Positions 1 through 52,277 of a stretch of 52,277 nt of DNA are shown one piece after another. The position numbers were made by a program, and so were the translations under genes. The notes beneath the pieces are model-generated. The model ran no database searches and was not told where the DNA came from. It worked only from the letters and a program-made list of their open reading frames with translations. Source of the DNA: Anaerolineales bacterium. GTDB lineage: Bacteria; Chloroflexota; Anaerolineae; Anaerolineales; Villigracilaceae. The stretch lies in the NCBI GenBank assembly GCA_017882145.1, contig JADGQB010000003.1, positions 1 through 52,277 on the forward strand, read 5' to 3'. How positions within the stretch are numbered: position 1 is the stretch's first letter; each line of letters opens with the position of its first letter.

Positions 1-672
1 TTATTAACCGATTGGAATCTCACAATAAGTACGGACGAAATTCTTTACGGTCAGGGTATCGACCCGCAGGTCGTTCGCCTCCGTAAACCGCTGCTCATGC
101 AGGCAGCCGAACGAGCTTATACTCAGGGATTGAGTCTCATCCATCCCCTCGCCTTGATTGAGGAGGCGCAGGTGCGCGACCACCGCCACGAACGGATCCA
201 CCTGGAGGGCGGAACAACGCTGACCGGTCCCCAGGTGGCAAGTCATCTGGGCGGGGCGCAGCGCGTGGTCGCTGCCGTTTGCACGATTGGCCCGGAATTG
301 GAGCAAGCTGTCTCCAGTTTGTTCGGAGAAGACCCACGCTATGCCATGGCCTTGGACGGCCTGGGGAACGCAGTGGTTGAAATCCTTGCCCAACATGTCT
401 GCCGGCGGATCGCCGACCAGGTTGTGGCTGAAGAATTAACCGCCTCCACACCCCTCAGCCCGGGCAGCCCGGAATGGCCGGTGGAGATCGGCCAGCCGCA
501 GATTTTCAGCTTGCTCGATTCATCCCGGGCTGGGATTGCACTCACCTCCGGCGGGATGATGCTTCCAAAAAAATCCGTATCCTTCGTAGTCGGGGTTGGA
601 CCGGAAATGGCTCAGACCGATGCCTGTGAGGTCTGCAGCCTGAAGGGAACCTGCCGGTACCGCCATGCCTGA
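1..672 (+). CDS. B12-dependent methionine synthase activation domain-like protein, 5' end outside window
   Basis: The reading frame is open from base 1, and the first ATG at 97 falls inside what looks like conserved sequence: the codons before it encode a helical stretch containing DEILYGQG that matches the usual N-terminus of this family as I remember it. I therefore call the gene truncated by the window edge. The family resembles the C-terminal reactivation domain of MetH, which binds S-adenosylmethionine and remethylates inactive cobalamin; free-standing copies often sit beside corrinoid methyltransferases. The C-terminus has Cys-x2-Cys-x5-Cys (CEVCSLKGTC), which could hold a metal or Fe-S centre; that is inference. 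The stop overlaps the RACo start by 8 bases, so the two are probably translationally coupled and work together on a corrinoid protein. A methyltetrahydrofolate:corrinoid methyltransferase may lie upstream, but it is not visible. Confidence 0.8.
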   Translation, partial: LLTDWNLTISTDEILYGQGIDPQVVRLRKPLLMQAAERAYTQGLSLIHPLALIEEAQVRDHRHERIHLEGGTTLTGPQVASHLGGAQRVVAAVCTIGPELEQAVSSLFGEDPRYAMALDGLGNAVVEILAQHVCRRIADQVVAEELTASTPLSPGSPEWPVEIGQPQIFSLLDSSRAGIALTSGGMMLPKKSVSFVVGVGPEMAQTDACEVCSLKGTCRYRHA

Positions 673-2308
673 GCTTTTCAATATAGATTTTGAACCTCTC
701 GGAAGGCGCACACAGACCCGCTCCGGTCAGACCCTCTTGGAGGCTGCCCAATCGGCCGGGGTGGGACTGGCTTCCGTTTGTGGTGGCGTCGGCACGTGTG
801 AAGAGTGCCGGGTGCGGCTGGCCTCCGGCCGGCTTACTCCACCTACCCTGGTTGAACAGGCCGTAATGACCCCGGCCGAACTGACCGCCGGGTTCCGTTT
901 GGCCTGCCAGGCTGAGCCGCTCAGTGATGTGAAATTGGATATCCCGCCCGAATCATTGACCGCTGCCCAGCGCCTGCAGCTGGATGGCGAGGAGACCCTT
1001 TTGGATCTCAAGCCTGCCGTCCGCAGCTCTGCTGCCCATGGATTGGCGGTGGATATTGGCACAACCAAGCTGGCTGCCTACCTGATCGATCTGGAAACCG
1101 GCCTGACCCTGGCACGTGCCGGGGCGATGAACCCGCAGATCGCATACGGCGAAGATGTAATCAGCCGGATCGCCTTTGCAGGCCGTGAAGAAGGCGGAGC
1201 CAAAAAACTCCAATCCGTACTCGTGGACACGCTCAACAATCTCTTGATCGGGTTGTGCAGCGAGTCGCACATTTCCCCTGATTCCGTTTTGGACGCAGTG
1301 CTGGTCGGGAACACAGCCATGCACCATTTGTTTGCCGGGTTGCCGGTCGAACAACTTGGGCATGCCCCCTTTTCCCCGGCTGTGACCGGTCCGCTCAATA
1401 TCCCTGCCCGGGACCTGGGTCTGAACCTCGGCCCCGGTTCGATGGCCTACCTGCCGCCAGTCATCGCCGGTTACGTTGGTGCGGACCATATCGCCATGCT
1501 CCTTGCCACCGGCATCACGTCGTTTACAGATTCGCGTTCTTCGCAGCGCCTGCCCGCAAACGTTGGGAGTCGCGGTAAAAATATCATCGCCCTGGATATC
1601 GGCACAAATACTGAAATTGCCCTCGTCTCCGATGGAAAAGCCACCTGCTGTTCGTGCGCCTCTGGTCCGGCTTTCGAAGGCGCACACATCCACGAAGGCA
1701 TGCGCGCCGCTCCTGGTGCTATCGAGCGTGCCCGCTGGTTGGACGGCAGGATCATCTGGCAAACCATTGCGGGGCAGCCTCCGGTTGGCATTTGTGGTTC
1801 CGGTATCCTGGATGTGGTGGCTGCACTATTGGATGGTGGATTGGTTAAACCGACTGGCGCGCTAAAGACCGGCGTTGAACCAGGTCAGACTGGCGGTTAT
1901 GTGCTCGTTCCCGCTTCACAGACAGGCGTGGGGCGCGACCTCACGGTTACACGCAAAGATGTTCACGAGATCCAGCTTGCCAAATCCGCCATCCGTTCCG
2001 GGATCGAGATCCTGCTCCAGGAGGCCGGTTTGACTTATGCTGATCTGGATGAGTTCATTGTAGCCGGCGCCTTTGGCACTTATTTGGATCTGCGCTCGGC
2101 CGTCCGCACCGGCATGTTCCCGCCCCTGCCGTTGGACAAGTTCCGCCAAATTGGCAATGCCGCCGGGGTCGGAGCCAGGCAGATGCTGCTCTCGCTGGAT
2201 AAACGTCAGGAGGCAGAGCAGCTTGCCGGTCGGATTGGCTACATCGAGTTGACTTCAAGGCCCGCCTTCACCCCCCTCTTTATGGAACATCTTTCTTTCA
2301 AGGTTTGA
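665..2308 (+). CDS. Corrinoid activation protein, RACo/RamA-like ASKHA ATPase with 2Fe-2S domain
   Basis: This 547-residue protein is a reductive activator of corrinoid proteins. Such enzymes use ATP to reduce the inactive Co(II) cofactor of a corrinoid protein to the active Co(I) state. The N-terminal domain has the plant-type ferredoxin pattern C39-x5-C45-x2-C48-x32-C81, expected to bind one 2Fe-2S cluster. The rest is an ASKHA-fold (DUF4445) domain with two phosphate-binding strands, VDIGTTK near residue 129 and LDIGTNTE near 309, and a glycine-rich CGSGILD segment. The length fits the family. The ATG at 665 lies inside the end of the preceding gene. The likely client is the corrinoid protein encoded at 18791-19441, about 17 kb away on the other strand. 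Family assignment is firm; the client is inferred. Confidence 0.93.
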   Translation: MPELFNIDFEPLGRRTQTRSGQTLLEAAQSAGVGLASVCGGVGTCEECRVRLASGRLTPPTLVEQAVMTPAELTAGFRLACQAEPLSDVKLDIPPESLTAAQRLQLDGEETLLDLKPAVRSSAAHGLAVDIGTTKLAAYLIDLETGLTLARAGAMNPQIAYGEDVISRIAFAGREEGGAKKLQSVLVDTLNNLLIGLCSESHISPDSVLDAVLVGNTAMHHLFAGLPVEQLGHAPFSPAVTGPLNIPARDLGLNLGPGSMAYLPPVIAGYVGADHIAMLLATGITSFTDSRSSQRLPANVGSRGKNIIALDIGTNTEIALVSDGKATCCSCASGPAFEGAHIHEGMRAAPGAIERARWLDGRIIWQTIAGQPPVGICGSGILDVVAALLDGGLVKPTGALKTGVEPGQTGGYVLVPASQTGVGRDLTVTRKDVHEIQLAKSAIRSGIEILLQEAGLTYADLDEFIVAGAFGTYLDLRSAVRTGMFPPLPLDKFRQIGNAAGVGARQMLLSLDKRQEAEQLAGRIGYIELTSRPAFTPLFMEHLSFKV

Positions 2309-2638
2309 TCGGGGGTTCAGCCCGGCATTCCAGCGGCTGTACCAAAAGTAGGTCGGAGTGGAATTCCGCCGCCACTTATGACTACCTTCGAGATCGGAGA
2401 CTGCCACATCTGGCGGCCTCTGTTTATTCTTTGCTACCTCTTTATAAAGCTCCGTTTGCCACCCTTAATGATTAATTATTGTATAGATGATATAATGGAT
2501 AATCATCATAGTGTACTTTGATGCTCCCCTTTCTCTTCTACACTCCAATGCAAAAAACGCTCCCGACAGGTGTAGGTCCGCCTGCAGTAACACTTGAGTT
2601 TTAATAGAGAATCAGCAGTTAAAAGGGAATTCTAATTA
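2309..2638. other. 330-base intergenic region without a gene
   Basis: No convincing coding frame, tRNA or strong terminator was found. A TATAAT hexamer lies at 2491-2496 on the plus strand, inside an imperfect palindrome in which GATGAT (2486-2491) is repeated inverted as ATCATC (2502-2507). This could be a -10 box covered by an operator for the small membrane protein that follows. No good -35 sequence was seen. The second half of the region would then be a leader of about 135 bases. Confidence 0.4.
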
Positions 2639-3046
2639 ATGGTACCTGCTGTATTTCAAAAAAACAATGAGCAATTGGAACAGGAACGGACCCTCATCCT
2701 GAGATACACGGGCGAGGATGATCGATTCTATTTGGTGGCAGGTCAGGACGGGGACCACTTGAGTGTGCCTAAAAATCGCAATGTCCAAAAACCGCTTATT
2801 CAATCTTCAAAGACACTCACTCCGGCATTTCGTTTGCTCGCCTTGGCTTTTCTTGGGCTGGCTCCGGCCGGGTTGGGCACGCTCGTTTTCGCGCCGCTTG
2901 CCGCCTTATGGGCTCTAGTAATATGGGTCACCCATCCTTTGCCACGGTCTGACACCCTTCGGGTGGTCCTTGTCTGGGGGCTGGCTGCCGGGTTGCTCGC
3001 CATAGCCATCCCATTGAGCAGATTATTATTAGCACGTCTTTCGTAG
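2639..3046 (+). CDS. Hypothetical small membrane protein
   Basis: I do not recognise a family. The 135-residue product has a polar N-terminal half (about residues 1-60) and two hydrophobic segments (about 64-95 and 103-130) that look like membrane helices, ending in a short positively charged tail. It could be a small membrane partner of the glycosyltransferase that starts 13 bases downstream on the same strand. The start is the first ATG in the frame; the sequence before it is AT-rich and has no strong ribosome-binding site. Coding status is supported by the open frame, the membrane-like composition and the tight spacing to the next gene. Confidence 0.6.
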   Translation: MVPAVFQKNNEQLEQERTLILRYTGEDDRFYLVAGQDGDHLSVPKNRNVQKPLIQSSKTLTPAFRLLALAFLGLAPAGLGTLVFAPLAALWALVIWVTHPLPRSDTLRVVLVWGLAAGLLAIAIPLSRLLLARLS

Positions 3047-3059
3047 ACAGGCAACCTCC

Positions 3060-4868
3060 TTGATACTCCGCGCGTTATTTCTAACTGGAGCTTGGTTCAC
3101 TCTCAGCCTCGTAGTTTTATTGCTGGCAGGCGCACGTTTACGCCGGTTACATACAGCCATTTCTCTTGTTTGGTTGGCGGCTGTATTGGGACTGGGCGAT
3201 GTCTTTGCGCTGTTAACCTTTGGCCGGCCGTCGGAAGTAATGCTCCTCACCGCCCTGACGGCCGCGCTGGGATTGGTTTGCATCTGGCGCTTGCGTGACT
3301 GGAATGCCTTCGGCCAGGTGGCCTGGCTGACCACACTGATCATTACCCCGCTCTTTCTGGTTTATGCCTACTCCGTCATAATTGCCACGGAACTTGCGCC
3401 TGCCTCCTTTGCCGTCGCCCTGATGTTCTTATTCCTCCAATCGATTGCTTCCTTGGTGGCATTGACCCATATGTTTGAAAATATCGATATCAGCTGCCGG
3501 GTACGGTGGCATAACCGGATCGAACGCTTGAATCCAGCGCCGGGCTTCCTGCCGATGGTTTCTCTGCATCTACCAGCCTACGATGAACCCCCACAGGTTG
3601 TCGAGGAAACCCTGCGGGCTCTCGCTGCATTGGATTATCCAAATTACGAGGTGTTGGTTGTCGACAACAACACGCCGGATGAAAGTACCTGGCGCCCGAT
3701 CGAAAGACTCTGCCGGGAGCTGGGTCCGCGCTTCAGGTTCATCCACCTCGATAATTGGCCGGGCTTTAAGTCCGGCGCGCTCAATTTCGGGTTAACTCAG
3801 ACCTCCCCTTCAGCAGAGTTAATCGGCGTGATCGATGCAGATTACCAGGTGGAGCCGTCCTTCCTGCGTGAATTGGTTCCAGCCTTTACCGATCCGCAGG
3901 TGGCTTTTATCCAGGCTCCGCAGGATTACCGCGATTTTAAGCCGGGCGACTTTTCGGAGGCTATGTATTACTCCTACGAATATTTCTTCCGGGTGCCCAT
4001 GCCGGTTCGTAATGAGCACAATGCCATCATTTTCTCCGGGACGATGGGCCTGATCCGCAAGTCGGTCCTGCAGGAAATTGGCGGCTGGAGTGAATGGTGC
4101 GTCACGGAGGACGCTGAGGCCAGCCTGCGTGTCCTGAAATTGGGCTATAAATCCTTATACTTCCACCGCAGCCTGGGCCGCGGGCTGATGCCCTGCACTT
4201 TTGCCGGGTTGAAAAAACAACGCTTCCGCTGGTGTTTTGGTAACGTCCAGATCCTGCGCACGCATTGGGAATCCCTGATGCCCTGGGCGCATTGGATCGA
4301 TCCGCAGAACCGGCTCACTCTGGCGCAGCGTTACTTTTACCTGGCAGGCTGCTTGCAGTGGTTCTCTGATGCTTTCAATTTTGCATTCGTCTGCTTCCTG
4401 GTGGCGGGCGGGATGATCAAGTTGGGTGCAGCGCATTTCACGATCCTGCCTATTACCGGCCCCTGGATCAGCCTGGCGTTCATTTTTATCCTTTTGAACT
4501 TATGGCGGCTTGCCTGGGTTTTGCGCAATGCCCTGAAACTCTCCTGGGGGCTGGCCTTCCGGTCCATGTACGGCATGTTCAGTGTCGGCTGGGTTGTCGC
4601 CCTCGCCAGTTTCCAGGCGCTGATCCAATTCAAAACCACCTTCATGCGCACGCCCAAAACTACCGGGGATGCCCGGGTCCTCAACGGCTTGTTCGCGACC
4701 CAGTGGGAGGCCGGCATCGGTCTCCTGTGCCTGGCCCTCGGTGCCTCGATCCTCGCATTGGCCGACCGCACTCCCAATACCCTTTTCATCGGCGGCTTGC
4801 TGCTCTTGCAGTCCAGCCTTTACCTCACCTCCCCAATTTACGGCATGTTTTATAAATCCTGCTCCTAG
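3060..4868 (+). CDS. Membrane-bound family 2 glycosyltransferase (cellulose synthase-like)
   Basis: This 602-residue processive-type glycosyltransferase probably moves sugars from a nucleotide-sugar donor to a growing polysaccharide at the cytoplasmic membrane. Several hydrophobic segments occupy about residues 1-140, the GT-A catalytic domain about 155-400, and further membrane helices about 415-600. Visible catalytic signatures are VVDNNTPDES (nucleotide binding), VIDADYQ (the DxD metal motif), the TEDAE segment with the general base, and QRFRW, which is the Q-x-x-R-W motif of cellulose and hyaluronan synthase relatives. No PilZ domain is seen, so control by cyclic di-GMP through the same chain is unlikely. 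The start is a TTG 13 bases after the small membrane gene, without a clear ribosome-binding site, so the true start is uncertain. The product polymer cannot be told from sequence. Confidence 0.88.
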   Translation: MILRALFLTGAWFTLSLVVLLLAGARLRRLHTAISLVWLAAVLGLGDVFALLTFGRPSEVMLLTALTAALGLVCIWRLRDWNAFGQVAWLTTLIITPLFLVYAYSVIIATELAPASFAVALMFLFLQSIASLVALTHMFENIDISCRVRWHNRIERLNPAPGFLPMVSLHLPAYDEPPQVVEETLRALAALDYPNYEVLVVDNNTPDESTWRPIERLCRELGPRFRFIHLDNWPGFKSGALNFGLTQTSPSAELIGVIDADYQVEPSFLRELVPAFTDPQVAFIQAPQDYRDFKPGDFSEAMYYSYEYFFRVPMPVRNEHNAIIFSGTMGLIRKSVLQEIGGWSEWCVTEDAEASLRVLKLGYKSLYFHRSLGRGLMPCTFAGLKKQRFRWCFGNVQILRTHWESLMPWAHWIDPQNRLTLAQRYFYLAGCLQWFSDAFNFAFVCFLVAGGMIKLGAAHFTILPITGPWISLAFIFILLNLWRLAWVLRNALKLSWGLAFRSMYGMFSVGWVVALASFQALIQFKTTFMRTPKTTGDARVLNGLFATQWEAGIGLLCLALGASILALADRTPNTLFIGGLLLLQSSLYLTSPIYGMFYKSCS

Positions 4869-5291
4869 CCTCAGTCTGCTTGTAAGCCGGGATCATGTTT
4901 ACTTTCCCCTACCTGGAACGAAAACCTTCAGTTCCTGTCCCCTCAATTTTTCTGTTTCTTGCTGAGAACGCCCCAAAATAGCATAAATCAATCCCTTTTT
5001 GATAGGATCAATTCCCACAAAACTTCACCCAAAACCCTTTCATTCATGCCTATGCTAAGTATCCTCTGCACGAATAACATTTAAAATCTCAAAACCTGTA
5101 ATAGATCGCTCTTTTTTCTTTCTGCTCTATCTTTTCTCTCTTCCTCCCATAATTGTTCCTCCTTGTTTCGGGATACCGATCCCGCCCAAACCAAAAATAC
5201 GGAGGGTTTGCCAGTCAATAGAATTTGTACGCGAACTTGTTGTAAAATACTTATGAATTCTTTCATTTGAAGTAGAGATGGGCTGGTCGAT
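4869..5291. other. 423-base intergenic region without a gene
   Basis: This stretch is rich in C and T on the plus strand and shows no credible coding frame. A weak hairpin (GGAAC near 4916, GTTCC near 4932) followed by a T-rich stretch could end transcription of the glycosyltransferase gene. A perfect hairpin with stem CGGGAT/ATCCCG and loop ACCG lies at 5169-5184, but no T-run follows it. A TAAAAT at 5243-5248 is a possible -10 box for the next frame, without a convincing -35. Confidence 0.35.
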
Positions 5292-5693
5292 ATGGTCACA
5301 TCAACATCAGACCTGGAAAAACGGCTGGAAAAATTGAAGCGGTCAGTTCCAACCCGCGGTATGGAGAGACATCCCACTATTTTAAAAGATATTTCCGAGC
5401 TGTCGGCTGAGCTCCAGTCTCCTGACTTGACAACCATCGCCGCCAGGGAAAACATCTGGGAAATCATCTCCTTCCCACAGCAGATTCAGCGGGGCCATCA
5501 CTACGTTCCAAAGCAGGCGTTGCTGTTCACATCGACAGGCATTGTTCACGCGCTGTCGTCGATTTGGCCCGACCAGGAACCCGCAATTACCATTATACGG
5601 GCCGATAGCCTCATCTATTTGAAAGTTACTTTGATCCTGCTGATTCAACTGCCTTCGCGCGCAAGTATCTCAGTACACTTTCACTTAGGATAG
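5292..5693 (+). CDS. Hypothetical protein, possibly a 3'-truncated gene remnant
   Basis: I do not recognise a family. The 133-residue frame starts with a charged helical region (about 1-60) and continues with a soluble-looking region containing HHYVPKQALLF, then a short hydrophobic run that ends abruptly. The last 22 codons lie on the opposite strand of the end of the M20 amidohydrolase gene and have a different composition (PSRASISVHFHLG). This suggests that the original 3' end was lost and that the frame now runs into the neighbouring antisense gene. It could equally be an intact but unusual small gene. The start ATG has only a weak upstream purine-rich stretch. Confidence 0.45.
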   Translation: MVTSTSDLEKRLEKLKRSVPTRGMERHPTILKDISELSAELQSPDLTTIAARENIWEIISFPQQIQRGHHYVPKQALLFTSTGIVHALSSIWPDQEPAITIIRADSLIYLKVTLILLIQLPSRASISVHFHLG

Positions 5694-6807
5694 CCGTCCC
5701 TATCGCAAGGGCGCGTTCGTCGATATCGAAAAGCGGGTTATGGCCGAAGCGTTCATCCCCCTCGATGCGCGTCCCCAGGGTGAACATCGCACCCGGAGCA
5801 AGCTCTGAAAATCGACCGAAATCCTCTGCCCCAAGTTCCTGGGTCGGCAAAAGGACATGTTCATCGCCAAGCAAGCTTCCAGCCGTCTCCCGGATCAGCT
5901 TTACCGCCTCCGGGTGATTTTGCATGGGAATATCCCCGAGTTCAATCCGCAGCTCGTAATTTCCGCCCAGGGAACGCACTACTTCAAACGCCCGTTTGAT
6001 CTCGGCATGGATTTGTTCCTGAACGCGTTTTTCGGTATAACGGAGGGTGCCGGTTATCTCGACCCTGTCCGGAATGACATTTTCTGTGTATCCGCCTCGG
6101 ATCGAACCGATGCTCACCACTGCCGGGTCGAAAGGGCGCAGCCGTCGGGAAACGATTGCATTCAAGGCAAAGATGACATGCGCAGTCATGTAGAATGGGT
6201 CAACCGTTTCTTGCGGCTTGGCTCCATGGCCCCCCTTTCCAATAACAACCCCGAACCACGAGTCCACCCCGCCCGAACCAGCCCCGGACTCGACCCGGAT
6301 ATTGCCAACCGGAGTCGCAGGATCGACATGCAGGGCAATGACCATATCCACGCCCTCCATCGCGCCGTCTGATATCATCCTGGGCGCGCCGCTGATGCCT
6401 TCCGCGTCGGCCACCTCCTCGGAAGGCTGGAACAGAAACCGTACTTTCCCTGGAAACTTTTCTTTTGCCAATAGCATGGCTGTGCCCAGCAGCATGGCGG
6501 TATGACCATCATGCCCGCAGGCATGCATCCGTCCCGGGTATAGTGAAGTGTATGAAACCTGGTTGGCTTCCTGAAGTGGCAGAGCATCCATATCCGCTCT
6601 CAAGGCAATAGTTGGATTACCCTCCCCCAGTTCAGCTACAACCCCGGTTCTGCCAACCCCGCGCCGTACGCGGCAGCCGATTTGCTCGAGGATCTCGGCC
6701 ACGGTTTTCGAAGTCCGTTCCTCATGAAAACCAAGTTCCGGATGCATATGAAAGTCACGCCGCCAGGCAATTAATTGATCTTGGATGGCATTCGCCTTAT
6801 TGAGCAT
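5626..6807 (-). CDS. M20 family metallo-amidohydrolase (N-acyl amino acid / hippurate hydrolase-like)
   Basis: The 393-residue enzyme belongs to the M20D amidohydrolases, which release an amino acid from an N-acyl group or a short peptide using two metal ions. Typical motifs are HMHPELGFHEERTS near the start, HACGHDGHTAM with metal-binding His and Asp, FQPSEE with the general-base glutamate, and GAEDFGRF near the end; a dimerisation domain lies between about 185 and 300. There is no signal peptide, so it acts in the cytoplasm. The ATG at 6807 follows AAAGGA at a good distance and lies 23 bases after the MttB-family gene. It is the last gene of the long minus-strand operon. In this setting it probably frees a methylated amine or amino acid from an imported conjugate; that is inference. 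Confidence 0.92.
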   Translation of the reverse strand: MLNKANAIQDQLIAWRRDFHMHPELGFHEERTSKTVAEILEQIGCRVRRGVGRTGVVAELGEGNPTIALRADMDALPLQEANQVSYTSLYPGRMHACGHDGHTAMLLGTAMLLAKEKFPGKVRFLFQPSEEVADAEGISGAPRMISDGAMEGVDMVIALHVDPATPVGNIRVESGAGSGGVDSWFGVVIGKGGHGAKPQETVDPFYMTAHVIFALNAIVSRRLRPFDPAVVSIGSIRGGYTENVIPDRVEITGTLRYTEKRVQEQIHAEIKRAFEVVRSLGGNYELRIELGDIPMQNHPEAVKLIRETAGSLLGDEHVLLPTQELGAEDFGRFSELAPGAMFTLGTRIEGDERFGHNPLFDIDERALAIGTAILSESVLRYLRAKAVESAGSK

Positions 6808-6830
6808 GGAATTCCTTTCCCTTTTGGATA

Positions 6831-8243
6831 TTACTTTACCAATTCAAGTTCCGCGGCTGCCATGATGGCATCCAATTCACGCTCCTGGGCTGCCTCCAGC
6901 GGCGGCACCTGGTGTTCCCGCAAGATCCGTTCGGCCTCAGCTTGTGCGCGTTCTGGCAGCCCCTGTTTGCCGCCTGCCTCCCAGGTCTCCCAGGAGGAGC
7001 GCTCGGCCAGGCGGGTGAGATAAACCTCGCCCGTTCTAAGATACTTCATCGTATGCTTCTGCCCGAGAAAATTTCGAGTTGACGACATGGCTGCCGCAAC
7101 CACATCCACTGCCAGCGCGTCCTCTTGCGCGCTGAACCCTTTCCGGATCCGCAGGATACTGCCGGCAAACTCATTGTCCGCCACCATTTGGGCATAGGAG
7201 CCCATTACCCCCGCCTCCATCTCGCCAATCCCGGATAGTTCGTCCGCTCCGGCCAGTGCCGGCAGGATGGCATTCAGGCCGCGTTCGAAACCGTTTTGCG
7301 CATCCAGGCCGTGGGCATTTGTGGAAAAACCGTACACATTGACCGGCAGCCCATAGCGATGACCCACCTGTACCGTTCCAGCCGAGGCCATGCCCATTTC
7401 TACTCCGCCCCACACCGATAGGCCGGTACGCGGCTCCATCATCGCCAGCCGGCCGCAGTAAATGATTGGCAGTCCCGGATGCACAAGTTGCGCCAATACC
7501 AGGGCGGCCAGCACCTCTGCATTTTGCTGGGCAATTGCGCCGGAGATAGAAAATGGAGCAGTAGTCCCGGCCGTTGGGCACGGCAGTGGCCCAAAAGCGA
7601 TGCCGGCCTCGGCAATTTCAATTATAGCTTCCGCCAGGCTGTCCGGGATGGTCAACGGGCTGACCGGCGAAACACTCAAAGTCAGCACCTCCGCCGGTCC
7701 TCCAATCACCTCGGCCATTTTTACAGCATAGCGCACTTCAGCGGGAATCTGGACGCCTGGTCCTTGCAGGGGTTTAAGGGTATGCGGTAAAGCATGCCGG
7801 TACATCGCCAGGCTCATGAGCGCGCCGGGCACTTCCGTAGGCGTGAAAAAAGGTGTGATCGTGTGGCAGTTTTCAAGTGCATCCAACAGGCGCGTGGCGT
7901 TGCGTACATCCTCGATGACCGCCTGTCGGCGCGTCCCGGAGGCAGCCTCATAAACATTCGGTGCGCCGCCCAGGTTGTGGAAATACAGGCAGCCATCCCC
8001 GAGGGCTTTGATAGTGCCGCCCCTGCCCCGGATGGTTGTATGCTTGCCAGCCACGGCGATACATTTCTCGACAAGATCCGGTGGGAGGTAGACTCGTCGC
8101 TCCGACACGCGTGCCCCGGCCTCCGTCAGGATTGCCCGACTGCGGGACTCTATCAAAATCACGCCCGTCTCGTTCAAGATGCGCAGGCTGGCTTGATGGA
8201 TGGATTCGATTTCGTGTGTGTCCAGGACGGATAGATGGAACAT
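6831..8243 (-). CDS. MttB-family corrinoid-dependent methyltransferase, paralog A
   Basis: This protein is a member of the trimethylamine methyltransferase superfamily (COG5598), a TIM-barrel enzyme that transfers a methyl group from a quaternary or tertiary amine to a corrinoid protein. No amber codon interrupts the frame and the stop is TAA, so it is a non-pyrrolysine member like the glycine betaine, proline betaine and carnitine enzymes. The segment that should face the corrinoid reads STNAHGLDAQNGFERG at about residues 307-322, different from the two paralogs upstream. I chose ATG 8243, which follows GAGG; a TTG at 8264 overlaps the stop of the peptidase gene and would add seven residues. 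The gene lies between an S9 peptidase and an M20 hydrolase. The substrate is unknown. Confidence 0.9.
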   Translation of the reverse strand: MFHLSVLDTHEIESIHQASLRILNETGVILIESRSRAILTEAGARVSERRVYLPPDLVEKCIAVAGKHTTIRGRGGTIKALGDGCLYFHNLGGAPNVYEAASGTRRQAVIEDVRNATRLLDALENCHTITPFFTPTEVPGALMSLAMYRHALPHTLKPLQGPGVQIPAEVRYAVKMAEVIGGPAEVLTLSVSPVSPLTIPDSLAEAIIEIAEAGIAFGPLPCPTAGTTAPFSISGAIAQQNAEVLAALVLAQLVHPGLPIIYCGRLAMMEPRTGLSVWGGVEMGMASAGTVQVGHRYGLPVNVYGFSTNAHGLDAQNGFERGLNAILPALAGADELSGIGEMEAGVMGSYAQMVADNEFAGSILRIRKGFSAQEDALAVDVVAAAMSSTRNFLGQKHTMKYLRTGEVYLTRLAERSSWETWEAGGKQGLPERAQAEAERILREHQVPPLEAAQERELDAIMAAAELELVK

Positions 8244-8260
8244 GCCTGCCTCTGTTTGAC

Positions 8261-10066
8261 TCAAACGCTCAGATATTTCGCCAGGAATTCCATCCGGCGT
8301 ATTTCGGAATCCAGTATGTTTACTCTTTTCAAGAAAGCGTGGCCCTCGTCTTCGTAAATGATCAATTCCACTTCTTTACCCATTTGCCGCAGGGTAGCTT
8401 CCGCCTCAATCGAATCGCTCACCGGGCAGCGTGCGTCATGCCTGGCGCAGATCAACTGCAGCGGTGCAAGGATGCGGTCCAGGAAGAAGCTCGGGGAACG
8501 TTCCTTCCATAGTTCATGGTTTTCAATTGGATCACCAAAATTTTCGATATCCCACTGCTGCAAGTCTGGTCGGATTTCATTATGGTTGGTGAACCAATTC
8601 AGGAATGGGACAAATGCCGATCCGGCTGCCCATAGATCCGGATAACGCGTCATGCAGGAAGCGGTCAAATAGCCGCCATGGCTGCGGCCGGTGACCGCAA
8701 TCCGCTTGGGATCGCACAGGCCTTCCCGTTGGAGAAAGATTGCTCCGGCTGCTACATCATCCGTATCCACTCCACCAAAGTCAAAACGACTGGCTTCCTG
8801 CCACTCTCGCCCGTAACCTGTCGAGCCACGATAGTTGGGTGTCAGAACCGTCCAGCCGCGGCTGGCCATGTGTGCCATGAGCGGGTACCAGGTCATCTCG
8901 AAAAACCAATCCGGTCCTCCATGCACGAGAATGACCGCCGGTCCGGGTTTTGGCTGCTGGGATTTGAACAACAGTGCAGGTACAGGTGTCCCATCCATAC
9001 CGGGGTAGGAAATTTCCTCTGGCATGGTGAACGCTGCATCTGCCAATTCAGCCGGAAGGGAATGGGTCAATTGGGTAAACTTCCCCGTTGCCAGGGAAAA
9101 CAACCACAAGTCATCTGGTTGACGAGGGTTATCAAAACCAAGAACGATATGGTTGCCATCTGGCAGGAAATGCGGCAGGTAATGTACGCCTGGTTCGATC
9201 TGAAATCTTTGCGGCGGCTCGCCAGGTTTCTGTATCGCCAGCCAGGATACTGTACCGCGGTTGAAAATATAAGCGATCTGGCTTCCATCCGGCGACCAGT
9301 TTGGGAATTGCTTTTCCCCTTCCCCATCTGACAACCAGGTGATGCGCTGTGTGGAAATTTCGTAGATGCCAACGTTATTGAAGCCGTGGTTATCTGAGGA
9401 GAACGCCAGGTATCGGCCATCCGGTGACCAACTGGCCTGACCGGCATCGATCGGCTCACCCTGGTCATTGATCCGGATGGCTGCGCCGCTCTCAATTTGA
9501 ACGATATATATTCCAAAATCAATCCCGCTGGCCTCAACCACCACTGCCAACCGGCGGCCATCCGGCGACCAACTCACCTTCCAGGCAGGATATCCGGCAT
9601 CCAGTATTTGACGTATTTTTCGATCAGCGATTGACAAAACATAAACATTAAATTGACCGGTCAGATCTGAAATGAATGCGATTTGGCTTCCATCCGGGGA
9701 CCAGGCAAAGGATGCCTGCAAACCCCCGCTCATATTTAAGGTCAGGTCGGATTGTTCCGATGTAGCGAAATCATGTAGAAAGATGTGGAAGTCTTCACTG
9801 CCGTCAAAATCCACCACATAGGCCAAATGCTGCCCATTGGGTGAATAGCGTGGGTTAAATTTACCCCCTGGTCCGCGCGAGACCTGCTTGGGCTGTGAAT
9901 TGACTGGATCGGAAAGATCCCGGTCCGGGCGGATGGATATCTCGAATATCTCCCATTGTCCATCCGGATTCCAGGAATAAGCCAGACATAGACCGTCCGG
10001 AGAGATAGCAAAACCCATCTCAAGTTCCACACAAGGAACTCGTATCAAAGCCCCTAAATCAATCAT
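8261..10066 (-). CDS. S9 family prolyl oligopeptidase-like serine peptidase
   Basis: The 601-residue protein has an N-terminal beta-propeller of TolB/WD40-like repeats (about residues 1-340, with repeated WSPDG motifs) and a C-terminal alpha/beta-hydrolase domain. The catalytic triad is readable: Ser462 in GRSHGG, Asp544 in RHDARCPV and His576 in DEGHAF. The propeller restricts access, so such enzymes cleave short peptides or small peptide conjugates, such as acylaminoacyl peptides. There is no signal peptide, so it acts in the cytoplasm. It lies 12 bases after the second ABC ATPase gene and runs into the third MttB-family gene, which fits a role in hydrolysing whatever the importer brings in. 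A lipase or esterase activity is less likely but cannot be excluded. Confidence 0.92.
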   Translation of the reverse strand: MIDLGALIRVPCVELEMGFAISPDGLCLAYSWNPDGQWEIFEISIRPDRDLSDPVNSQPKQVSRGPGGKFNPRYSPNGQHLAYVVDFDGSEDFHIFLHDFATSEQSDLTLNMSGGLQASFAWSPDGSQIAFISDLTGQFNVYVLSIADRKIRQILDAGYPAWKVSWSPDGRRLAVVVEASGIDFGIYIVQIESGAAIRINDQGEPIDAGQASWSPDGRYLAFSSDNHGFNNVGIYEISTQRITWLSDGEGEKQFPNWSPDGSQIAYIFNRGTVSWLAIQKPGEPPQRFQIEPGVHYLPHFLPDGNHIVLGFDNPRQPDDLWLFSLATGKFTQLTHSLPAELADAAFTMPEEISYPGMDGTPVPALLFKSQQPKPGPAVILVHGGPDWFFEMTWYPLMAHMASRGWTVLTPNYRGSTGYGREWQEASRFDFGGVDTDDVAAGAIFLQREGLCDPKRIAVTGRSHGGYLTASCMTRYPDLWAAGSAFVPFLNWFTNHNEIRPDLQQWDIENFGDPIENHELWKERSPSFFLDRILAPLQLICARHDARCPVSDSIEAEATLRQMGKEVELIIYEDEGHAFLKRVNILDSEIRRMEFLAKYLSV

Positions 10067-10078
10067 GGAGTTCTTTCT

Positions 10079-11062
10079 TTAGACCAGATGGCAAGCGACC
10101 CAATGCCCGCTGATCACTTCCCGCCACTCGGGTACATCTTGATGACACTTTTCGACTGCAATTGGGCAGCGTGGATGGAAGCGGCAACCGGGGGGTGGAT
10201 TAAGTGGGCTGGGAACATCCCCCGCCAGGATGGTTCGGCGGCGTGCACGATCCTTTTTGGGATCCGGTATCGGTACTGCCGAGAGCAGCGCTTTTGTGTA
10301 AGGGTGGAGCGGGTGTTCATACAATTCGTCACGGGCGGCAAGCTCAACGATCACGCCCAAGTACATCACCGCCACCCGGTCACAAATATGCCGGACCATG
10401 CTAAGGTCGTGCGCAATAAAAAGATAGGTTAAACCAAGGCGGTCCTGTAAATCTTCAAGCAGGTTCACCACCTGCGCCTGGATGGATACATCCAATGCAG
10501 AGATCGGTTCATCACAAACGATGAACTTCGGGTCTGAGGCCAGGGCACGCGCAACGCCTATTCGCTGGCGCTGTCCACCTGAGAATTCATGCGGAAAACG
10601 GTTCAGGTGTGACGGGCTGAGCCCCACCAGCCGCAAGAGCTCGCGAACGCGATCGGTGCGTTCCGCCTCGCTCGAAATTAAATGGTGAACACGCAAAGGT
10701 TCGCCGATAATGGCGCTGATTGTCCAGCGCGGGTTGAGCGAGGCGTAAGGATCCTGAAATATGATCTGCGCCTTGCGCCGGATGGCCATCATCGTAGGGC
10801 CATGTGCCTTGCGCAAGTTATGTCCATCGATGGTGATTTGTCCATCCGTGGGTGGGTACAAACCGAGCAGTGTCCGCCCGGCAGTTGTCTTTCCACAGCC
10901 ACTCTCACCGACCAGTCCGAGAGTTTCGCTTGGAGCGATGAAAAATGATATTCCGTCAACTGCACGCACCGTCCCCACCTGGCGTTGGATCAGGATTCCA
11001 CGCATAACCGGGAAATGCTTGACGAGGTTGTTGACTATGACCAGCGGCTGGAGATCGGTCAT
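10079..11062 (-). CDS. Peptide-type ABC transporter ATP-binding protein (DppF/OppF-like)
   Basis: This is the second ATPase of a dipeptide/oligopeptide importer. It shows Walker [10 protein letters not shown], the signature [10 protein letters not shown], Walker [13 protein letters not shown] and the H-loop [10 protein letters not shown]. The C-terminal oligopeptide-transporter extension has cysteines in [10 protein letters not shown], which in this family bind a 4Fe-4S cluster or zinc. I chose ATG 11062, which overlaps the stop of the preceding ATPase gene as ATGA and follows GGGAG; a start at 11095 would add eleven residues inside the neighbour. Together with the next four genes upstream it forms a complete importer. 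Confidence 0.94.
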
Positions 11063-12048
11063 TGTAGCTCTCCCATTTTTACATCCAACCAGCAAGCCAT
11101 GGAATGCTCGTTTCCCAAAGCTTTGAGAGGCGGATTCTCCAGCCTACATTTTTCTACAACATACTCGCAGCGCGATGCGAATGGACAGCCTGACGGTTCG
11201 ACCAATAAATTAGGCGGCGCGCCGGGGATTGATTTGAGACGACTTTCGCGTCGGCGCTCTGCATGTGGCAGGGCAGCCATTAAGGCCAGTGTGTAAGGAT
11301 GGCGCGGGTTTTCATAAAGTGTATCAACATCCGCTTCTTCGACGATGTATCCGGCATACATGACGATAACGTGCTCAGCCAACCCGGCCACCACGCCCAA
11401 ATCATGCGTGATCCAGATGATGCTCAGGCCAATCTTGTCGCGCAGCTCCTTGACGAGTTCTATGATCTGGGCCTGGATGGTCACATCCAGAGCCGTGGTT
11501 GGTTCGTCGGCGATCAACATGGTCGGATTACAAGCCAACGCCATGGCAATCATTACCCGTTGGCGCATTCCTCCGGAAAACTGGTGCGGATAATCCCCAA
11601 GACGCTTTGAAGGATCAGGAATACCAACCAGCTCCAGCAGATCGACGGCGCGCTTCCGAGCCTGGTCCGGCTGGTAATTAAGATGGACACGCAGCGGTTC
11701 GGTCAATTGACGGCCGATGGTTAGTACCGGGTTAAGCGAGGTCATTGGATCCTGGAAGACCATGGCTATCTCTTTGCCACGGATATCACTCTGCATGCTG
11801 TTTTCGCTCAATTTAAGCAGATCCTGACCGTGATAATTTACAATTCCACTGACAATCTCACCCGGTGGGATGGGGATGAGGCGCAAAAGCGACATCATCG
11901 TGACTGATTTACCGCATCCACTTTCTCCAACAACTGCCAGGGTTCCCCCTTCTTCCAGGCTGAACGAAACGCCGTTCACAGCAAAGACAGTCCCTTCCGG
12001 TGTGTGGAAACGGGTTATGAGGTTTTTGACTTCGAGAAGAATAGTCAT
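11059..12048 (-). CDS. Peptide-type ABC transporter ATP-binding protein (DppD/OppD-like)
   Basis: This is the first ATPase of the importer. Walker A is GESGCGKS, the signature is FSGGMRQRV, Walker B is [12 protein letters not shown] and the H-loop is [11 protein letters not shown]. The C-terminal extension has [13 protein letters not shown], the cysteine-bearing tail of oligopeptide ATPases. The likely start is ATG 12048, seven bases after the permease stop, with GAGG upstream. A longer frame from 12108 would overlap the permease gene by about 50 bases and add 20 residues unlike the family. It drives import together with the second ATPase and the two permeases. Confidence 0.94.
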
Positions 12049-12055
12049 AGGTGCC

Positions 12056-13018
12056 TCATATCGTACGGCTGCGGGGGTCGAGCGCATCGCGCAGTCCGTC
12101 TCCAACAAAATTAATGCTCAGGACAATGAGCAGTATCAGTAATCCGGGGAAGAGCCACAGCCAGTATGCTTTATCTATATAGTTGTAGGCACCTTCGAGC
12201 ATATTACCCCAGGTGGCAGTCGGCGGACGAACGCCCAGCCCGAGAAAGCTGATATACGCTTCGAGGGTGATGGCGTTGGCGACACCCAGCGTCGCTGACA
12301 CGACTATGGGAGCAATGCTGTTTGGGAGGATATGGCGGAAGATGATATCGAATGTGGATGATCCTGTCGCGCGCGCTGCCAGTACGAATTCGCTCTCTTT
12401 CAGCGTCAGGAATTCGGCGCGTACAATCCTTGCCAGGTAAGGCCAGGAAGTCAGGCCAATAATGGCGATGATGACAACCACGCTCCCGCTGAATTCCCGC
12501 CCGAGGATGGTGAGATTGGGGATATTGCCTGCGAAGAATTTTGCCATGACCAGTAACAGGAATATTTGCGGAACGATCAGGATGGCTTCGGTAAAACGCA
12601 TCAACAGGCTGTCAACCAGGCCGCCGAAATAACCGGAAACAGCTCCAATAATGATTCCCAATGTTGTTTCAAGCATTACGGCAATCAGGCCAATTAGCAG
12701 GGAGATCTGTCCGCCGTAAATGGTGCGGGCCAGGATATCCCTTCCGATCACGTCAGTGCCGAAGGGGTGCACTGACGATGGCGGCTGCAGTGCAATGCCG
12801 GTATCGTTATAGTTGGCGAATTTTTCGCTAAAAACAAGCCCGCCAAGCGTGCAATATAAGATCATCAAGACCAGGATGCCCACTCCAACCAATGCCATTT
12901 TATGGCGTCGGAACTTCAACCAGGCCATTTTACTGAGCGTAAGCGGCGGGGCTTCCAGTTCGTCCAGGGAAAGCGGTTTCAATGGTTGGATATTCGGTAA
13001 AGGATTTGCGACTGTCAT
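12056..13018 (-). CDS. Peptide-type ABC transporter permease (DppC/OppC-like)
   Basis: This is the second inner-membrane subunit of the importer, about 320 residues from ATG 13018. A polar N-terminal tail of about 30 residues leads to the first membrane helix, followed by the small OppC N-terminal domain and a BPD_transp_1 domain with about five helices. The EAA-type cytoplasmic loop that contacts the ATPase is visible as EFVLAARATGSSTFDIIFRHILPNS. Motifs HPFGTDVIGRDILART and GNMLEGAYNYI are typical of DppC proteins. It starts seven bases after the first permease and stops seven bases before the ATPase, so expression is coupled. Confidence 0.94.
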   Translation of the reverse strand: MTVANPLPNIQPLKPLSLDELEAPPLTLSKMAWLKFRRHKMALVGVGILVLMILYCTLGGLVFSEKFANYNDTGIALQPPSSVHPFGTDVIGRDILARTIYGGQISLLIGLIAVMLETTLGIIIGAVSGYFGGLVDSLLMRFTEAILIVPQIFLLLVMAKFFAGNIPNLTILGREFSGSVVVIIAIIGLTSWPYLARIVRAEFLTLKESEFVLAARATGSSTFDIIFRHILPNSIAPIVVSATLGVANAITLEAYISFLGLGVRPPTATWGNMLEGAYNYIDKAYWLWLFPGLLILLIVLSINFVGDGLRDALDPRSRTI

Positions 13019-13025
13019 GGCGGCT

Positions 13026-14057
13026 CTAATTGTAGCGAATGCGAGGGTCCAGCCAGGCGTAAACAACGTCGGTGAGGATCTGGAAAACTACGACGGCAAC
13101 GGCGATCAACATCATGATACCCATAACCACCGGTGTATCGCCGCGTGAAACATGATCGATGAATAGTCGTCCCATGCCGGGCCAGGCGAAGATCCGTTCG
13201 GTCACCAGAGCCCCGCCCAGCAGGAAGGGCAGGTCGAGACCGACGATGGTAACGATCGGCAGGGAAGCATTTTTCAAGGCATGGATGAATACGGTTTCAC
13301 GGCGCGGTAGGCCTTTTGCGCGCGCCGTGCGGATATAATCCTGGTTCAAGGCCTCCAGCATCGTACTTCGGATATATCGGCTGTACCCTGAAAAGCTGTT
13401 GACCGAGATCACGGTCACCGGCAGAATCAAATGCCACAGCAGCTGACCGGGTGTCTGTCCCGCTTGAGGGTCGAACATCCCCACAGTAGGTAGATAGGGT
13501 AGTCCCCATCGTTTGAAGTTGACCGCGAAAATATACATGGCTCCCAATGCCAGGAAGAATATCGGCATGGAATAGCCAATGAAGGATAAAGTAGTTATCA
13601 GATTATCGAAAAACGAATACTGCTTTAAAGCTGAATAAACACCAATGAACAGCGCCCCTAGTACAACCACAAGTTCAGAAACCAACATCAGCAGAAGTGT
13701 GTTAGGCAGGCGCGATAGGATGAGTTGCATTGCTGGTTGCCTTGTCACCAGGGAAGTCCCAAAATCACCTCGCAGGACCCCCTTACGAATGCCGGGGGTT
13801 TCAGCTATCCCATCGCCGTTAATATCTACTTTTGTCCAGTCATTCCCTACCAGCCAGTAAACATATTGCACCAGGATCGGCTTGTCAAACCCAAACTGGC
13901 GGGCCAGCCGCTCGCGGTCTTCACGACGCGTTACCGAACGCCCGCCCATCGTGGCAAGCGGATCGCCCATGTTCTGCAACATTACGAACAGCAGGATGCT
14001 GATGAGGAACACAAGTGGAATTCCCTGTAAAAGGCGTCGAATAATATATCGGGTCAT
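13026..14057 (-). CDS. Peptide-type ABC transporter permease (DppB/OppB-like)
   Basis: This is the first inner-membrane subunit of the importer, 343 residues. The N-terminus (YIIRRLLQGIPLVFLISIL) forms the first helix and matches DppB proteins, followed by a periplasm-type domain and a BPD_transp_1 region with about five helices. The ATPase-contact loop reads DYIRTARAKGLPRRETVFIHALKN. One unusual point is an insert at about residues 70-90 containing DINGDGIAETPG, which resembles a calcium-binding D-x-D-x-D-G loop; this is seen in some relatives and its function is unknown to me. A perfect 13-bp hairpin separates this gene from the binding-protein gene upstream. Confidence 0.94.
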   Translation of the reverse strand: MTRYIIRRLLQGIPLVFLISILLFVMLQNMGDPLATMGGRSVTRREDRERLARQFGFDKPILVQYVYWLVGNDWTKVDINGDGIAETPGIRKGVLRGDFGTSLVTRQPAMQLILSRLPNTLLLMLVSELVVVLGALFIGVYSALKQYSFFDNLITTLSFIGYSMPIFFLALGAMYIFAVNFKRWGLPYLPTVGMFDPQAGQTPGQLLWHLILPVTVISVNSFSGYSRYIRSTMLEALNQDYIRTARAKGLPRRETVFIHALKNASLPIVTIVGLDLPFLLGGALVTERIFAWPGMGRLFIDHVSRGDTPVVMGIMMLIAVAVVVFQILTDVVYAWLDPRIRYN

Positions 14058-14080
14058 TGGATATTTGGGTAAACTTTGGA

Positions 14081-14115
14081 GGATGTTGCAGGAACCGGTT
14101 GGTCCTGCAACATCC
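14081..14115 (-). promoter_or_regulatory. Perfect 13-bp intercistronic hairpin after the binding-protein gene
   Basis: The bases GGATGTTGCAGGA (14081-14093) and TCCTGCAACATCC (14103-14115) are exact inverted repeats around a 9-base loop. The hairpin lies between the stop of the substrate-binding gene and the start of the first permease. No run of T follows on the minus strand, so it is more likely a 3'-end stabiliser or partial attenuator than a full terminator. Such hairpins commonly raise the binding protein level over that of the permeases. Confidence 0.75.
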
Positions 14116-14142
14116 AGTATCAGGAAGGATTAGGATCCGTAC

Positions 14143-15780
14143 TTACTTGATGGTCCATTCTCCAATATTATAGAGCGGCGTGGAGCCCGAAAGTTTAACA
14201 TTTTGCAGACGGCTGCTGAGCGCCCAGATGTCCGGATCAAGCCACAGGCTTAGCCAGTAAACCTGATCGTACATTATCTTCGTAATTTGATGGAAGGTTG
14301 CGACGCGCTGGTTGTAATCCACCTGGGTGGCCTGCTTTTGGAAGAGTCCATCCAGCTGCTTGTCGCACAGGAATTGGGCGTTCAACCCTTGCGGGTTTTG
14401 ATCGCTGGGGATCTCACTGCACAGCCAGTAGGCAATATCCGGATCGGGGAAGGCCGTGGGGACATCCGACCACTCGTAAATATCGAGTTCGCCGGAATAA
14501 GTCGGGCCTTTGTCCGCATAGCTGGCGAAAAAGATATCGCTGTCATAGTTCAATAACTCAACCTTGACGCCGACACTGGCCAGTTCCTGCTGAATGATCG
14601 CCTGCGCGCTCTGGCGGACATCCCGGGTCGTTGTGCCGTAGCGTAGGTCAAGCTTGACACCGTTCTTCTCACGCACGCCGTCAGACCCCATCACCCAACC
14701 AGCCTGGTCCAGCAGCGATTTGGCTTTCGCCGGGTCGAATGGGTACGGCTTCAGCGAAGGATCTACATAGGGCATATTATCCCATAGAGTTGCACCCGGC
14801 TTGGTCTTGCCGAGCAGCAGGTCTTTGGAAATCTTATCGCGATCGATCGCGTAAGCCAAAGCCTGTCGGACAAGCACATCTTTAAGGGCGGGATTACCCT
14901 TTTCACCCATGTTGAAGTACAAGCCTTCACTGTAGCCTGAGTTGACCGAGGCGATTTTCACACCCGCTTCCTCGAGCGGTGGGATGTCGGGATAGGAAAT
15001 AAATATACCGAGATCGCCGTCGCCTGTCTTGAGAGCGGCTACCTGCGCAGCGTCATCCGGAACGATGCGGACAAAAATCTCGTCCAGGCTGGCCTTTTTA
15101 CCCCAAAACTTGTCATTCCTTACAAACCGCAGGAACGACCCGGATTGCCATTCGGCGAATACAAATGGGCCCGCTCCGACGGTCGGAGCTTTATTCCATG
15201 CAGCGTTATCCAGTGTGCCGTCTTTTTGGAAGACCGGGTTCAGGATGTGTTCCGGGAGCATGCCTTTCCAGAAGGATAACCACGGCGCAAACGGCGCATC
15301 GAATTTCATCACCACAGTGCGATCATCGGGTGTTTCGAGACTGGCAAGCTTACTGTACGGATAGGTCGTCGCCACGGCATTTTTGGGATTGATATACATC
15401 TCGTAGGTGAATTTAAAATCCGCCGAAGTGATCGGCTGACCGTCTGACCAGATGATATCCTTCCGTAGATGCATGGTAATGGTCTTGCCATCCGCGGATA
15501 AACCGCCGTTTTGGATGGTTGGTAATTCGGTTACAAGGTTTGGATAGGGTTTATTCTGATCATCATACTGCCATGCCCACACATCAAAAGCCTGCTGCAG
15601 GATTTGGGAGAAATACATATTTGTGTACATCGTGTTCAAGGATTCAGGCTCTTGGGTAAAAATCAGCGTTGCCACCTTCTTGGCGGCAGGATTCTGGGCC
15701 GTACCACTACAGCCCCCCAGGAGCATGCTCGCGACGATCAAAACTGCTAAACCTGTATACAAAACAGATTTACGTGACAT
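14143..15780 (-). CDS. Peptide-type ABC transporter substrate-binding lipoprotein (family 5)
   Basis: This 545-residue lipoprotein is the extracytoplasmic receptor of the importer (SBP_bac_5 family, which binds peptides, nickel, opines or other small ligands). The N-terminus is a lipoprotein signal peptide with lipobox LLGGC; Cys24 would be lipidated and anchor the protein to the membrane. Family motifs include LRKDIIWSDGQPITSADFKFTYE, split here by its usual spacing, and a QALAYAIDRDKI segment. An AAAGGAGG ribosome-binding site lies just before the ATG, stronger than those of its neighbours, which fits high expression. It sits between two MttB-family genes and the permeases. The ligand cannot be read from sequence; the context suggests a methylated amine conjugate. 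Confidence 0.94.
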   Translation of the reverse strand: MSRKSVLYTGLAVLIVASMLLGGCSGTAQNPAAKKVATLIFTQEPESLNTMYTNMYFSQILQQAFDVWAWQYDDQNKPYPNLVTELPTIQNGGLSADGKTITMHLRKDIIWSDGQPITSADFKFTYEMYINPKNAVATTYPYSKLASLETPDDRTVVMKFDAPFAPWLSFWKGMLPEHILNPVFQKDGTLDNAAWNKAPTVGAGPFVFAEWQSGSFLRFVRNDKFWGKKASLDEIFVRIVPDDAAQVAALKTGDGDLGIFISYPDIPPLEEAGVKIASVNSGYSEGLYFNMGEKGNPALKDVLVRQALAYAIDRDKISKDLLLGKTKPGATLWDNMPYVDPSLKPYPFDPAKAKSLLDQAGWVMGSDGVREKNGVKLDLRYGTTTRDVRQSAQAIIQQELASVGVKVELLNYDSDIFFASYADKGPTYSGELDIYEWSDVPTAFPDPDIAYWLCSEIPSDQNPQGLNAQFLCDKQLDGLFQKQATQVDYNQRVATFHQITKIMYDQVYWLSLWLDPDIWALSSRLQNVKLSGSTPLYNIGEWTIK

Positions 15781-15819
15781 TCTTCCTCCTTTGCATATTG
15801 GGCCAATTATTTAGCACAA

Positions 15820-15856
15820 GCGCCATCGAAAGTGGGTATCCCTGTTCTGATGGCGC
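15820..15856 (-). promoter_or_regulatory. Perfect 8-bp hairpin before the binding-protein gene
   Basis: GCGCCATC (15820-15827) and GATGGCGC (15849-15856) are exact inverted repeats with a 21-base loop that can itself fold (GGG/CCC). The hairpin lies in the 83-base gap between an MttB-family gene and the binding-protein gene. No T-run follows on the minus strand. It could be an RNA-processing or stabilising element at the 5' end of the binding-protein message. Confidence 0.6.
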
Positions 15857-15863
15857 ATGACGA

Positions 15864-17315
15864 TCATCCCAATTTTGGCAGAGCATCCATTCCGGCCTTG
15901 CGGGCCAAATTTTCTACCATCGTCCGTAATTCACGCTCCTGCTCAGGTGAATAACATGGTGGCTCGTATGCAGCCAGCAGTTCACGAGTGCGTGTTTTTG
16001 CCCGGGCAAATGTATCGGGACTGCCAGAGGCCTGCCAACCTCTTATGGAATCCCGATCGATGACTGACGATGGAAGATGCTGTTCTTTGGAGAAGAGATC
16101 GCGGGTAACTTTTTGTTTCAGGAAATCGCCTTTGAAATTAATTCCTTCAAAGAGGGCAGTTGCAAGCGTTTCAGTTCGAACCTGGATGCCAGCCACCAGG
16201 CGCAAGGCCATGCCAATCCCCTCGGCATCCACCACCAATTTTTCCGGGCTTTGACAGGCCAGGAAATCCAACATACCTGCCCCGGAGATCATATTGATGC
16301 CCGCCAGCGCCCCAATGATGGCCGTTACTCCGCTTTCAAGTCCGGCCTGGGCATCCACAACCTTTGCGTCGGACGCACCCAGGTAAGCGTGCGTGGGCAG
16401 ATTTAAGGATTTTCCCACCTGTGCGTACGCAGCGTCAATCATGGCCGTTTCGATGGCGCCCATCGGGGTGGTGCCATGGCGCATATCAAAGATCGCCGGT
16501 GCCCCTCCCCAAACAATCGGCGCGCCCGGGTTGGCGAGCTGATGGATGGCAATCCCGCTCAAGCTCTCCGCAGCATGTTGTACAACCGACCCAAGCAGAG
16601 TCACCGGGGCAGCCGCCCCTGCAAGCGGCATCGAGATAAGTTGTGCCGGAACGCGTGCCTTCGCCAACTCAATCAGATTGTTTGCGCCAAAATCACTCCA
16701 GATCAACGGAGGCGATGGACACACATCGAAAACCGCTTGAGGTTTATCCGCCAATGCCTGACGCCCGCCTGCGAATAGACCCAACATGTCAAACATGATT
16801 GGCAAGTTTTGGACCGAAAACGAGCCAGTCACGATGGGTTTCTGCGAATACATGAGGACTACATAAAGCCGGTAGAAGTCGCCGATCGTCTTGGGGACTT
16901 CATTGCAAACGATGGCAGTCGATTGGGCAGCGTACTCCGGAAGCATTTCCGCTACCTTCACTACCCGCGCCAGGTCTGGGGTATAGGAGGTTTTGTGTTC
17001 CAGTGTATCTGGATCAAGGATATGAACGCCCGATGATCCGGGATCAAACTGGACTGCATCCCCCCCATACCAAACCTTCGGCTGCCCTTTCCGGTCATAT
17101 AGACAGAACTCATCCGGCGTGGTTTCCAGTGCTTTTCGGATAATTTTTTCCGGGATGTTGACCACATCTCCATTGGCCGAAGCGCCTGCGGCAATCAGCA
17201 TTTCACGCGCCGCGGCAGACTGGACTTTGATGCCCGGTTTTTGCATTAATTGGAATGCTTCATCCAAAATACGGGCGATCAAGTCTAGTGACAATAATTC
17301 AAGTTTAGGTTGCAT
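15864..17315 (-). CDS. MttB-family corrinoid-dependent methyltransferase, paralog B
   Basis: This is a 483-residue member of the trimethylamine methyltransferase superfamily, expected to move a methyl group from a methylated amine to the corrinoid protein encoded two genes upstream. The frame has no internal amber codon and ends in TGA, so pyrrolysine is not used. The putative cofactor-facing segment reads GASDAKVVDAQAGLESG at about residues 313-329, close to the pattern I remember from glycine betaine-type members. The ATG lies five bases after the stop of paralog C. It is clearly divergent from A and C over most of its length, so it probably takes a different substrate. The exact substrate is unknown. 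Confidence 0.92.
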   Translation of the reverse strand: MQPKLELLSLDLIARILDEAFQLMQKPGIKVQSAAAREMLIAAGASANGDVVNIPEKIIRKALETTPDEFCLYDRKGQPKVWYGGDAVQFDPGSSGVHILDPDTLEHKTSYTPDLARVVKVAEMLPEYAAQSTAIVCNEVPKTIGDFYRLYVVLMYSQKPIVTGSFSVQNLPIMFDMLGLFAGGRQALADKPQAVFDVCPSPPLIWSDFGANNLIELAKARVPAQLISMPLAGAAAPVTLLGSVVQHAAESLSGIAIHQLANPGAPIVWGGAPAIFDMRHGTTPMGAIETAMIDAAYAQVGKSLNLPTHAYLGASDAKVVDAQAGLESGVTAIIGALAGINMISGAGMLDFLACQSPEKLVVDAEGIGMALRLVAGIQVRTETLATALFEGINFKGDFLKQKVTRDLFSKEQHLPSSVIDRDSIRGWQASGSPDTFARAKTRTRELLAAYEPPCYSPEQERELRTMVENLARKAGMDALPKLG

Positions 17316-17320
17316 TGGGG

Positions 17321-18772
17321 TTATTTAGACTCCAATGAGGATATGATTTTTGACATTTCCAGCTTGATTTTTTCATCCAATGGATCTGGCTGATGAGTCT
17401 CCAGTGTCTTCAAGGCCTTTGCAAGTGCCCAATCACGTGCATCATCCTTTTTCGTTTCCCACTCATTGTAAGGACGCCTATCCATGAACTGAGGCAGGAA
17501 GAGATCCCGCATATGTTTTAAGGTGTGCTTCTGCGAGAGAAAGTTACCTCCCGGTCCGACTGCCGCGATGGCATCCAGCGCCAAGGTTTCATCATCCACA
17601 ATAATTCCCTGCATTGTCTTGTGAATTATGGAAAAGAGCTCACAATCCATCATCATCTCGGCAAACGACCAGATACGGCTGCCGTGCAGGAACCCCACCC
17701 CCAGCAGCATATCCGACATGACAATACATGCCATGAAAGTCGACAGGCTGTTTTCAATCCCGGCCTGCCAGTTCGGCTCCTTGGCGCCGGTTGCAAAAGA
17801 ACCCATGGAAAGAGGAATATCATAAAAATCGGATAATACATTGGTTGCCGCACCGTAGAGGAAATCCTCCGGTCCGCCACCCGTATAGGCACCGGTGCGC
17901 AGATCGGAAGCAGTTTGTGCGGCTGCATAGAAGACGGGAGCACCCGGAAAAGCCAACTGGATCAAGGCCGTCCCGGCAATAACTTCGGCATTGCCGACTG
18001 CCAGGTTGCCTGCCAGTGTCGCTGGACCGGTCGTGAGGTTGGCTGCCATGCTCATAAAACCTGTTGGAATGCCATATTCACCGGCCACAAGCGCCGCATC
18101 CAGGCTGCCGCCATCGTGACCGAGCGGTGAAGCTGAACACTGCATCAACGATAGGACCGGCCTATGGCGTAACTTATCCTTGCCGCCTACCAACAGTCCT
18201 GCCATTTCGACAGCTGCGCGTGCCTCTTGTTCGTTATAGATCGACTCTGTCTGAACATGTTTGGTGGAGTTTTCCCAGATGGCTTTGATCTCGTGCAGAC
18301 CGCGCGTCTCGGGCGGCATATCCTGGGCCGATACCGGTACCCAATGAAAGCCTACTTCTTCTGTTGCATCAGCGATCAGGGAGATGTCGCGCACATCCTG
18401 TAAACACGAGACTCTCCGCTTTCCGCTGTGGATATCAAGCACCTCCACACCGCAGCCATCTGTTCCCACAAAGACATGGTTGCCATCCAGAGGAAGATCC
18501 TGCTGAGGGTCACGTGCCGCCAATTGATAAACCGGTGGACAGGTTTTCAGCGCTTTTTCGATGAGTTCTGCCTTGGCACGAACAACCATCTTTTCGGCAT
18601 CCACCTGCGCGCCATTTGCCGCCCAAATTTCCAGGGCACGTTTGGATGGGAAGCGTACGCCAACTTTTTCTATGATCCACAAGGTGGCATCATGGATTTT
18701 CTTAACTTCCTGGGGTGTCAGGATCTCCAGATGCAGTTTTGGATTGGTAATGGATTTAATTTTTTTGGACAT
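17321..18772 (-). CDS. MttB-family corrinoid-dependent methyltransferase, paralog C
   Basis: This is a third 483-residue member of the family and the one next to the corrinoid protein gene (18 bases apart), so it may be the main partner. The segment matching the cofactor site reads FATGAKEPNWQAGIENS at about residues 326-342; the DAQ seen in A and B is replaced by NWQ. The C-terminal part FLSQKHTLKHMRDLFLPQ resembles FLGQKHTMKYLRTGE of paralog A, showing common descent. The stop is TAA and no amber codon occurs in frame. GGAG lies eight bases before the ATG. The substrate is unknown. Confidence 0.92.
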   Translation of the reverse strand: MSKKIKSITNPKLHLEILTPQEVKKIHDATLWIIEKVGVRFPSKRALEIWAANGAQVDAEKMVVRAKAELIEKALKTCPPVYQLAARDPQQDLPLDGNHVFVGTDGCGVEVLDIHSGKRRVSCLQDVRDISLIADATEEVGFHWVPVSAQDMPPETRGLHEIKAIWENSTKHVQTESIYNEQEARAAVEMAGLLVGGKDKLRHRPVLSLMQCSASPLGHDGGSLDAALVAGEYGIPTGFMSMAANLTTGPATLAGNLAVGNAEVIAGTALIQLAFPGAPVFYAAAQTASDLRTGAYTGGGPEDFLYGAATNVLSDFYDIPLSMGSFATGAKEPNWQAGIENSLSTFMACIVMSDMLLGVGFLHGSRIWSFAEMMMDCELFSIIHKTMQGIIVDDETLALDAIAAVGPGGNFLSQKHTLKHMRDLFLPQFMDRRPYNEWETKKDDARDWALAKALKTLETHQPDPLDEKIKLEMSKIISSLESK

Positions 18773-18790
18773 GCCAAGCTCCGGGTCCGT

Positions 18791-19441
18791 TCAGACTACT
18801 CCAACCAGTCTCTTGGCTAATCCAACCGCGCCAATGGCATCTTCCGAATAACCATCCGCTTCGATTTTTTGGACCCAATCCTTCGTAACCGGGGCGCCGC
18901 CCACCATCACCTTAACTTTCTTGCGGAGTCCGAGCTTATCCAGTTCATCAATTACTTCCTTCTGTTTAACCATGGTGGTTGTAAGAAGAGCACTCAGGCC
19001 GACCAGGTCTGCATCCACTTCCTTGACTTTCTCGATAATCTTAGCCGTAGGTACGTCCACACCCAGATCATAGACCTGGAAGCCGGAGGCTGAGAGCATT
19101 GTCCCAACCAGAGTCTTGCCAATTTCGTGGATATCGCCTTCGACGGTCGCCAGAACCACCTTGCCATAGACCTGGCGTGAGGTACCCCGTTTCTGCATTT
19201 CCGGCTCCAACGTTGCGACTGCGGCCTTCATTGCCTCGCCTGCCATCACCAATTCCGGAAGGAATGCCTGGCCGCAAGCAAAACTTTCACCTACCTGATT
19301 GACACCCACTACGAAACCTTTCGAAATGGCTTCCAATGGATCAATGCCAGAATCGATCGCTTGTTTCGCTAATGCGATGGCAGCGTCAGAATCGCCGTCT
19401 AGGATGCTCTGGGACATTTTCTGGAAGAGTTCATCAGTCAT
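18791..19441 (-). CDS. Corrinoid (B12-binding) protein, MttC/MtgC-like
   Basis: This 216-residue protein carries the corrinoid cofactor that accepts the methyl group from the MttB-family enzymes. It has the usual two parts: a four-helix cap domain (about 1-88) and a Rossmann-like B12-binding domain (about 92-216). The cobalt ligand motif D103-x-H105-x2-G108 is present in GDIHEIG, with GLSALLTTTM and VMVGGAPVT as the second and third binding signatures. ATG 19441 is preceded by AGGAG at seven bases; a start at 19459 would add six residues without a better site. It is the first gene of the long minus-strand operon. RACo at 665-2308 is its probable activator. Confidence 0.95.
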   Translation of the reverse strand: MTDELFQKMSQSILDGDSDAAIALAKQAIDSGIDPLEAISKGFVVGVNQVGESFACGQAFLPELVMAGEAMKAAVATLEPEMQKRGTSRQVYGKVVLATVEGDIHEIGKTLVGTMLSASGFQVYDLGVDVPTAKIIEKVKEVDADLVGLSALLTTTMVKQKEVIDELDKLGLRKKVKVMVGGAPVTKDWVQKIEADGYSEDAIGAVGLAKRLVGVV

Positions 19442-19562
19442 GGAATGCTCCTTCTGCATATAAAAAAATTAAAATTTAGGATTATGGAAATGTTTGATTA
19501 CGTGAATTTAATGGCAAATAATCCGGCCGCCCGAACTTCAGGTTCAGACAGCATTGATTATA

Positions 19563-20018
19563 CTAACCCTTCTCAAAAATCCATCGATCCGAGTCGCGTT
19601 TCCAATCGACGAGTTCAGCGGGGCTGAACCACAGCGCGACTTCTATTTCGCCATTCTCAACCGAGTCGGAAGCATGCGTCAGGTTGCGGCCTACTTCCAG
19701 GGCAAAATCGTGGCGGATGGAACCGGGGGCAGCTTCGGTGGGACGGGTGGCCCCCATCGTCTGGCGGATAGCTGCAACTGCATTTGGGCCTTCCCAGGCC
19801 ATCGCCATGACCGGAGCGGAGGTTATATATTCGATCAAACCATTATAAAAAGGTTTTCCTTTATGGATGGCATAATGGGTTTCCGCCAGTTCCTGGCTTA
19901 CTTGAATGAACTTGGCGGCAACCAACCGTAATCCACGATTTTCGAGCCGTCCAATGACCTCGCCAATCAGTCCGCGTTGAACACCATCAGGTTTGACGAG
20001 CACCAGCGTTCGTTCCAT
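19563..20018 (-). CDS. ndk: Nucleoside diphosphate kinase
   Basis: The 151-residue enzyme moves the gamma phosphate of ATP to other nucleoside diphosphates, keeping NTP and dNTP pools balanced. The active site NLTHASDS carries His115, which is phosphorylated during catalysis, and the N-terminus ERTLVLVKPDGVQRGLIGE is typical. Length is standard. The start has a strong GAGGAGAGG site. A terminator-like hairpin with a T-run lies just before it, so ndk probably has its own promoter or is controlled by read-through. It is followed after about 120 bases by the corrinoid operon on the same strand, which seems functionally unrelated. Confidence 0.97.
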   Translation of the reverse strand: MERTLVLVKPDGVQRGLIGEVIGRLENRGLRLVAAKFIQVSQELAETHYAIHKGKPFYNGLIEYITSAPVMAMAWEGPNAVAAIRQTMGATRPTEAAPGSIRHDFALEVGRNLTHASDSVENGEIEVALWFSPAELVDWKRDSDRWIFEKG

Positions 20019-20035
20019 TCAATCCTCTCCTCATC

Positions 20036-20071
20036 AAAAAATGACCTCGAGGCGTAGATTACCCCGAGGTC
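20036..20071 (-). terminator. Intrinsic terminator between the TPR gene and ndk
   Basis: On the minus strand GACCTCGGGG (from 20071) pairs with CCTCGAGGTC (to 20043) over ten positions with one G-U pair, and is followed by ATTTTTT. It would end transcription of the large TPR gene. As it lies only about 20 bases before the ndk start, it may also act as an attenuator in a longer ndk leader. Confidence 0.8.
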
Positions 20072-20136
20072 GTATACCAGCATTTACCCTCTTGGAATGG
20101 CAATTCCCAAAAAGCTGCAAGGAATACTGATCCACA

Positions 20137-23100
20137 TCACCGTAATAATTCCTCGGCTTTTGTGTAGGCATCCAACGCATCCTGCAAGCGATTGGCTCGC
20201 ATGTAGGCGTCACCCAGGGTCTGCCAGATGATCACATCCACCGGGTAGCGATAAATGGCTTCCCGCAGATCGTGGATGACTTCTTCTAATAAACGGCCCT
20301 TCCTGATAAGCTTCGAATACAACTTCATTGACTCAGCTAATGAATTTTGATCAAGGACTGACTGGGCGCTGGACAAAAGCTCAGCATCCTTATCTAGTGC
20401 CGGAACCAGTGAGAGCATGCCGGTCTGTTTCAAGGTTGGAGGAATAACAGGCGCCTTCCTTGCAAAAGAGACAGGCTCAACCGGTGCTAAAGATTCATCT
20501 GGTGGCACGATTTCTGAAGCCGGGAAAGGTTCGATGACGGGTGGAGGCTCTACAGCCTGGAGCGATTCCGGGTGCGTTAAAGTTTCCGGAAGCTCTTCCG
20601 GTTTCGCTTCGGCCGGGACCCATTCCTCGGGCACGGTCGGAACTGCCTGACTGTCAGCCAGGGTATTTTCATCCACCCAGGCGGGCATCGAAGGTTCTGG
20701 ACCGGATTCGACCTGATCCAGGGGCGCGGGCTGGCGCAACCACTCAGGTAGATCTTCAGCCGGTTTGGAAGATCCTACCGGAGCAACCGGTTTTTCAATA
20801 TCCCTCAACCAGTCAGGTAATTCCTCGGCAGGCGCAGCAGGTTGTATTTCACTCGGTGTATCGGAAGGTTTCGTACCGATGGCTTCTTCCACATCCTTCT
20901 TACTTAACCAGGAAGTTATAGTAATATCGCTTTCATCTGCGACGGACTCAGGCTTGGCTGGGATGGTTTCCTCGGGAGTAGAAACTACAGGGTTTTCATC
21001 CGCTTCCACTTTGGTCCAATCCAGGTCTGGTTCCTGGGCAGATATCGAACCCACCGCCGGCTCTTCCGTTTTTGTATCTTCACTGCCTGAAAGTTCTTCC
21101 AACCAAGCCAATTGATCTTCTTCCTGGGCAGCCGGTGGGGCTGCCATTTCCGGCTTCTCCTCGGATGGAGGCAGTTCTTCCATTCCGGAAACAGGTTCAT
21201 CCGGTGGGGTAATAGGCATCGATTCGACTGGTTTGGCATACAAGCCAAGCGGCTCGAGGGGCAGAGTCCCTTGGGGGCTTCGAGGGGTCTCCTGATCAGT
21301 CGGTGCTGGAGTCTCAACCAAGGGTTCATCAGGGTGCCGCAGCCAATCGGGCATCTCAGCCGAGCGATCCAGAGGATTCGTCAGCAGTTCCTCAGGCTTG
21401 GCACCCTGTTTGGCAGCCAGGCTTTCCAACCAGCCCATCGCGTCGTCCTCAATATTGAGTGGTTTGACCTCGCCGCTAGGCCGGAAGGTTTCGCCGGCAG
21501 TTCCTGTTGAAGAGGCCTTGACTGGTTCCTGGACAACAGGTTTCTGGATGACAGGTTCAGGTTGCACAGGTGGTTGGGGAACAGGTTGTTCTGTTACAGG
21601 TAGCTCTGATACAGGTTGTTCAATTACAGGTTGATCAGCGACAGGTTGTTCTGTTTCAGGCTGTTCCATTACTGGTTGTTCCGCGACAGATTGTTCCGTG
21701 ACAGGATGTTCGCTGGTTTCCGCCAGATTCATTGCTTCAGAAGCAGCCGCAGCCGCGGCTGCCGCACGCGCACCCATACCCGTCAGGAAATCCGGGAAAG
21801 CCTCGGCCCCTTCGATGGGAGCCGCTACGGTCGGCGGTTCGATCGAAGAATCCATGACGGGTACTTCAGCTTTCGTTGCTTCAGGCGCTGCATTGGATTC
21901 AATGGCAGCTTCTTGAAGAAGCACGGATTCCAACCCACCTGGAGTTTCTGGCAGGGTTGCCGGCTCAGATTCGGCGGGTTGCGCGGTTTCTTCCTGCTTT
22001 TGCCTGATTGATTTCAGCCAATCCGGAACATTTTCTTCACTTGGCTGAGCTTCTTGTGGCTGCTGAGTTTCCATATTTTCCTCAGCGGAAGCTTCCGCTG
22101 GGTTTATGGATGAAAGCCAATTCGGGACGGTGTTTTCCAAACTTTCTGGCTGGGGTTCAACTGGCAGTTGTGGTTCTTTTTGTTCCTCAGCGGAAGTTAC
22201 CGCGGGTGCCAGTGAAGACAGCCAATCCGGGACGGTGCTTTCCAAGCTTTCTGGCTGAGGTTCGACTGGCTGTTGAGGTTCTTTTTGTTCCTCAGCGGAA
22301 GTTTCCGCAGGTGCCAGGGAAGACAGCCAATCCGGGGCAGCGCTTTCCATGTTTTCTGGCTGAGCTTCAACTGGCGGTTGGGGTTCTTTTTGTTCCTCAG
22401 CGGAAGTTTCCGCGGGTGCCAGCGAAGACAGCCAATCCGGGACGGCGCTTTCCATACTTTCTGACTGGGATTCGACTGGCGGTTGAGGTTCCTTCTGTTC
22501 CTCACCCGACGGTTCGTCTGCAGTTAAGGAAGCAAGCCAATCCGGCAAGTTGCTTTCCATACTTTCTGGCTGAGGCTCTACTGGAAGTCTAGGTTCTTGA
22601 TGTTCTTCGCTCAATGCTTCGTCTGGAGCTAAAGTAGAAAGCCAAGCCGCGTCGGCATTCTCCATACTTTCTGGCTGAGTTTCGGCTTGCGATTGGGGTT
22701 CTTTATTTTCCTCCCCAATTGCATCTGTTTGAGCCAGGGAAGACTGCCAATCCGGGGTATCTGTCCCCATCGCAGCCTGAGATTCTTCCAGCTTCTTAGG
22801 TTCCACGAGAGTCTCGCCGGCTGCATCTTGGGGGGCAATGGATTTAAGCCAATCCGGAATATCATCATCTTCTGCTGATTGAGGCTCAATTGGCTGTTTG
22901 GGTTCATTTTGCATCGCAATGAAGGTATCCGCTGAATCCACCGGCTTGAGATCTTCAGGCACATATTCGTGCCTCTCGGCCTGAGGCCCGGCGATATCCT
23001 GGGTAGTAATAGATGCCACCGCGGCTGCGCCTGCAGGAGCAATACCTTTGAGCCAATCTGGGATATTATCCTCTTCTGCAGGTTGAATTTCTTCAGGATT

Positions 23101-24714
23101 TTGAGGTTGCTCCTGCCCATCCTTGACAGGATTCGCAGAATCTAGCTGCCCATCCTGATCCCAAGCGCTCAGGTCTGGCGCATATTTGGACTCGGAAACC
23201 TCGGAAGACATGGGTTTGAGAAAATCCGGAAGATCTTCGCCGCCCATAGGTCGAGGCTCAGCCGTCTCCGGGGGTGCAATCTGTTCCGGCCTGGAATTAT
23301 CGGCAGAATTCATGGGAGTAAGCCAATCCGGAAGATCTTTGCTGCCCATTGGTTGAGTCTCATCCGTCTCCTGGGATGCAATCTGCTCCGGCTTGGAATT
23401 ATCAGCTGAATCCATGGGAGTAAGCCAATCCGGAACCTCTTCGCTGCTTACAGGTTGAGGCTCGACCGTCTCCGAGGATGCAGGCTGCTCAAGCCCAGCA
23501 TTATCTGCTGAACCCATGGGAGTAAGCCAATCAGGAAGGCCTGCCTCATTCATAGGCAGAGGTTCCACCGGTTCTTCGGGTTCCTTGTCGGCGGTATTGC
23601 TGGCTTCAGCCGGAGCCATGGACATCATCCATTCAGGAATCTCGGCTTTGGCAATCGGTTCCTGTGGAAGTTCTTCCCCCGCATTAGCAGGAGCTTCTTC
23701 TGCCTTGCCAGTCGAGTCCTGCCAACCAGCAGAGCGCATCCAGTCTGGAATGGTGCTCGCAGCGGCATCATTCGCAGCTACAGGCCCAGGTTCTAAAGCC
23801 GGTGGTGTGGAAGCAGTTGACTCGTCTGCAGCCGGTGAGGATTGCATCCATTCAGGGATAGGTTCTGCCTGCTTCTCATTGTTGACCTTGATTCCCAGCG
23901 AAGAAGACCAATCCGGTTTGGAGCCGGCCGGCATCGCGCCGGACCGGTAATCAAGTCGCTCAATGTTCACAGCCGAATCGGCGACCTTATCCGAAGCAAA
24001 AACAGAATCTATTGCGAAACTTGAATAGGGATCTAGTTGTTGCAAGCGGTTACGATATACCGGCCCATTATCGGCGCGTGCTGTTCCAGGGAGTACATCC
24101 ACCAGGACGCGCAAAGCATCCATACAATATGGATATTTCTTAAGCAGGCCGGCTGCAATTTCCGCAGCTTCAACCTTTTGCCCGGAACGATAATAGGCGC
24201 GTGCCAACATAACCTGTAAATCCGGGCGATTCTGGTCATCGGCCAATACGGAGCGTATCTCAGCGATGGCTTGATTAAAAAGCTCGCCTTGAGAATACAT
24301 GTTGGCCAATGCATCGCGACTCAAACGAATTTTGGAGGGCTCGACCCCATCCCGGCGCCCAAAGAGGCGGCGCAGCTCACCCTGGATGGCCGAGTTGGAT
24401 GGCTGGACCTCAAAAGCACGTTCCATATGCCAGATGGCATCATCCAATCTTCCCTGGTCATCGCGGATGATGCTCATACCAACATGTGACACAAAATCGT
24501 CCGGAACGGCCATGAGAACGCGTTCGAAGATATCGGCTGCGTCTGTATAACGCCGGGCTTCCAGAAAGCTTTTCCCCAGCAGCCGGTAGGTTTCGAGGTG
24601 CATTGGATAAGTTTTGAGGATATGCTGGCAATGAGCGACAGCCTCATCCAATTGCCCACCCTCGATCATACTTTCGATTTCACGATTGTAAACACGCAGG
24701 AACACTGTTTCCAT
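20137..24714 (-). CDS. Giant TPR protein with about 25 P-D-W-L type motifs
   Basis: The 1525-residue product has TPR helices at the N-terminus (about residues 10-215) and again at the C-terminus (about 1435-1525). Between them is a long acidic region, poor in structure and rich in Pro, Glu, Ser and Ala. Within it the short pattern [hydrophobic]-P-[DE]-W-[LM] recurs about 25 times, for example IPDWMRS, LPDWLTPM, IPDWLKSIAP, VPDWLSSLAP and LPDWLRDI. Seven-residue spacing is absent, so this is not a coiled coil; the pattern looks like repeated docking peptides on a flexible chain. There is no signal peptide or membrane helix, so it is probably a cytoplasmic scaffold. AGGAG precedes the ATG and a good promoter lies just upstream. 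I do not know a characterised relative. Confidence 0.85.
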   Translation of the reverse strand: METVFLRVYNREIESMIEGGQLDEAVAHCQHILKTYPMHLETYRLLGKSFLEARRYTDAADIFERVLMAVPDDFVSHVGMSIIRDDQGRLDDAIWHMERAFEVQPSNSAIQGELRRLFGRRDGVEPSKIRLSRDALANMYSQGELFNQAIAEIRSVLADDQNRPDLQVMLARAYYRSGQKVEAAEIAAGLLKKYPYCMDALRVLVDVLPGTARADNGPVYRNRLQQLDPYSSFAIDSVFASDKVADSAVNIERLDYRSGAMPAGSKPDWSSSLGIKVNNEKQAEPIPEWMQSSPAADESTASTPPALEPGPVAANDAAASTIPDWMRSAGWQDSTGKAEEAPANAGEELPQEPIAKAEIPEWMMSMAPAEASNTADKEPEEPVEPLPMNEAGLPDWLTPMGSADNAGLEQPASSETVEPQPVSSEEVPDWLTPMDSADNSKPEQIASQETDETQPMGSKDLPDWLTPMNSADNSRPEQIAPPETAEPRPMGGEDLPDFLKPMSSEVSESKYAPDLSAWDQDGQLDSANPVKDGQEQPQNPEEIQPAEEDNIPDWLKGIAPAGAAAVASITTQDIAGPQAERHEYVPEDLKPVDSADTFIAMQNEPKQPIEPQSAEDDDIPDWLKSIAPQDAAGETLVEPKKLEESQAAMGTDTPDWQSSLAQTDAIGEENKEPQSQAETQPESMENADAAWLSTLAPDEALSEEHQEPRLPVEPQPESMESNLPDWLASLTADEPSGEEQKEPQPPVESQSESMESAVPDWLSSLAPAETSAEEQKEPQPPVEAQPENMESAAPDWLSSLAPAETSAEEQKEPQQPVEPQPESLESTVPDWLSSLAPAVTSAEEQKEPQLPVEPQPESLENTVPNWLSSINPAEASAEENMETQQPQEAQPSEENVPDWLKSIRQKQEETAQPAESEPATLPETPGGLESVLLQEAAIESNAAPEATKAEVPVMDSSIEPPTVAAPIEGAEAFPDFLTGMGARAAAAAAAASEAMNLAETSEHPVTEQSVAEQPVMEQPETEQPVADQPVIEQPVSELPVTEQPVPQPPVQPEPVIQKPVVQEPVKASSTGTAGETFRPSGEVKPLNIEDDAMGWLESLAAKQGAKPEELLTNPLDRSAEMPDWLRHPDEPLVETPAPTDQETPRSPQGTLPLEPLGLYAKPVESMPITPPDEPVSGMEELPPSEEKPEMAAPPAAQEEDQLAWLEELSGSEDTKTEEPAVGSISAQEPDLDWTKVEADENPVVSTPEETIPAKPESVADESDITITSWLSKKDVEEAIGTKPSDTPSEIQPAAPAEELPDWLRDIEKPVAPVGSSKPAEDLPEWLRQPAPLDQVESGPEPSMPAWVDENTLADSQAVPTVPEEWVPAEAKPEELPETLTHPESLQAVEPPPVIEPFPASEIVPPDESLAPVEPVSFARKAPVIPPTLKQTGMLSLVPALDKDAELLSSAQSVLDQNSLAESMKLYSKLIRKGRLLEEVIHDLREAIYRYPVDVIIWQTLGDAYMRANRLQDALDAYTKAEELLR
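21520..21720 (-). repeat. Short repeats coding for P-V-x-E-Q units
   Basis: A stretch of about 200 bases in the TPR gene is made of imperfect 15-base units on the plus-strand pattern GACAGGTTGTTC, coding for repeated EQPV-like pentapeptides. It probably arose by slipped-strand duplication. Confidence 0.7.
22085..22640 (-). repeat. 105-base tandem repeats inside the TPR gene
   Basis: About five imperfect copies of a 105-base unit (35 codons) lie in this stretch. The plus-strand marker GACAGCCAATCCGG recurs at intervals of 105 bases (near 22217, 22322 and 22427). Each unit codes for one PDWLSSLAP motif and an acidic EEQKEPQ linker. The high similarity between copies points to recent duplication, so copy number may vary between strains. 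Confidence 0.8.
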
Positions 24715-24731
24715 AGCGCACTCCTGGCTAT

Positions 24732-24760
24732 ATTATGCACTAATCTTTACTATTACGCAA
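24732..24760 (-). promoter_or_regulatory. Candidate promoter of the TPR gene
   Basis: On the minus strand TTGCGT (24760-24755) and CATAAT (24737-24732) are spaced by 17 bases, a good sigma-70-type match. Transcription would start about 10 bases before the ATG. The inverted repeat TTTACTAT/ATAGTAAA (24746-24753 and 24772-24779) spans the -35 box and could be an operator. Confidence 0.6.
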
Positions 24761-24800
24761 TCGCATTTTTGATAGTAAAAGCCTCATACTTTTATTATCA

Positions 24801-26096
24801 TCAACTATAGAATAGAGGCAGGGATGGTACAGGCTGAGCACTCCATTTAAAAGCAGACATGACAGTCTCACGAGCCTCGGCCTGCTTTGCCTTATCGTTG
24901 GCATGGATCGTGAAGAGCGGTTGATTCTTTTCCACAAAATCCCCAACTTTTCGATGAATGATAAATCCGACCGCGTGGTCCACGGGATCACCTTTTTTGG
25001 CGCGTCCCGCGCCCAGTGTGACGGCAGCTTCCCCAATGATTCGGGCATTCACCTCGGCGAGATAACCACTCTGGTTGGCTTTGACTACTTCAATGAACTG
25101 TGCAACAGGGAATTTTCGCGTGTCATCCACAAAAGAGACATCCCCGTCCTGAGCGACAACCAGAAGGCAAAATTTCTTGAGAGCGGTTCCCGAGGAAATG
25201 GCCAGCTCTGCCATCCGACGCCCGGCTATAAGGTCGGGAGCGCGCCGGCCTAAAACCAGCATATGCGCGCTGACATGCAGACAGTGTTCGCGGAAATCGG
25301 CCGGGCCGGCTCCTTTAAGAGTATCAACCGCCTCGAGTACTTCCAAAGTATTGCCGACAGCCTGGCCCAGGGGCTGGTTCATATCCGAGAGTAAGGTAAC
25401 AACCTGGCGTCCGGCAAGTTTGCCGATATCGACCATAAGTCCGGAAAGTGCCCGCGCTTCCGCAAGTGTTTCCATGAATGCCCCTAAACCGACCTTTACA
25501 TCCAGCAGGATCGCCTGGGCCCCGGCAGCAATTTTCTTGCTCATAATAGAGGAGGCGATCAACGGGATGGACTGAACCGTACCGGTCACATCCCGAAGCG
25601 CATACAGTTTGCCATCTGCGGGGGCCAGGTCGAGACTTTGACCGGCCAATACAATGCCGATATCCTTTAGTTGTTGTTTGAATTCGTCCGTGCTCAAATT
25701 AACTCGAAAACCGGGGATGGATTCAATCTTATCGAGGGTTCCGCCGCTGAAACCCAGCCCGCGCCCTGACATTTTCCCGACTGGCAGCCCGCAAGCGGCC
25801 ACCACAGGCAGTACGACCAGTGTAGTCTTATCCCCCACTCCCCCAGATGAATGCTTATCGACCGCGATATCTACAACGTCCGACAGATCAAGTATTTCAC
25901 CGGAATGGGCCATTGCCAGGGTCAGGGCAACTGTTTCGCGTGGAGTCATCCCGTTAAGCAGCACAGCCATCGCCCAGGCCGAAACCTGGTAATCGGGGAT
26001 TTCTCCGGTTGTGAAACCATCCACGAAGAATTTGAGCTCATCACTGGTCAACTCCCCTTTTTCACGCTTCTTGATGATCACATCCACCGCACGCAT
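24801..26096 (-). CDS. deoA: Thymidine / pyrimidine-nucleoside phosphorylase
   Basis: The 431-residue enzyme splits thymidine (and possibly uridine) with phosphate into the base and deoxyribose 1-phosphate. Signatures are VDKHSSGGVGDKTT in the phosphate site and GRGLGFSGGTLDKIES, the family pattern. The N-terminal alpha domain, the large alpha/beta domain and the C-terminal domain (from about 345, with the GRAKKGDPVDHAVG segment) are all present. GGAGTG lies before the ATG. Substrate breadth (DeoA or broader Pdp type) cannot be decided here, so the symbol is approximate. It forms a minus-strand run with the two genes upstream and may recycle thymidine. Confidence 0.95.
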   Translation of the reverse strand: MRAVDVIIKKREKGELTSDELKFFVDGFTTGEIPDYQVSAWAMAVLLNGMTPRETVALTLAMAHSGEILDLSDVVDIAVDKHSSGGVGDKTTLVVLPVVAACGLPVGKMSGRGLGFSGGTLDKIESIPGFRVNLSTDEFKQQLKDIGIVLAGQSLDLAPADGKLYALRDVTGTVQSIPLIASSIMSKKIAAGAQAILLDVKVGLGAFMETLAEARALSGLMVDIGKLAGRQVVTLLSDMNQPLGQAVGNTLEVLEAVDTLKGAGPADFREHCLHVSAHMLVLGRRAPDLIAGRRMAELAISSGTALKKFCLLVVAQDGDVSFVDDTRKFPVAQFIEVVKANQSGYLAEVNARIIGEAAVTLGAGRAKKGDPVDHAVGFIIHRKVGDFVEKNQPLFTIHANDKAKQAEARETVMSAFKWSAQPVPSLPLFYS

Positions 26097-26134
26097 AGAT
26101 CACTCCATATTTTATTTGAGTATTGTAACGTATT

Positions 26135-27187
26135 TCAGGATTGTCTGATCAACTTTTGCCCTTCCGGAGTATCCCGGGCAATCCAGCCGAGCGCAGACAG
26201 CTGCAGTCGGAGAATATCCGCTTCCGCCCAATCCTGGCAATTTCTGGCTTGCAAGCGCGCCTCGGCCAGCCGGGAAATCTCGGTAGGAATATCCATATCC
26301 TGCATATGATCAGCTTGTTCAGCGTTTTTGACAAGATTCCAGGCTTCATTGGAAATCCCAGCCCTGGGTTCGGCCGGCCAGTGGAATTCGCCCAGCTCAG
26401 TGATGCCAAACTCTGTCCCAGCCATAATAATTTCTGAGTTGCGCGCCCGTACCAAAGTTACCGAGCCTACCCCGCTGACCGAACATTTCCCGTTGGCAAG
26501 GTTGAAAATAATACCGGTATGTTCGTCCAGGCCGAGCGTGGTATGCCCGGTCGGCAGTAAGTCCTGCCATAGCCGGTATCTCTCCAGCCCGACAAAGCAG
26601 CGGCTGGTATCCAACTCATCCCCACCATCCGAATTATTCCAATGCGGGGTGAAAGAAGCATTAAGTCCAAAATCAGAGAAAAAGTTCAAACCTGGCACGA
26701 CAATTACATCCTCGCCCGCCTTGTATATCTCGTAGACCGGTAGTGAAAAGGCGCCCACAGCGATCACTGCCGCACTGGCAAAAACCAACGCGGTACCCTG
26801 GCGGTGGCGGGCGCGCACCAACTCCCAAGCCAGGCTGCCTTTAAGCTGGCGCACTGCATAGGTGGGAGATCCCGGCCCCATAAAAATAATATCGGCGTGT
26901 AAAAGCGGATCCAGGATGCGCAAATCATCCGGGCTGAATGGCGTTCCACGCTTGCGGGCCGGGACAATGTCAATCTGCGGGTAATATTCATGTAAACGAG
27001 CTTTCAGGAATTCGCTTACGCGACCGGCCACTTTCGGCGAGTTCAATTCAAAACCGGCCGGAGTTTCAAGAATGGAAATCCTGACTGGCCCGGAGAATCG
27101 TCCAGCGATACTCTCAAATACCCGGCCGCCAGCCAGGGAAGTCTCGCCGGAACCGAGCAGGGCAACCAGGCCAAAGCTGTTCTGCAT
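26135..27187 (-). CDS. Peptidase S51/cyanophycinase-like protein with a CysRS-type C-terminal tail
   Basis: Residues 1 to about 290 form a class I glutamine amidotransferase-like fold related to dipeptidase E and cyanophycinase. Visible marks are LLGSGETS at the start, FMGPGSPTYAV, the nucleophile-elbow region FASAAVIAVG, where the usual G-T-S-A-G is changed but Ser is kept, and LGLDEHTGIIF. Residues 301-350 are different: the pattern RLAEARLQAR, WAEAD, LGW and RDTPEG matches the small C-terminal domain of cysteinyl-tRNA synthetases, which contacts tRNA. This fusion is unusual. Whether the protein is a peptidase is open because of the changed elbow. It lies seven bases after the uracil-DNA glycosylase gene. 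The start has no strong ribosome-binding site. Confidence 0.8.
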   Translation of the reverse strand: MQNSFGLVALLGSGETSLAGGRVFESIAGRFSGPVRISILETPAGFELNSPKVAGRVSEFLKARLHEYYPQIDIVPARKRGTPFSPDDLRILDPLLHADIIFMGPGSPTYAVRQLKGSLAWELVRARHRQGTALVFASAAVIAVGAFSLPVYEIYKAGEDVIVVPGLNFFSDFGLNASFTPHWNNSDGGDELDTSRCFVGLERYRLWQDLLPTGHTTLGLDEHTGIIFNLANGKCSVSGVGSVTLVRARNSEIIMAGTEFGITELGEFHWPAEPRAGISNEAWNLVKNAEQADHMQDMDIPTEISRLAEARLQARNCQDWAEADILRLQLSALGWIARDTPEGQKLIRQS

Positions 27188-27193
27188 AAATAT

Positions 27194-27856
27194 CTACCTG
27201 ATCATTAAATTCCTGACAGTTTTCCAGACCTCGTCAAACATCTCGACAGTGAGGCGGCCGGTTTGTGTGTTCTGGCGGCTGGGATGGTAAGAGCAGACCA
27301 GGTACCTTCCGTTCGGGATTTCATAAACAGCATTATGAGCAAAGATGATGGTTGGGTCCTGGATGGCAAATATCCGCAGGATTCGTTCAAATGCAATCCG
27401 GCCCAGCACGACAAAAATCTTCGGCTGGATGAGCTCAATCTCGACTTCAAGATATGGCTGGCAGTTAGCCATCTCTGCCGGCGTAGGTTTGTTATCCGGC
27501 GGGGCGCAGCGGCAGACCGGAGCAGTATACAGGTTGGTTAGGGTCAATCCATCCTGACGTGAAATGGATTGCGGTTGGGATGCAAATCCAGCCCTGTAAA
27601 GAGCCGCGTAGAGGAAGTCACCCGATCCGTCCCCGGTGAACTGGCGTCCGGTGCGGTTGGATCCATGCGCTCCCGGAGCCAATCCAACAACGAAGACGCG
27701 TGCCTTCGGATCCCCAAACCCGGGGACAGGTTTTCCCCAGTATTCCTGGTCACGGTAGGCGCGCCGCTTCTCACGCGCCACTTGTTCGCGCCATTCCACC
27801 AGGCGCGGACAGCGCCGGCAGTTGATTAGCTCGTCATTGAGTTCCTGCAAGGTCAT
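27194..27856 (-). CDS. Uracil-DNA glycosylase, family 5 (UDGb)
   Basis: This 220-residue enzyme removes uracil and other deaminated bases from DNA. The motif GLAPGAHGSNRTGRQF is typical of family 5, which lacks the polar Asp/Asn of other uracil-DNA glycosylases at this site, and CSYHPSRQN forms the second active-site motif. Four cysteines that would bind a 4Fe-4S cluster are seen: two in CRRCPR near the start and two in CRCAPP in the middle. The ATG at 27856 has TAGAAT exactly six bases before it on the minus strand and no ribosome-binding site, so it is probably a leaderless message. A TTG at 27862 would add two residues. Confidence 0.93.
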   Translation of the reverse strand: MTLQELNDELINCRRCPRLVEWREQVAREKRRAYRDQEYWGKPVPGFGDPKARVFVVGLAPGAHGSNRTGRQFTGDGSGDFLYAALYRAGFASQPQSISRQDGLTLTNLYTAPVCRCAPPDNKPTPAEMANCQPYLEVEIELIQPKIFVVLGRIAFERILRIFAIQDPTIIFAHNAVYEIPNGRYLVCSYHPSRQNTQTGRLTVEMFDEVWKTVRNLMIR

Positions 27857-27881
27857 ACTCAAATTCTACCCTACATCCAAC

Positions 27882-27909
27882 TTGAAATTCTTCGAAATTG
27901 CGTTACACT
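27882..27909 (+). promoter_or_regulatory. Candidate promoter of the patatin gene
   Basis: TTGAAA (27882-27887) and TACACT (27904-27909) are spaced by 16 bases, a fair sigma-70-type match. Transcription would start about 40 bases before the ATG at 27957. The promoter lies back to back with that of the uracil-DNA glycosylase gene. Confidence 0.5.
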
Positions 27910-27956
27910 TGCTGCATACTGGCTGGCAATCAATCGGATTGTCCAATGGAGGAAAT

Positions 27957-28892
27957 ATGAAACCTTTCCGGAAAAACGTGGCTGTCGCCATTGACGGCGG
28001 TGGCATCCGAGGCGTAATCGCGACCCGTGCGCTCTCGATGCTGGAGAGGCATCTAAGGACACCAGTACATAATGTTTTTCGGTTGGCTGCCGGAACTTCG
28101 ACCGGTTCGATCATTTCGGCAGGCATTGCATCCGGGCTGACTGCTGTCGAACTGCACAGGCTCTACGTCAGCCTGGGCGATTCCATCTTCAAAAAATCCT
28201 GGCGGACTTTCTTCTGGCCGCTTACCCTCTACCGCTATCCCCACGGAGCCCTTGCAAAAGCCCTGCAGGAGTCGATCGGGGATAGAAAAATGGGCGATTT
28301 TTGGTCGGCCAACCCGCGCACCGATGTGGTTATCACCACTTTCGACTTGCTTTCAAACAAGACATGTTTTATTAAACCCTGGAAGCCCGATTACCAGGAT
28401 TGGCCAGTCATTATGGCAATCCTGGCCTCCAGCACTGTCCCCACTTATTTTCCGATCGTCGCAGGCCGGTATGTGGATGGCGGCGTAGGGTCATACGCCA
28501 ATCCCTGCTACCTGGCAGCCTACGAGGCCCAATTCTGTCTGAAATGGGATCCCCGGGAGACAACATTGATCAGTCTGGGTACCGGCCGCAGCCCAAACGC
28601 GGTGCGACCCGGCCAACCAGAGCGTTATATGGCCTGGGAGTGGCTCGCCCCCACCCTGGATGCTTTCCTGGCATCCGCGGAGGACCAGCAGGTTCATCTG
28701 GTGGATACTTTCTTCCAGGACCTGGATTTCCGGCGCTTCCAGGTGGATCTAAATGAGACTATTCCAATGGATGATCCTCGCCAGATTCCAAAATTGATCG
28801 AATATGGGGAAAAAATGGGCACCATGATCCTGAACGACCAGTTGGATGGTGCAATCGGCATCAAACCAAAACCCATACCCAGGCAAGATTGA
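27957..28892 (+). CDS. Patatin-like phospholipase
   Basis: The 311-residue protein is a patatin-type lipid acyl hydrolase with a Ser-Asp dyad. The oxyanion-hole loop DGGGIRG (residues 13-19), the nucleophile Ser48 in GTSTG and Asp174 in VDGG are all present, so it should be active. It has no signal peptide; it probably acts on membrane lipids from inside. I chose ATG 27957, which has GGAGG five bases upstream; the frame extends to 27822, but that part overlaps the divergent glycosylase gene and does not look like patatin. It is a lone plus-strand gene between two minus-strand groups. Confidence 0.93.
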   Translation: MKPFRKNVAVAIDGGGIRGVIATRALSMLERHLRTPVHNVFRLAAGTSTGSIISAGIASGLTAVELHRLYVSLGDSIFKKSWRTFFWPLTLYRYPHGALAKALQESIGDRKMGDFWSANPRTDVVITTFDLLSNKTCFIKPWKPDYQDWPVIMAILASSTVPTYFPIVAGRYVDGGVGSYANPCYLAAYEAQFCLKWDPRETTLISLGTGRSPNAVRPGQPERYMAWEWLAPTLDAFLASAEDQQVHLVDTFFQDLDFRRFQVDLNETIPMDDPRQIPKLIEYGEKMGTMILNDQLDGAIGIKPKPIPRQD

Positions 28893-28897
28893 ACACG

Positions 28898-28946
28898 TCC
28901 CGAAGGTTAGAATTAACATTTTGTTCTGCAGAGAAAACCTTCGGGA
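28898..28946. terminator. Inverted repeat between convergent genes
   Basis: TCCCGAAGGTT (28898-28908) and AACCTTCGGGA (28936-28946) are perfect 11-bp inverted repeats with a 27-base loop, right after the patatin stop and before the queA stop from the other side. No T-run is present, so it may be a bidirectional 3'-end structure rather than a classical terminator. Confidence 0.5.
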
Positions 28947-28957
28947 AGCTGACTGGT

Positions 28958-30043
28958 CTAATTAATCAACATCGCATCCCCGAACGAATAAAAGCGATAT
29001 TGCTCCTGCATGGCAATTTCATAGGCATGCAGGAGCCGTTCGCGCCCGGCAAAAGCGCTCACAAGCATGATCAGCGTGGACTTGGGCAAATGGAAATTTG
29101 TGATCATGGCATCCACCAGTTTGAAACGGTAACCGGGCAAAATATAGAGATTCGTTGGCCCGCTAAAGGATACCAGGCTGGCATTTCCGGATTTTGCTGC
29201 TGACTCGAGCGTCCGCACGGAAGTGGTTCCCACCGCAATGATCCTCCCGCCGGATTGATGCGTCCGGGTTAGCGCGTCCACGGTGCCGGGCGGGACTTCG
29301 CACCACTCCGTGTGGATCTGATGCTTTTCAGGGTTATCCTCGGTGACCGGAGCGAAAGTGTCCAGACCAACATGCAGAGTGACTTCAGCAAAAGACACGC
29401 CTTGAGATTTGAGTTCATCCATTAAACGCGGCGTGAAGTGCAAGCCAGCCGTAGGAGCGGCAGCAGAACCGGGCTCGCGCGCATAGACGGTCTGGTAACG
29501 TTCGGGGTCTTTAAGCGGTTCATGGATGTAGGGCGGTAATGGGACATGCCCGATCGTGGGGAAATAGGGTTCGATCGGCTCAGAAAAGCGCAGGCGCCGG
29601 TGCGAACCTTCCAGAACTTCGATAATTTCGGCCCGGAGTCCGAAACCTTCGTGCAACCTCCCTGTGGGACCAGACTGCGGATTTCCCAACAGATCCCGGC
29701 GATGGGAGTCGCCGGATTCCACGATCAGTTGCTTACCAGCGGACAAACCCTTGCCGCCCACCAGGCATTCCCAAGTGAGTAGATCTTCGCGTCTCAAAAG
29801 CAGGATTTCGACGCGACCGCCGGTGGGTTTGCGGGCAAAGAGGCGGGCAGGAATGACGCGTGTACGGTTGATAACCAACAGGTCGCCGGGATTGAGATAT
29901 CGACCGATATCGCGGAAAATGGCGTGTTCCAGTTCTCCGGTGTCGCGTTTCAATACCAACAAGCGCGAAGAATCACGCGGCTCGACGGGGGTCTGAGCGA
30001 TGAATTCCGGAGGAAGGTTGTAATCGAAGTCGGAGGTCTTCAT
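28958..30043 (-). CDS. queA: S-adenosylmethionine:tRNA ribosyltransferase-isomerase
   Basis: The 361-residue enzyme transfers the ribosyl part of S-adenosylmethionine to 7-aminomethyl-7-deazaguanine in tRNA, giving epoxyqueuosine at the wobble position. Typical segments are DFDYNLPPEFIAQTP at the start, PTAGLHFTP in the middle, VGTTSVRTLES and the C-terminal NFHLPKSTLIMLVSAFAG. Length is standard. It lies in the common ruvB-DUF2905-queA order on the minus strand, but 350 bases separate it from the DUF2905 gene, so it may have its own promoter. Confidence 0.96.
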   Translation of the reverse strand: MKTSDFDYNLPPEFIAQTPVEPRDSSRLLVLKRDTGELEHAIFRDIGRYLNPGDLLVINRTRVIPARLFARKPTGGRVEILLLRREDLLTWECLVGGKGLSAGKQLIVESGDSHRRDLLGNPQSGPTGRLHEGFGLRAEIIEVLEGSHRRLRFSEPIEPYFPTIGHVPLPPYIHEPLKDPERYQTVYAREPGSAAAPTAGLHFTPRLMDELKSQGVSFAEVTLHVGLDTFAPVTEDNPEKHQIHTEWCEVPPGTVDALTRTHQSGGRIIAVGTTSVRTLESAAKSGNASLVSFSGPTNLYILPGYRFKLVDAMITNFHLPKSTLIMLVSAFAGRERLLHAYEIAMQEQYRFYSFGDAMLIN

Positions 30044-30395
30044 AGTGTTGAAAGGTTTTCATGTTGGCACATTATCAGGATCTATTGTAAAAAGCTTATT
30101 TGCTATACGAAGTCAGGTAAATGTCGAACTCGTTTCTGAGGAACGAAGGAGGAACGAGTGCCTTTGTGGGTTGATCGGAATATAATTCGCTCGGTAGAAT
30201 TGGATACTTGATGTGAATTAAAGTCACTTAATTTTCGCTTTCATCGGAACGAATAAGCGGCAGGAATATGTTGTTCAATTACACTCTTATCCATTCTCAA
30301 GAATCTAATTTTAGAACCATTGTTCTAATTTGAAAAGGGTTAAGATTTATAAAATGTAAGGTTATATTGAGCGGAATAATTATATTAGTATGTGA
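30044..30395. other. 352-base AT-rich intergenic region
   Basis: This is one of the most AT-rich stretches in the window and has no credible gene. It contains an inverted repeat ACTCGTT/AACGAGT (30128-30134 and 30153-30159) and a perfect hairpin TTAGAAC-CATT-GTTCTAA (30311-30328). Neither has a following T-run on the minus strand long enough for a firm terminator call. It probably holds the end of the ruvB-DUF2905 message and the promoter of queA, but I cannot place that promoter. Confidence 0.4.
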
Positions 30396-30623
30396 CTATT
30401 TCTTAAACAATCTTAGAAATAAATTGAACAAGATTGTCAGGATAACAGAGATCAAGATGCAAGTTGTCAATGGGAAATAAAAGCTGCCCTGTTTCCCTTT
30501 GACATAGATATCGCCTGGAAGGTGGCCAATCGGGAGATTGAATTTTGTGAGAAGATAGAGCAAACCCCCGATAATGAGCAGGACGATACCCCCAACTATG
30601 AAAGCACGAATAACAGATTGCAT
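30396..30623 (-). CDS. DUF2905 family small membrane protein
   Basis: The 75-residue protein has two membrane helices (about 5-25 and 50-71) linked by the conserved LPGDIYVKGKQGSFYFPL segment that defines DUF2905. Its function is not known. It starts one base after the ruvB stop, so the two are co-translated; this neighbourhood is common in several phyla. Confidence 0.9.
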   Translation of the reverse strand: MQSVIRAFIVGGIVLLIIGGLLYLLTKFNLPIGHLPGDIYVKGKQGSFYFPLTTCILISVILTILFNLFLRLFKK

Positions 30624-30624
30624 A

Positions 30625-31650
30625 TTACAGTAATTTTGGCTGGGTCTGCTCTGTGTACTCCACCCCTAAATGTTCGTACGCAGCTTTAGTTGCAACCCGG
30701 CCCTGCGGAGTGCGGTCTAGAAAGCCCAACTGCAGCAGGTAGGGCTCGACCACATCCATGATGGTCTCGGGTTCTTCGCTGATGGCGGCGGCAATGGTGT
30801 TTAGTCCAACCGGACCGCCGCTGTATTTCTGGATGACGGTCTTCAGCACACGCCGGTCAAGATCGTCCAGGCCAAGTGGATCGACTGCCAACAGATCGAG
30901 AGCCTCCTTCGCCACCGCGCGCGTGACTGTGCCATCCGCACGAACCTGGGCGTAATCGCGCACACGCCGCAACAGCCGCAGCGCAACGCGCGGGGTACCG
31001 CGTGCCCGCCGGGCGATCTCTTCGATGCCGCCTTCATCGGCTACTACAGACAATTTCGTGGTGGCACGCCGGACGATGGCTTGCATGGCCAAGATCTCGT
31101 AATAATCCAGCCGGTAGACCGCTCCAAAGCGCGCCCGCAGGGGGGCTGTCATCAACGCCAGGCGTGTGGTGGCGCCAACTACTGTGAAACGCGGCAGTTT
31201 CAAGCGGATGGAGCGTGCTGATGGCCCTTTTCCGATGATGATATCGAGGGCATAATCTTCCATCGCCGGGTAGAGGATCTCTTCGACAGCCTTGCCGAGA
31301 CGGTGGACTTCATCTATAAAGAGCACATCACCTGCACGCAGGTTGGTCAGGATGGCAGCCAGATCTCCCGCACGCTCGATGGCCGGCCCGGAGGTGACCT
31401 TGATGTTGACGCTCATCTCGTTGGCCACTACATGCGCCAGGGTGGTTTTCCCCAGGCCGGGAGGTCCATAAAAAAGCACATGGTCGAGCGGTTCGCCGCG
31501 CTGTATGGCGGCCTTTATCAGGATACCCAGGTTTTCCTTGACATTTTCCTGCCCGATCAGGTCAGACAGCGACTGTGGGCGCAGTGTCTGGTCGAGGCGG
31601 TCATCCGGTTTCGGTTCCGGGTCGAGCAGGCGTTTCGGTGAATCTGGCAT
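30625..31650 (-). CDS. ruvB: Holliday junction branch migration helicase RuvB
   Basis: The 341-residue AAA+ motor drives branch migration of Holliday junctions with RuvA. Walker A is GPPGLGKTT, Walker B is LFIDEVHR, and the sensor and arginine-finger region [18 protein letters not shown] is conserved; the C-terminal winged helix ends in [14 protein letters not shown] chose ATG 31650. It lies exactly where transcription should begin from the TATAAT at 31662-31657 on the minus strand, and no ribosome-binding site precedes it, so the message appears leaderless. A start at 31683 would fall upstream of the transcription start. ruvA and ruvC are not in the window. Confidence 0.97.
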
Positions 31651-31656
31651 ACTTTG

Positions 31657-31683
31657 ATTATATCCCGAATCAAATCCTTGCAA
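31657..31683 (-). promoter_or_regulatory. Candidate promoter of ruvB, leaderless
   Basis: On the minus strand TTGCAA (31683-31678) and TATAAT (31662-31657) are spaced by 15 bases, slightly short. The predicted first transcribed base is about 31650, the A of the ruvB ATG. The TTGCAA box is palindromic and also serves the nusA promoter on the other strand. Confidence 0.6.
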
Positions 31684-31706
31684 CTTTTAAGGTTGTATGC
31701 TAGAAT
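31678..31706 (+). promoter_or_regulatory. Candidate promoter of the nusA operon
   Basis: TTGCAA (31678-31683) and TAGAAT (31701-31706) are spaced by exactly 17 bases. Transcription would start near 31713, giving a leader of about 90 bases before the nusA ATG. The -35 box is the same six bases used by ruvB in the opposite direction. Confidence 0.65.
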
Positions 31707-31736
31707 TCCATACGTAGTTGCAATACCAATATCGAA

Positions 31737-31771
31737 CGCACCGAAAAGTGGGCGACCCCCACTTTTCTGCG
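31737..31771 (+). promoter_or_regulatory. Hairpin in the nusA leader, possible attenuator
   Basis: GAAAAGTGGG (31743-31752) pairs perfectly with CCCACTTTTC (31758-31767) around the loop CGACC, and CGCA (31737-31740) pairs with TGCG (31768-31771) below a two-base bulge. The 3' arm itself has four T but no longer U-run follows. As NusA promotes pausing and termination, this hairpin in its own leader is a plausible autoregulatory site; that is inference. Confidence 0.6.
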
Positions 31772-31803
31772 TGTAATAGAGATTTCGGGGAGCAGGTTGA
31801 AAT

Positions 31804-33669
31804 ATGAAGAACGAATTTGCATTGGCTTTCAACGAAGTGTTGGAAGAAAAACAATTGCCGAAGGAAATCATCCTCTCTGCAATTGAGTCCGCCATGGTGT
31901 CTGCGTATCGTCGGGCAGTTAATGCCTCCAACGCCCAGCAAGTCGAAGCTAAAATTGATCCGGAGACCGGGCTTGTCAGCATCTTCGTTGAGAAGGAAGT
32001 TGTCGAAGATGTGCAGGACGAGCGCACTGAAGTGCTGCTTGACGAGGCCCGCCGGTTGAGCCCGGAAGTTAACCTTGGCGATATGGCAATTGTCGAATCC
32101 ACGCCCAAGGATTTTGGCCGCGTGGCAGCCCAGACCGCACGCCAGGTAATCCAACAACGCATCCGGGAAGCAGAACGCCAGATGCAATCGGATTACTATG
32201 AAAAACAGGTTGGCGAAATCGTCAGTGGGGTGGTACAGGCCATCAACATGACCCAGGGAGCCACAGTTGGCCTGGATATGAAGGCCGAGGGGATCATGCC
32301 ACAGAACCAGAAGATCCCTGGCGAGCGCTTCAAAGTACATGACCGGGTACGCGCAATCATCCTGGAAGTCAAGGAAAGCCCGCGCGGCCCGCAAATCATC
32401 CTTTCCCGCAGTCATCGAAATTTCCTGCGAAGATTACTTGAAAATGAAGTCCCTGAAATCTATCACGGGATCGTAGAAATCCGCGCCATCTCCCGCGAAC
32501 CCGGTCAACGCGCCAAAGTGGCAGTTTCGGCCACCCAGCCGAATGTGGACCCGGTAGGCGCTTGTGTGGGTATCCGCGGCGTGCGCATTCAGGCAATTGT
32601 CAAGGAATTGCACGACGAAAAGATCGACATCATCGAGTGGAACAACGACCCGGTGATTTATATTTCCAAAGCGATCAGTCCTGCCAAAGTCTCAGGAGTT
32701 TATCTGAACGAGGTCGAGAAGACCGCCACTGTGGTTGTCCTGGAAGACCAGTTGAGCCTGGCCATCGGCCGTGACGGACAGAATGCCCGCCTGGCTGCCA
32801 AGCTGACCGGCTGGCGGATTGATATCAAATCCCTGACCGAAGCAGCCTCAGATGCCATCGTCAAGGTTCAAAGCGATCCAGCCCTGGCAGCCATTGCCCT
32901 GGCTGAACACGATCACATCCCAGCCGTGGAAGAAATCCTGGCCAAAAAGAGCGCCGGACGTCCATTGACTCCGGAAGAGTTCCTGTCCCTGATCCAATTC
33001 GTGGACCGCGTCGAGCGGCGCACGGTCGAACAGAAGAAGGCCGAAGCTGCGGCAGAGAAAGTTCTGGTTTCCGAGGCGCGTGCAGGCGTTCCAGACGCGG
33101 CTTTCGAGGCAGACATCACGACACTGGGCCTGCCCGATCACGTCTATACCATTCTGACCGAGGCCGAACACCGCACCGTTGGCGATCTCATGATGGCCAT
33201 GAAACTCAATCCCGACAGCGTACTTAGCCTGGCCGGAATTGGTCCCAAAGCCATGCAGGCCATTGAAGCGGCTTTGGCGAACATCTCCTTCCCCGAGCCC
33301 GAGAAGCCTGTCGAAGAGCCGGTGAGTGAAGTCGAAGTTCCGGTTGTGGAAGAAGCAGCCGAAGCCCCCGTGGCTGAGACAGTGCCGGTGGTGGAAGAAG
33401 CTGCACCTGTAACTGAAGAAATTGCCGAAGTTGTTGCTCCGGCCGAAGAGCCCAAGGAAGAAGAATTCGATAAGATCTTCTCGCTGCAAAATGTCATGGC
33501 AAACCCGCCAGTCGCGGAAGAAGAGAGCGAAGAAGAGAAGAACAAGAAGAAAGAAAAGAAGGCCAAAAAAGGCCGCGAATTGGAATTCGACGAAAAGCGC
33601 GGCGAGGTCGTGGCTCGCAAGAAGCACAAACGCGGCGACGACGATACCGTCCTGGAAGAATGGGAATAG
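31804..33669 (+). CDS. nusA: Transcription termination/antitermination factor NusA with long C-terminal extension
   Basis: The 621-residue protein binds RNA polymerase and nascent RNA, controlling pausing, termination and antitermination. The N-terminal polymerase-binding domain covers about residues 1-130, S1 about 135-200 and two KH domains about 205-350, with [11 protein letters not shown] and [14 protein letters not shown] helix-hairpin-helix repeat ([16 protein letters not shown]) follows near 480. The tail is unusual: a Val-Glu-Pro-Ala stretch (about 500-570) and then a lysine-rich block ending in acidic residues. The gene is first in an operon with ylxR, infB, rbfA, nrnA and truB; rimP, which usually precedes nusA, is absent. 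A shared promoter and a leader hairpin lie upstream. Confidence 0.96.
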
Positions 33670-33705
33670 CTGTCTTTATGTGCAGGCACATGCCTGCCGT
33701 GTGGA

Positions 33706-34020
33706 TTGTATAAGGTGTCTGGCAAACCTGTAAAACGTCCCAAGCATATCCCCCAGCGAACTTGCGTAGGTTGCAGGTTGGTGCTGCCCAAGCGGGCCTT
33801 GCTCCGACTGGTCCGCCGACCGGAAGGTGTGCAAGTGGATCCAACCGGCAAATTGGCGGGACGAGGCGCCTACCTGCATAATGTAAGATCATGCTGGGAA
33901 AAGGGCCTAAAAGGACCACTGGCTCACGCCCTGAAAGTGGACTTGACGCCCGGGGACCTGGATCACCTGCGAGAGTTTATGCAGACCCTTCCGGAGGCCA
34001 ACGAGGCAGCCAGTGAGTAA
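33706..34020 (+). CDS. ylxR: YlxR family RNA-binding protein (DUF448)
   Basis: The 104-residue protein belongs to the YlxR family, small basic nucleic-acid-binding proteins encoded between nusA and infB; a role in modulating RNase P has been described in Bacillus. The signature PQRTCVGCR and the GRGAYLH segment are present. Two cysteines in TCVGC are conserved. The start is uncertain: TTG 33706 gives the longest form, but GTG 33715 with AAGG just before it is also possible. The L7Ae-like gene that often follows is missing; about 160 bases without a clear gene separate it from infB. Confidence 0.9.
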   Translation: MYKVSGKPVKRPKHIPQRTCVGCRLVLPKRALLRLVRRPEGVQVDPTGKLAGRGAYLHNVRSCWEKGLKGPLAHALKVDLTPGDLDHLREFMQTLPEANEAASE

Positions 34021-34181
34021 GAATAGAGTTCCCATGGGCTGACGATAAAACTAATCGCTCAGCCGGCCAGCCTGAGGGTCTGTGGCATCAGCGCACATTC
34101 CGCAAGCTGCGAACCTGCATAACCCGCTTGTATGGACAAGATGGTTTGCCACACAGGCTGTATGATCGAAAGAGGTGCCGT

Positions 34182-35969
34182 ATGAGCGTTCCGAAAAGCA
34201 AAAAGATTGAACTCCCGGCGAATATTACGATCCGTGATTTCGCCCAGATCATTGAAGTGAGCCCAATCCAAATTATTAAGAAGTTAATGACCAATGGGGT
34301 AATGGCCAGTATCAACCAGGCCATCGATTTTGACACTGCCGCAATTCTAGCTGACGAGATGGGGTTTGAAGCCACGCTGGAAAGCCAGGAAGTTCCTCTA
34401 GAAAAAGAGTCCGGAGAAGTGCCGCTGTGGCGCCAAACCATTGCAGACGAAGAAGAGGCTGCCCTGACGGCTCGCCCGCCGGTTGTCACCATTCTTGGTC
34501 ACGTTGACCATGGCAAGACCTCCCTGTTGGATGCCATACGTCATTCAAATGTTGCCGAAGGGGAAGCCGGTGGAATCACCCAGCATATCGGCGCCTACCA
34601 AATCGAATTGAAGGGCCGGCAGATCACTTTCCTGGATACTCCCGGTCATGCGGCCTTTACCGCCATGCGCGCCCGCGGCGCCCAGGGAGCAGACATCGTC
34701 ATCCTGGTGGTGGCTGCTGATGATGGGGTGATGCCGCAAACCAAGGAAGCAATTGCGCACGCCAAGGCAGCCCGGGTGCCTATCATTGTGGCGCTCAATA
34801 AGATAGACAAGCCCAATTCCAATCCGGAGTTGGTCAAGAAACAACTCAGCGAAAACGATCTCACCCCCGACGAATGGGGTGGCAACACGATGGTCATCCC
34901 GGTCTCAGCCAAACAAAAGAAAGGCATCGAGGATCTTCTGGAAGCCATTTTATTGGTGGCGGATAATACGGATATCCGGGCCAATGCCAAAGGTGCGGTG
35001 ATCGGTACCGTCATCGAAGCGGAACTGGATAAATCCAAGGGACCGGTAGCTACGCTTCTGGTGCAAAACGGCACGCTAAAGACCGGAAGTATTGTGGTGG
35101 CTGGAAATGCCTTTGGACACCTGCGCGCCATGTTCGATTTCCGCGGGAACAAAGTCGAGAAAGCCGGACCTTCCATCCCGGTTTCTGTCATGGGTCTGAG
35201 CGGTATGCCTTCCGCCGGGGATGTGTTCCGGGCGGTTGGAACAGAAAAGGAAGCGCGGCAAATCATCCTGGAGCGTACCGAAGCCTCCAAGAAACAGGCT
35301 ACCACTGCCAAGAAGATGACCCTCGAGGAGTTATTCTCCAAGGTCAAATCCGGAGAAACACGGGAATTGAATCTGATCTTGAAGGCAGACGTGCAAGGTT
35401 CGCTCGAACCGATTGTCAACGAGATCAACAACCTGGGTAAAGGCGAAATTGCCATAAACATCCTGTACGCCGAAACTGGCAATATCAGCGAGAACGATGT
35501 GCTCCTGGCGTCTTCATCCCAAGCCATTGTGATAGGTTTCAGTGTCCAGGCAGATGTTGCCGCACGCCGACTGGCGGAAAAAGAAGGCGTAGATATTCGA
35601 CTATACGATATTATTTATCGTTTGATCGAAGATGTTGAAAAAGCCCTTAAAGGTATGCTGGCCCCCGAGTTCACCGAGAAGCCGATCGGCAAGGCCGTGG
35701 TCTTACAGGTATTCAGCCTGTCGAAAGGCAGCAATGTTGCCGGATGCCGTGTCACCGAGGGCGAAATCCGGCGAAATGGAAAGATCCGCGTCACGCGTGG
35801 CAAGGATATTGTCTACGAAGGTGAAGTTGGTTCGCTCAAGCATGAAAAGGAAGATGTGCGTGAAATACGAACAGGCTTCGAATGCGGAATTGGATTAAAG
35901 AATTTCAACGACGTTCAGATTGGTGATGTTATCGAATGCTTCACCCTTGAGAAAACTGACGCAGAATAA
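34182..35969 (+). CDS. infB: Translation initiation factor IF-2
   Basis: The 595-residue GTPase places initiator tRNA on the ribosome and promotes subunit joining. An IF2_N domain covers about residues 10-60, then comes the G domain with G1 GHVDHGKT, G3 DTPGHAAF, G4 NKID and G5 SAKQKKG, followed by domains II to IV, ending in IGLKNFNDVQIGDVIECF. It lacks the long, variable N-terminal region of enterobacterial IF-2, so it is a short form. ATG 34182 follows AAAGAGGTG at six bases; a start at 34128 would add 18 residues unlike the family. Confidence 0.97.
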   Translation: MSVPKSKKIELPANITIRDFAQIIEVSPIQIIKKLMTNGVMASINQAIDFDTAAILADEMGFEATLESQEVPLEKESGEVPLWRQTIADEEEAALTARPPVVTILGHVDHGKTSLLDAIRHSNVAEGEAGGITQHIGAYQIELKGRQITFLDTPGHAAFTAMRARGAQGADIVILVVAADDGVMPQTKEAIAHAKAARVPIIVALNKIDKPNSNPELVKKQLSENDLTPDEWGGNTMVIPVSAKQKKGIEDLLEAILLVADNTDIRANAKGAVIGTVIEAELDKSKGPVATLLVQNGTLKTGSIVVAGNAFGHLRAMFDFRGNKVEKAGPSIPVSVMGLSGMPSAGDVFRAVGTEKEARQIILERTEASKKQATTAKKMTLEELFSKVKSGETRELNLILKADVQGSLEPIVNEINNLGKGEIAINILYAETGNISENDVLLASSSQAIVIGFSVQADVAARRLAEKEGVDIRLYDIIYRLIEDVEKALKGMLAPEFTEKPIGKAVVLQVFSLSKGSNVAGCRVTEGEIRRNGKIRVTRGKDIVYEGEVGSLKHEKEDVREIRTGFECGIGLKNFNDVQIGDVIECFTLEKTDAE

Positions 35970-36060
35970 AACCAGGATTTCCAGAATGGAAAGACTCAAC
36001 TGCCTCAATCCATTCGGAACTCCTACTAACAATTTTGATCTAATAATCTAAAAGTAAACC

Positions 36061-36429
36061 ATGCCAACCAAAGTCCGCCTCCAACGTATTTCAGATCGTG
36101 TCCGCCAGGACCTCTCGGAATTACTCATCCGGGAGATCAGCGATCCGCGTCTGCACCAGATTTTTATAACAGATGTCAAAGTCGATCGCGAACTGGCCTT
36201 CGCTGATATTTATGTCTCCGCTGTGGAAGGCTCCGTACGCAGCGCGGAAATCCTTGAAGGCCTGGAGCATGCCAGTGGATTCTTGCGGCATGCCCTGGCA
36301 GCGCGCATCGAACTGCGCACCTTTCCGCGCCTGCGTTTCCATTGGGACCCCACGCCGGAACATGCCGATTACATCGAACATTTACTTGCTGAAATAAAGA
36401 AGAATGAACGACCTGCAGATAGCAATTAG
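36061..36429 (+). CDS. rbfA: 30S ribosome-binding factor A
   Basis: The 122-residue KH-type protein binds the immature 30S subunit and helps 16S rRNA maturation. Typical segments are VRLQRISDRVRQDLSELLIREISDPRL and LRFHWDPTPEHADYIEHLL, split here by about 75 residues. It lies about 90 bases after infB, and its end overlaps the start of the next gene by 26 bases, showing translational coupling. Confidence 0.95.
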   Translation: MPTKVRLQRISDRVRQDLSELLIREISDPRLHQIFITDVKVDRELAFADIYVSAVEGSVRSAEILEGLEHASGFLRHALAARIELRTFPRLRFHWDPTPEHADYIEHLLAEIKKNERPADSN

Positions 36430-37363
36430 AGATCGAATCCAAGCTGCCCAGCGCGTTCTGGTAACTTCACATATCCGCCCGGATGGGGATGCCATCGGTT
36501 CCAGCCTGGCTCTCGGCCTGGCATTGGTGGATGCCGGTAAGCAAGTTCAGGTTGTGCTTTCGGATGGGTTACCGGGTTCATTCAAACACCTGCCCGGCAG
36601 CGAGATGATCAAAACCAAATCGCACTCTGAGGTGGACCTGATCGTCTGCGTAGACTGTTCAGACCTGAAACGGGTTGGAAAAGCACTGGACGGATTACGG
36701 ACTCCGGATATCGTCATCGACCACCATGCGACCAATGAAGCTTTCGGGCTGCTGAACTTGATCGAACCCGAGGCTGCCGCGACCGCCTCGGTACTGACCC
36801 GTTATATGCGCTCCTGGGGGCTCACCATCACCACACGCGTGGCTGCCAACCTGCTAACCGGTCTTGTCACCGATACGCTAGGCTTCCGGACCTCGAATAC
36901 CACCCCCGAGGTACTGCGCCAGGCAGCCGACTTGTTCGAGATGGGCGCAGATTTGAGCAATCTCTATTTCCACAGCCTGGTACGGCGTACCTTTCCAGCC
37001 GCTAAATATTGGGGCGCAGGTCTATCCAGGCTGGAGCGCCAGGATGGGATCGTGTGGACCGTTTTAACTGTGGCTGATCGCAAGGTTACCGGTTATTCGG
37101 GAAATGATGATGCCGACCTGATCGCGGTTATTTCAGCAATAGATGATGAAGAAGTAGCCATAATCTTTACTGAACAAAATAAAAACAAGACCAAGGTTTC
37201 CTGGCGGGCGCTCAAACCCAGCGTGGATGTATCACGAATTGCCACCCAATTCGGCGGCGGAGGTCACAAAGCCGCCTCGGGTGCGGAATTATCCGGCACT
37301 TTGGACGAAGTCACGAAACGTGTACTGGACGCCACCCGCGAAGCATTACAATTGCCTAGATAA
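36404..37363 (+). CDS. nrnA: DHH/DHHA1 phosphoesterase, NrnA-like oligoribonuclease/pAp phosphatase
   Basis: The 319-residue enzyme probably degrades very short RNAs and 3'-phosphoadenosine 5'-phosphate. The DHH domain has SHIRPDGDAIGSS, CVDCSD and the DHHATN motif, which bind two manganese ions; the DHHA1 domain ends in FGGGGHKAASGAEL, the substrate-binding glycine loop. Its position between rbfA and truB is common for NrnA. The start overlaps the end of rbfA. Confidence 0.93.
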   Translation: MNDLQIAIRDRIQAAQRVLVTSHIRPDGDAIGSSLALGLALVDAGKQVQVVLSDGLPGSFKHLPGSEMIKTKSHSEVDLIVCVDCSDLKRVGKALDGLRTPDIVIDHHATNEAFGLLNLIEPEAAATASVLTRYMRSWGLTITTRVAANLLTGLVTDTLGFRTSNTTPEVLRQAADLFEMGADLSNLYFHSLVRRTFPAAKYWGAGLSRLERQDGIVWTVLTVADRKVTGYSGNDDADLIAVISAIDDEEVAIIFTEQNKNKTKVSWRALKPSVDVSRIATQFGGGGHKAASGAELSGTLDEVTKRVLDATREALQLPR

Positions 37364-37425
37364 TGAGGTAAAATATTACCAAATAATAGACTCGCAGGGG
37401 CGGGTTAAAAATATGGAGGAATATA

Positions 37426-38346
37426 ATGGAAAGTCAGGATATAAAAAATGCCATATCCGGCATTCTGGTTGTTGACAAACCAGTTGGATTAACTTCTCAC
37501 GATGTAGTCGATATCATCCGTCGCGGCACCAACATTCGCCGAGCCGGTCATACTGGTACGCTCGACCCACGCGCTTCCGGCGTGCTGGTGGTATTGATCG
37601 GGCCGGCAGTTCGCTTGAGTGAGTTCGTCTCGGCCTCAGACAAACGTTACCAGGCCATCCTGCGCCTGGGCAGTTCAACCGATACGTACGACGCCGAAGG
37701 ACGCTTTACCCAACAGTCAGCAGCCCCGGTCAATGTGACCGAAGAACAGTTCAACGAAGTTCTCCAACGCTTTATCGGTGAAATCGAACAAACTCCACCG
37801 GCGTATTCGGCAGTCAAAGTTCACGGCCGTAAAGCTTACGAAATGGCGCGCGAAGGCGAAGAAGTGGAACTGGCCCCACGCAAGATCAATGTTTACCACC
37901 TCGAAGTCCTTGAATGGGCGCCCCCGGAGGTTGTAATCGATGTGCATTGCTCGTCCGGGACATATGTTCGCAGTCTGGCGAATGATGTTGGGACGGCACT
38001 CGGTTGCGGGGCATACCTCGTGGGTCTGAGACGCACCAAGTCCGGTCGTTTCACCTTGAGGGATGCCACCCCATTACGAAAATTGCAGGAGACTTTTACC
38101 GCCGGAAACTGGTACCAGTTCCTGATCCCGGCCGCCGAAGCATTGGCTGAATGGTCTGCCGTGGAACTCAATCCAGACCAGGTCGAAGAGGTCAAGCACG
38201 GTCATCGCGTCAAAGCCGCAGCGGATGCCCAGCCGGGGCTGGTGCGCGGCGTGAGCATGGCAGGTGAATTAATCGCCATCATGGACCTGATGACTGGCGA
38301 AGACGGTTCCCTGGAATGGCAGCCAAAGAAAGTCTTCTTCTCATAA
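37426..38346 (+). CDS. truB: tRNA pseudouridine(55) synthase
   Basis: The 306-residue enzyme makes pseudouridine 55 in the T loop of tRNAs. The catalytic aspartate is in HTGTLDPRASGVL, and KPVGLTSHDVV and KRYQAILRLG are further family motifs. A C-terminal domain of about 60 residues completes the protein. A strong GGAGG lies before the ATG. It is the last gene before the structured element that separates it from ribF. Confidence 0.96.
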   Translation: MESQDIKNAISGILVVDKPVGLTSHDVVDIIRRGTNIRRAGHTGTLDPRASGVLVVLIGPAVRLSEFVSASDKRYQAILRLGSSTDTYDAEGRFTQQSAAPVNVTEEQFNEVLQRFIGEIEQTPPAYSAVKVHGRKAYEMAREGEEVELAPRKINVYHLEVLEWAPPEVVIDVHCSSGTYVRSLANDVGTALGCGAYLVGLRRTKSGRFTLRDATPLRKLQETFTAGNWYQFLIPAAEALAEWSAVELNPDQVEEVKHGHRVKAAADAQPGLVRGVSMAGELIAIMDLMTGEDGSLEWQPKKVFFS

Positions 38347-38354
38347 TTTAGAAT

Positions 38355-38513
38355 AAATAGGACGCGGAAGGTACCCGATAGGGTACGAGTGCCCGGTAGG
38401 GTACGGGTGCCCGAAAGGGTACAGGCGCGTAGGCATGCGGAATAGGATTAGAATCCGCCTACCCGGCGTCTACACCTGCTCTTGAGGAGGGCGCAGGTGT
38501 CCGCGTTCTATTT
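38355..38513 (+). ncRNA. Large structured element between truB and ribF, candidate RNA or inverted-repeat element
   Basis: The ends AAATAGGACGCGGA (38355-38368) and TCCGCGTTCTATTT (38500-38513) pair over 14 positions with a single G-T pair. Inside are three tandem 16-base hairpins (38371-38422), a hairpin with stem GTAGGC/GCCTAC (38429-38434 and 38457-38462) and one with stem ACACCTGC/GCAGGTGT (38472-38479 and 38493-38500). GACGC (38361) could instead pair with GCGTC (38466), giving an alternative fold. No frame across it looks coding. The RNA would be made as part of the truB-ribF transcript, so it could control ribF. It could also be a small mobile or dispersed repeat with terminal inverted repeats. 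It does not match the FMN riboswitch. Confidence 0.6.
38371..38424 (+). repeat. Three tandem 18-base hairpin units
   Basis: The units are GTACCCGATAGGGTAC, GTGCCCGGTAGGGTAC and GTGCCCGAAAGGGTAC, each followed by two bases (GA, GG, AG). Each folds into a 6-bp stem with a G-N-N-A tetraloop. In units 2 and 3 the change A to G in the 5' arm keeps pairing as G-U, which suggests that the stem is under selection as RNA. Confidence 0.85.
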
Positions 38514-38534
38514 TGTTGCGTAGATAACCGAACC

Positions 38535-39461
38535 GTGTTTCACTATCATTCTCTCAACGACCTTACTCTCAAGGATACCTGGCTGGCTATCGGCATCTTC
38601 GACGGCGTTCATCGCGGCCACCAGCAGATCCTGCGCCCGCTCGTATCCGGGGCGCATGCCTCCGGCGGGACTGCCGTCATCCTGACATTCCACCCTCACC
38701 CGGCGGTTGTCCTCGGCGGAAAAACCGACTTCAAAAGCCTGACCACCCCGGATGAACGCGCTGCACTGCTTGGTTCGTACGGCATCCAGATTGTCATCAC
38801 CCAGAACTTCGACCAGGCATTTGCCAACCAGACCGCCGCCGAGTTCATGAACCGGCTCTCGAAAACACTGGGATTGCAACACCTGATGATCGGTTACGAC
38901 ACCGCCCTGGGACGCGGGCGGGAGGGAGATGCCGCACGCTTGACGGAGATCGGAAAAAACCTGGGTTACATGGTCGAGATTGTCCCACCGCTAAAAGATG
39001 AGTCCGGGGTGATCTCGTCAACCCGCATCCGCGCCGCGATCGCAGCCGGGAACGTTTCAAGCGCTGCGGCAGACCTGGGGCGCTGCTATTCCATTAGCGG
39101 CCCGGTCATCCATGGCGATGGGCGCGGACGCACTATTAACATCCCAACTGCAAATATCCGAATCCCGGCGGAAAAAGTCCTGCCTGCCTACGGTATTTAT
39201 GCCTGCCGGGCCTGGGTGGATGGCATAAGTCACGCCGCCGCCACCAGCATCGGTGTTCGCCCGACTTTCTATGTCGATGAACCGCCCGCTCCCACCATCG
39301 AAGCCCATTTACTCGATTTCAAGCGTGATCTATATGGGCAGGAAGTCAAGCTCGAATTCGTCGAATATTTGCGACCTGAAGAGAAATATGCTTCCGTTCA
39401 AGCGCTCAGAGATCAAATTCAAAAGGATGTCGAACAGACGCGCACCATAGTGGAGGCCTGA
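38535..39461 (+). CDS. ribF: Bifunctional riboflavin kinase / FAD synthetase
   Basis: The 308-residue enzyme converts riboflavin to FMN and FMN to FAD. The N-terminal nucleotidyltransferase domain has GIFDGVHRGHQQIL, and the C-terminal kinase domain has GDGRGRTINIPTANI, with ISSTRIRAAI between them. The start is a GTG at 38535; no better start is visible nearby. It follows the structured element at 38355-38513. Confidence 0.96.
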   Translation: MFHYHSLNDLTLKDTWLAIGIFDGVHRGHQQILRPLVSGAHASGGTAVILTFHPHPAVVLGGKTDFKSLTTPDERAALLGSYGIQIVITQNFDQAFANQTAAEFMNRLSKTLGLQHLMIGYDTALGRGREGDAARLTEIGKNLGYMVEIVPPLKDESGVISSTRIRAAIAAGNVSSAAADLGRCYSISGPVIHGDGRGRTINIPTANIRIPAEKVLPAYGIYACRAWVDGISHAAATSIGVRPTFYVDEPPAPTIEAHLLDFKRDLYGQEVKLEFVEYLRPEEKYASVQALRDQIQKDVEQTRTIVEA

Positions 39462-39478
39462 TTGACTTTCATTCGTGG

Positions 39479-39507
39479 TTGACTTGGGGGACATTTTCGT
39501 CCATAAT
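39479..39507 (+). promoter_or_regulatory. Candidate promoter of the gene at 39541
   Basis: TTGACT (39479-39484) and CATAAT (39502-39507) are spaced by 17 bases. Transcription would start near 39514, leaving a short leader with AAGGAGG before the ATG. Confidence 0.65.
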
Positions 39508-39540
39508 ACCAGGCAGATCACCGATTTAAGGAGGATGCCG

Positions 39541-40020
39541 ATGAACGCGGCCAGCTTGCGGCGGCAGATGAAAAATGGCGCCTATAATTTCCATTGGATC
39601 GCGGGGTTATCCCTGGCCAACTCGATCTACTTTGTTTTGACCAGAAATTATGGCTTTGTGGTCGGACTGGGGGTCACGCAGTTCCTGGATATTATTTTTC
39701 ATAACATTGCTCAATCCTTCCCCAATTCAGTACTAATTATCCAATCCTCCGGATTGCTGCTGGACGCGTTCATCTGTAGTGTATTCATCTTATGTGGTGT
39801 GCTGTCCGCAAAAGGTCACCGACTGGCTTTCATCGCAGGGATGATCCTTTACGGGCTGGATGCCATCCTGACACTGGTTTCGCCCGATTTCATTGGTTTC
39901 GGCTTTCACCTGTTCTTTTTATGGTTCCTGTTCAGTGGATTGAAAGCCCTGGATACGCTCAAAATAGTGCTTTCAGAAACCAATCCCAATCCAGTTCTTC
40001 CAAAAAATTTCAGCAGTTAG
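39541..40020 (+). CDS. Hypothetical integral membrane protein
   Basis: I cannot name a specific family. The 159-residue protein has four hydrophobic segments at about residues 18-36, 50-80, 83-105 and 110-140, and a short polar tail. The layout resembles small four-helix membrane proteins annotated only as hypothetical. AAGGAGG lies six bases before ATG 39541; the ATG six bases earlier is too close to that site. It has its own promoter and stands alone between ribF and the ThyX-like gene. Confidence 0.75.
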   Translation: MNAASLRRQMKNGAYNFHWIAGLSLANSIYFVLTRNYGFVVGLGVTQFLDIIFHNIAQSFPNSVLIIQSSGLLLDAFICSVFILCGVLSAKGHRLAFIAGMILYGLDAILTLVSPDFIGFGFHLFFLWFLFSGLKALDTLKIVLSETNPNPVLPKNFSS

Positions 40021-40048
40021 GGTAAGCCCGGCCGCGCCAAGTTCTGTG

Positions 40049-40077
40049 TTGACTAGGCGGCTGTTTTGGTCTATATT
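40049..40077 (+). promoter_or_regulatory. Candidate promoter of the ThyX-like gene, leaderless
   Basis: TTGACT (40049-40054) and TATATT (40072-40077) are spaced by 17 bases. The predicted first transcribed base is 40084, the A of the ATG, and there is no ribosome-binding site, so the message is probably leaderless. Confidence 0.7.
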
Positions 40078-40083
40078 ACCAGC

Positions 40084-41595
40084 ATGCATAAGCGCCAAAT
40101 TTATTTGCTTTCTCCCAAGAAACTATCCCCGGAAATCATCGCGGTCGCTTTCGCCAAGACCTCGCGCAGCCCGGATTCATTCCAGAAAATCGCAGATGAA
40201 CTTAGCGACGAAGCCAGTGCCAAATTCAATGAGAAATGGGTGGTTGGGTATGGACACGCTTCCGTAGCCGAGCATGCGGTCCTGCATATCGCCATCGAGA
40301 ACGTTTCCCGCCTGGCAGTCGAGTGCATCGAATCCAACCGTTTGGCCTCCTACACCGAAAAGTCCACCCGTTATCAGAGATGGGGCCCGGATGATTATTT
40401 CGTTCAGCTCACCCTGCCTACTGTCGAAGAAACGGTTTCAACCAGCTACCAGAAGTTGGGACCGGAGGATTTCTTCATTCCGCCCGAGTTGGAAAGCCAC
40501 AAAAAATTACGGGAGAGCTATTTCAATACATGCAACCTGCTTTTTGATACATACAGGCGCTCGCTCAATTCTTTAAAAGCCCTGGTGGAAAAACAAAATC
40601 CACGCCATCAGGATGAATCCGAAGCAGGCTACAACGGTCGTATCCGCTCTCTTTACGTGGATTCATGCCGGTTTCTTCTCCCGGCGGCTTCACTCGCCAA
40701 CCTGGGTATGACCGCCAATGCGCGTGTCCTTGAACATGCCATCAGCAAAATGCTCTCGCACCCCCTGGCTGAGGTACGCCAGGTTGGTGAGGAAGTGAAA
40801 TGCGTAGCCCAGGCGGAAGTGCCGACTCTGGTCAAATATGCCAGGGAGATCCCATACCTGGTGGAAACAGGAAAAGAGCTTTCTCACAATCCCCTATCCG
40901 CCAAAACTGGCGATAGTAAAGTAATAGAAGAGAACGACCAGTCTTGGTGCAGATTAATTGATTTTGATCCCGAGGGCGAAACCAGGGTACTGGCAGCCGC
41001 CTTGTTCCGCTTTGGGGAAATGTCCTTCTCCCAGGCACTGGATAAGGTGAAATCCAGCAATCAAGCGGATCGGATCAACCTTGCCAACTCCCTGATGGGG
41101 CATCTGGGTGAGCATGACAGTCCTTTACGGGAATTGGAGCATACCTCCTATACTTTCGAGTTGCTCCTGGATCAGGGTGGCTACGCCGAATTCAAGCGGC
41201 ATCGCATGATGACCCAAACGCCGCAATCGCTTACCACGCGGCTCGGGTATGCCATACCTAACAGGATCGTGGAAGCCGGCTTCAAACCGCCCTACTGCAG
41301 CGCCATGGAAAAAGCCGCCGAAACGTACGAAGAATTAGCGAATCGAAATCCATATATCGCCTCGTACATCGTGCCGAATGGTTACAACCGGCGTGTACTT
41401 TTTACAATTAATCTACGCGAAGCATTCGTTTTTTGTCAGTTGCGGTCGGCTGCAAATGCGCATTATTCCATGCGGCGGGTTGCCCAGCGCGTGGCAGACG
41501 AGATCCGGCGTGTCCATCCGTTATTATCAAAGTATATGCCCCTGCCTGAGGAAACCTGGCAGGCTGTGGAAAGCCAGTATTTTTTCAAGACTTAA
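40084..41595 (+). CDS. Double-domain ThyX-like (FAD-dependent thymidylate synthase family) protein
   Basis: ThyX makes dTMP from dUMP with methylene-tetrahydrofolate and FAD. Normal ThyX is about 220-250 residues; this 503-residue protein holds two ThyX-like halves. In the N-terminal half the motif R-H-R-x7-S-x-R appears as SNR-x7-STR (84-96): the first part is lost and the second kept. In the C-terminal half RHR (372-374) is intact, but the following part is S382-LTT-R386. The halves thus look complementary. Long ThyX-like proteins are known in several phyla; I do not know that this type has been shown to make dTMP. The start at ATG 40084 is supported by the promoter directly upstream. Whether a normal thyA or thyX exists elsewhere is unknown. 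Confidence 0.85.
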   Translation: MHKRQIYLLSPKKLSPEIIAVAFAKTSRSPDSFQKIADELSDEASAKFNEKWVVGYGHASVAEHAVLHIAIENVSRLAVECIESNRLASYTEKSTRYQRWGPDDYFVQLTLPTVEETVSTSYQKLGPEDFFIPPELESHKKLRESYFNTCNLLFDTYRRSLNSLKALVEKQNPRHQDESEAGYNGRIRSLYVDSCRFLLPAASLANLGMTANARVLEHAISKMLSHPLAEVRQVGEEVKCVAQAEVPTLVKYAREIPYLVETGKELSHNPLSAKTGDSKVIEENDQSWCRLIDFDPEGETRVLAAALFRFGEMSFSQALDKVKSSNQADRINLANSLMGHLGEHDSPLRELEHTSYTFELLLDQGGYAEFKRHRMMTQTPQSLTTRLGYAIPNRIVEAGFKPPYCSAMEKAAETYEELANRNPYIASYIVPNGYNRRVLFTINLREAFVFCQLRSAANAHYSMRRVAQRVADEIRRVHPLLSKYMPLPEETWQAVESQYFFKT

Positions 41596-41600
41596 ATCGG

Positions 41601-41637
41601 CTGCCCCGGATTTGTAACCGGGGCAGTGTTTTTTTTC
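41601..41637 (+). terminator. Intrinsic terminator of the ThyX-like gene
   Basis: CTGCCCCGG (41601-41609) and CCGGGGCAG (41618-41626) form a perfect 9-bp stem with an 8-base loop, followed by TG and nine T. Confidence 0.95.
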
Positions 41638-41651
41638 TAAAGGAAATCTTC

Positions 41652-42224
41652 TTATTCGTGGAATTCCTCAACCTGGTAAACCAGCACTTCCATGTGCCGG
41701 CGTTTCCAGGCCTCCGGCGCGGCGCCCATCTTGTAACATAAGTTGGCCAGGAATGCGGCCGTATCCGGAATTTTCTCCCACACCTGCGGCAGAAAAGTTG
41801 CCCTGCGGAAGCCATCCCGCAGCACAACCCCGTCGATGCCTGGGCGCAACTTGGAAAGTAAATCCGCAGAGTCCGAGTATTCCAAAGGAACCGGGGTGGT
41901 CAACCTGGAGACCTCGATTTGGATGTTTGCCAGTTCACTGGCCTGCACATGCGGGAAACGATAATCATCCAATGCCGCCGCCACGGCGTGCTCGCGTACA
42001 TCTTCGGCCAGCGGCTGGTAGGGTTCCAATGCACCGATGCAGCCGCGCAGTTCTCCACGAACTGTCAACGTGACAAATGAAGCTCCCTCGCCGCGCAGGT
42101 TGGGCGTCATCTCATCCGGATCGAGCCCCGGAAGGGGTTTGCCGCGTACTCCGGCTTCAAGCGCTTGGCGTGCAACTTTTAATAAAGTAAGTTTTTCTTC
42201 TGGAGTTAGATTATTTACATTCAT
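41652..42224 (-). CDS. AMMECR1 domain protein (AmmeMemoRadiSam system protein A)
   Basis: The 190-residue protein is an AMMECR1-domain protein. The conserved core LRGCIGALEPYQPLAEDVREHA (in two parts, with RGCIG as the hallmark) and DDYRFPHV, VWEKIPD and CYKMGA segments are clear. In many bacteria it is encoded with a MEMO1-like protein and a radical SAM enzyme, as a predicted three-part system of unknown chemistry; those partners are not seen here. GGAG lies four bases before the ATG. Confidence 0.92.
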   Translation of the reverse strand: MNVNNLTPEEKLTLLKVARQALEAGVRGKPLPGLDPDEMTPNLRGEGASFVTLTVRGELRGCIGALEPYQPLAEDVREHAVAAALDDYRFPHVQASELANIQIEVSRLTTPVPLEYSDSADLLSKLRPGIDGVVLRDGFRRATFLPQVWEKIPDTAAFLANLCYKMGAAPEAWKRRHMEVLVYQVEEFHE

Positions 42225-42309
42225 CAGACTCCATCATACAATTCTCCCGGGATGAAGTCAAGTAAATTGGGACTCAAGTTGTTTCCCACCGGATAGGATT
42301 AAATGGTGG

Positions 42310-42335
42310 TGTTGGGCAAACTTAGTTGCCCAACA
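42310..42335 (-). terminator. Perfect 10-bp hairpin downstream of ferritin
   Basis: TGTTGGGCAA (42310-42319) and TTGCCCAACA (42326-42335) pair perfectly around a 6-base loop, 23 bases after the ferritin stop. There is no clear T-run on the minus strand, so it is either a weak terminator or a 3'-end stabiliser. Confidence 0.55.
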
Positions 42336-42358
42336 TCCTTAAATCCTCCAATTTTAGA

Positions 42359-42847
42359 TCAGCCGCGCTTGCCGAGCTGGTGGTCAAGCATCAGCACCGC
42401 AGTACCACGGGCATCGAGCAACTCCAATTGCTGGACGATTTCCGCAGCATTCTTTTCCTCCTCAACCTGCTCCGTGATGAACCATTGCAGCATCACCTGG
42501 GCTGGATAATCTTTTTCTTTATTGGCAAGTTCGTATAAGGCATTTATGGAGGCCGTAACCTCCGCTTCGTGGGCTTGCACTTCCTTGAAGGTCTTAAGGT
42601 TGTCCAACCAATCGGTGGCAGGCGCGGCAATGGCCTTGAGTTCCACACAACCACCCCTATCGATCAGGTGGTCATAGAGACGCATGCCGTGCCCGCGCTC
42701 TTCGTCTGCCTGAATACTCAGCCATTTGGAAAAACCCGGCAGGTTCCTGCTCGCGAAGGATGCGGACATGGAAAGATAAAGATATGACGAGTACAGCTCC
42801 TTGTTGATTTGCTCATTAATTGCATCTTGCATTGTCTTTGAAATCAT
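42359..42847 (-). CDS. ftn: Ferritin
   Basis: The 162-residue four-helix iron storage protein forms a 24-subunit shell that oxidises and stores iron. Ferroxidase ligands are visible: Glu in NKELYSSYLYLSM, the E-x-x-H of DEERGHGMRLY, and Glu in helix C, with Gln in FITEQVEEEKNA. ATG 42847 follows GGAGG at six bases; a start at 42877 would add ten residues with no site. A TATAAT-like -10 (42886-42881, minus strand) lies upstream, without a clear -35. No Fur box was recognised. Confidence 0.95.
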   Translation of the reverse strand: MISKTMQDAINEQINKELYSSYLYLSMSASFASRNLPGFSKWLSIQADEERGHGMRLYDHLIDRGGCVELKAIAAPATDWLDNLKTFKEVQAHEAEVTASINALYELANKEKDYPAQVMLQWFITEQVEEEKNAAEIVQQLELLDARGTAVLMLDHQLGKRG

Positions 42848-43016
42848 ATTTGCCTCCATAATTAGGTTATATTTCACCTTATTATACTAAAATTTGCCGA
42901 GGAACACCATAAATTATTTATTAATTTTCCTGGATCAGTGTGAATTACTGTGTATGTAATACTCCCCTTGCATGCAAATTTCGAAAAAAAGCGGCCATCA
43001 GGCGGCTCAAGCGATC

Positions 43017-43448
43017 CTATTCGTTCTCCCCCCCGCCCTCGTCCGCGGCTGCGGGCTGGTCCAATCGGACGACTTCGCCATGCATGTTTATTACCACCTT
43101 GAAACCCGACATGCCCATAAAAGCGCGGCTTTCTTCGGGGATACCGGTCTCAAGGATGGCATCGAATTGCTTGTCAATATTTTTCAGTTGGTTCTCGAGC
43201 ATGGCTTTGGAGAAAATATCATCCGTTCCAAGCAGCTTGGCAGCCTGTTCGCTCAGGATGTCTTCGTTACCATTGATTTGCTGGCGCATCAATTCGAGCA
43301 CCTTGCGGTCCACCTGCTCAGAGGGGATATGGCGGAGGAATCCACTGTCATTTACCACATAGCAAGGTTCCTCCCCAACATAAGCTGTGCCTGCTGGATG
43401 GTCATACTCATCCACGATAAGACCGCCAAAAAGAGGTTTATGTGTCAT
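43017..43448 (-). CDS. Conserved hypothetical protein
   Basis: I do not recognise a named family. The 143-residue acidic protein has a short beta-rich start (about 1-40, LFGGLIVDEYDHPAGTAYVG), a helical middle (about 42-108, rich in Gln, Glu and Leu) and a strand-like segment FKVVINMHGEVV before an acidic tail. There is no signal peptide. AAAGG lies close before the ATG. The frame on the other strand over the same bases is longer but has poor composition, so I prefer this one. It sits between ferritin and a cell-wall operon on the same strand. Confidence 0.7.
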   Translation of the reverse strand: MTHKPLFGGLIVDEYDHPAGTAYVGEEPCYVVNDSGFLRHIPSEQVDRKVLELMRQQINGNEDILSEQAAKLLGTDDIFSKAMLENQLKNIDKQFDAILETGIPEESRAFMGMSGFKVVINMHGEVVRLDQPAAADEGGGENE

Positions 43449-43497
43449 ATTTATTCTGCCTTTGGAAGAATTCTACCTGACAATTCTATAATTTCCA

Positions 43498-44526
43498 TTA
43501 ATATTGGGTAATTTTCACCCGAGTCCCCGTACCTGGTTGCAGGATAAGGCGTTCACCAGCCGGTACAGCCGGCCGGGTCCAGCGGAAGATCCATTTGGCA
43601 TCCTGGATGGCCATATTGATGCAGCCGTGGCTGTGGGGAGTGCCGAAATCATTATGCCAGTAGGTGCCGTGCAGCGCGACCCCGTTATCCGTAATATACG
43701 TATCCCAGGGCACGCCTGGCAAATCGAATATAGAAAATTCGTCTGCGCCTCCGAACATATGATATGTGGGGCGCTTGTGAAAAGTATGGAACCAGCCAAT
43801 TGGACTCTCATAATTTTTCCGGCCGGTTGCGACACGCGCTGCATAGACCAGCACATCCCATTCATACGCCAGCAGCAGCTGGCGGTCCAGGTAGATTTCG
43901 ATGTGCTTTTCGTTTTCAGGTACTTGTGGCGATAACGGTGCAATCTCGTCTGATGAGAATAAATGGATCCATTGCGGGCGGATATAGTAATAAGCTCTAA
44001 TCGCCGCATCGTAAGCCCTATACCAGGCGCTTCCATCCCGCTTATCCACCACTTCAGCAGTGATCCAATGCGTGGTCGCATAGTACAAGCGCGGACCAGG
44101 AGATGGACTGGAATTGACGCCATAGGACGAATCTGCAAAAGGAATAGTGATTTCCCCCAGCACGCCAGTTTCGGGGATCTCTGTCACTACCGGATTTAGA
44201 TTGGTAGTGACGCTCTGCACCCAGCCGGAATAAATATAGGTCTGGTTGGGGAGACGGTACCAGACGCGGTTGTAATCACCCTGCACTCCCCCATAAGCCT
44301 GATCTGTGATATCCACAAGATCATCCCGATTTAATGTGGTTACTTTTTTCCCATAAAAGGCGGGCGCAGCTCGCACGTACAAGCTGGTCGCCTGGACCCT
44401 GCCCTGAAATGAGCCCGGGGCAGCCCGGGCAGAATCAAAATTCAATTCCGCCAAAAAAATACTGAGCAGCGTTGCGCTGCCCAGTTTCAGAAAATCGCGC
44501 CGGGAGAAGTTACCTGTAAGCATCAT
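43498..44526 (-). CDS. Tat-exported L,D-transpeptidase with SH3-like domain
   Basis: The 342-residue enzyme cross-links peptidoglycan stems (3-3 links) or attaches proteins to it, outside the membrane. The N-terminus carries a twin-arginine signal, SRRDFLK, with a hydrophobic segment ending near SARA. An SH3-like domain follows (about 45-100, with TSLYVRAAPAF). The YkuD catalytic domain has HGTYWHNDFGTP and SHGCINM with nucleophile Cys302. I chose ATG 44526 because the frame further upstream overlaps the previous gene and carries no signal; ATG 44523 is equally possible. It is the last gene of the amidase and L,D-transpeptidase cluster. Confidence 0.92.
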   Translation of the reverse strand: MMLTGNFSRRDFLKLGSATLLSIFLAELNFDSARAAPGSFQGRVQATSLYVRAAPAFYGKKVTTLNRDDLVDITDQAYGGVQGDYNRVWYRLPNQTYIYSGWVQSVTTNLNPVVTEIPETGVLGEITIPFADSSYGVNSSPSPGPRLYYATTHWITAEVVDKRDGSAWYRAYDAAIRAYYYIRPQWIHLFSSDEIAPLSPQVPENEKHIEIYLDRQLLLAYEWDVLVYAARVATGRKNYESPIGWFHTFHKRPTYHMFGGADEFSIFDLPGVPWDTYITDNGVALHGTYWHNDFGTPHSHGCINMAIQDAKWIFRWTRPAVPAGERLILQPGTGTRVKITQY

Positions 44527-44582
44527 TGACTTGAAAGTGTATTCTTCAGGTTCCACACGTCGTTCAGCGGCGCCAGGAATTG

Positions 44583-45761
44583 CTAATAATGGACATTTAC
44601 CAGGGTACCCACGGAGGCCCAATAAAACATCCATTCAGCATCCGGCGTGTACATATTTACGCAGCCATGACTCATTGGATGGCCAAAATTATTATGCCAG
44701 TAGGTACCGTGGATACCGTAGCCTTTATAGAAGTACATCGTGTAAGGTACATCCGGCAGGTAATAACCATCCCCCGCCATAAGTGTCGAGACAAGCTTGA
44801 TATAAATATGATATTGGCCGGTAACGGTTGGGAACTGGGGAACTCCGGTCGAGACAAGAAAGCTTGCGACGATGGTATTGCCCTCGTACGCATATAACAT
44901 CTGCTGCGAAAGGTCCACATCGATCCAGCGCACACCGCCGCCACCCGTATTGACCACCGGCTCGGGCGTGTCGGTCGGTAAGGGGATGGCTGTATCGGTT
45001 GGCCAGGGAGTGGCAGTCGGGCTGGGTGTTTCCGTGGGAGTGGGAGTATCAGTGGGAGTCGGAGTGGCTGTAGCGGTCGGGGTTGGAGTAAATGTTGCAG
45101 TGGGCGTAAAAGTGGGGGTATTGCTGGGAGTATAGGTAGGCTTATTCAGACTCGCCGGAAGGAAAGGGATTCCGGACAGAGTATGGGGTGAACGCAAAAA
45201 AGCGAACACAGGAGAGGCATTCCCCGGCCAGAATGCCAGGGCGGCTGTTACACAAATGGCTGCCAGGATCAGTGTCAGGAACGACCAACGCACCCTGACC
45301 AGTGACTTGGAAGGCAGGGTGGGTGTTGGAGCAGTCTGGGAAACCGACTGTGCAAGAAGTATTGGCTGGCGAGGCAGTGTCGTTGGCTCGGATTTCGCAG
45401 TCGCTTGTGTAACAGCCTGCGTAATCCGGGCAGGCTGCGTATCTTCCGCCGGCCTCTGAAGCGGCGCTAAGTGCATCTTTGAACGTTGGCTGGCCTGTTC
45501 CCGCCGCAGGCGTTCCACCGCCCAATGCATGCCTTTTCGAGCGCGCGGGCTGTTCGGATTGATCTTTAGCGCACGGTCAAGGTATTCAATGCTGGCGCGT
45601 GGACTGGAAAGCGCCGCCAGGAACAGCCAGGGTTCTTCAGAATCCGGGGCTTGAGCGACAGCTTGCTCGGCCCAGCCGCGGGCGGCCGCCCGGTCGCCAC
45701 GTTGCATGGCTTGTTGGGCATTTAGAAGGATCTTGCGGAGCGATTCTGGATCGGGGTTCAT
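44583..45761 (-). CDS. L,D-transpeptidase with TPR-like N-terminus, membrane helix and Thr-Pro linker
   Basis: This 392-residue enzyme has an unusual layout. A cytoplasmic TPR-like helical domain (about 1-85) is followed by a Pro-rich stretch, one membrane helix (about 158-178), a Thr-Pro-rich linker (about 210-265) that spans the wall, and a YkuD domain with HGTYWHNNFGHP and SHGCVNM (Cys367). The membrane helix would leave the TPR domain inside and the catalytic domain outside, so it may link wall synthesis to a cytoplasmic partner. ATG 45761 overlaps the stop of the amidase gene as ATGA; a start at 45809 would lie inside that gene. Confidence 0.92.
   Translation of the reverse strand: MNPDPESLRKILLNAQQAMQRGDRAAARGWAEQAVAQAPDSEEPWLFLAALSSPRASIEYLDRALKINPNSPRARKGMHWAVERLRREQASQRSKMHLAPLQRPAEDTQPARITQAVTQATAKSEPTTLPRQPILLAQSVSQTAPTPTLPSKSLVRVRWSFLTLILAAICVTAALAFWPGNASPVFAFLRSPHTLSGIPFLPASLNKPTYTPSNTPTFTPTATFTPTPTATATPTPTDTPTPTETPSPTATPWPTDTAIPLPTDTPEPVVNTGGGGVRWIDVDLSQQMLYAYEGNTIVASFLVSTGVPQFPTVTGQYHIYIKLVSTLMAGDGYYLPDVPYTMYFYKGYGIHGTYWHNNFGHPMSHGCVNMYTPDAEWMFYWASVGTLVNVHY
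44960..45135 (-). repeat. Low-complexity repeat coding for the Thr-Pro linker
   Basis: About 175 bases of short imperfect repeats based on GGAGT and GGGAGTG on the plus strand code for alternating Thr-Pro with Ala, Glu, Asp and Phe. Similar linkers are common in extracellular proteins of Chloroflexota. Confidence 0.8.
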
Positions 45762-46549
45762 GGAGCAGGTATGGGCGTTGGTTGAACGCTCTCGTTGTTT
45801 ACAAAGCACAGAATTCCGGATACCACCCCATCCGCAACAACATCCGGATGATTGACAAGCAGGTCATGGTCAAGGTTCAGAAAACCAGTTTCGATGATGG
45901 CTGCCGTGGTGGCAGAATCGATGGCACTGAAAGCATGATAGTCAGTCATATTAATGGTGACGCTGCCCGAGTGAAGGTGCAATCCGGTGACACTGGCATA
46001 ACGGTCGTCCAGGCAGGCCGTCAGGCGGCCAGCCAGGTTTTGGTCGCGGCTATAGGTGGAGGCAGCCACTTTGAAGCCGGTGGCCTGGTCATCGATCACG
46101 TCGCATGTATCGGCGTGTATTGAAAGCAGCATGGCTGCATGATAACCTTCCAGGCGCGGGTCAAACTCTTGAAGCAGGTCGATCACGAAACCACGCGCTT
46201 CGAGCTTCTGCCTGACAAGGGAAGCGATCGTCAGGTTTACTTTTTGTTCGGTTGTGACTCCGTCCGGGCAGACTGCCCCCGGGTCTTCACCATTTTCTCC
46301 ACCCCAATGGCCGGAGACGATCCCTATGCGCACAGCACTTCCCTGGGTCGGAACTGCTACAGCACCCGTCAGGGGAGCAGCCTGGAAGCTGGAAGCGAAA
46401 GGGGTCCAGTTTCCGGAAAACATTGTCGGAGAGAAGGCCACAAAAAGGGTCGCCAGCAATATGGCTACGCTGAAGGCTGTCTGCAGGATGCGGAATGTAT
46501 GTACACCGCCAGCAGGACGCGAGTAAGGGGATCGACGTTGGGTGGTCAT
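45758..46549 (-). CDS. N-acetylmuramoyl-L-alanine amidase (Amidase_3 family)
   Basis: The 263-residue enzyme cuts the bond between N-acetylmuramic acid and the stem peptide. A membrane segment at about residues 20-40 acts as signal or anchor. The catalytic domain has the zinc ligands in VSGHWGGENGEDPGAVC (first His and Glu), SIHAD (second His) and IIETGFLN (catalytic Glu). The ATG at 46549 has no ribosome-binding site; a TACTAT about nine bases upstream could be its -10 box, so the message may be nearly leaderless. A TTG at 46588 would add 13 residues. It is the first gene of the wall operon. Confidence 0.9.
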   Translation of the reverse strand: MTTQRRSPYSRPAGGVHTFRILQTAFSVAILLATLFVAFSPTMFSGNWTPFASSFQAAPLTGAVAVPTQGSAVRIGIVSGHWGGENGEDPGAVCPDGVTTEQKVNLTIASLVRQKLEARGFVIDLLQEFDPRLEGYHAAMLLSIHADTCDVIDDQATGFKVAASTYSRDQNLAGRLTACLDDRYASVTGLHLHSGSVTINMTDYHAFSAIDSATTAAIIETGFLNLDHDLLVNHPDVVADGVVSGILCFVNNESVQPTPIPAP

Positions 46550-46711
46550 ATTTAGGTAATAGTACCCCAATTCGGTGAATTGATACAAGGTTTACCGGGT
46601 AAAACGGATGGAAATGACCATAAAAAATGCTGTTCGGCTTACTACTTTTATATAGTCCGCTCATATTAAGGCTATAATATCTTCGTCGACGCTTTTGATA
46701 GGAGGTTCCAG

Positions 46712-48082
46712 ATGCTCATAATTATCAGCGATATTCACCTGATGGATGGCACCTGCGGTAAATCCATTTCGGCTTCTGCTTTCCGTCTTTTTCTTGACCG
46801 GCTTCAGGAGTTGGCGTTCAATGCCTCCTGGCATTCGGATGGCAGCTACCACCCCATCCAGGAGATCAATATCCTGATGATGGGGGATATTCTCGACCCG
46901 CTGCATTCCGCTCTCTGGCTGGAAACGCGCCCCGGCGATCCCGGATACGTACGCCCATGGACGGATTACAACCTGCCCGAATATGCAGCCACTCTACAGG
47001 CCATCACGCACAATATCCTGGAAATAAATTCCGAAGCCATTGGATATCTCAAAAAACTTTCATCACCTGCAGGTCTCAGCTTGCCACCGGCTACCCTCTC
47101 CGGAAAACCGGATATGGACAGCAGCCAACGCCAGCCGGTTAATGTGCTTCTGCATTACATGGTTGGCAACCACGATTGGTATTATCACCTGCCCGGTCCA
47201 GCCTTCGACGCCATCCGCCAGGAGATCGTACAAGCCTTCGGGTTGGTCAATCCACCCGGACCGTTCCCGCATGAATTGCTAGAATCGACCAGGCTTCAGA
47301 GTTTGCTGGACGGATACGAGATTTATGCCCAGCATGGTGATTTGTACGATCCTTTTAATTATTCCAGTGAACAAGGCCGCAATTTTTCAAGTATCGGGGA
47401 TGCAGTTGCCGTTGAAATTATTAACCGCTTTCCACTTGAGGTGGAACGCCGCCTGAGAGAGGATGTGCCGCAAGGAATTAGGGATGGCCTGCGTCAGCTG
47501 GTTAATGTTCGACCGGCGTTGGCGACCCCGCTGTGGATTGGCAGCCAGTTAAGACAAAGTAATGTCGGGCAGGATGTGCAGAATAAAATCAAGGTACTTT
47601 GGAACGAATTATCCAATGAATTCTTGGCTCTTCCATTTGTCCAAAAAGATAACAAGCCATTTAAATTGGATTTGGTGGATGGACTTGAACTTGCCTTCCA
47701 CTTGACTGACCGCTTCTCCTTCAAGACGATTGACGAGATTGTTGTTTGGGCGCGTAAGAAATTCAACGCTGATGAAATCACCTTCGCCCGTCATGCCTTG
47801 AAAGAGCAAGCTTTCCTCGACCGTGCCGCCAGGTTTGTGGTTTACGGGCACACCCACCATCATGAGATCGTTCCATTGGATTCAATTCCGGGCACTCCCA
47901 AGCCCACCAACCAAATCTATCTTAATTCCGGCACCTGGCATACCTATTTCGACCTGGCGGTGTATAAACCTGAAGAGCAAAAATTCGTTCCCTACCAGGT
48001 ATTGACCTACCTGACATTCTATAAGGATAACGAACGCGGCGGCCGCCGCTTCGAAGCCTGGTCGGGAACCTTCTCGGATTGA
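46712..48082 (+). CDS. Calcineurin-like metallophosphoesterase
   Basis: The 456-residue enzyme has all five metal-binding blocks of the calcineurin-like family: ISDIHL at the N-terminus, MMGDILD, VGNHDWYYH, QHGDLYDP and YGHTHHHE. The metal-binding domain is split by an insert (about 90-150) and a helical region (about 215-350) that may set substrate choice. Relatives with this length are mostly uncharacterised. It lacks a signal peptide. AGGAGG lies before the ATG and TATAAT at 46673-46678 is a possible -10 box. It starts a four-gene operon. Confidence 0.9.
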   Translation: MLIIISDIHLMDGTCGKSISASAFRLFLDRLQELAFNASWHSDGSYHPIQEINILMMGDILDPLHSALWLETRPGDPGYVRPWTDYNLPEYAATLQAITHNILEINSEAIGYLKKLSSPAGLSLPPATLSGKPDMDSSQRQPVNVLLHYMVGNHDWYYHLPGPAFDAIRQEIVQAFGLVNPPGPFPHELLESTRLQSLLDGYEIYAQHGDLYDPFNYSSEQGRNFSSIGDAVAVEIINRFPLEVERRLREDVPQGIRDGLRQLVNVRPALATPLWIGSQLRQSNVGQDVQNKIKVLWNELSNEFLALPFVQKDNKPFKLDLVDGLELAFHLTDRFSFKTIDEIVVWARKKFNADEITFARHALKEQAFLDRAARFVVYGHTHHHEIVPLDSIPGTPKPTNQIYLNSGTWHTYFDLAVYKPEEQKFVPYQVLTYLTFYKDNERGGRRFEAWSGTFSD

Positions 48083-48084
48083 GC

Positions 48085-48375
48085 ATGCCTGAATACATTT
48101 ATCTTACCCACCCATTCCGTGATGGTTTTTTCGAAGAGCCTACACCTGAGGAAGATGCCATCATGGATGAGCACTTCGAATACCTAAAATTGGCCACAGA
48201 GAGCGGGATTGTGCTTCTGGCAGGTCCTTGCCTTGACAATACATTCGGGGTGGTAGTCTTCAGAGCTGATGAGAACGAAGCCGCCGAATCTTTCATGTTC
48301 AACGATCCGTCTGTCAAAAAAAATGTGATGATGGCTGAACTTCACCCTATGCGCATTTCTTTACGAAGCCGATGA
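48085..48375 (+). CDS. YCII-related domain protein
   Basis: The 96-residue protein has the ferredoxin-like YCII fold. Visible marks are YIYLTHPFRDGF, EHFEYLKLATESGIVLLAGP and the end ELHPMRISL. Members such as YciI bind small acidic ligands, and a His-Asp pair may be catalytic; function here is unknown. ATG 48085 lies just after the stop of the phosphoesterase gene; a TTG at 48079 overlapping that stop is an alternative. Its end overlaps the next gene by four bases. Confidence 0.88.
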   Translation: MPEYIYLTHPFRDGFFEEPTPEEDAIMDEHFEYLKLATESGIVLLAGPCLDNTFGVVVFRADENEAAESFMFNDPSVKKNVMMAELHPMRISLRSR

Positions 48376-49610
48376 AACCATACCCAACTGCGGTGTTACG
48401 CACCGTTGCACTCCATTCCCAGGGTTTGGACAAAGCCGAAGATCCTCCTTCAACACGCGAAACCATCTACCGGACGATCGAACAGGTGGGTTGTGTTCAG
48501 ATCGACACGCTCCATATGGTGCGCCGCAGCCAATACCTGGTCTTATGGAGCCGCATGGGCAACTATGATCCGGCTGAATTTGACAACCTGGCATCTTCGG
48601 TCGATCGTCGACTCTTTGAGGGTTGGGAGCACGCGGCCTCGCTCATCCCCTTGACAGAATATCGCTACCAATTGCCGCACCAACGCAATCTGCGCGAGCA
48701 CCCAACCAATTGGTATAACCGCTGGCTGAACGAGACGGTCCAAAAGGAATTCGTTCCACAAGTCCTTGATAGGGTCCGCCGCGAGGGTGCACTGAAAGTC
48801 AGCAACTTCGAATCAGACGGCCATCCGGGCGGTACGTGGTGGAACTGGCGACCGGCAAAAGTAGCTCTGGAATTCCTATTCGCGTATGGCGAATTGATGA
48901 TCTCCGATAGGGTAAAGTTCCAGCGAGTTTACGATTTGACCGAACGGGTCCTGCCTGAATGGGCAGTTAAGACCGAACCGACCGTCGAAGAGCGTGATCT
49001 TTTCTGGGTTGAACGCGGAGCCAGGGCGCTGGGGGTCTGTTTGCCCCGGCATGCCGGCGATTACACCTGGATGAAAGTAGCACGCTCAAAACCGATTGTC
49101 GATGCGCTCATAAAAGCGGGCATCCTGATCCAGTTCACAGGATTAATGGAGAATGGAAAAACCGGGGAATACATTATTCACCAGGACAACCTACCGTTGC
49201 TGGAACAGGCTGCAGATGGAGCGCTAAAAGCTGACCGGACCACTTTTCTCAGCCCATTCGACAGCTTGTGGTGGGCCAATCGTCGCGATGAGCAGCTTTG
49301 GGGTTTTCACCAATCCCTGGAGGCCTATTTACCGGCACCTAAACGCCAGTATGGCTATTTCTGCCTGCCAATCCTGCACAAAGACCGCCTGGTGGGGCGC
49401 TTCGATCCTAAATTGGAGCGCAAAACCGGAACATTGCGCTTGAAAATGTTTTACCTGGAGCCGGGTATCGAACCGGATGAAGAATTGGTTACAGCAGTTG
49501 CCGCGCGCATGCACGACTTTATGGGGTTCCATCAAGCCAGGGATTTGGTAATCGAACGCAGCGAACCGGCAGGTTTTTCCGAAGAACTCCTGAAGAAGAT
49601 GCAGGGATAA
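48372..49610 (+). CDS. Winged-helix DNA glycosylase-like protein (YcaQ/AlkZ family, HTH_42)
   Basis: The 412-residue protein belongs to the HTH_42 family, whose members YcaQ and AlkZ open interstrand DNA crosslinks or remove bulky alkyl bases. The catalytic Q-x-D motif of the YcaQ type is present in CVQIDTLHMVRRSQY, near residue 41. The rest has three winged-helix units and a C-terminal beta-rich domain (LVGRFDPKLERKTGTL), all usual. The ATG overlaps the stop of the YCII-like gene. The operon context does not point to a pathway. Confidence 0.9.
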   Translation: MKPYPTAVLRTVALHSQGLDKAEDPPSTRETIYRTIEQVGCVQIDTLHMVRRSQYLVLWSRMGNYDPAEFDNLASSVDRRLFEGWEHAASLIPLTEYRYQLPHQRNLREHPTNWYNRWLNETVQKEFVPQVLDRVRREGALKVSNFESDGHPGGTWWNWRPAKVALEFLFAYGELMISDRVKFQRVYDLTERVLPEWAVKTEPTVEERDLFWVERGARALGVCLPRHAGDYTWMKVARSKPIVDALIKAGILIQFTGLMENGKTGEYIIHQDNLPLLEQAADGALKADRTTFLSPFDSLWWANRRDEQLWGFHQSLEAYLPAPKRQYGYFCLPILHKDRLVGRFDPKLERKTGTLRLKMFYLEPGIEPDEELVTAVAARMHDFMGFHQARDLVIERSEPAGFSEELLKKMQG

Positions 49611-49615
49611 ATAGG

Positions 49616-50656
49616 ATGCCCACCCATCCATTGCTTGCCAGGGCCCGCAGCCTGGGAAATCCAGTCATTGAAGGGGACTTAGCTACCCTGGTCTGGCAGG
49701 GTACTTACCCCCCGCGCGTAATTGATGACTTCCACAACTGGGATGAATCACCCCAGAAGATGCTGCGTGCTGGGGCGGCGTTATGGTATCTTTCTATTTC
49801 CCTGCCCGCAGATGCTTATCTTGAATATGCATTTATCGATTCTCGGACTGGTGAACGTATCCCTGATCCGCTCAATCCCAACCATATCGGAAAAGGCGCA
49901 GGCGTCTACAACCATTACTTTTACATGCCTCAGGGCAAACCCAGTCCACTTGTGCTTCCAATAAAAGGAAATGGGCAGGGTACTGTCACCCGGCATTCAG
50001 TATCTACATTGGATTTTGCCGTCGGTACGCAGCGGACTGTATATCTATACCACCCGGCTGTAAAGAAACCTGTCCCACTGCTTATTGTCTATGATGGCGC
50101 CGATTACCTTAGGCAGGCCAAATTAAACGTGATTGTGGATAACCTGATCGCCGAAAAGCGTATCCGTCCTTTCGCGATGGCGATGGTACAAAACAGTGCA
50201 GCAGCCCGTTCGGTGGAATATTCCTGCGCAGAGTCGACGCTGGGCTTGCTGATGGAATGCGTCCTGCCATTAGCCAGGGAAAACCTGAACCTGGAATCGA
50301 TCAAGAAGGGCGGGTATGGAATAATGGGCGCTTCCCTGGGAGGTTCGATGGCGCTATTTACCGCTTTACGCCTGCCTGAAGTTTTCAGGAAGGTATTGTG
50401 CCAATCCGGAGCATTCATCGCACCTGATTATCAATACGTTGTTGTGGACATGGTAAATTACCTCCCAACTCCTGATATTGATATCTGGATGGACACTGGG
50501 CGTTTCGAATGGTTGTTGGATGGCAACCGGCAGATGTTCGCCCTGCTCAAGAAAAAGAATTACCGGGTGAAATACAATGAATTTTCCGGTGGGCATAATT
50601 ACACTGCCTGGCGCAATGACGTCTGGCAAGGATTGGAGTCAATATACGCCAAATGA
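49616..50656 (+). CDS. Esterase of the enterochelin esterase-like (Fes/esterase D) family
   Basis: The 346-residue protein has an N-terminal immunoglobulin-like domain (about 1-120, as in Fes and CBM48-type proteins) and an alpha/beta-hydrolase domain. The nucleophile is in GASLGGS and the catalytic His probably in GGHNYTAWRND. No signal peptide is seen. It could hydrolyse a siderophore ester or another small ester; ferritin and Nramp-like genes nearby are suggestive of metal handling, but that is weak evidence. It starts five bases after the preceding gene. Confidence 0.88.
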   Translation: MPTHPLLARARSLGNPVIEGDLATLVWQGTYPPRVIDDFHNWDESPQKMLRAGAALWYLSISLPADAYLEYAFIDSRTGERIPDPLNPNHIGKGAGVYNHYFYMPQGKPSPLVLPIKGNGQGTVTRHSVSTLDFAVGTQRTVYLYHPAVKKPVPLLIVYDGADYLRQAKLNVIVDNLIAEKRIRPFAMAMVQNSAAARSVEYSCAESTLGLLMECVLPLARENLNLESIKKGGYGIMGASLGGSMALFTALRLPEVFRKVLCQSGAFIAPDYQYVVVDMVNYLPTPDIDIWMDTGRFEWLLDGNRQMFALLKKKNYRVKYNEFSGGHNYTAWRNDVWQGLESIYAK

Positions 50657-50690
50657 GATCGATCTTATGGCTTGCAGGTCTGTAATATCA

Positions 50691-51974
50691 TCAAAATTTC
50701 ACAAATAATGTGGCTATCGTAAATAGGGAAGCAATTGCTATCACAATTGTACAAATTATTGAAAAATACTTTTGGAACGCATTATTGGAAAATTCACCCA
50801 TGATCTTTTTATCATCAGTGAAACGGATCAGGTAATAAAAGATGGGTGGCAGTGTAAATGCGCTGATCACCTGGGTTGCAATGATGATCTTAAACAAAGA
50901 CACCTGGGGGAACAGGACGATCACGCCTGCCAGGACCAACTGGAACAGGTAGATGATATAAAAGGTTTTACTTTTCTTATAACTATCATCCAGGCTTCCG
51001 GAGACCCCAAAAAACTCTGCGAACGCGTAAGCAGTGGATAATGAAACAACCACCAGGCCCATGAAACCGGCGTTCAAAATCCCAATCCCAAAAAGGGTAC
51101 CTGCCAGCTTCCCTGCAAAAGGTTGGATAGCCAGGGAAGCTTGTTCACCGGATACCAGCGCAATTCCGTGAGTGAATAAAGTTGCCGCAGTAGCAACGAT
51201 CATAAAGAAAGAAAAGAAATCGGTCAAAAATGCGCCCCAATAAGTTTCGAGTTGGGAATAATTTATCTTCCCCTTTTCGATCTTTTTGTCGGAAGAGAAG
51301 CTGCTGATAAAGAACTGGCCCCAGGATGTGACCGTCGTTCCCAACACGCCCATTCCGATCACCAGGTAATCGCGCATGTATTGCGCGCTTAATTTGACGC
51401 CATGCGGATATAAGAGATTGCCGAACGCCAGGTTCCAATCCGGTTTGGCTTTCACTGCCGAAAAAATGTAAACGAGAAAAAAAAGGCACGTGATGAGCAT
51501 GAAATATTGGGTAAACTTATAGTTCCCCTTTACGACCACAATATATGCAATGGCGATAACAAGGATGACTGCCGGGGCAGGTGGAATTTTAAATATTTCA
51601 GCTGTGACTTCAACTGCTGCCGCATCCACAACCAGGATGCCCAAATTGGCAATGAAAAGTGCTGCAAAAATGAATAAAGACGCCTTTACGCCAAAACGCT
51701 CACGGATCAGGTCGGCCAGGCCTTTACGGGTAACCACCGTCAAGCGGATACCCATCTCCTGGGTAATTCCCAAAAGGACGGTAACGATAAGTAACAGGAA
51801 CAGGATGGGATAACCCAGTTTGGCGCCCGCTACGGCATAGGTTGCCACACCACTGGCATCATTATCCGCCATGGCAGTGATGGTAGCCGGTCCGAATACG
51901 GATAGAAAAAGCAGGATTTGTTTCCAGGAACGGGCAAGGAAACGCAGCCCGACTGGAGTTCGGGAGTTAACCAT
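50691..51974 (-). CDS. Nramp-family transporter with altered metal-site motifs
   Basis: The 427-residue membrane protein has about eleven helices and aligns with Nramp divalent metal transporters. The helix 1 motif D-P-G-N is here D-A-S-G (in MADNDASGVAT), keeping Asp but losing Asn. The helix 6 motif M-P-H-N is replaced by T-S-W-G (in GTTVTSWGQFF), so the metal-binding Met is lost. Related proteins with changed sites include the magnesium-type Nramp relatives, so transition-metal transport should not be assumed. ATG 51974 has GGAG six bases before it; ATG 51980 is too close to that site. A second, similar gene lies directly upstream. Confidence 0.88.
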   Translation of the reverse strand: MVNSRTPVGLRFLARSWKQILLFLSVFGPATITAMADNDASGVATYAVAGAKLGYPILFLLLIVTVLLGITQEMGIRLTVVTRKGLADLIRERFGVKASLFIFAALFIANLGILVVDAAAVEVTAEIFKIPPAPAVILVIAIAYIVVVKGNYKFTQYFMLITCLFFLVYIFSAVKAKPDWNLAFGNLLYPHGVKLSAQYMRDYLVIGMGVLGTTVTSWGQFFISSFSSDKKIEKGKINYSQLETYWGAFLTDFFSFFMIVATAATLFTHGIALVSGEQASLAIQPFAGKLAGTLFGIGILNAGFMGLVVVSLSTAYAFAEFFGVSGSLDDSYKKSKTFYIIYLFQLVLAGVIVLFPQVSLFKIIIATQVISAFTLPPIFYYLIRFTDDKKIMGEFSNNAFQKYFSIICTIVIAIASLFTIATLFVKF

Positions 51975-52001
51975 AAACATCTCCAGATACAGAAAATTTA
52001 T

Positions 52002-52277
52002 TTAGAAGTTAAAGAATGCAGTCGCGACTGTGAAAACCGATGCAACGATAATCACGACCGTACAGATAATCGCAAAATACTTTTGAAATATATTGTTGGC
52101 AAATCCGCCCATCAACTGGCGATCATTCGTTAATTTAATCAAGTAATAGAACACGGGCGGCAAGGCTACCGCATTGATGGTTTGCGTAAAGACGGCCACT
52201 TTGAATAATGAAAGTGGGATAAATAGCGCGATTACCATTGCAACGATCAATTGGATTACAAACAAGATGTAAAACGT
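52002..52277 (-). CDS. Second Nramp-like transporter, 5' part outside window
   Basis: Only the last 91 codons are visible. The frame stays open to the window edge, so the gene continues beyond it. The product aligns without gaps to the end of the neighbour: LPPVFYYLIKLT against LPPIFYYLIRFT, and FQKYFAIICTVVI against FQKYFSIICTIVI. The two therefore come from a tandem duplication and are probably transcribed together, the second gene first, with 27 bases between them. Confidence 0.9.
   Translation of the reverse strand, partial: TFYILFVIQLIVAMVIALFIPLSLFKVAVFTQTINAVALPPVFYYLIKLTNDRQLMGGFANNIFQKYFAIICTVVIIVASVFTVATAFFNF

Follow-up and report, generated by a model that had tools for sequence, protein, structure and literature searches.

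What reads a short tryptophan motif that a bacterial protein repeats many times over along a disordered chain? The question is raised by a gene in the window, by which we mean the whole stretch of 52,277 nucleotides of Anaerolineales DNA that was analysed here. For its product, the original prediction had pictured a scaffold with about 25 P-D-W-L motifs on an acidic chain between TPR ends, each motif docking the same partner. The gene, its domains and its neighbours are as follows:

20137..24714, minus strand: gene of the TPR - PDWL array - TPR protein (open reading frame and translation, 1525 aa)
23935..24714, minus strand: N-terminal TPR domain, residues 1-260 (Pfam; AlphaFold2)
20425..23934, minus strand: acidic Pro/Glu/Ala-rich disordered chain, residues 261-1430 (motif counts; low pLDDT between the motifs of an orthologue)
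20140..20394, minus strand: C-terminal TPR domain, residues 1441-1525 (Pfam TPR_2 at 1496-1523)
24801..26096, minus strand: pyrimidine-nucleoside phosphorylase, upstream neighbour (Pfam)
19563..20018, minus strand: nucleoside diphosphate kinase (ndk), downstream neighbour (Pfam)

Pfam matches to TPR families are confined to both ends of the protein (for example residues 19-73, 146-195, 164-206 and 1496-1523), with none between, and by gathering score they place it in the TPR clan (TPR_19 61 bits against 25, TPR_2 52.6 against 27, TPR_16 47 against 33). In the AlphaFold2 model the N-terminal domain is built from six TPR hairpins and a closing strand (residues 250-252 beside 3-5), with a mean pLDDT above 93 across nearly all of residues 1-260; the C-terminal TPR domain, modelled in an orthologue, likewise exceeds 93 and is kept in most distant homologues. 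The 1170-residue linker between them is rich in E, P and A and carries 248 D/E against 57 K/R, so the picture of an acidic motif chain between TPR ends is accurate. A fold search of the TPR part against the PDB returned generic TPR superhelices alone and no specific TPR protein. O-GlcNAc transferase and other TPR superhelices were its best sequence and fold matches, with only the generic TPR repeat in common (TM-score about 0.3, rmsd mostly 15-19) and no catalytic domain here. The repeats also resemble those of MamA, PrsT and PilW in NCBIfam (E down to 2e-13); identity with any of the three was rejected at 50.3 of 200, 46.8 of 312 and 23 of 154 bits, far under the NCBIfam cut-offs.

The pyrimidine-nucleoside phosphorylase gene precedes the TPR gene in 71 of 81 loci, and ndk lies after it in 33 of 81 loci of the order and adjoins it in 11 of 20 distant ones; this retained neighbourhood supports the orthology of the TPR gene across the phylum. 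A plus-strand open reading frame at 22008-22592 runs antisense to the repeat array and is most likely not a gene. Elsewhere in the window, positions 10079-19459 hold genes of a peptide-type ABC transporter, then two 483-aa proteins that are similar to one another and a corrinoid-type protein, which we take to resemble trimethylamine methyltransferases (MttB family). A plus-strand gene at 27822-28892, between genes of the opposite strand, presumably encodes a patatin-like phospholipase.

Four features of the linker bear on the origin of the motifs:

23722..23751, minus strand: motif IPDWMRSAGW, residues 322-331 (alignments A4/A5; AlphaFold2)
23223..23538, minus strand: 102-bp tandem array, 3.1 copies, one PDWL per copy (TRF)
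22078..22713, minus strand: 105-bp tandem array, 6.1 copies, one PDWLSSL-type motif per copy (TRF; codon comparison of copies)
21337..21450, minus strand: composite element EDDAMGWLESLAAKQGAKPEELLTNP...MPDWLR, residues 1089-1126 (consensus; genus alignment)

The motif total depends on the definition used: the linker holds 14 matches to [LIV]P[DE]W[LM], 18 to P[DE]W and 19 to P[DEN][WF][LM], and 23 of its 28 Trp residues are followed directly by L, M, I or V. The array itself is therefore real, while the predicted number of about 25 holds only loosely. Shuffles that preserve composition (n=2000) rule out a chance origin, with means of 0.0075, 0.85 and 0.10 and maxima of 1, 5 and 2 for the same three patterns. 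Tandem duplication, as delimited by TRF, accounts for about nine of the copies and is not the sole source, since the others stand in differing surroundings (for example at residues 286, 322, 359, 551, 619, 896, 1122, 1299 and 1322), as had been predicted. Across the order the most constant position is IPDWMRSAGW, whose columns are nearly invariant (consensus IPDFLRxAGWGES, alignments A4/A5), and the composite element recurs in orthologues with the consensus EQDDAxAWLESLAAKxGAKPEELxT. We also observed that the composite element DDTMAWLEGLAAKQGAKEEELLTKPEDRLEEVPEWLR is multiplied several times in one genus-level orthologue (L130:4157-8947), where the amplified unit differs from that of the window, and that a short 15-bp repeat at 21581-21711 of the window encodes (V/T)EQPV-like units of the linker that lack Trp.

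The motifs are widely retained. Of the 41 genomes of the order, 40 gave a match to the N-terminal domain, either an orthologue or a TPR relative, and in 39 of these the best match was a clear orthologue at 36-86% identity, the exception among the 40 being an incomplete genome (G006). Every orthologue that was read contains the motif, with 2-24 copies each when fragments are included and 5-20 in the 58 complete orthologues (the window protein and 57 from named records); the orthologues span 759-1597 aa. When eight proteins are aligned at genus level, the TPR ends are 82% (N-terminal) and 78% (C-terminal) identical, and the non-motif linker is 33% identical against 72% for the motif four-mers, with Trp identity of 84% in motifs and 94% elsewhere in the linker; these linker values are approximate, the repetitive chain aligning uncertainly, and the contrast is nonetheless large. 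Conservation of Trp and motif amid drifting linkers, which the original prediction had anticipated along with recurrence in relatives, supports the view that the motifs are under selection.

We give next to no credence to the idea that the arrays are neutral low-complexity repeats left by replication slippage, which is already contradicted. The 102 and 105 bp arrays of the window, together with near-identical units in two distant membrane proteins (L359 and L360), are what slippage would leave; yet the motif residues are fixed between species where linkers drift, the fixed Leu codon differs synonymously between copies of the 105-bp array, the motif arose in different contexts and proteins, and across the 251 genomes scanned the arrays are limited to those with the TPR protein.

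The conserved motif is predicted to form a short helix. A logo of 384 instances from 35 proteins reads [DE]-[DE]-[LIVM]-P-[DE]-W-[LMV]-[KRQ]-x-[LAM], of which only the positions outside the P-x-W-Φ core by which the instances were chosen are informative; E/D is favoured at -5, -4 and -1 relative to the Trp. Without core selection, a logo on every linker Trp still has P at -2 in 64%, D/E at -1 in 61% and L at +1 in 65%. In the AlphaFold2 model of window residues 1-360, order extends to residue 260 and disorder follows, broken only at IPDWMRSAGW, where a helix is predicted with pLDDT 75 against 42-57 for the linker. A full-length 782-aa orthologue (L143) is modelled with both TPR ends confident and with 9 of its 12 linker Trp in short helices, against 23% expected; its ten-residue blocks have a pLDDT of 61 with Trp and 44 without (p = 7e-5). 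The raised pLDDT and predicted helices at the motifs fit a peptide that folds on binding, but they could also stem from conservation in the alignment and from helix propensity, with no part played by docking. A Trp-Leu face on short predicted helices would also suit amphipathic anchors at the membrane interface in place of protein docking sites, and one motif carrier, described below, is a membrane protein. We consider such anchors very improbable: the strongly acidic flanks disfavour binding to the anionic membranes of bacteria, each helix extends for no more than about one to two turns, and the dependence of the arrays on the TPR protein would be left unaccounted for.

Within its own genome the motif is concentrated rather than general. 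A DNA pattern gives 107 matches against 54 in a reversed control, yet searches with a motif profile, from which the genome-wide counts are taken, find clusters in two proteins only: the TPR protein and an 851-aa protein on another contig (C386, L096:5168-7723). No further array was found among the 30 single-pattern loci read. Three relatives (G017, G023, G036) have the same two carrier loci and no more by the motif profile, and an order relative that lacks both proteins (G038) gives three stray weak matches only. From the N-terminus onwards, the second carrier has a zinc-ribbon-like motif, a disordered stretch bearing 11 motifs, one transmembrane helix, a domain of about 220 aa and another transmembrane helix. 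Judging by the positive charges outside the two helices, its ends would both be cytoplasmic. Its motif logo is the same as that of the TPR protein. The zinc ribbon scores below the Pfam cut-off (Zn_Ribbon_1, 22.8 bits against 25), and no Pfam match over cut-off, no NCBIfam match and no PDB match for the C-terminal domain assign the protein to a known family. It is present in 38 of the 41 order relatives and sits in a cluster with the order DUF6754, polytopic protein, zinc-ribbon/PxWL protein, polytopic protein, MutL-like ATPase (PF13941) and a further protein, an arrangement retained in distant Chloroflexota families. DUF6754 occurs in 60 of 251 genomes of the phylum, nearly the same set as the zinc-ribbon protein (63), and in 0 of 14 control genomes. 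In the genome of the window the cluster (L096:3779-11231, on G000:C386) includes a protein with a weak RnfC_N-like match.

Which of these genes do the arrays follow across the phylum? Among 251 genomes the TPR family is found in 101 and the membrane protein in 63, with both in 53 and neither in 140. Arrays, defined as four or more matches to a broadened PxWL profile (A6), occur in 50 of the 251 genomes, 49 of which hold the TPR family. They are associated with that family, being present in 49 of 101 TPR-positive and 1 of 150 TPR-negative genomes (Fisher p = 1.7e-22, uncorrected for shared descent). The sole exception (G085) has a 709-aa fragment of the TPR protein that begins at a contig end and bears 10 PxWL motifs and the C-terminal TPR; truncation of the TPR gene at the contig edge leads us to reject it as an array genome without the TPR protein. 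When only genomes with the membrane protein are compared, arrays are found in 47 of the 53 that have the TPR family, against 1 of the 10 that lack it, again G085 (p = 1.9e-6, uncorrected for shared descent, the other nine TPR-negative genomes representing about three independent lineages). The membrane protein itself carries 5-63 PxWL motifs in 19 of the 25 TPR-positive genomes that were examined, and no more than two in the nine TPR-negative ones. Family f13 of the order repeats the pattern on a small scale: two genomes (G036, G234) have the TPR protein and arrays, two (G192, G220) have neither and one (G199) has only a partial TPR match, the last three holding 1-2 motifs each. The same motif, on an unrelated membrane protein and on homologues phylum-wide, bears out the expectation of a lineage-wide code.

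The carrier varies with lineage. In the Chloroflexia-like families f33 and f43 the membrane protein has 14-63 PxWL copies, such as SDVPAWLREEA, and the TPR protein has few Trp. Several f33/f43-like TPR proteins (L300-L303, L319) have linkers of more than 1000 residues, yet few Trp. The membrane proteins L359 and L360 (f33) have 49-62 PxWL motifs in short near-identical units and 66-72 Trp ahead of the C-terminal domain; these rank with the densest Trp motif arrays of this analysis. Conversely, in two genomes where the membrane protein was not detected (G237, G116) the arrays lie on the TPR protein, which in G237 repeats an EEPDWMKQI-type motif about eleven times; other variants on the TPR protein are DWRAELR (G116) and DADWLSEL (G253). 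Arrays occur only alongside the TPR family, whether or not the membrane protein is present, and this makes the TPR protein, or something co-inherited with it, the leading candidate for what reads the motif, the co-occurring pocket protein that the original prediction had sought. Profile A6 finds no arrays in six genomes with both proteins (G025, G043, G059, G101, G163, G253), which implies that the TPR protein also has a role independent of PxWL.

The phrase "co-inherited" matters, because any gene distributed like the TPR family fits equally well. A third receptor that docks the motifs of both proteins, leaving the TPR ends to bind something else, would be expected to put one motif on two unrelated carriers and would suit the Chloroflexia-like TPR proteins, themselves poor in W motifs. 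It would also suit the absence of excess conservation in the groove of the N-terminal TPR domain, where the classical concave positions are overall no more conserved than others (p = 0.96 near, 0.075 far), a result that also speaks against the TPR as receptor; some of these positions are invariant (R7, R44 and L51 on the near side, D165 and the W at position 175 on the far side). We nevertheless judge a third receptor rather unlikely, since the arrays track the TPR family and not the membrane cluster, and no extra protein is needed. A pocket might be dispensed with altogether if the Trp motifs were mutual stickers, their chains associating weakly as sticker-and-spacer polymers into a condensate or a mesh beneath the membrane. 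The high and variable copy number (3-24 motifs in the TPR protein and as many as 63 PxWL in the membrane protein), the regular spacing, the drifting acidic spacers and the rapid tandem expansion are in keeping with this. Stickers, however, need aromatics alone, whereas here P, D/E/A, W, L and the hydrophobic residue at +4 are constrained jointly, and lineage-specific fixed sequences such as EEPDWMKQI and DADWLSEL resemble peptide recognition; mutual stickers therefore strike us as improbable.

Reading of the motif by the TPR family would have parallels in two known systems, neither of which proved homologous in the tests made. The TPRs of kinesin light chain bind W-acidic peptides (PMC5450233, PMC6214655), likewise Trp amid acids on a disordered chain, with a TPR as the candidate receptor here. 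The present system is bacterial, with up to 63 motifs per chain as against one or two, and has a fixed Pro (-2) and a fixed Leu (+1); binding by its candidate TPR is a proposal, and no sequence relationship between the motif carriers was found. PEX5 joins a disordered half with several Trp-helix motifs (WxxxF/Y) to a TPR half (PMC8086558, PMC11024197) and shares with our protein a membrane-side partner and a W at i with a hydrophobic residue at i+4. Its motifs, however, bind PEX14/PEX13 and not its own TPR, whereas here TPRs stand at both ends, the membrane protein bears the motif and not the pocket, and there is no sign of protein import. The motifs here do not conform to WxxxF/Y, having L/A/M/I at +4 after the Trp, a PDWL core and a place between two TPR domains, and the PEX5 TPRs appeared in the fold search as generic TPR matches with poor superposition.

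We favour, at a confidence that stays short of even, the reading of PxWL as a multivalent docking helix that the TPR protein would read and that would tie a soluble scaffold to a membrane complex. Each P-x-W-L motif would fold into one or two helical turns, capped by Pro-Asp, with Trp, Leu and the hydrophobic residue four after the Trp on one face, acids before it and Lys/Arg behind. The receptor would most likely be the conserved TPR domain of the same protein family. In Anaerolineales, where the motifs lie on the TPR protein itself as well as on the zinc-ribbon membrane protein, the TPR protein may associate with itself or compete in cis; in the Chloroflexia-like families the membrane protein bears nearly all of the motifs. 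Many copies of the TPR protein could thus be gathered on the cytoplasmic tail of a putative complex of DUF6754, two polytopic proteins, the zinc-ribbon/PxWL protein and the MutL-like ATPase, with motif number setting avidity.

Slightly more tentative still is the broader proposal that this constitutes a docking system of the whole phylum Chloroflexota that was undescribed before, in which a TPR scaffold would read a PxWL code carried, in up to about sixty repeats, by the cytoplasmic tail of a membrane complex that includes a MutL-like ATPase, the code having drifted by lineage (PDWL, PAWL, PDWM, DADWL) and its carrier having shifted between TPR and membrane protein. Searches of open-licence papers for the motif, for DUF6754 and for Chloroflexota motif proteins returned nothing relevant. 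Docking of repeated short linear motifs on a helical-repeat receptor is best known in eukaryotes. If our reading is true, multivalent scaffolding would gain a natural model in a bacterial system whose motif, in dozens of copies, is kept phylum-wide and is common to two unrelated proteins; the system would also offer a first handle on a conserved Chloroflexota membrane complex of no known function.
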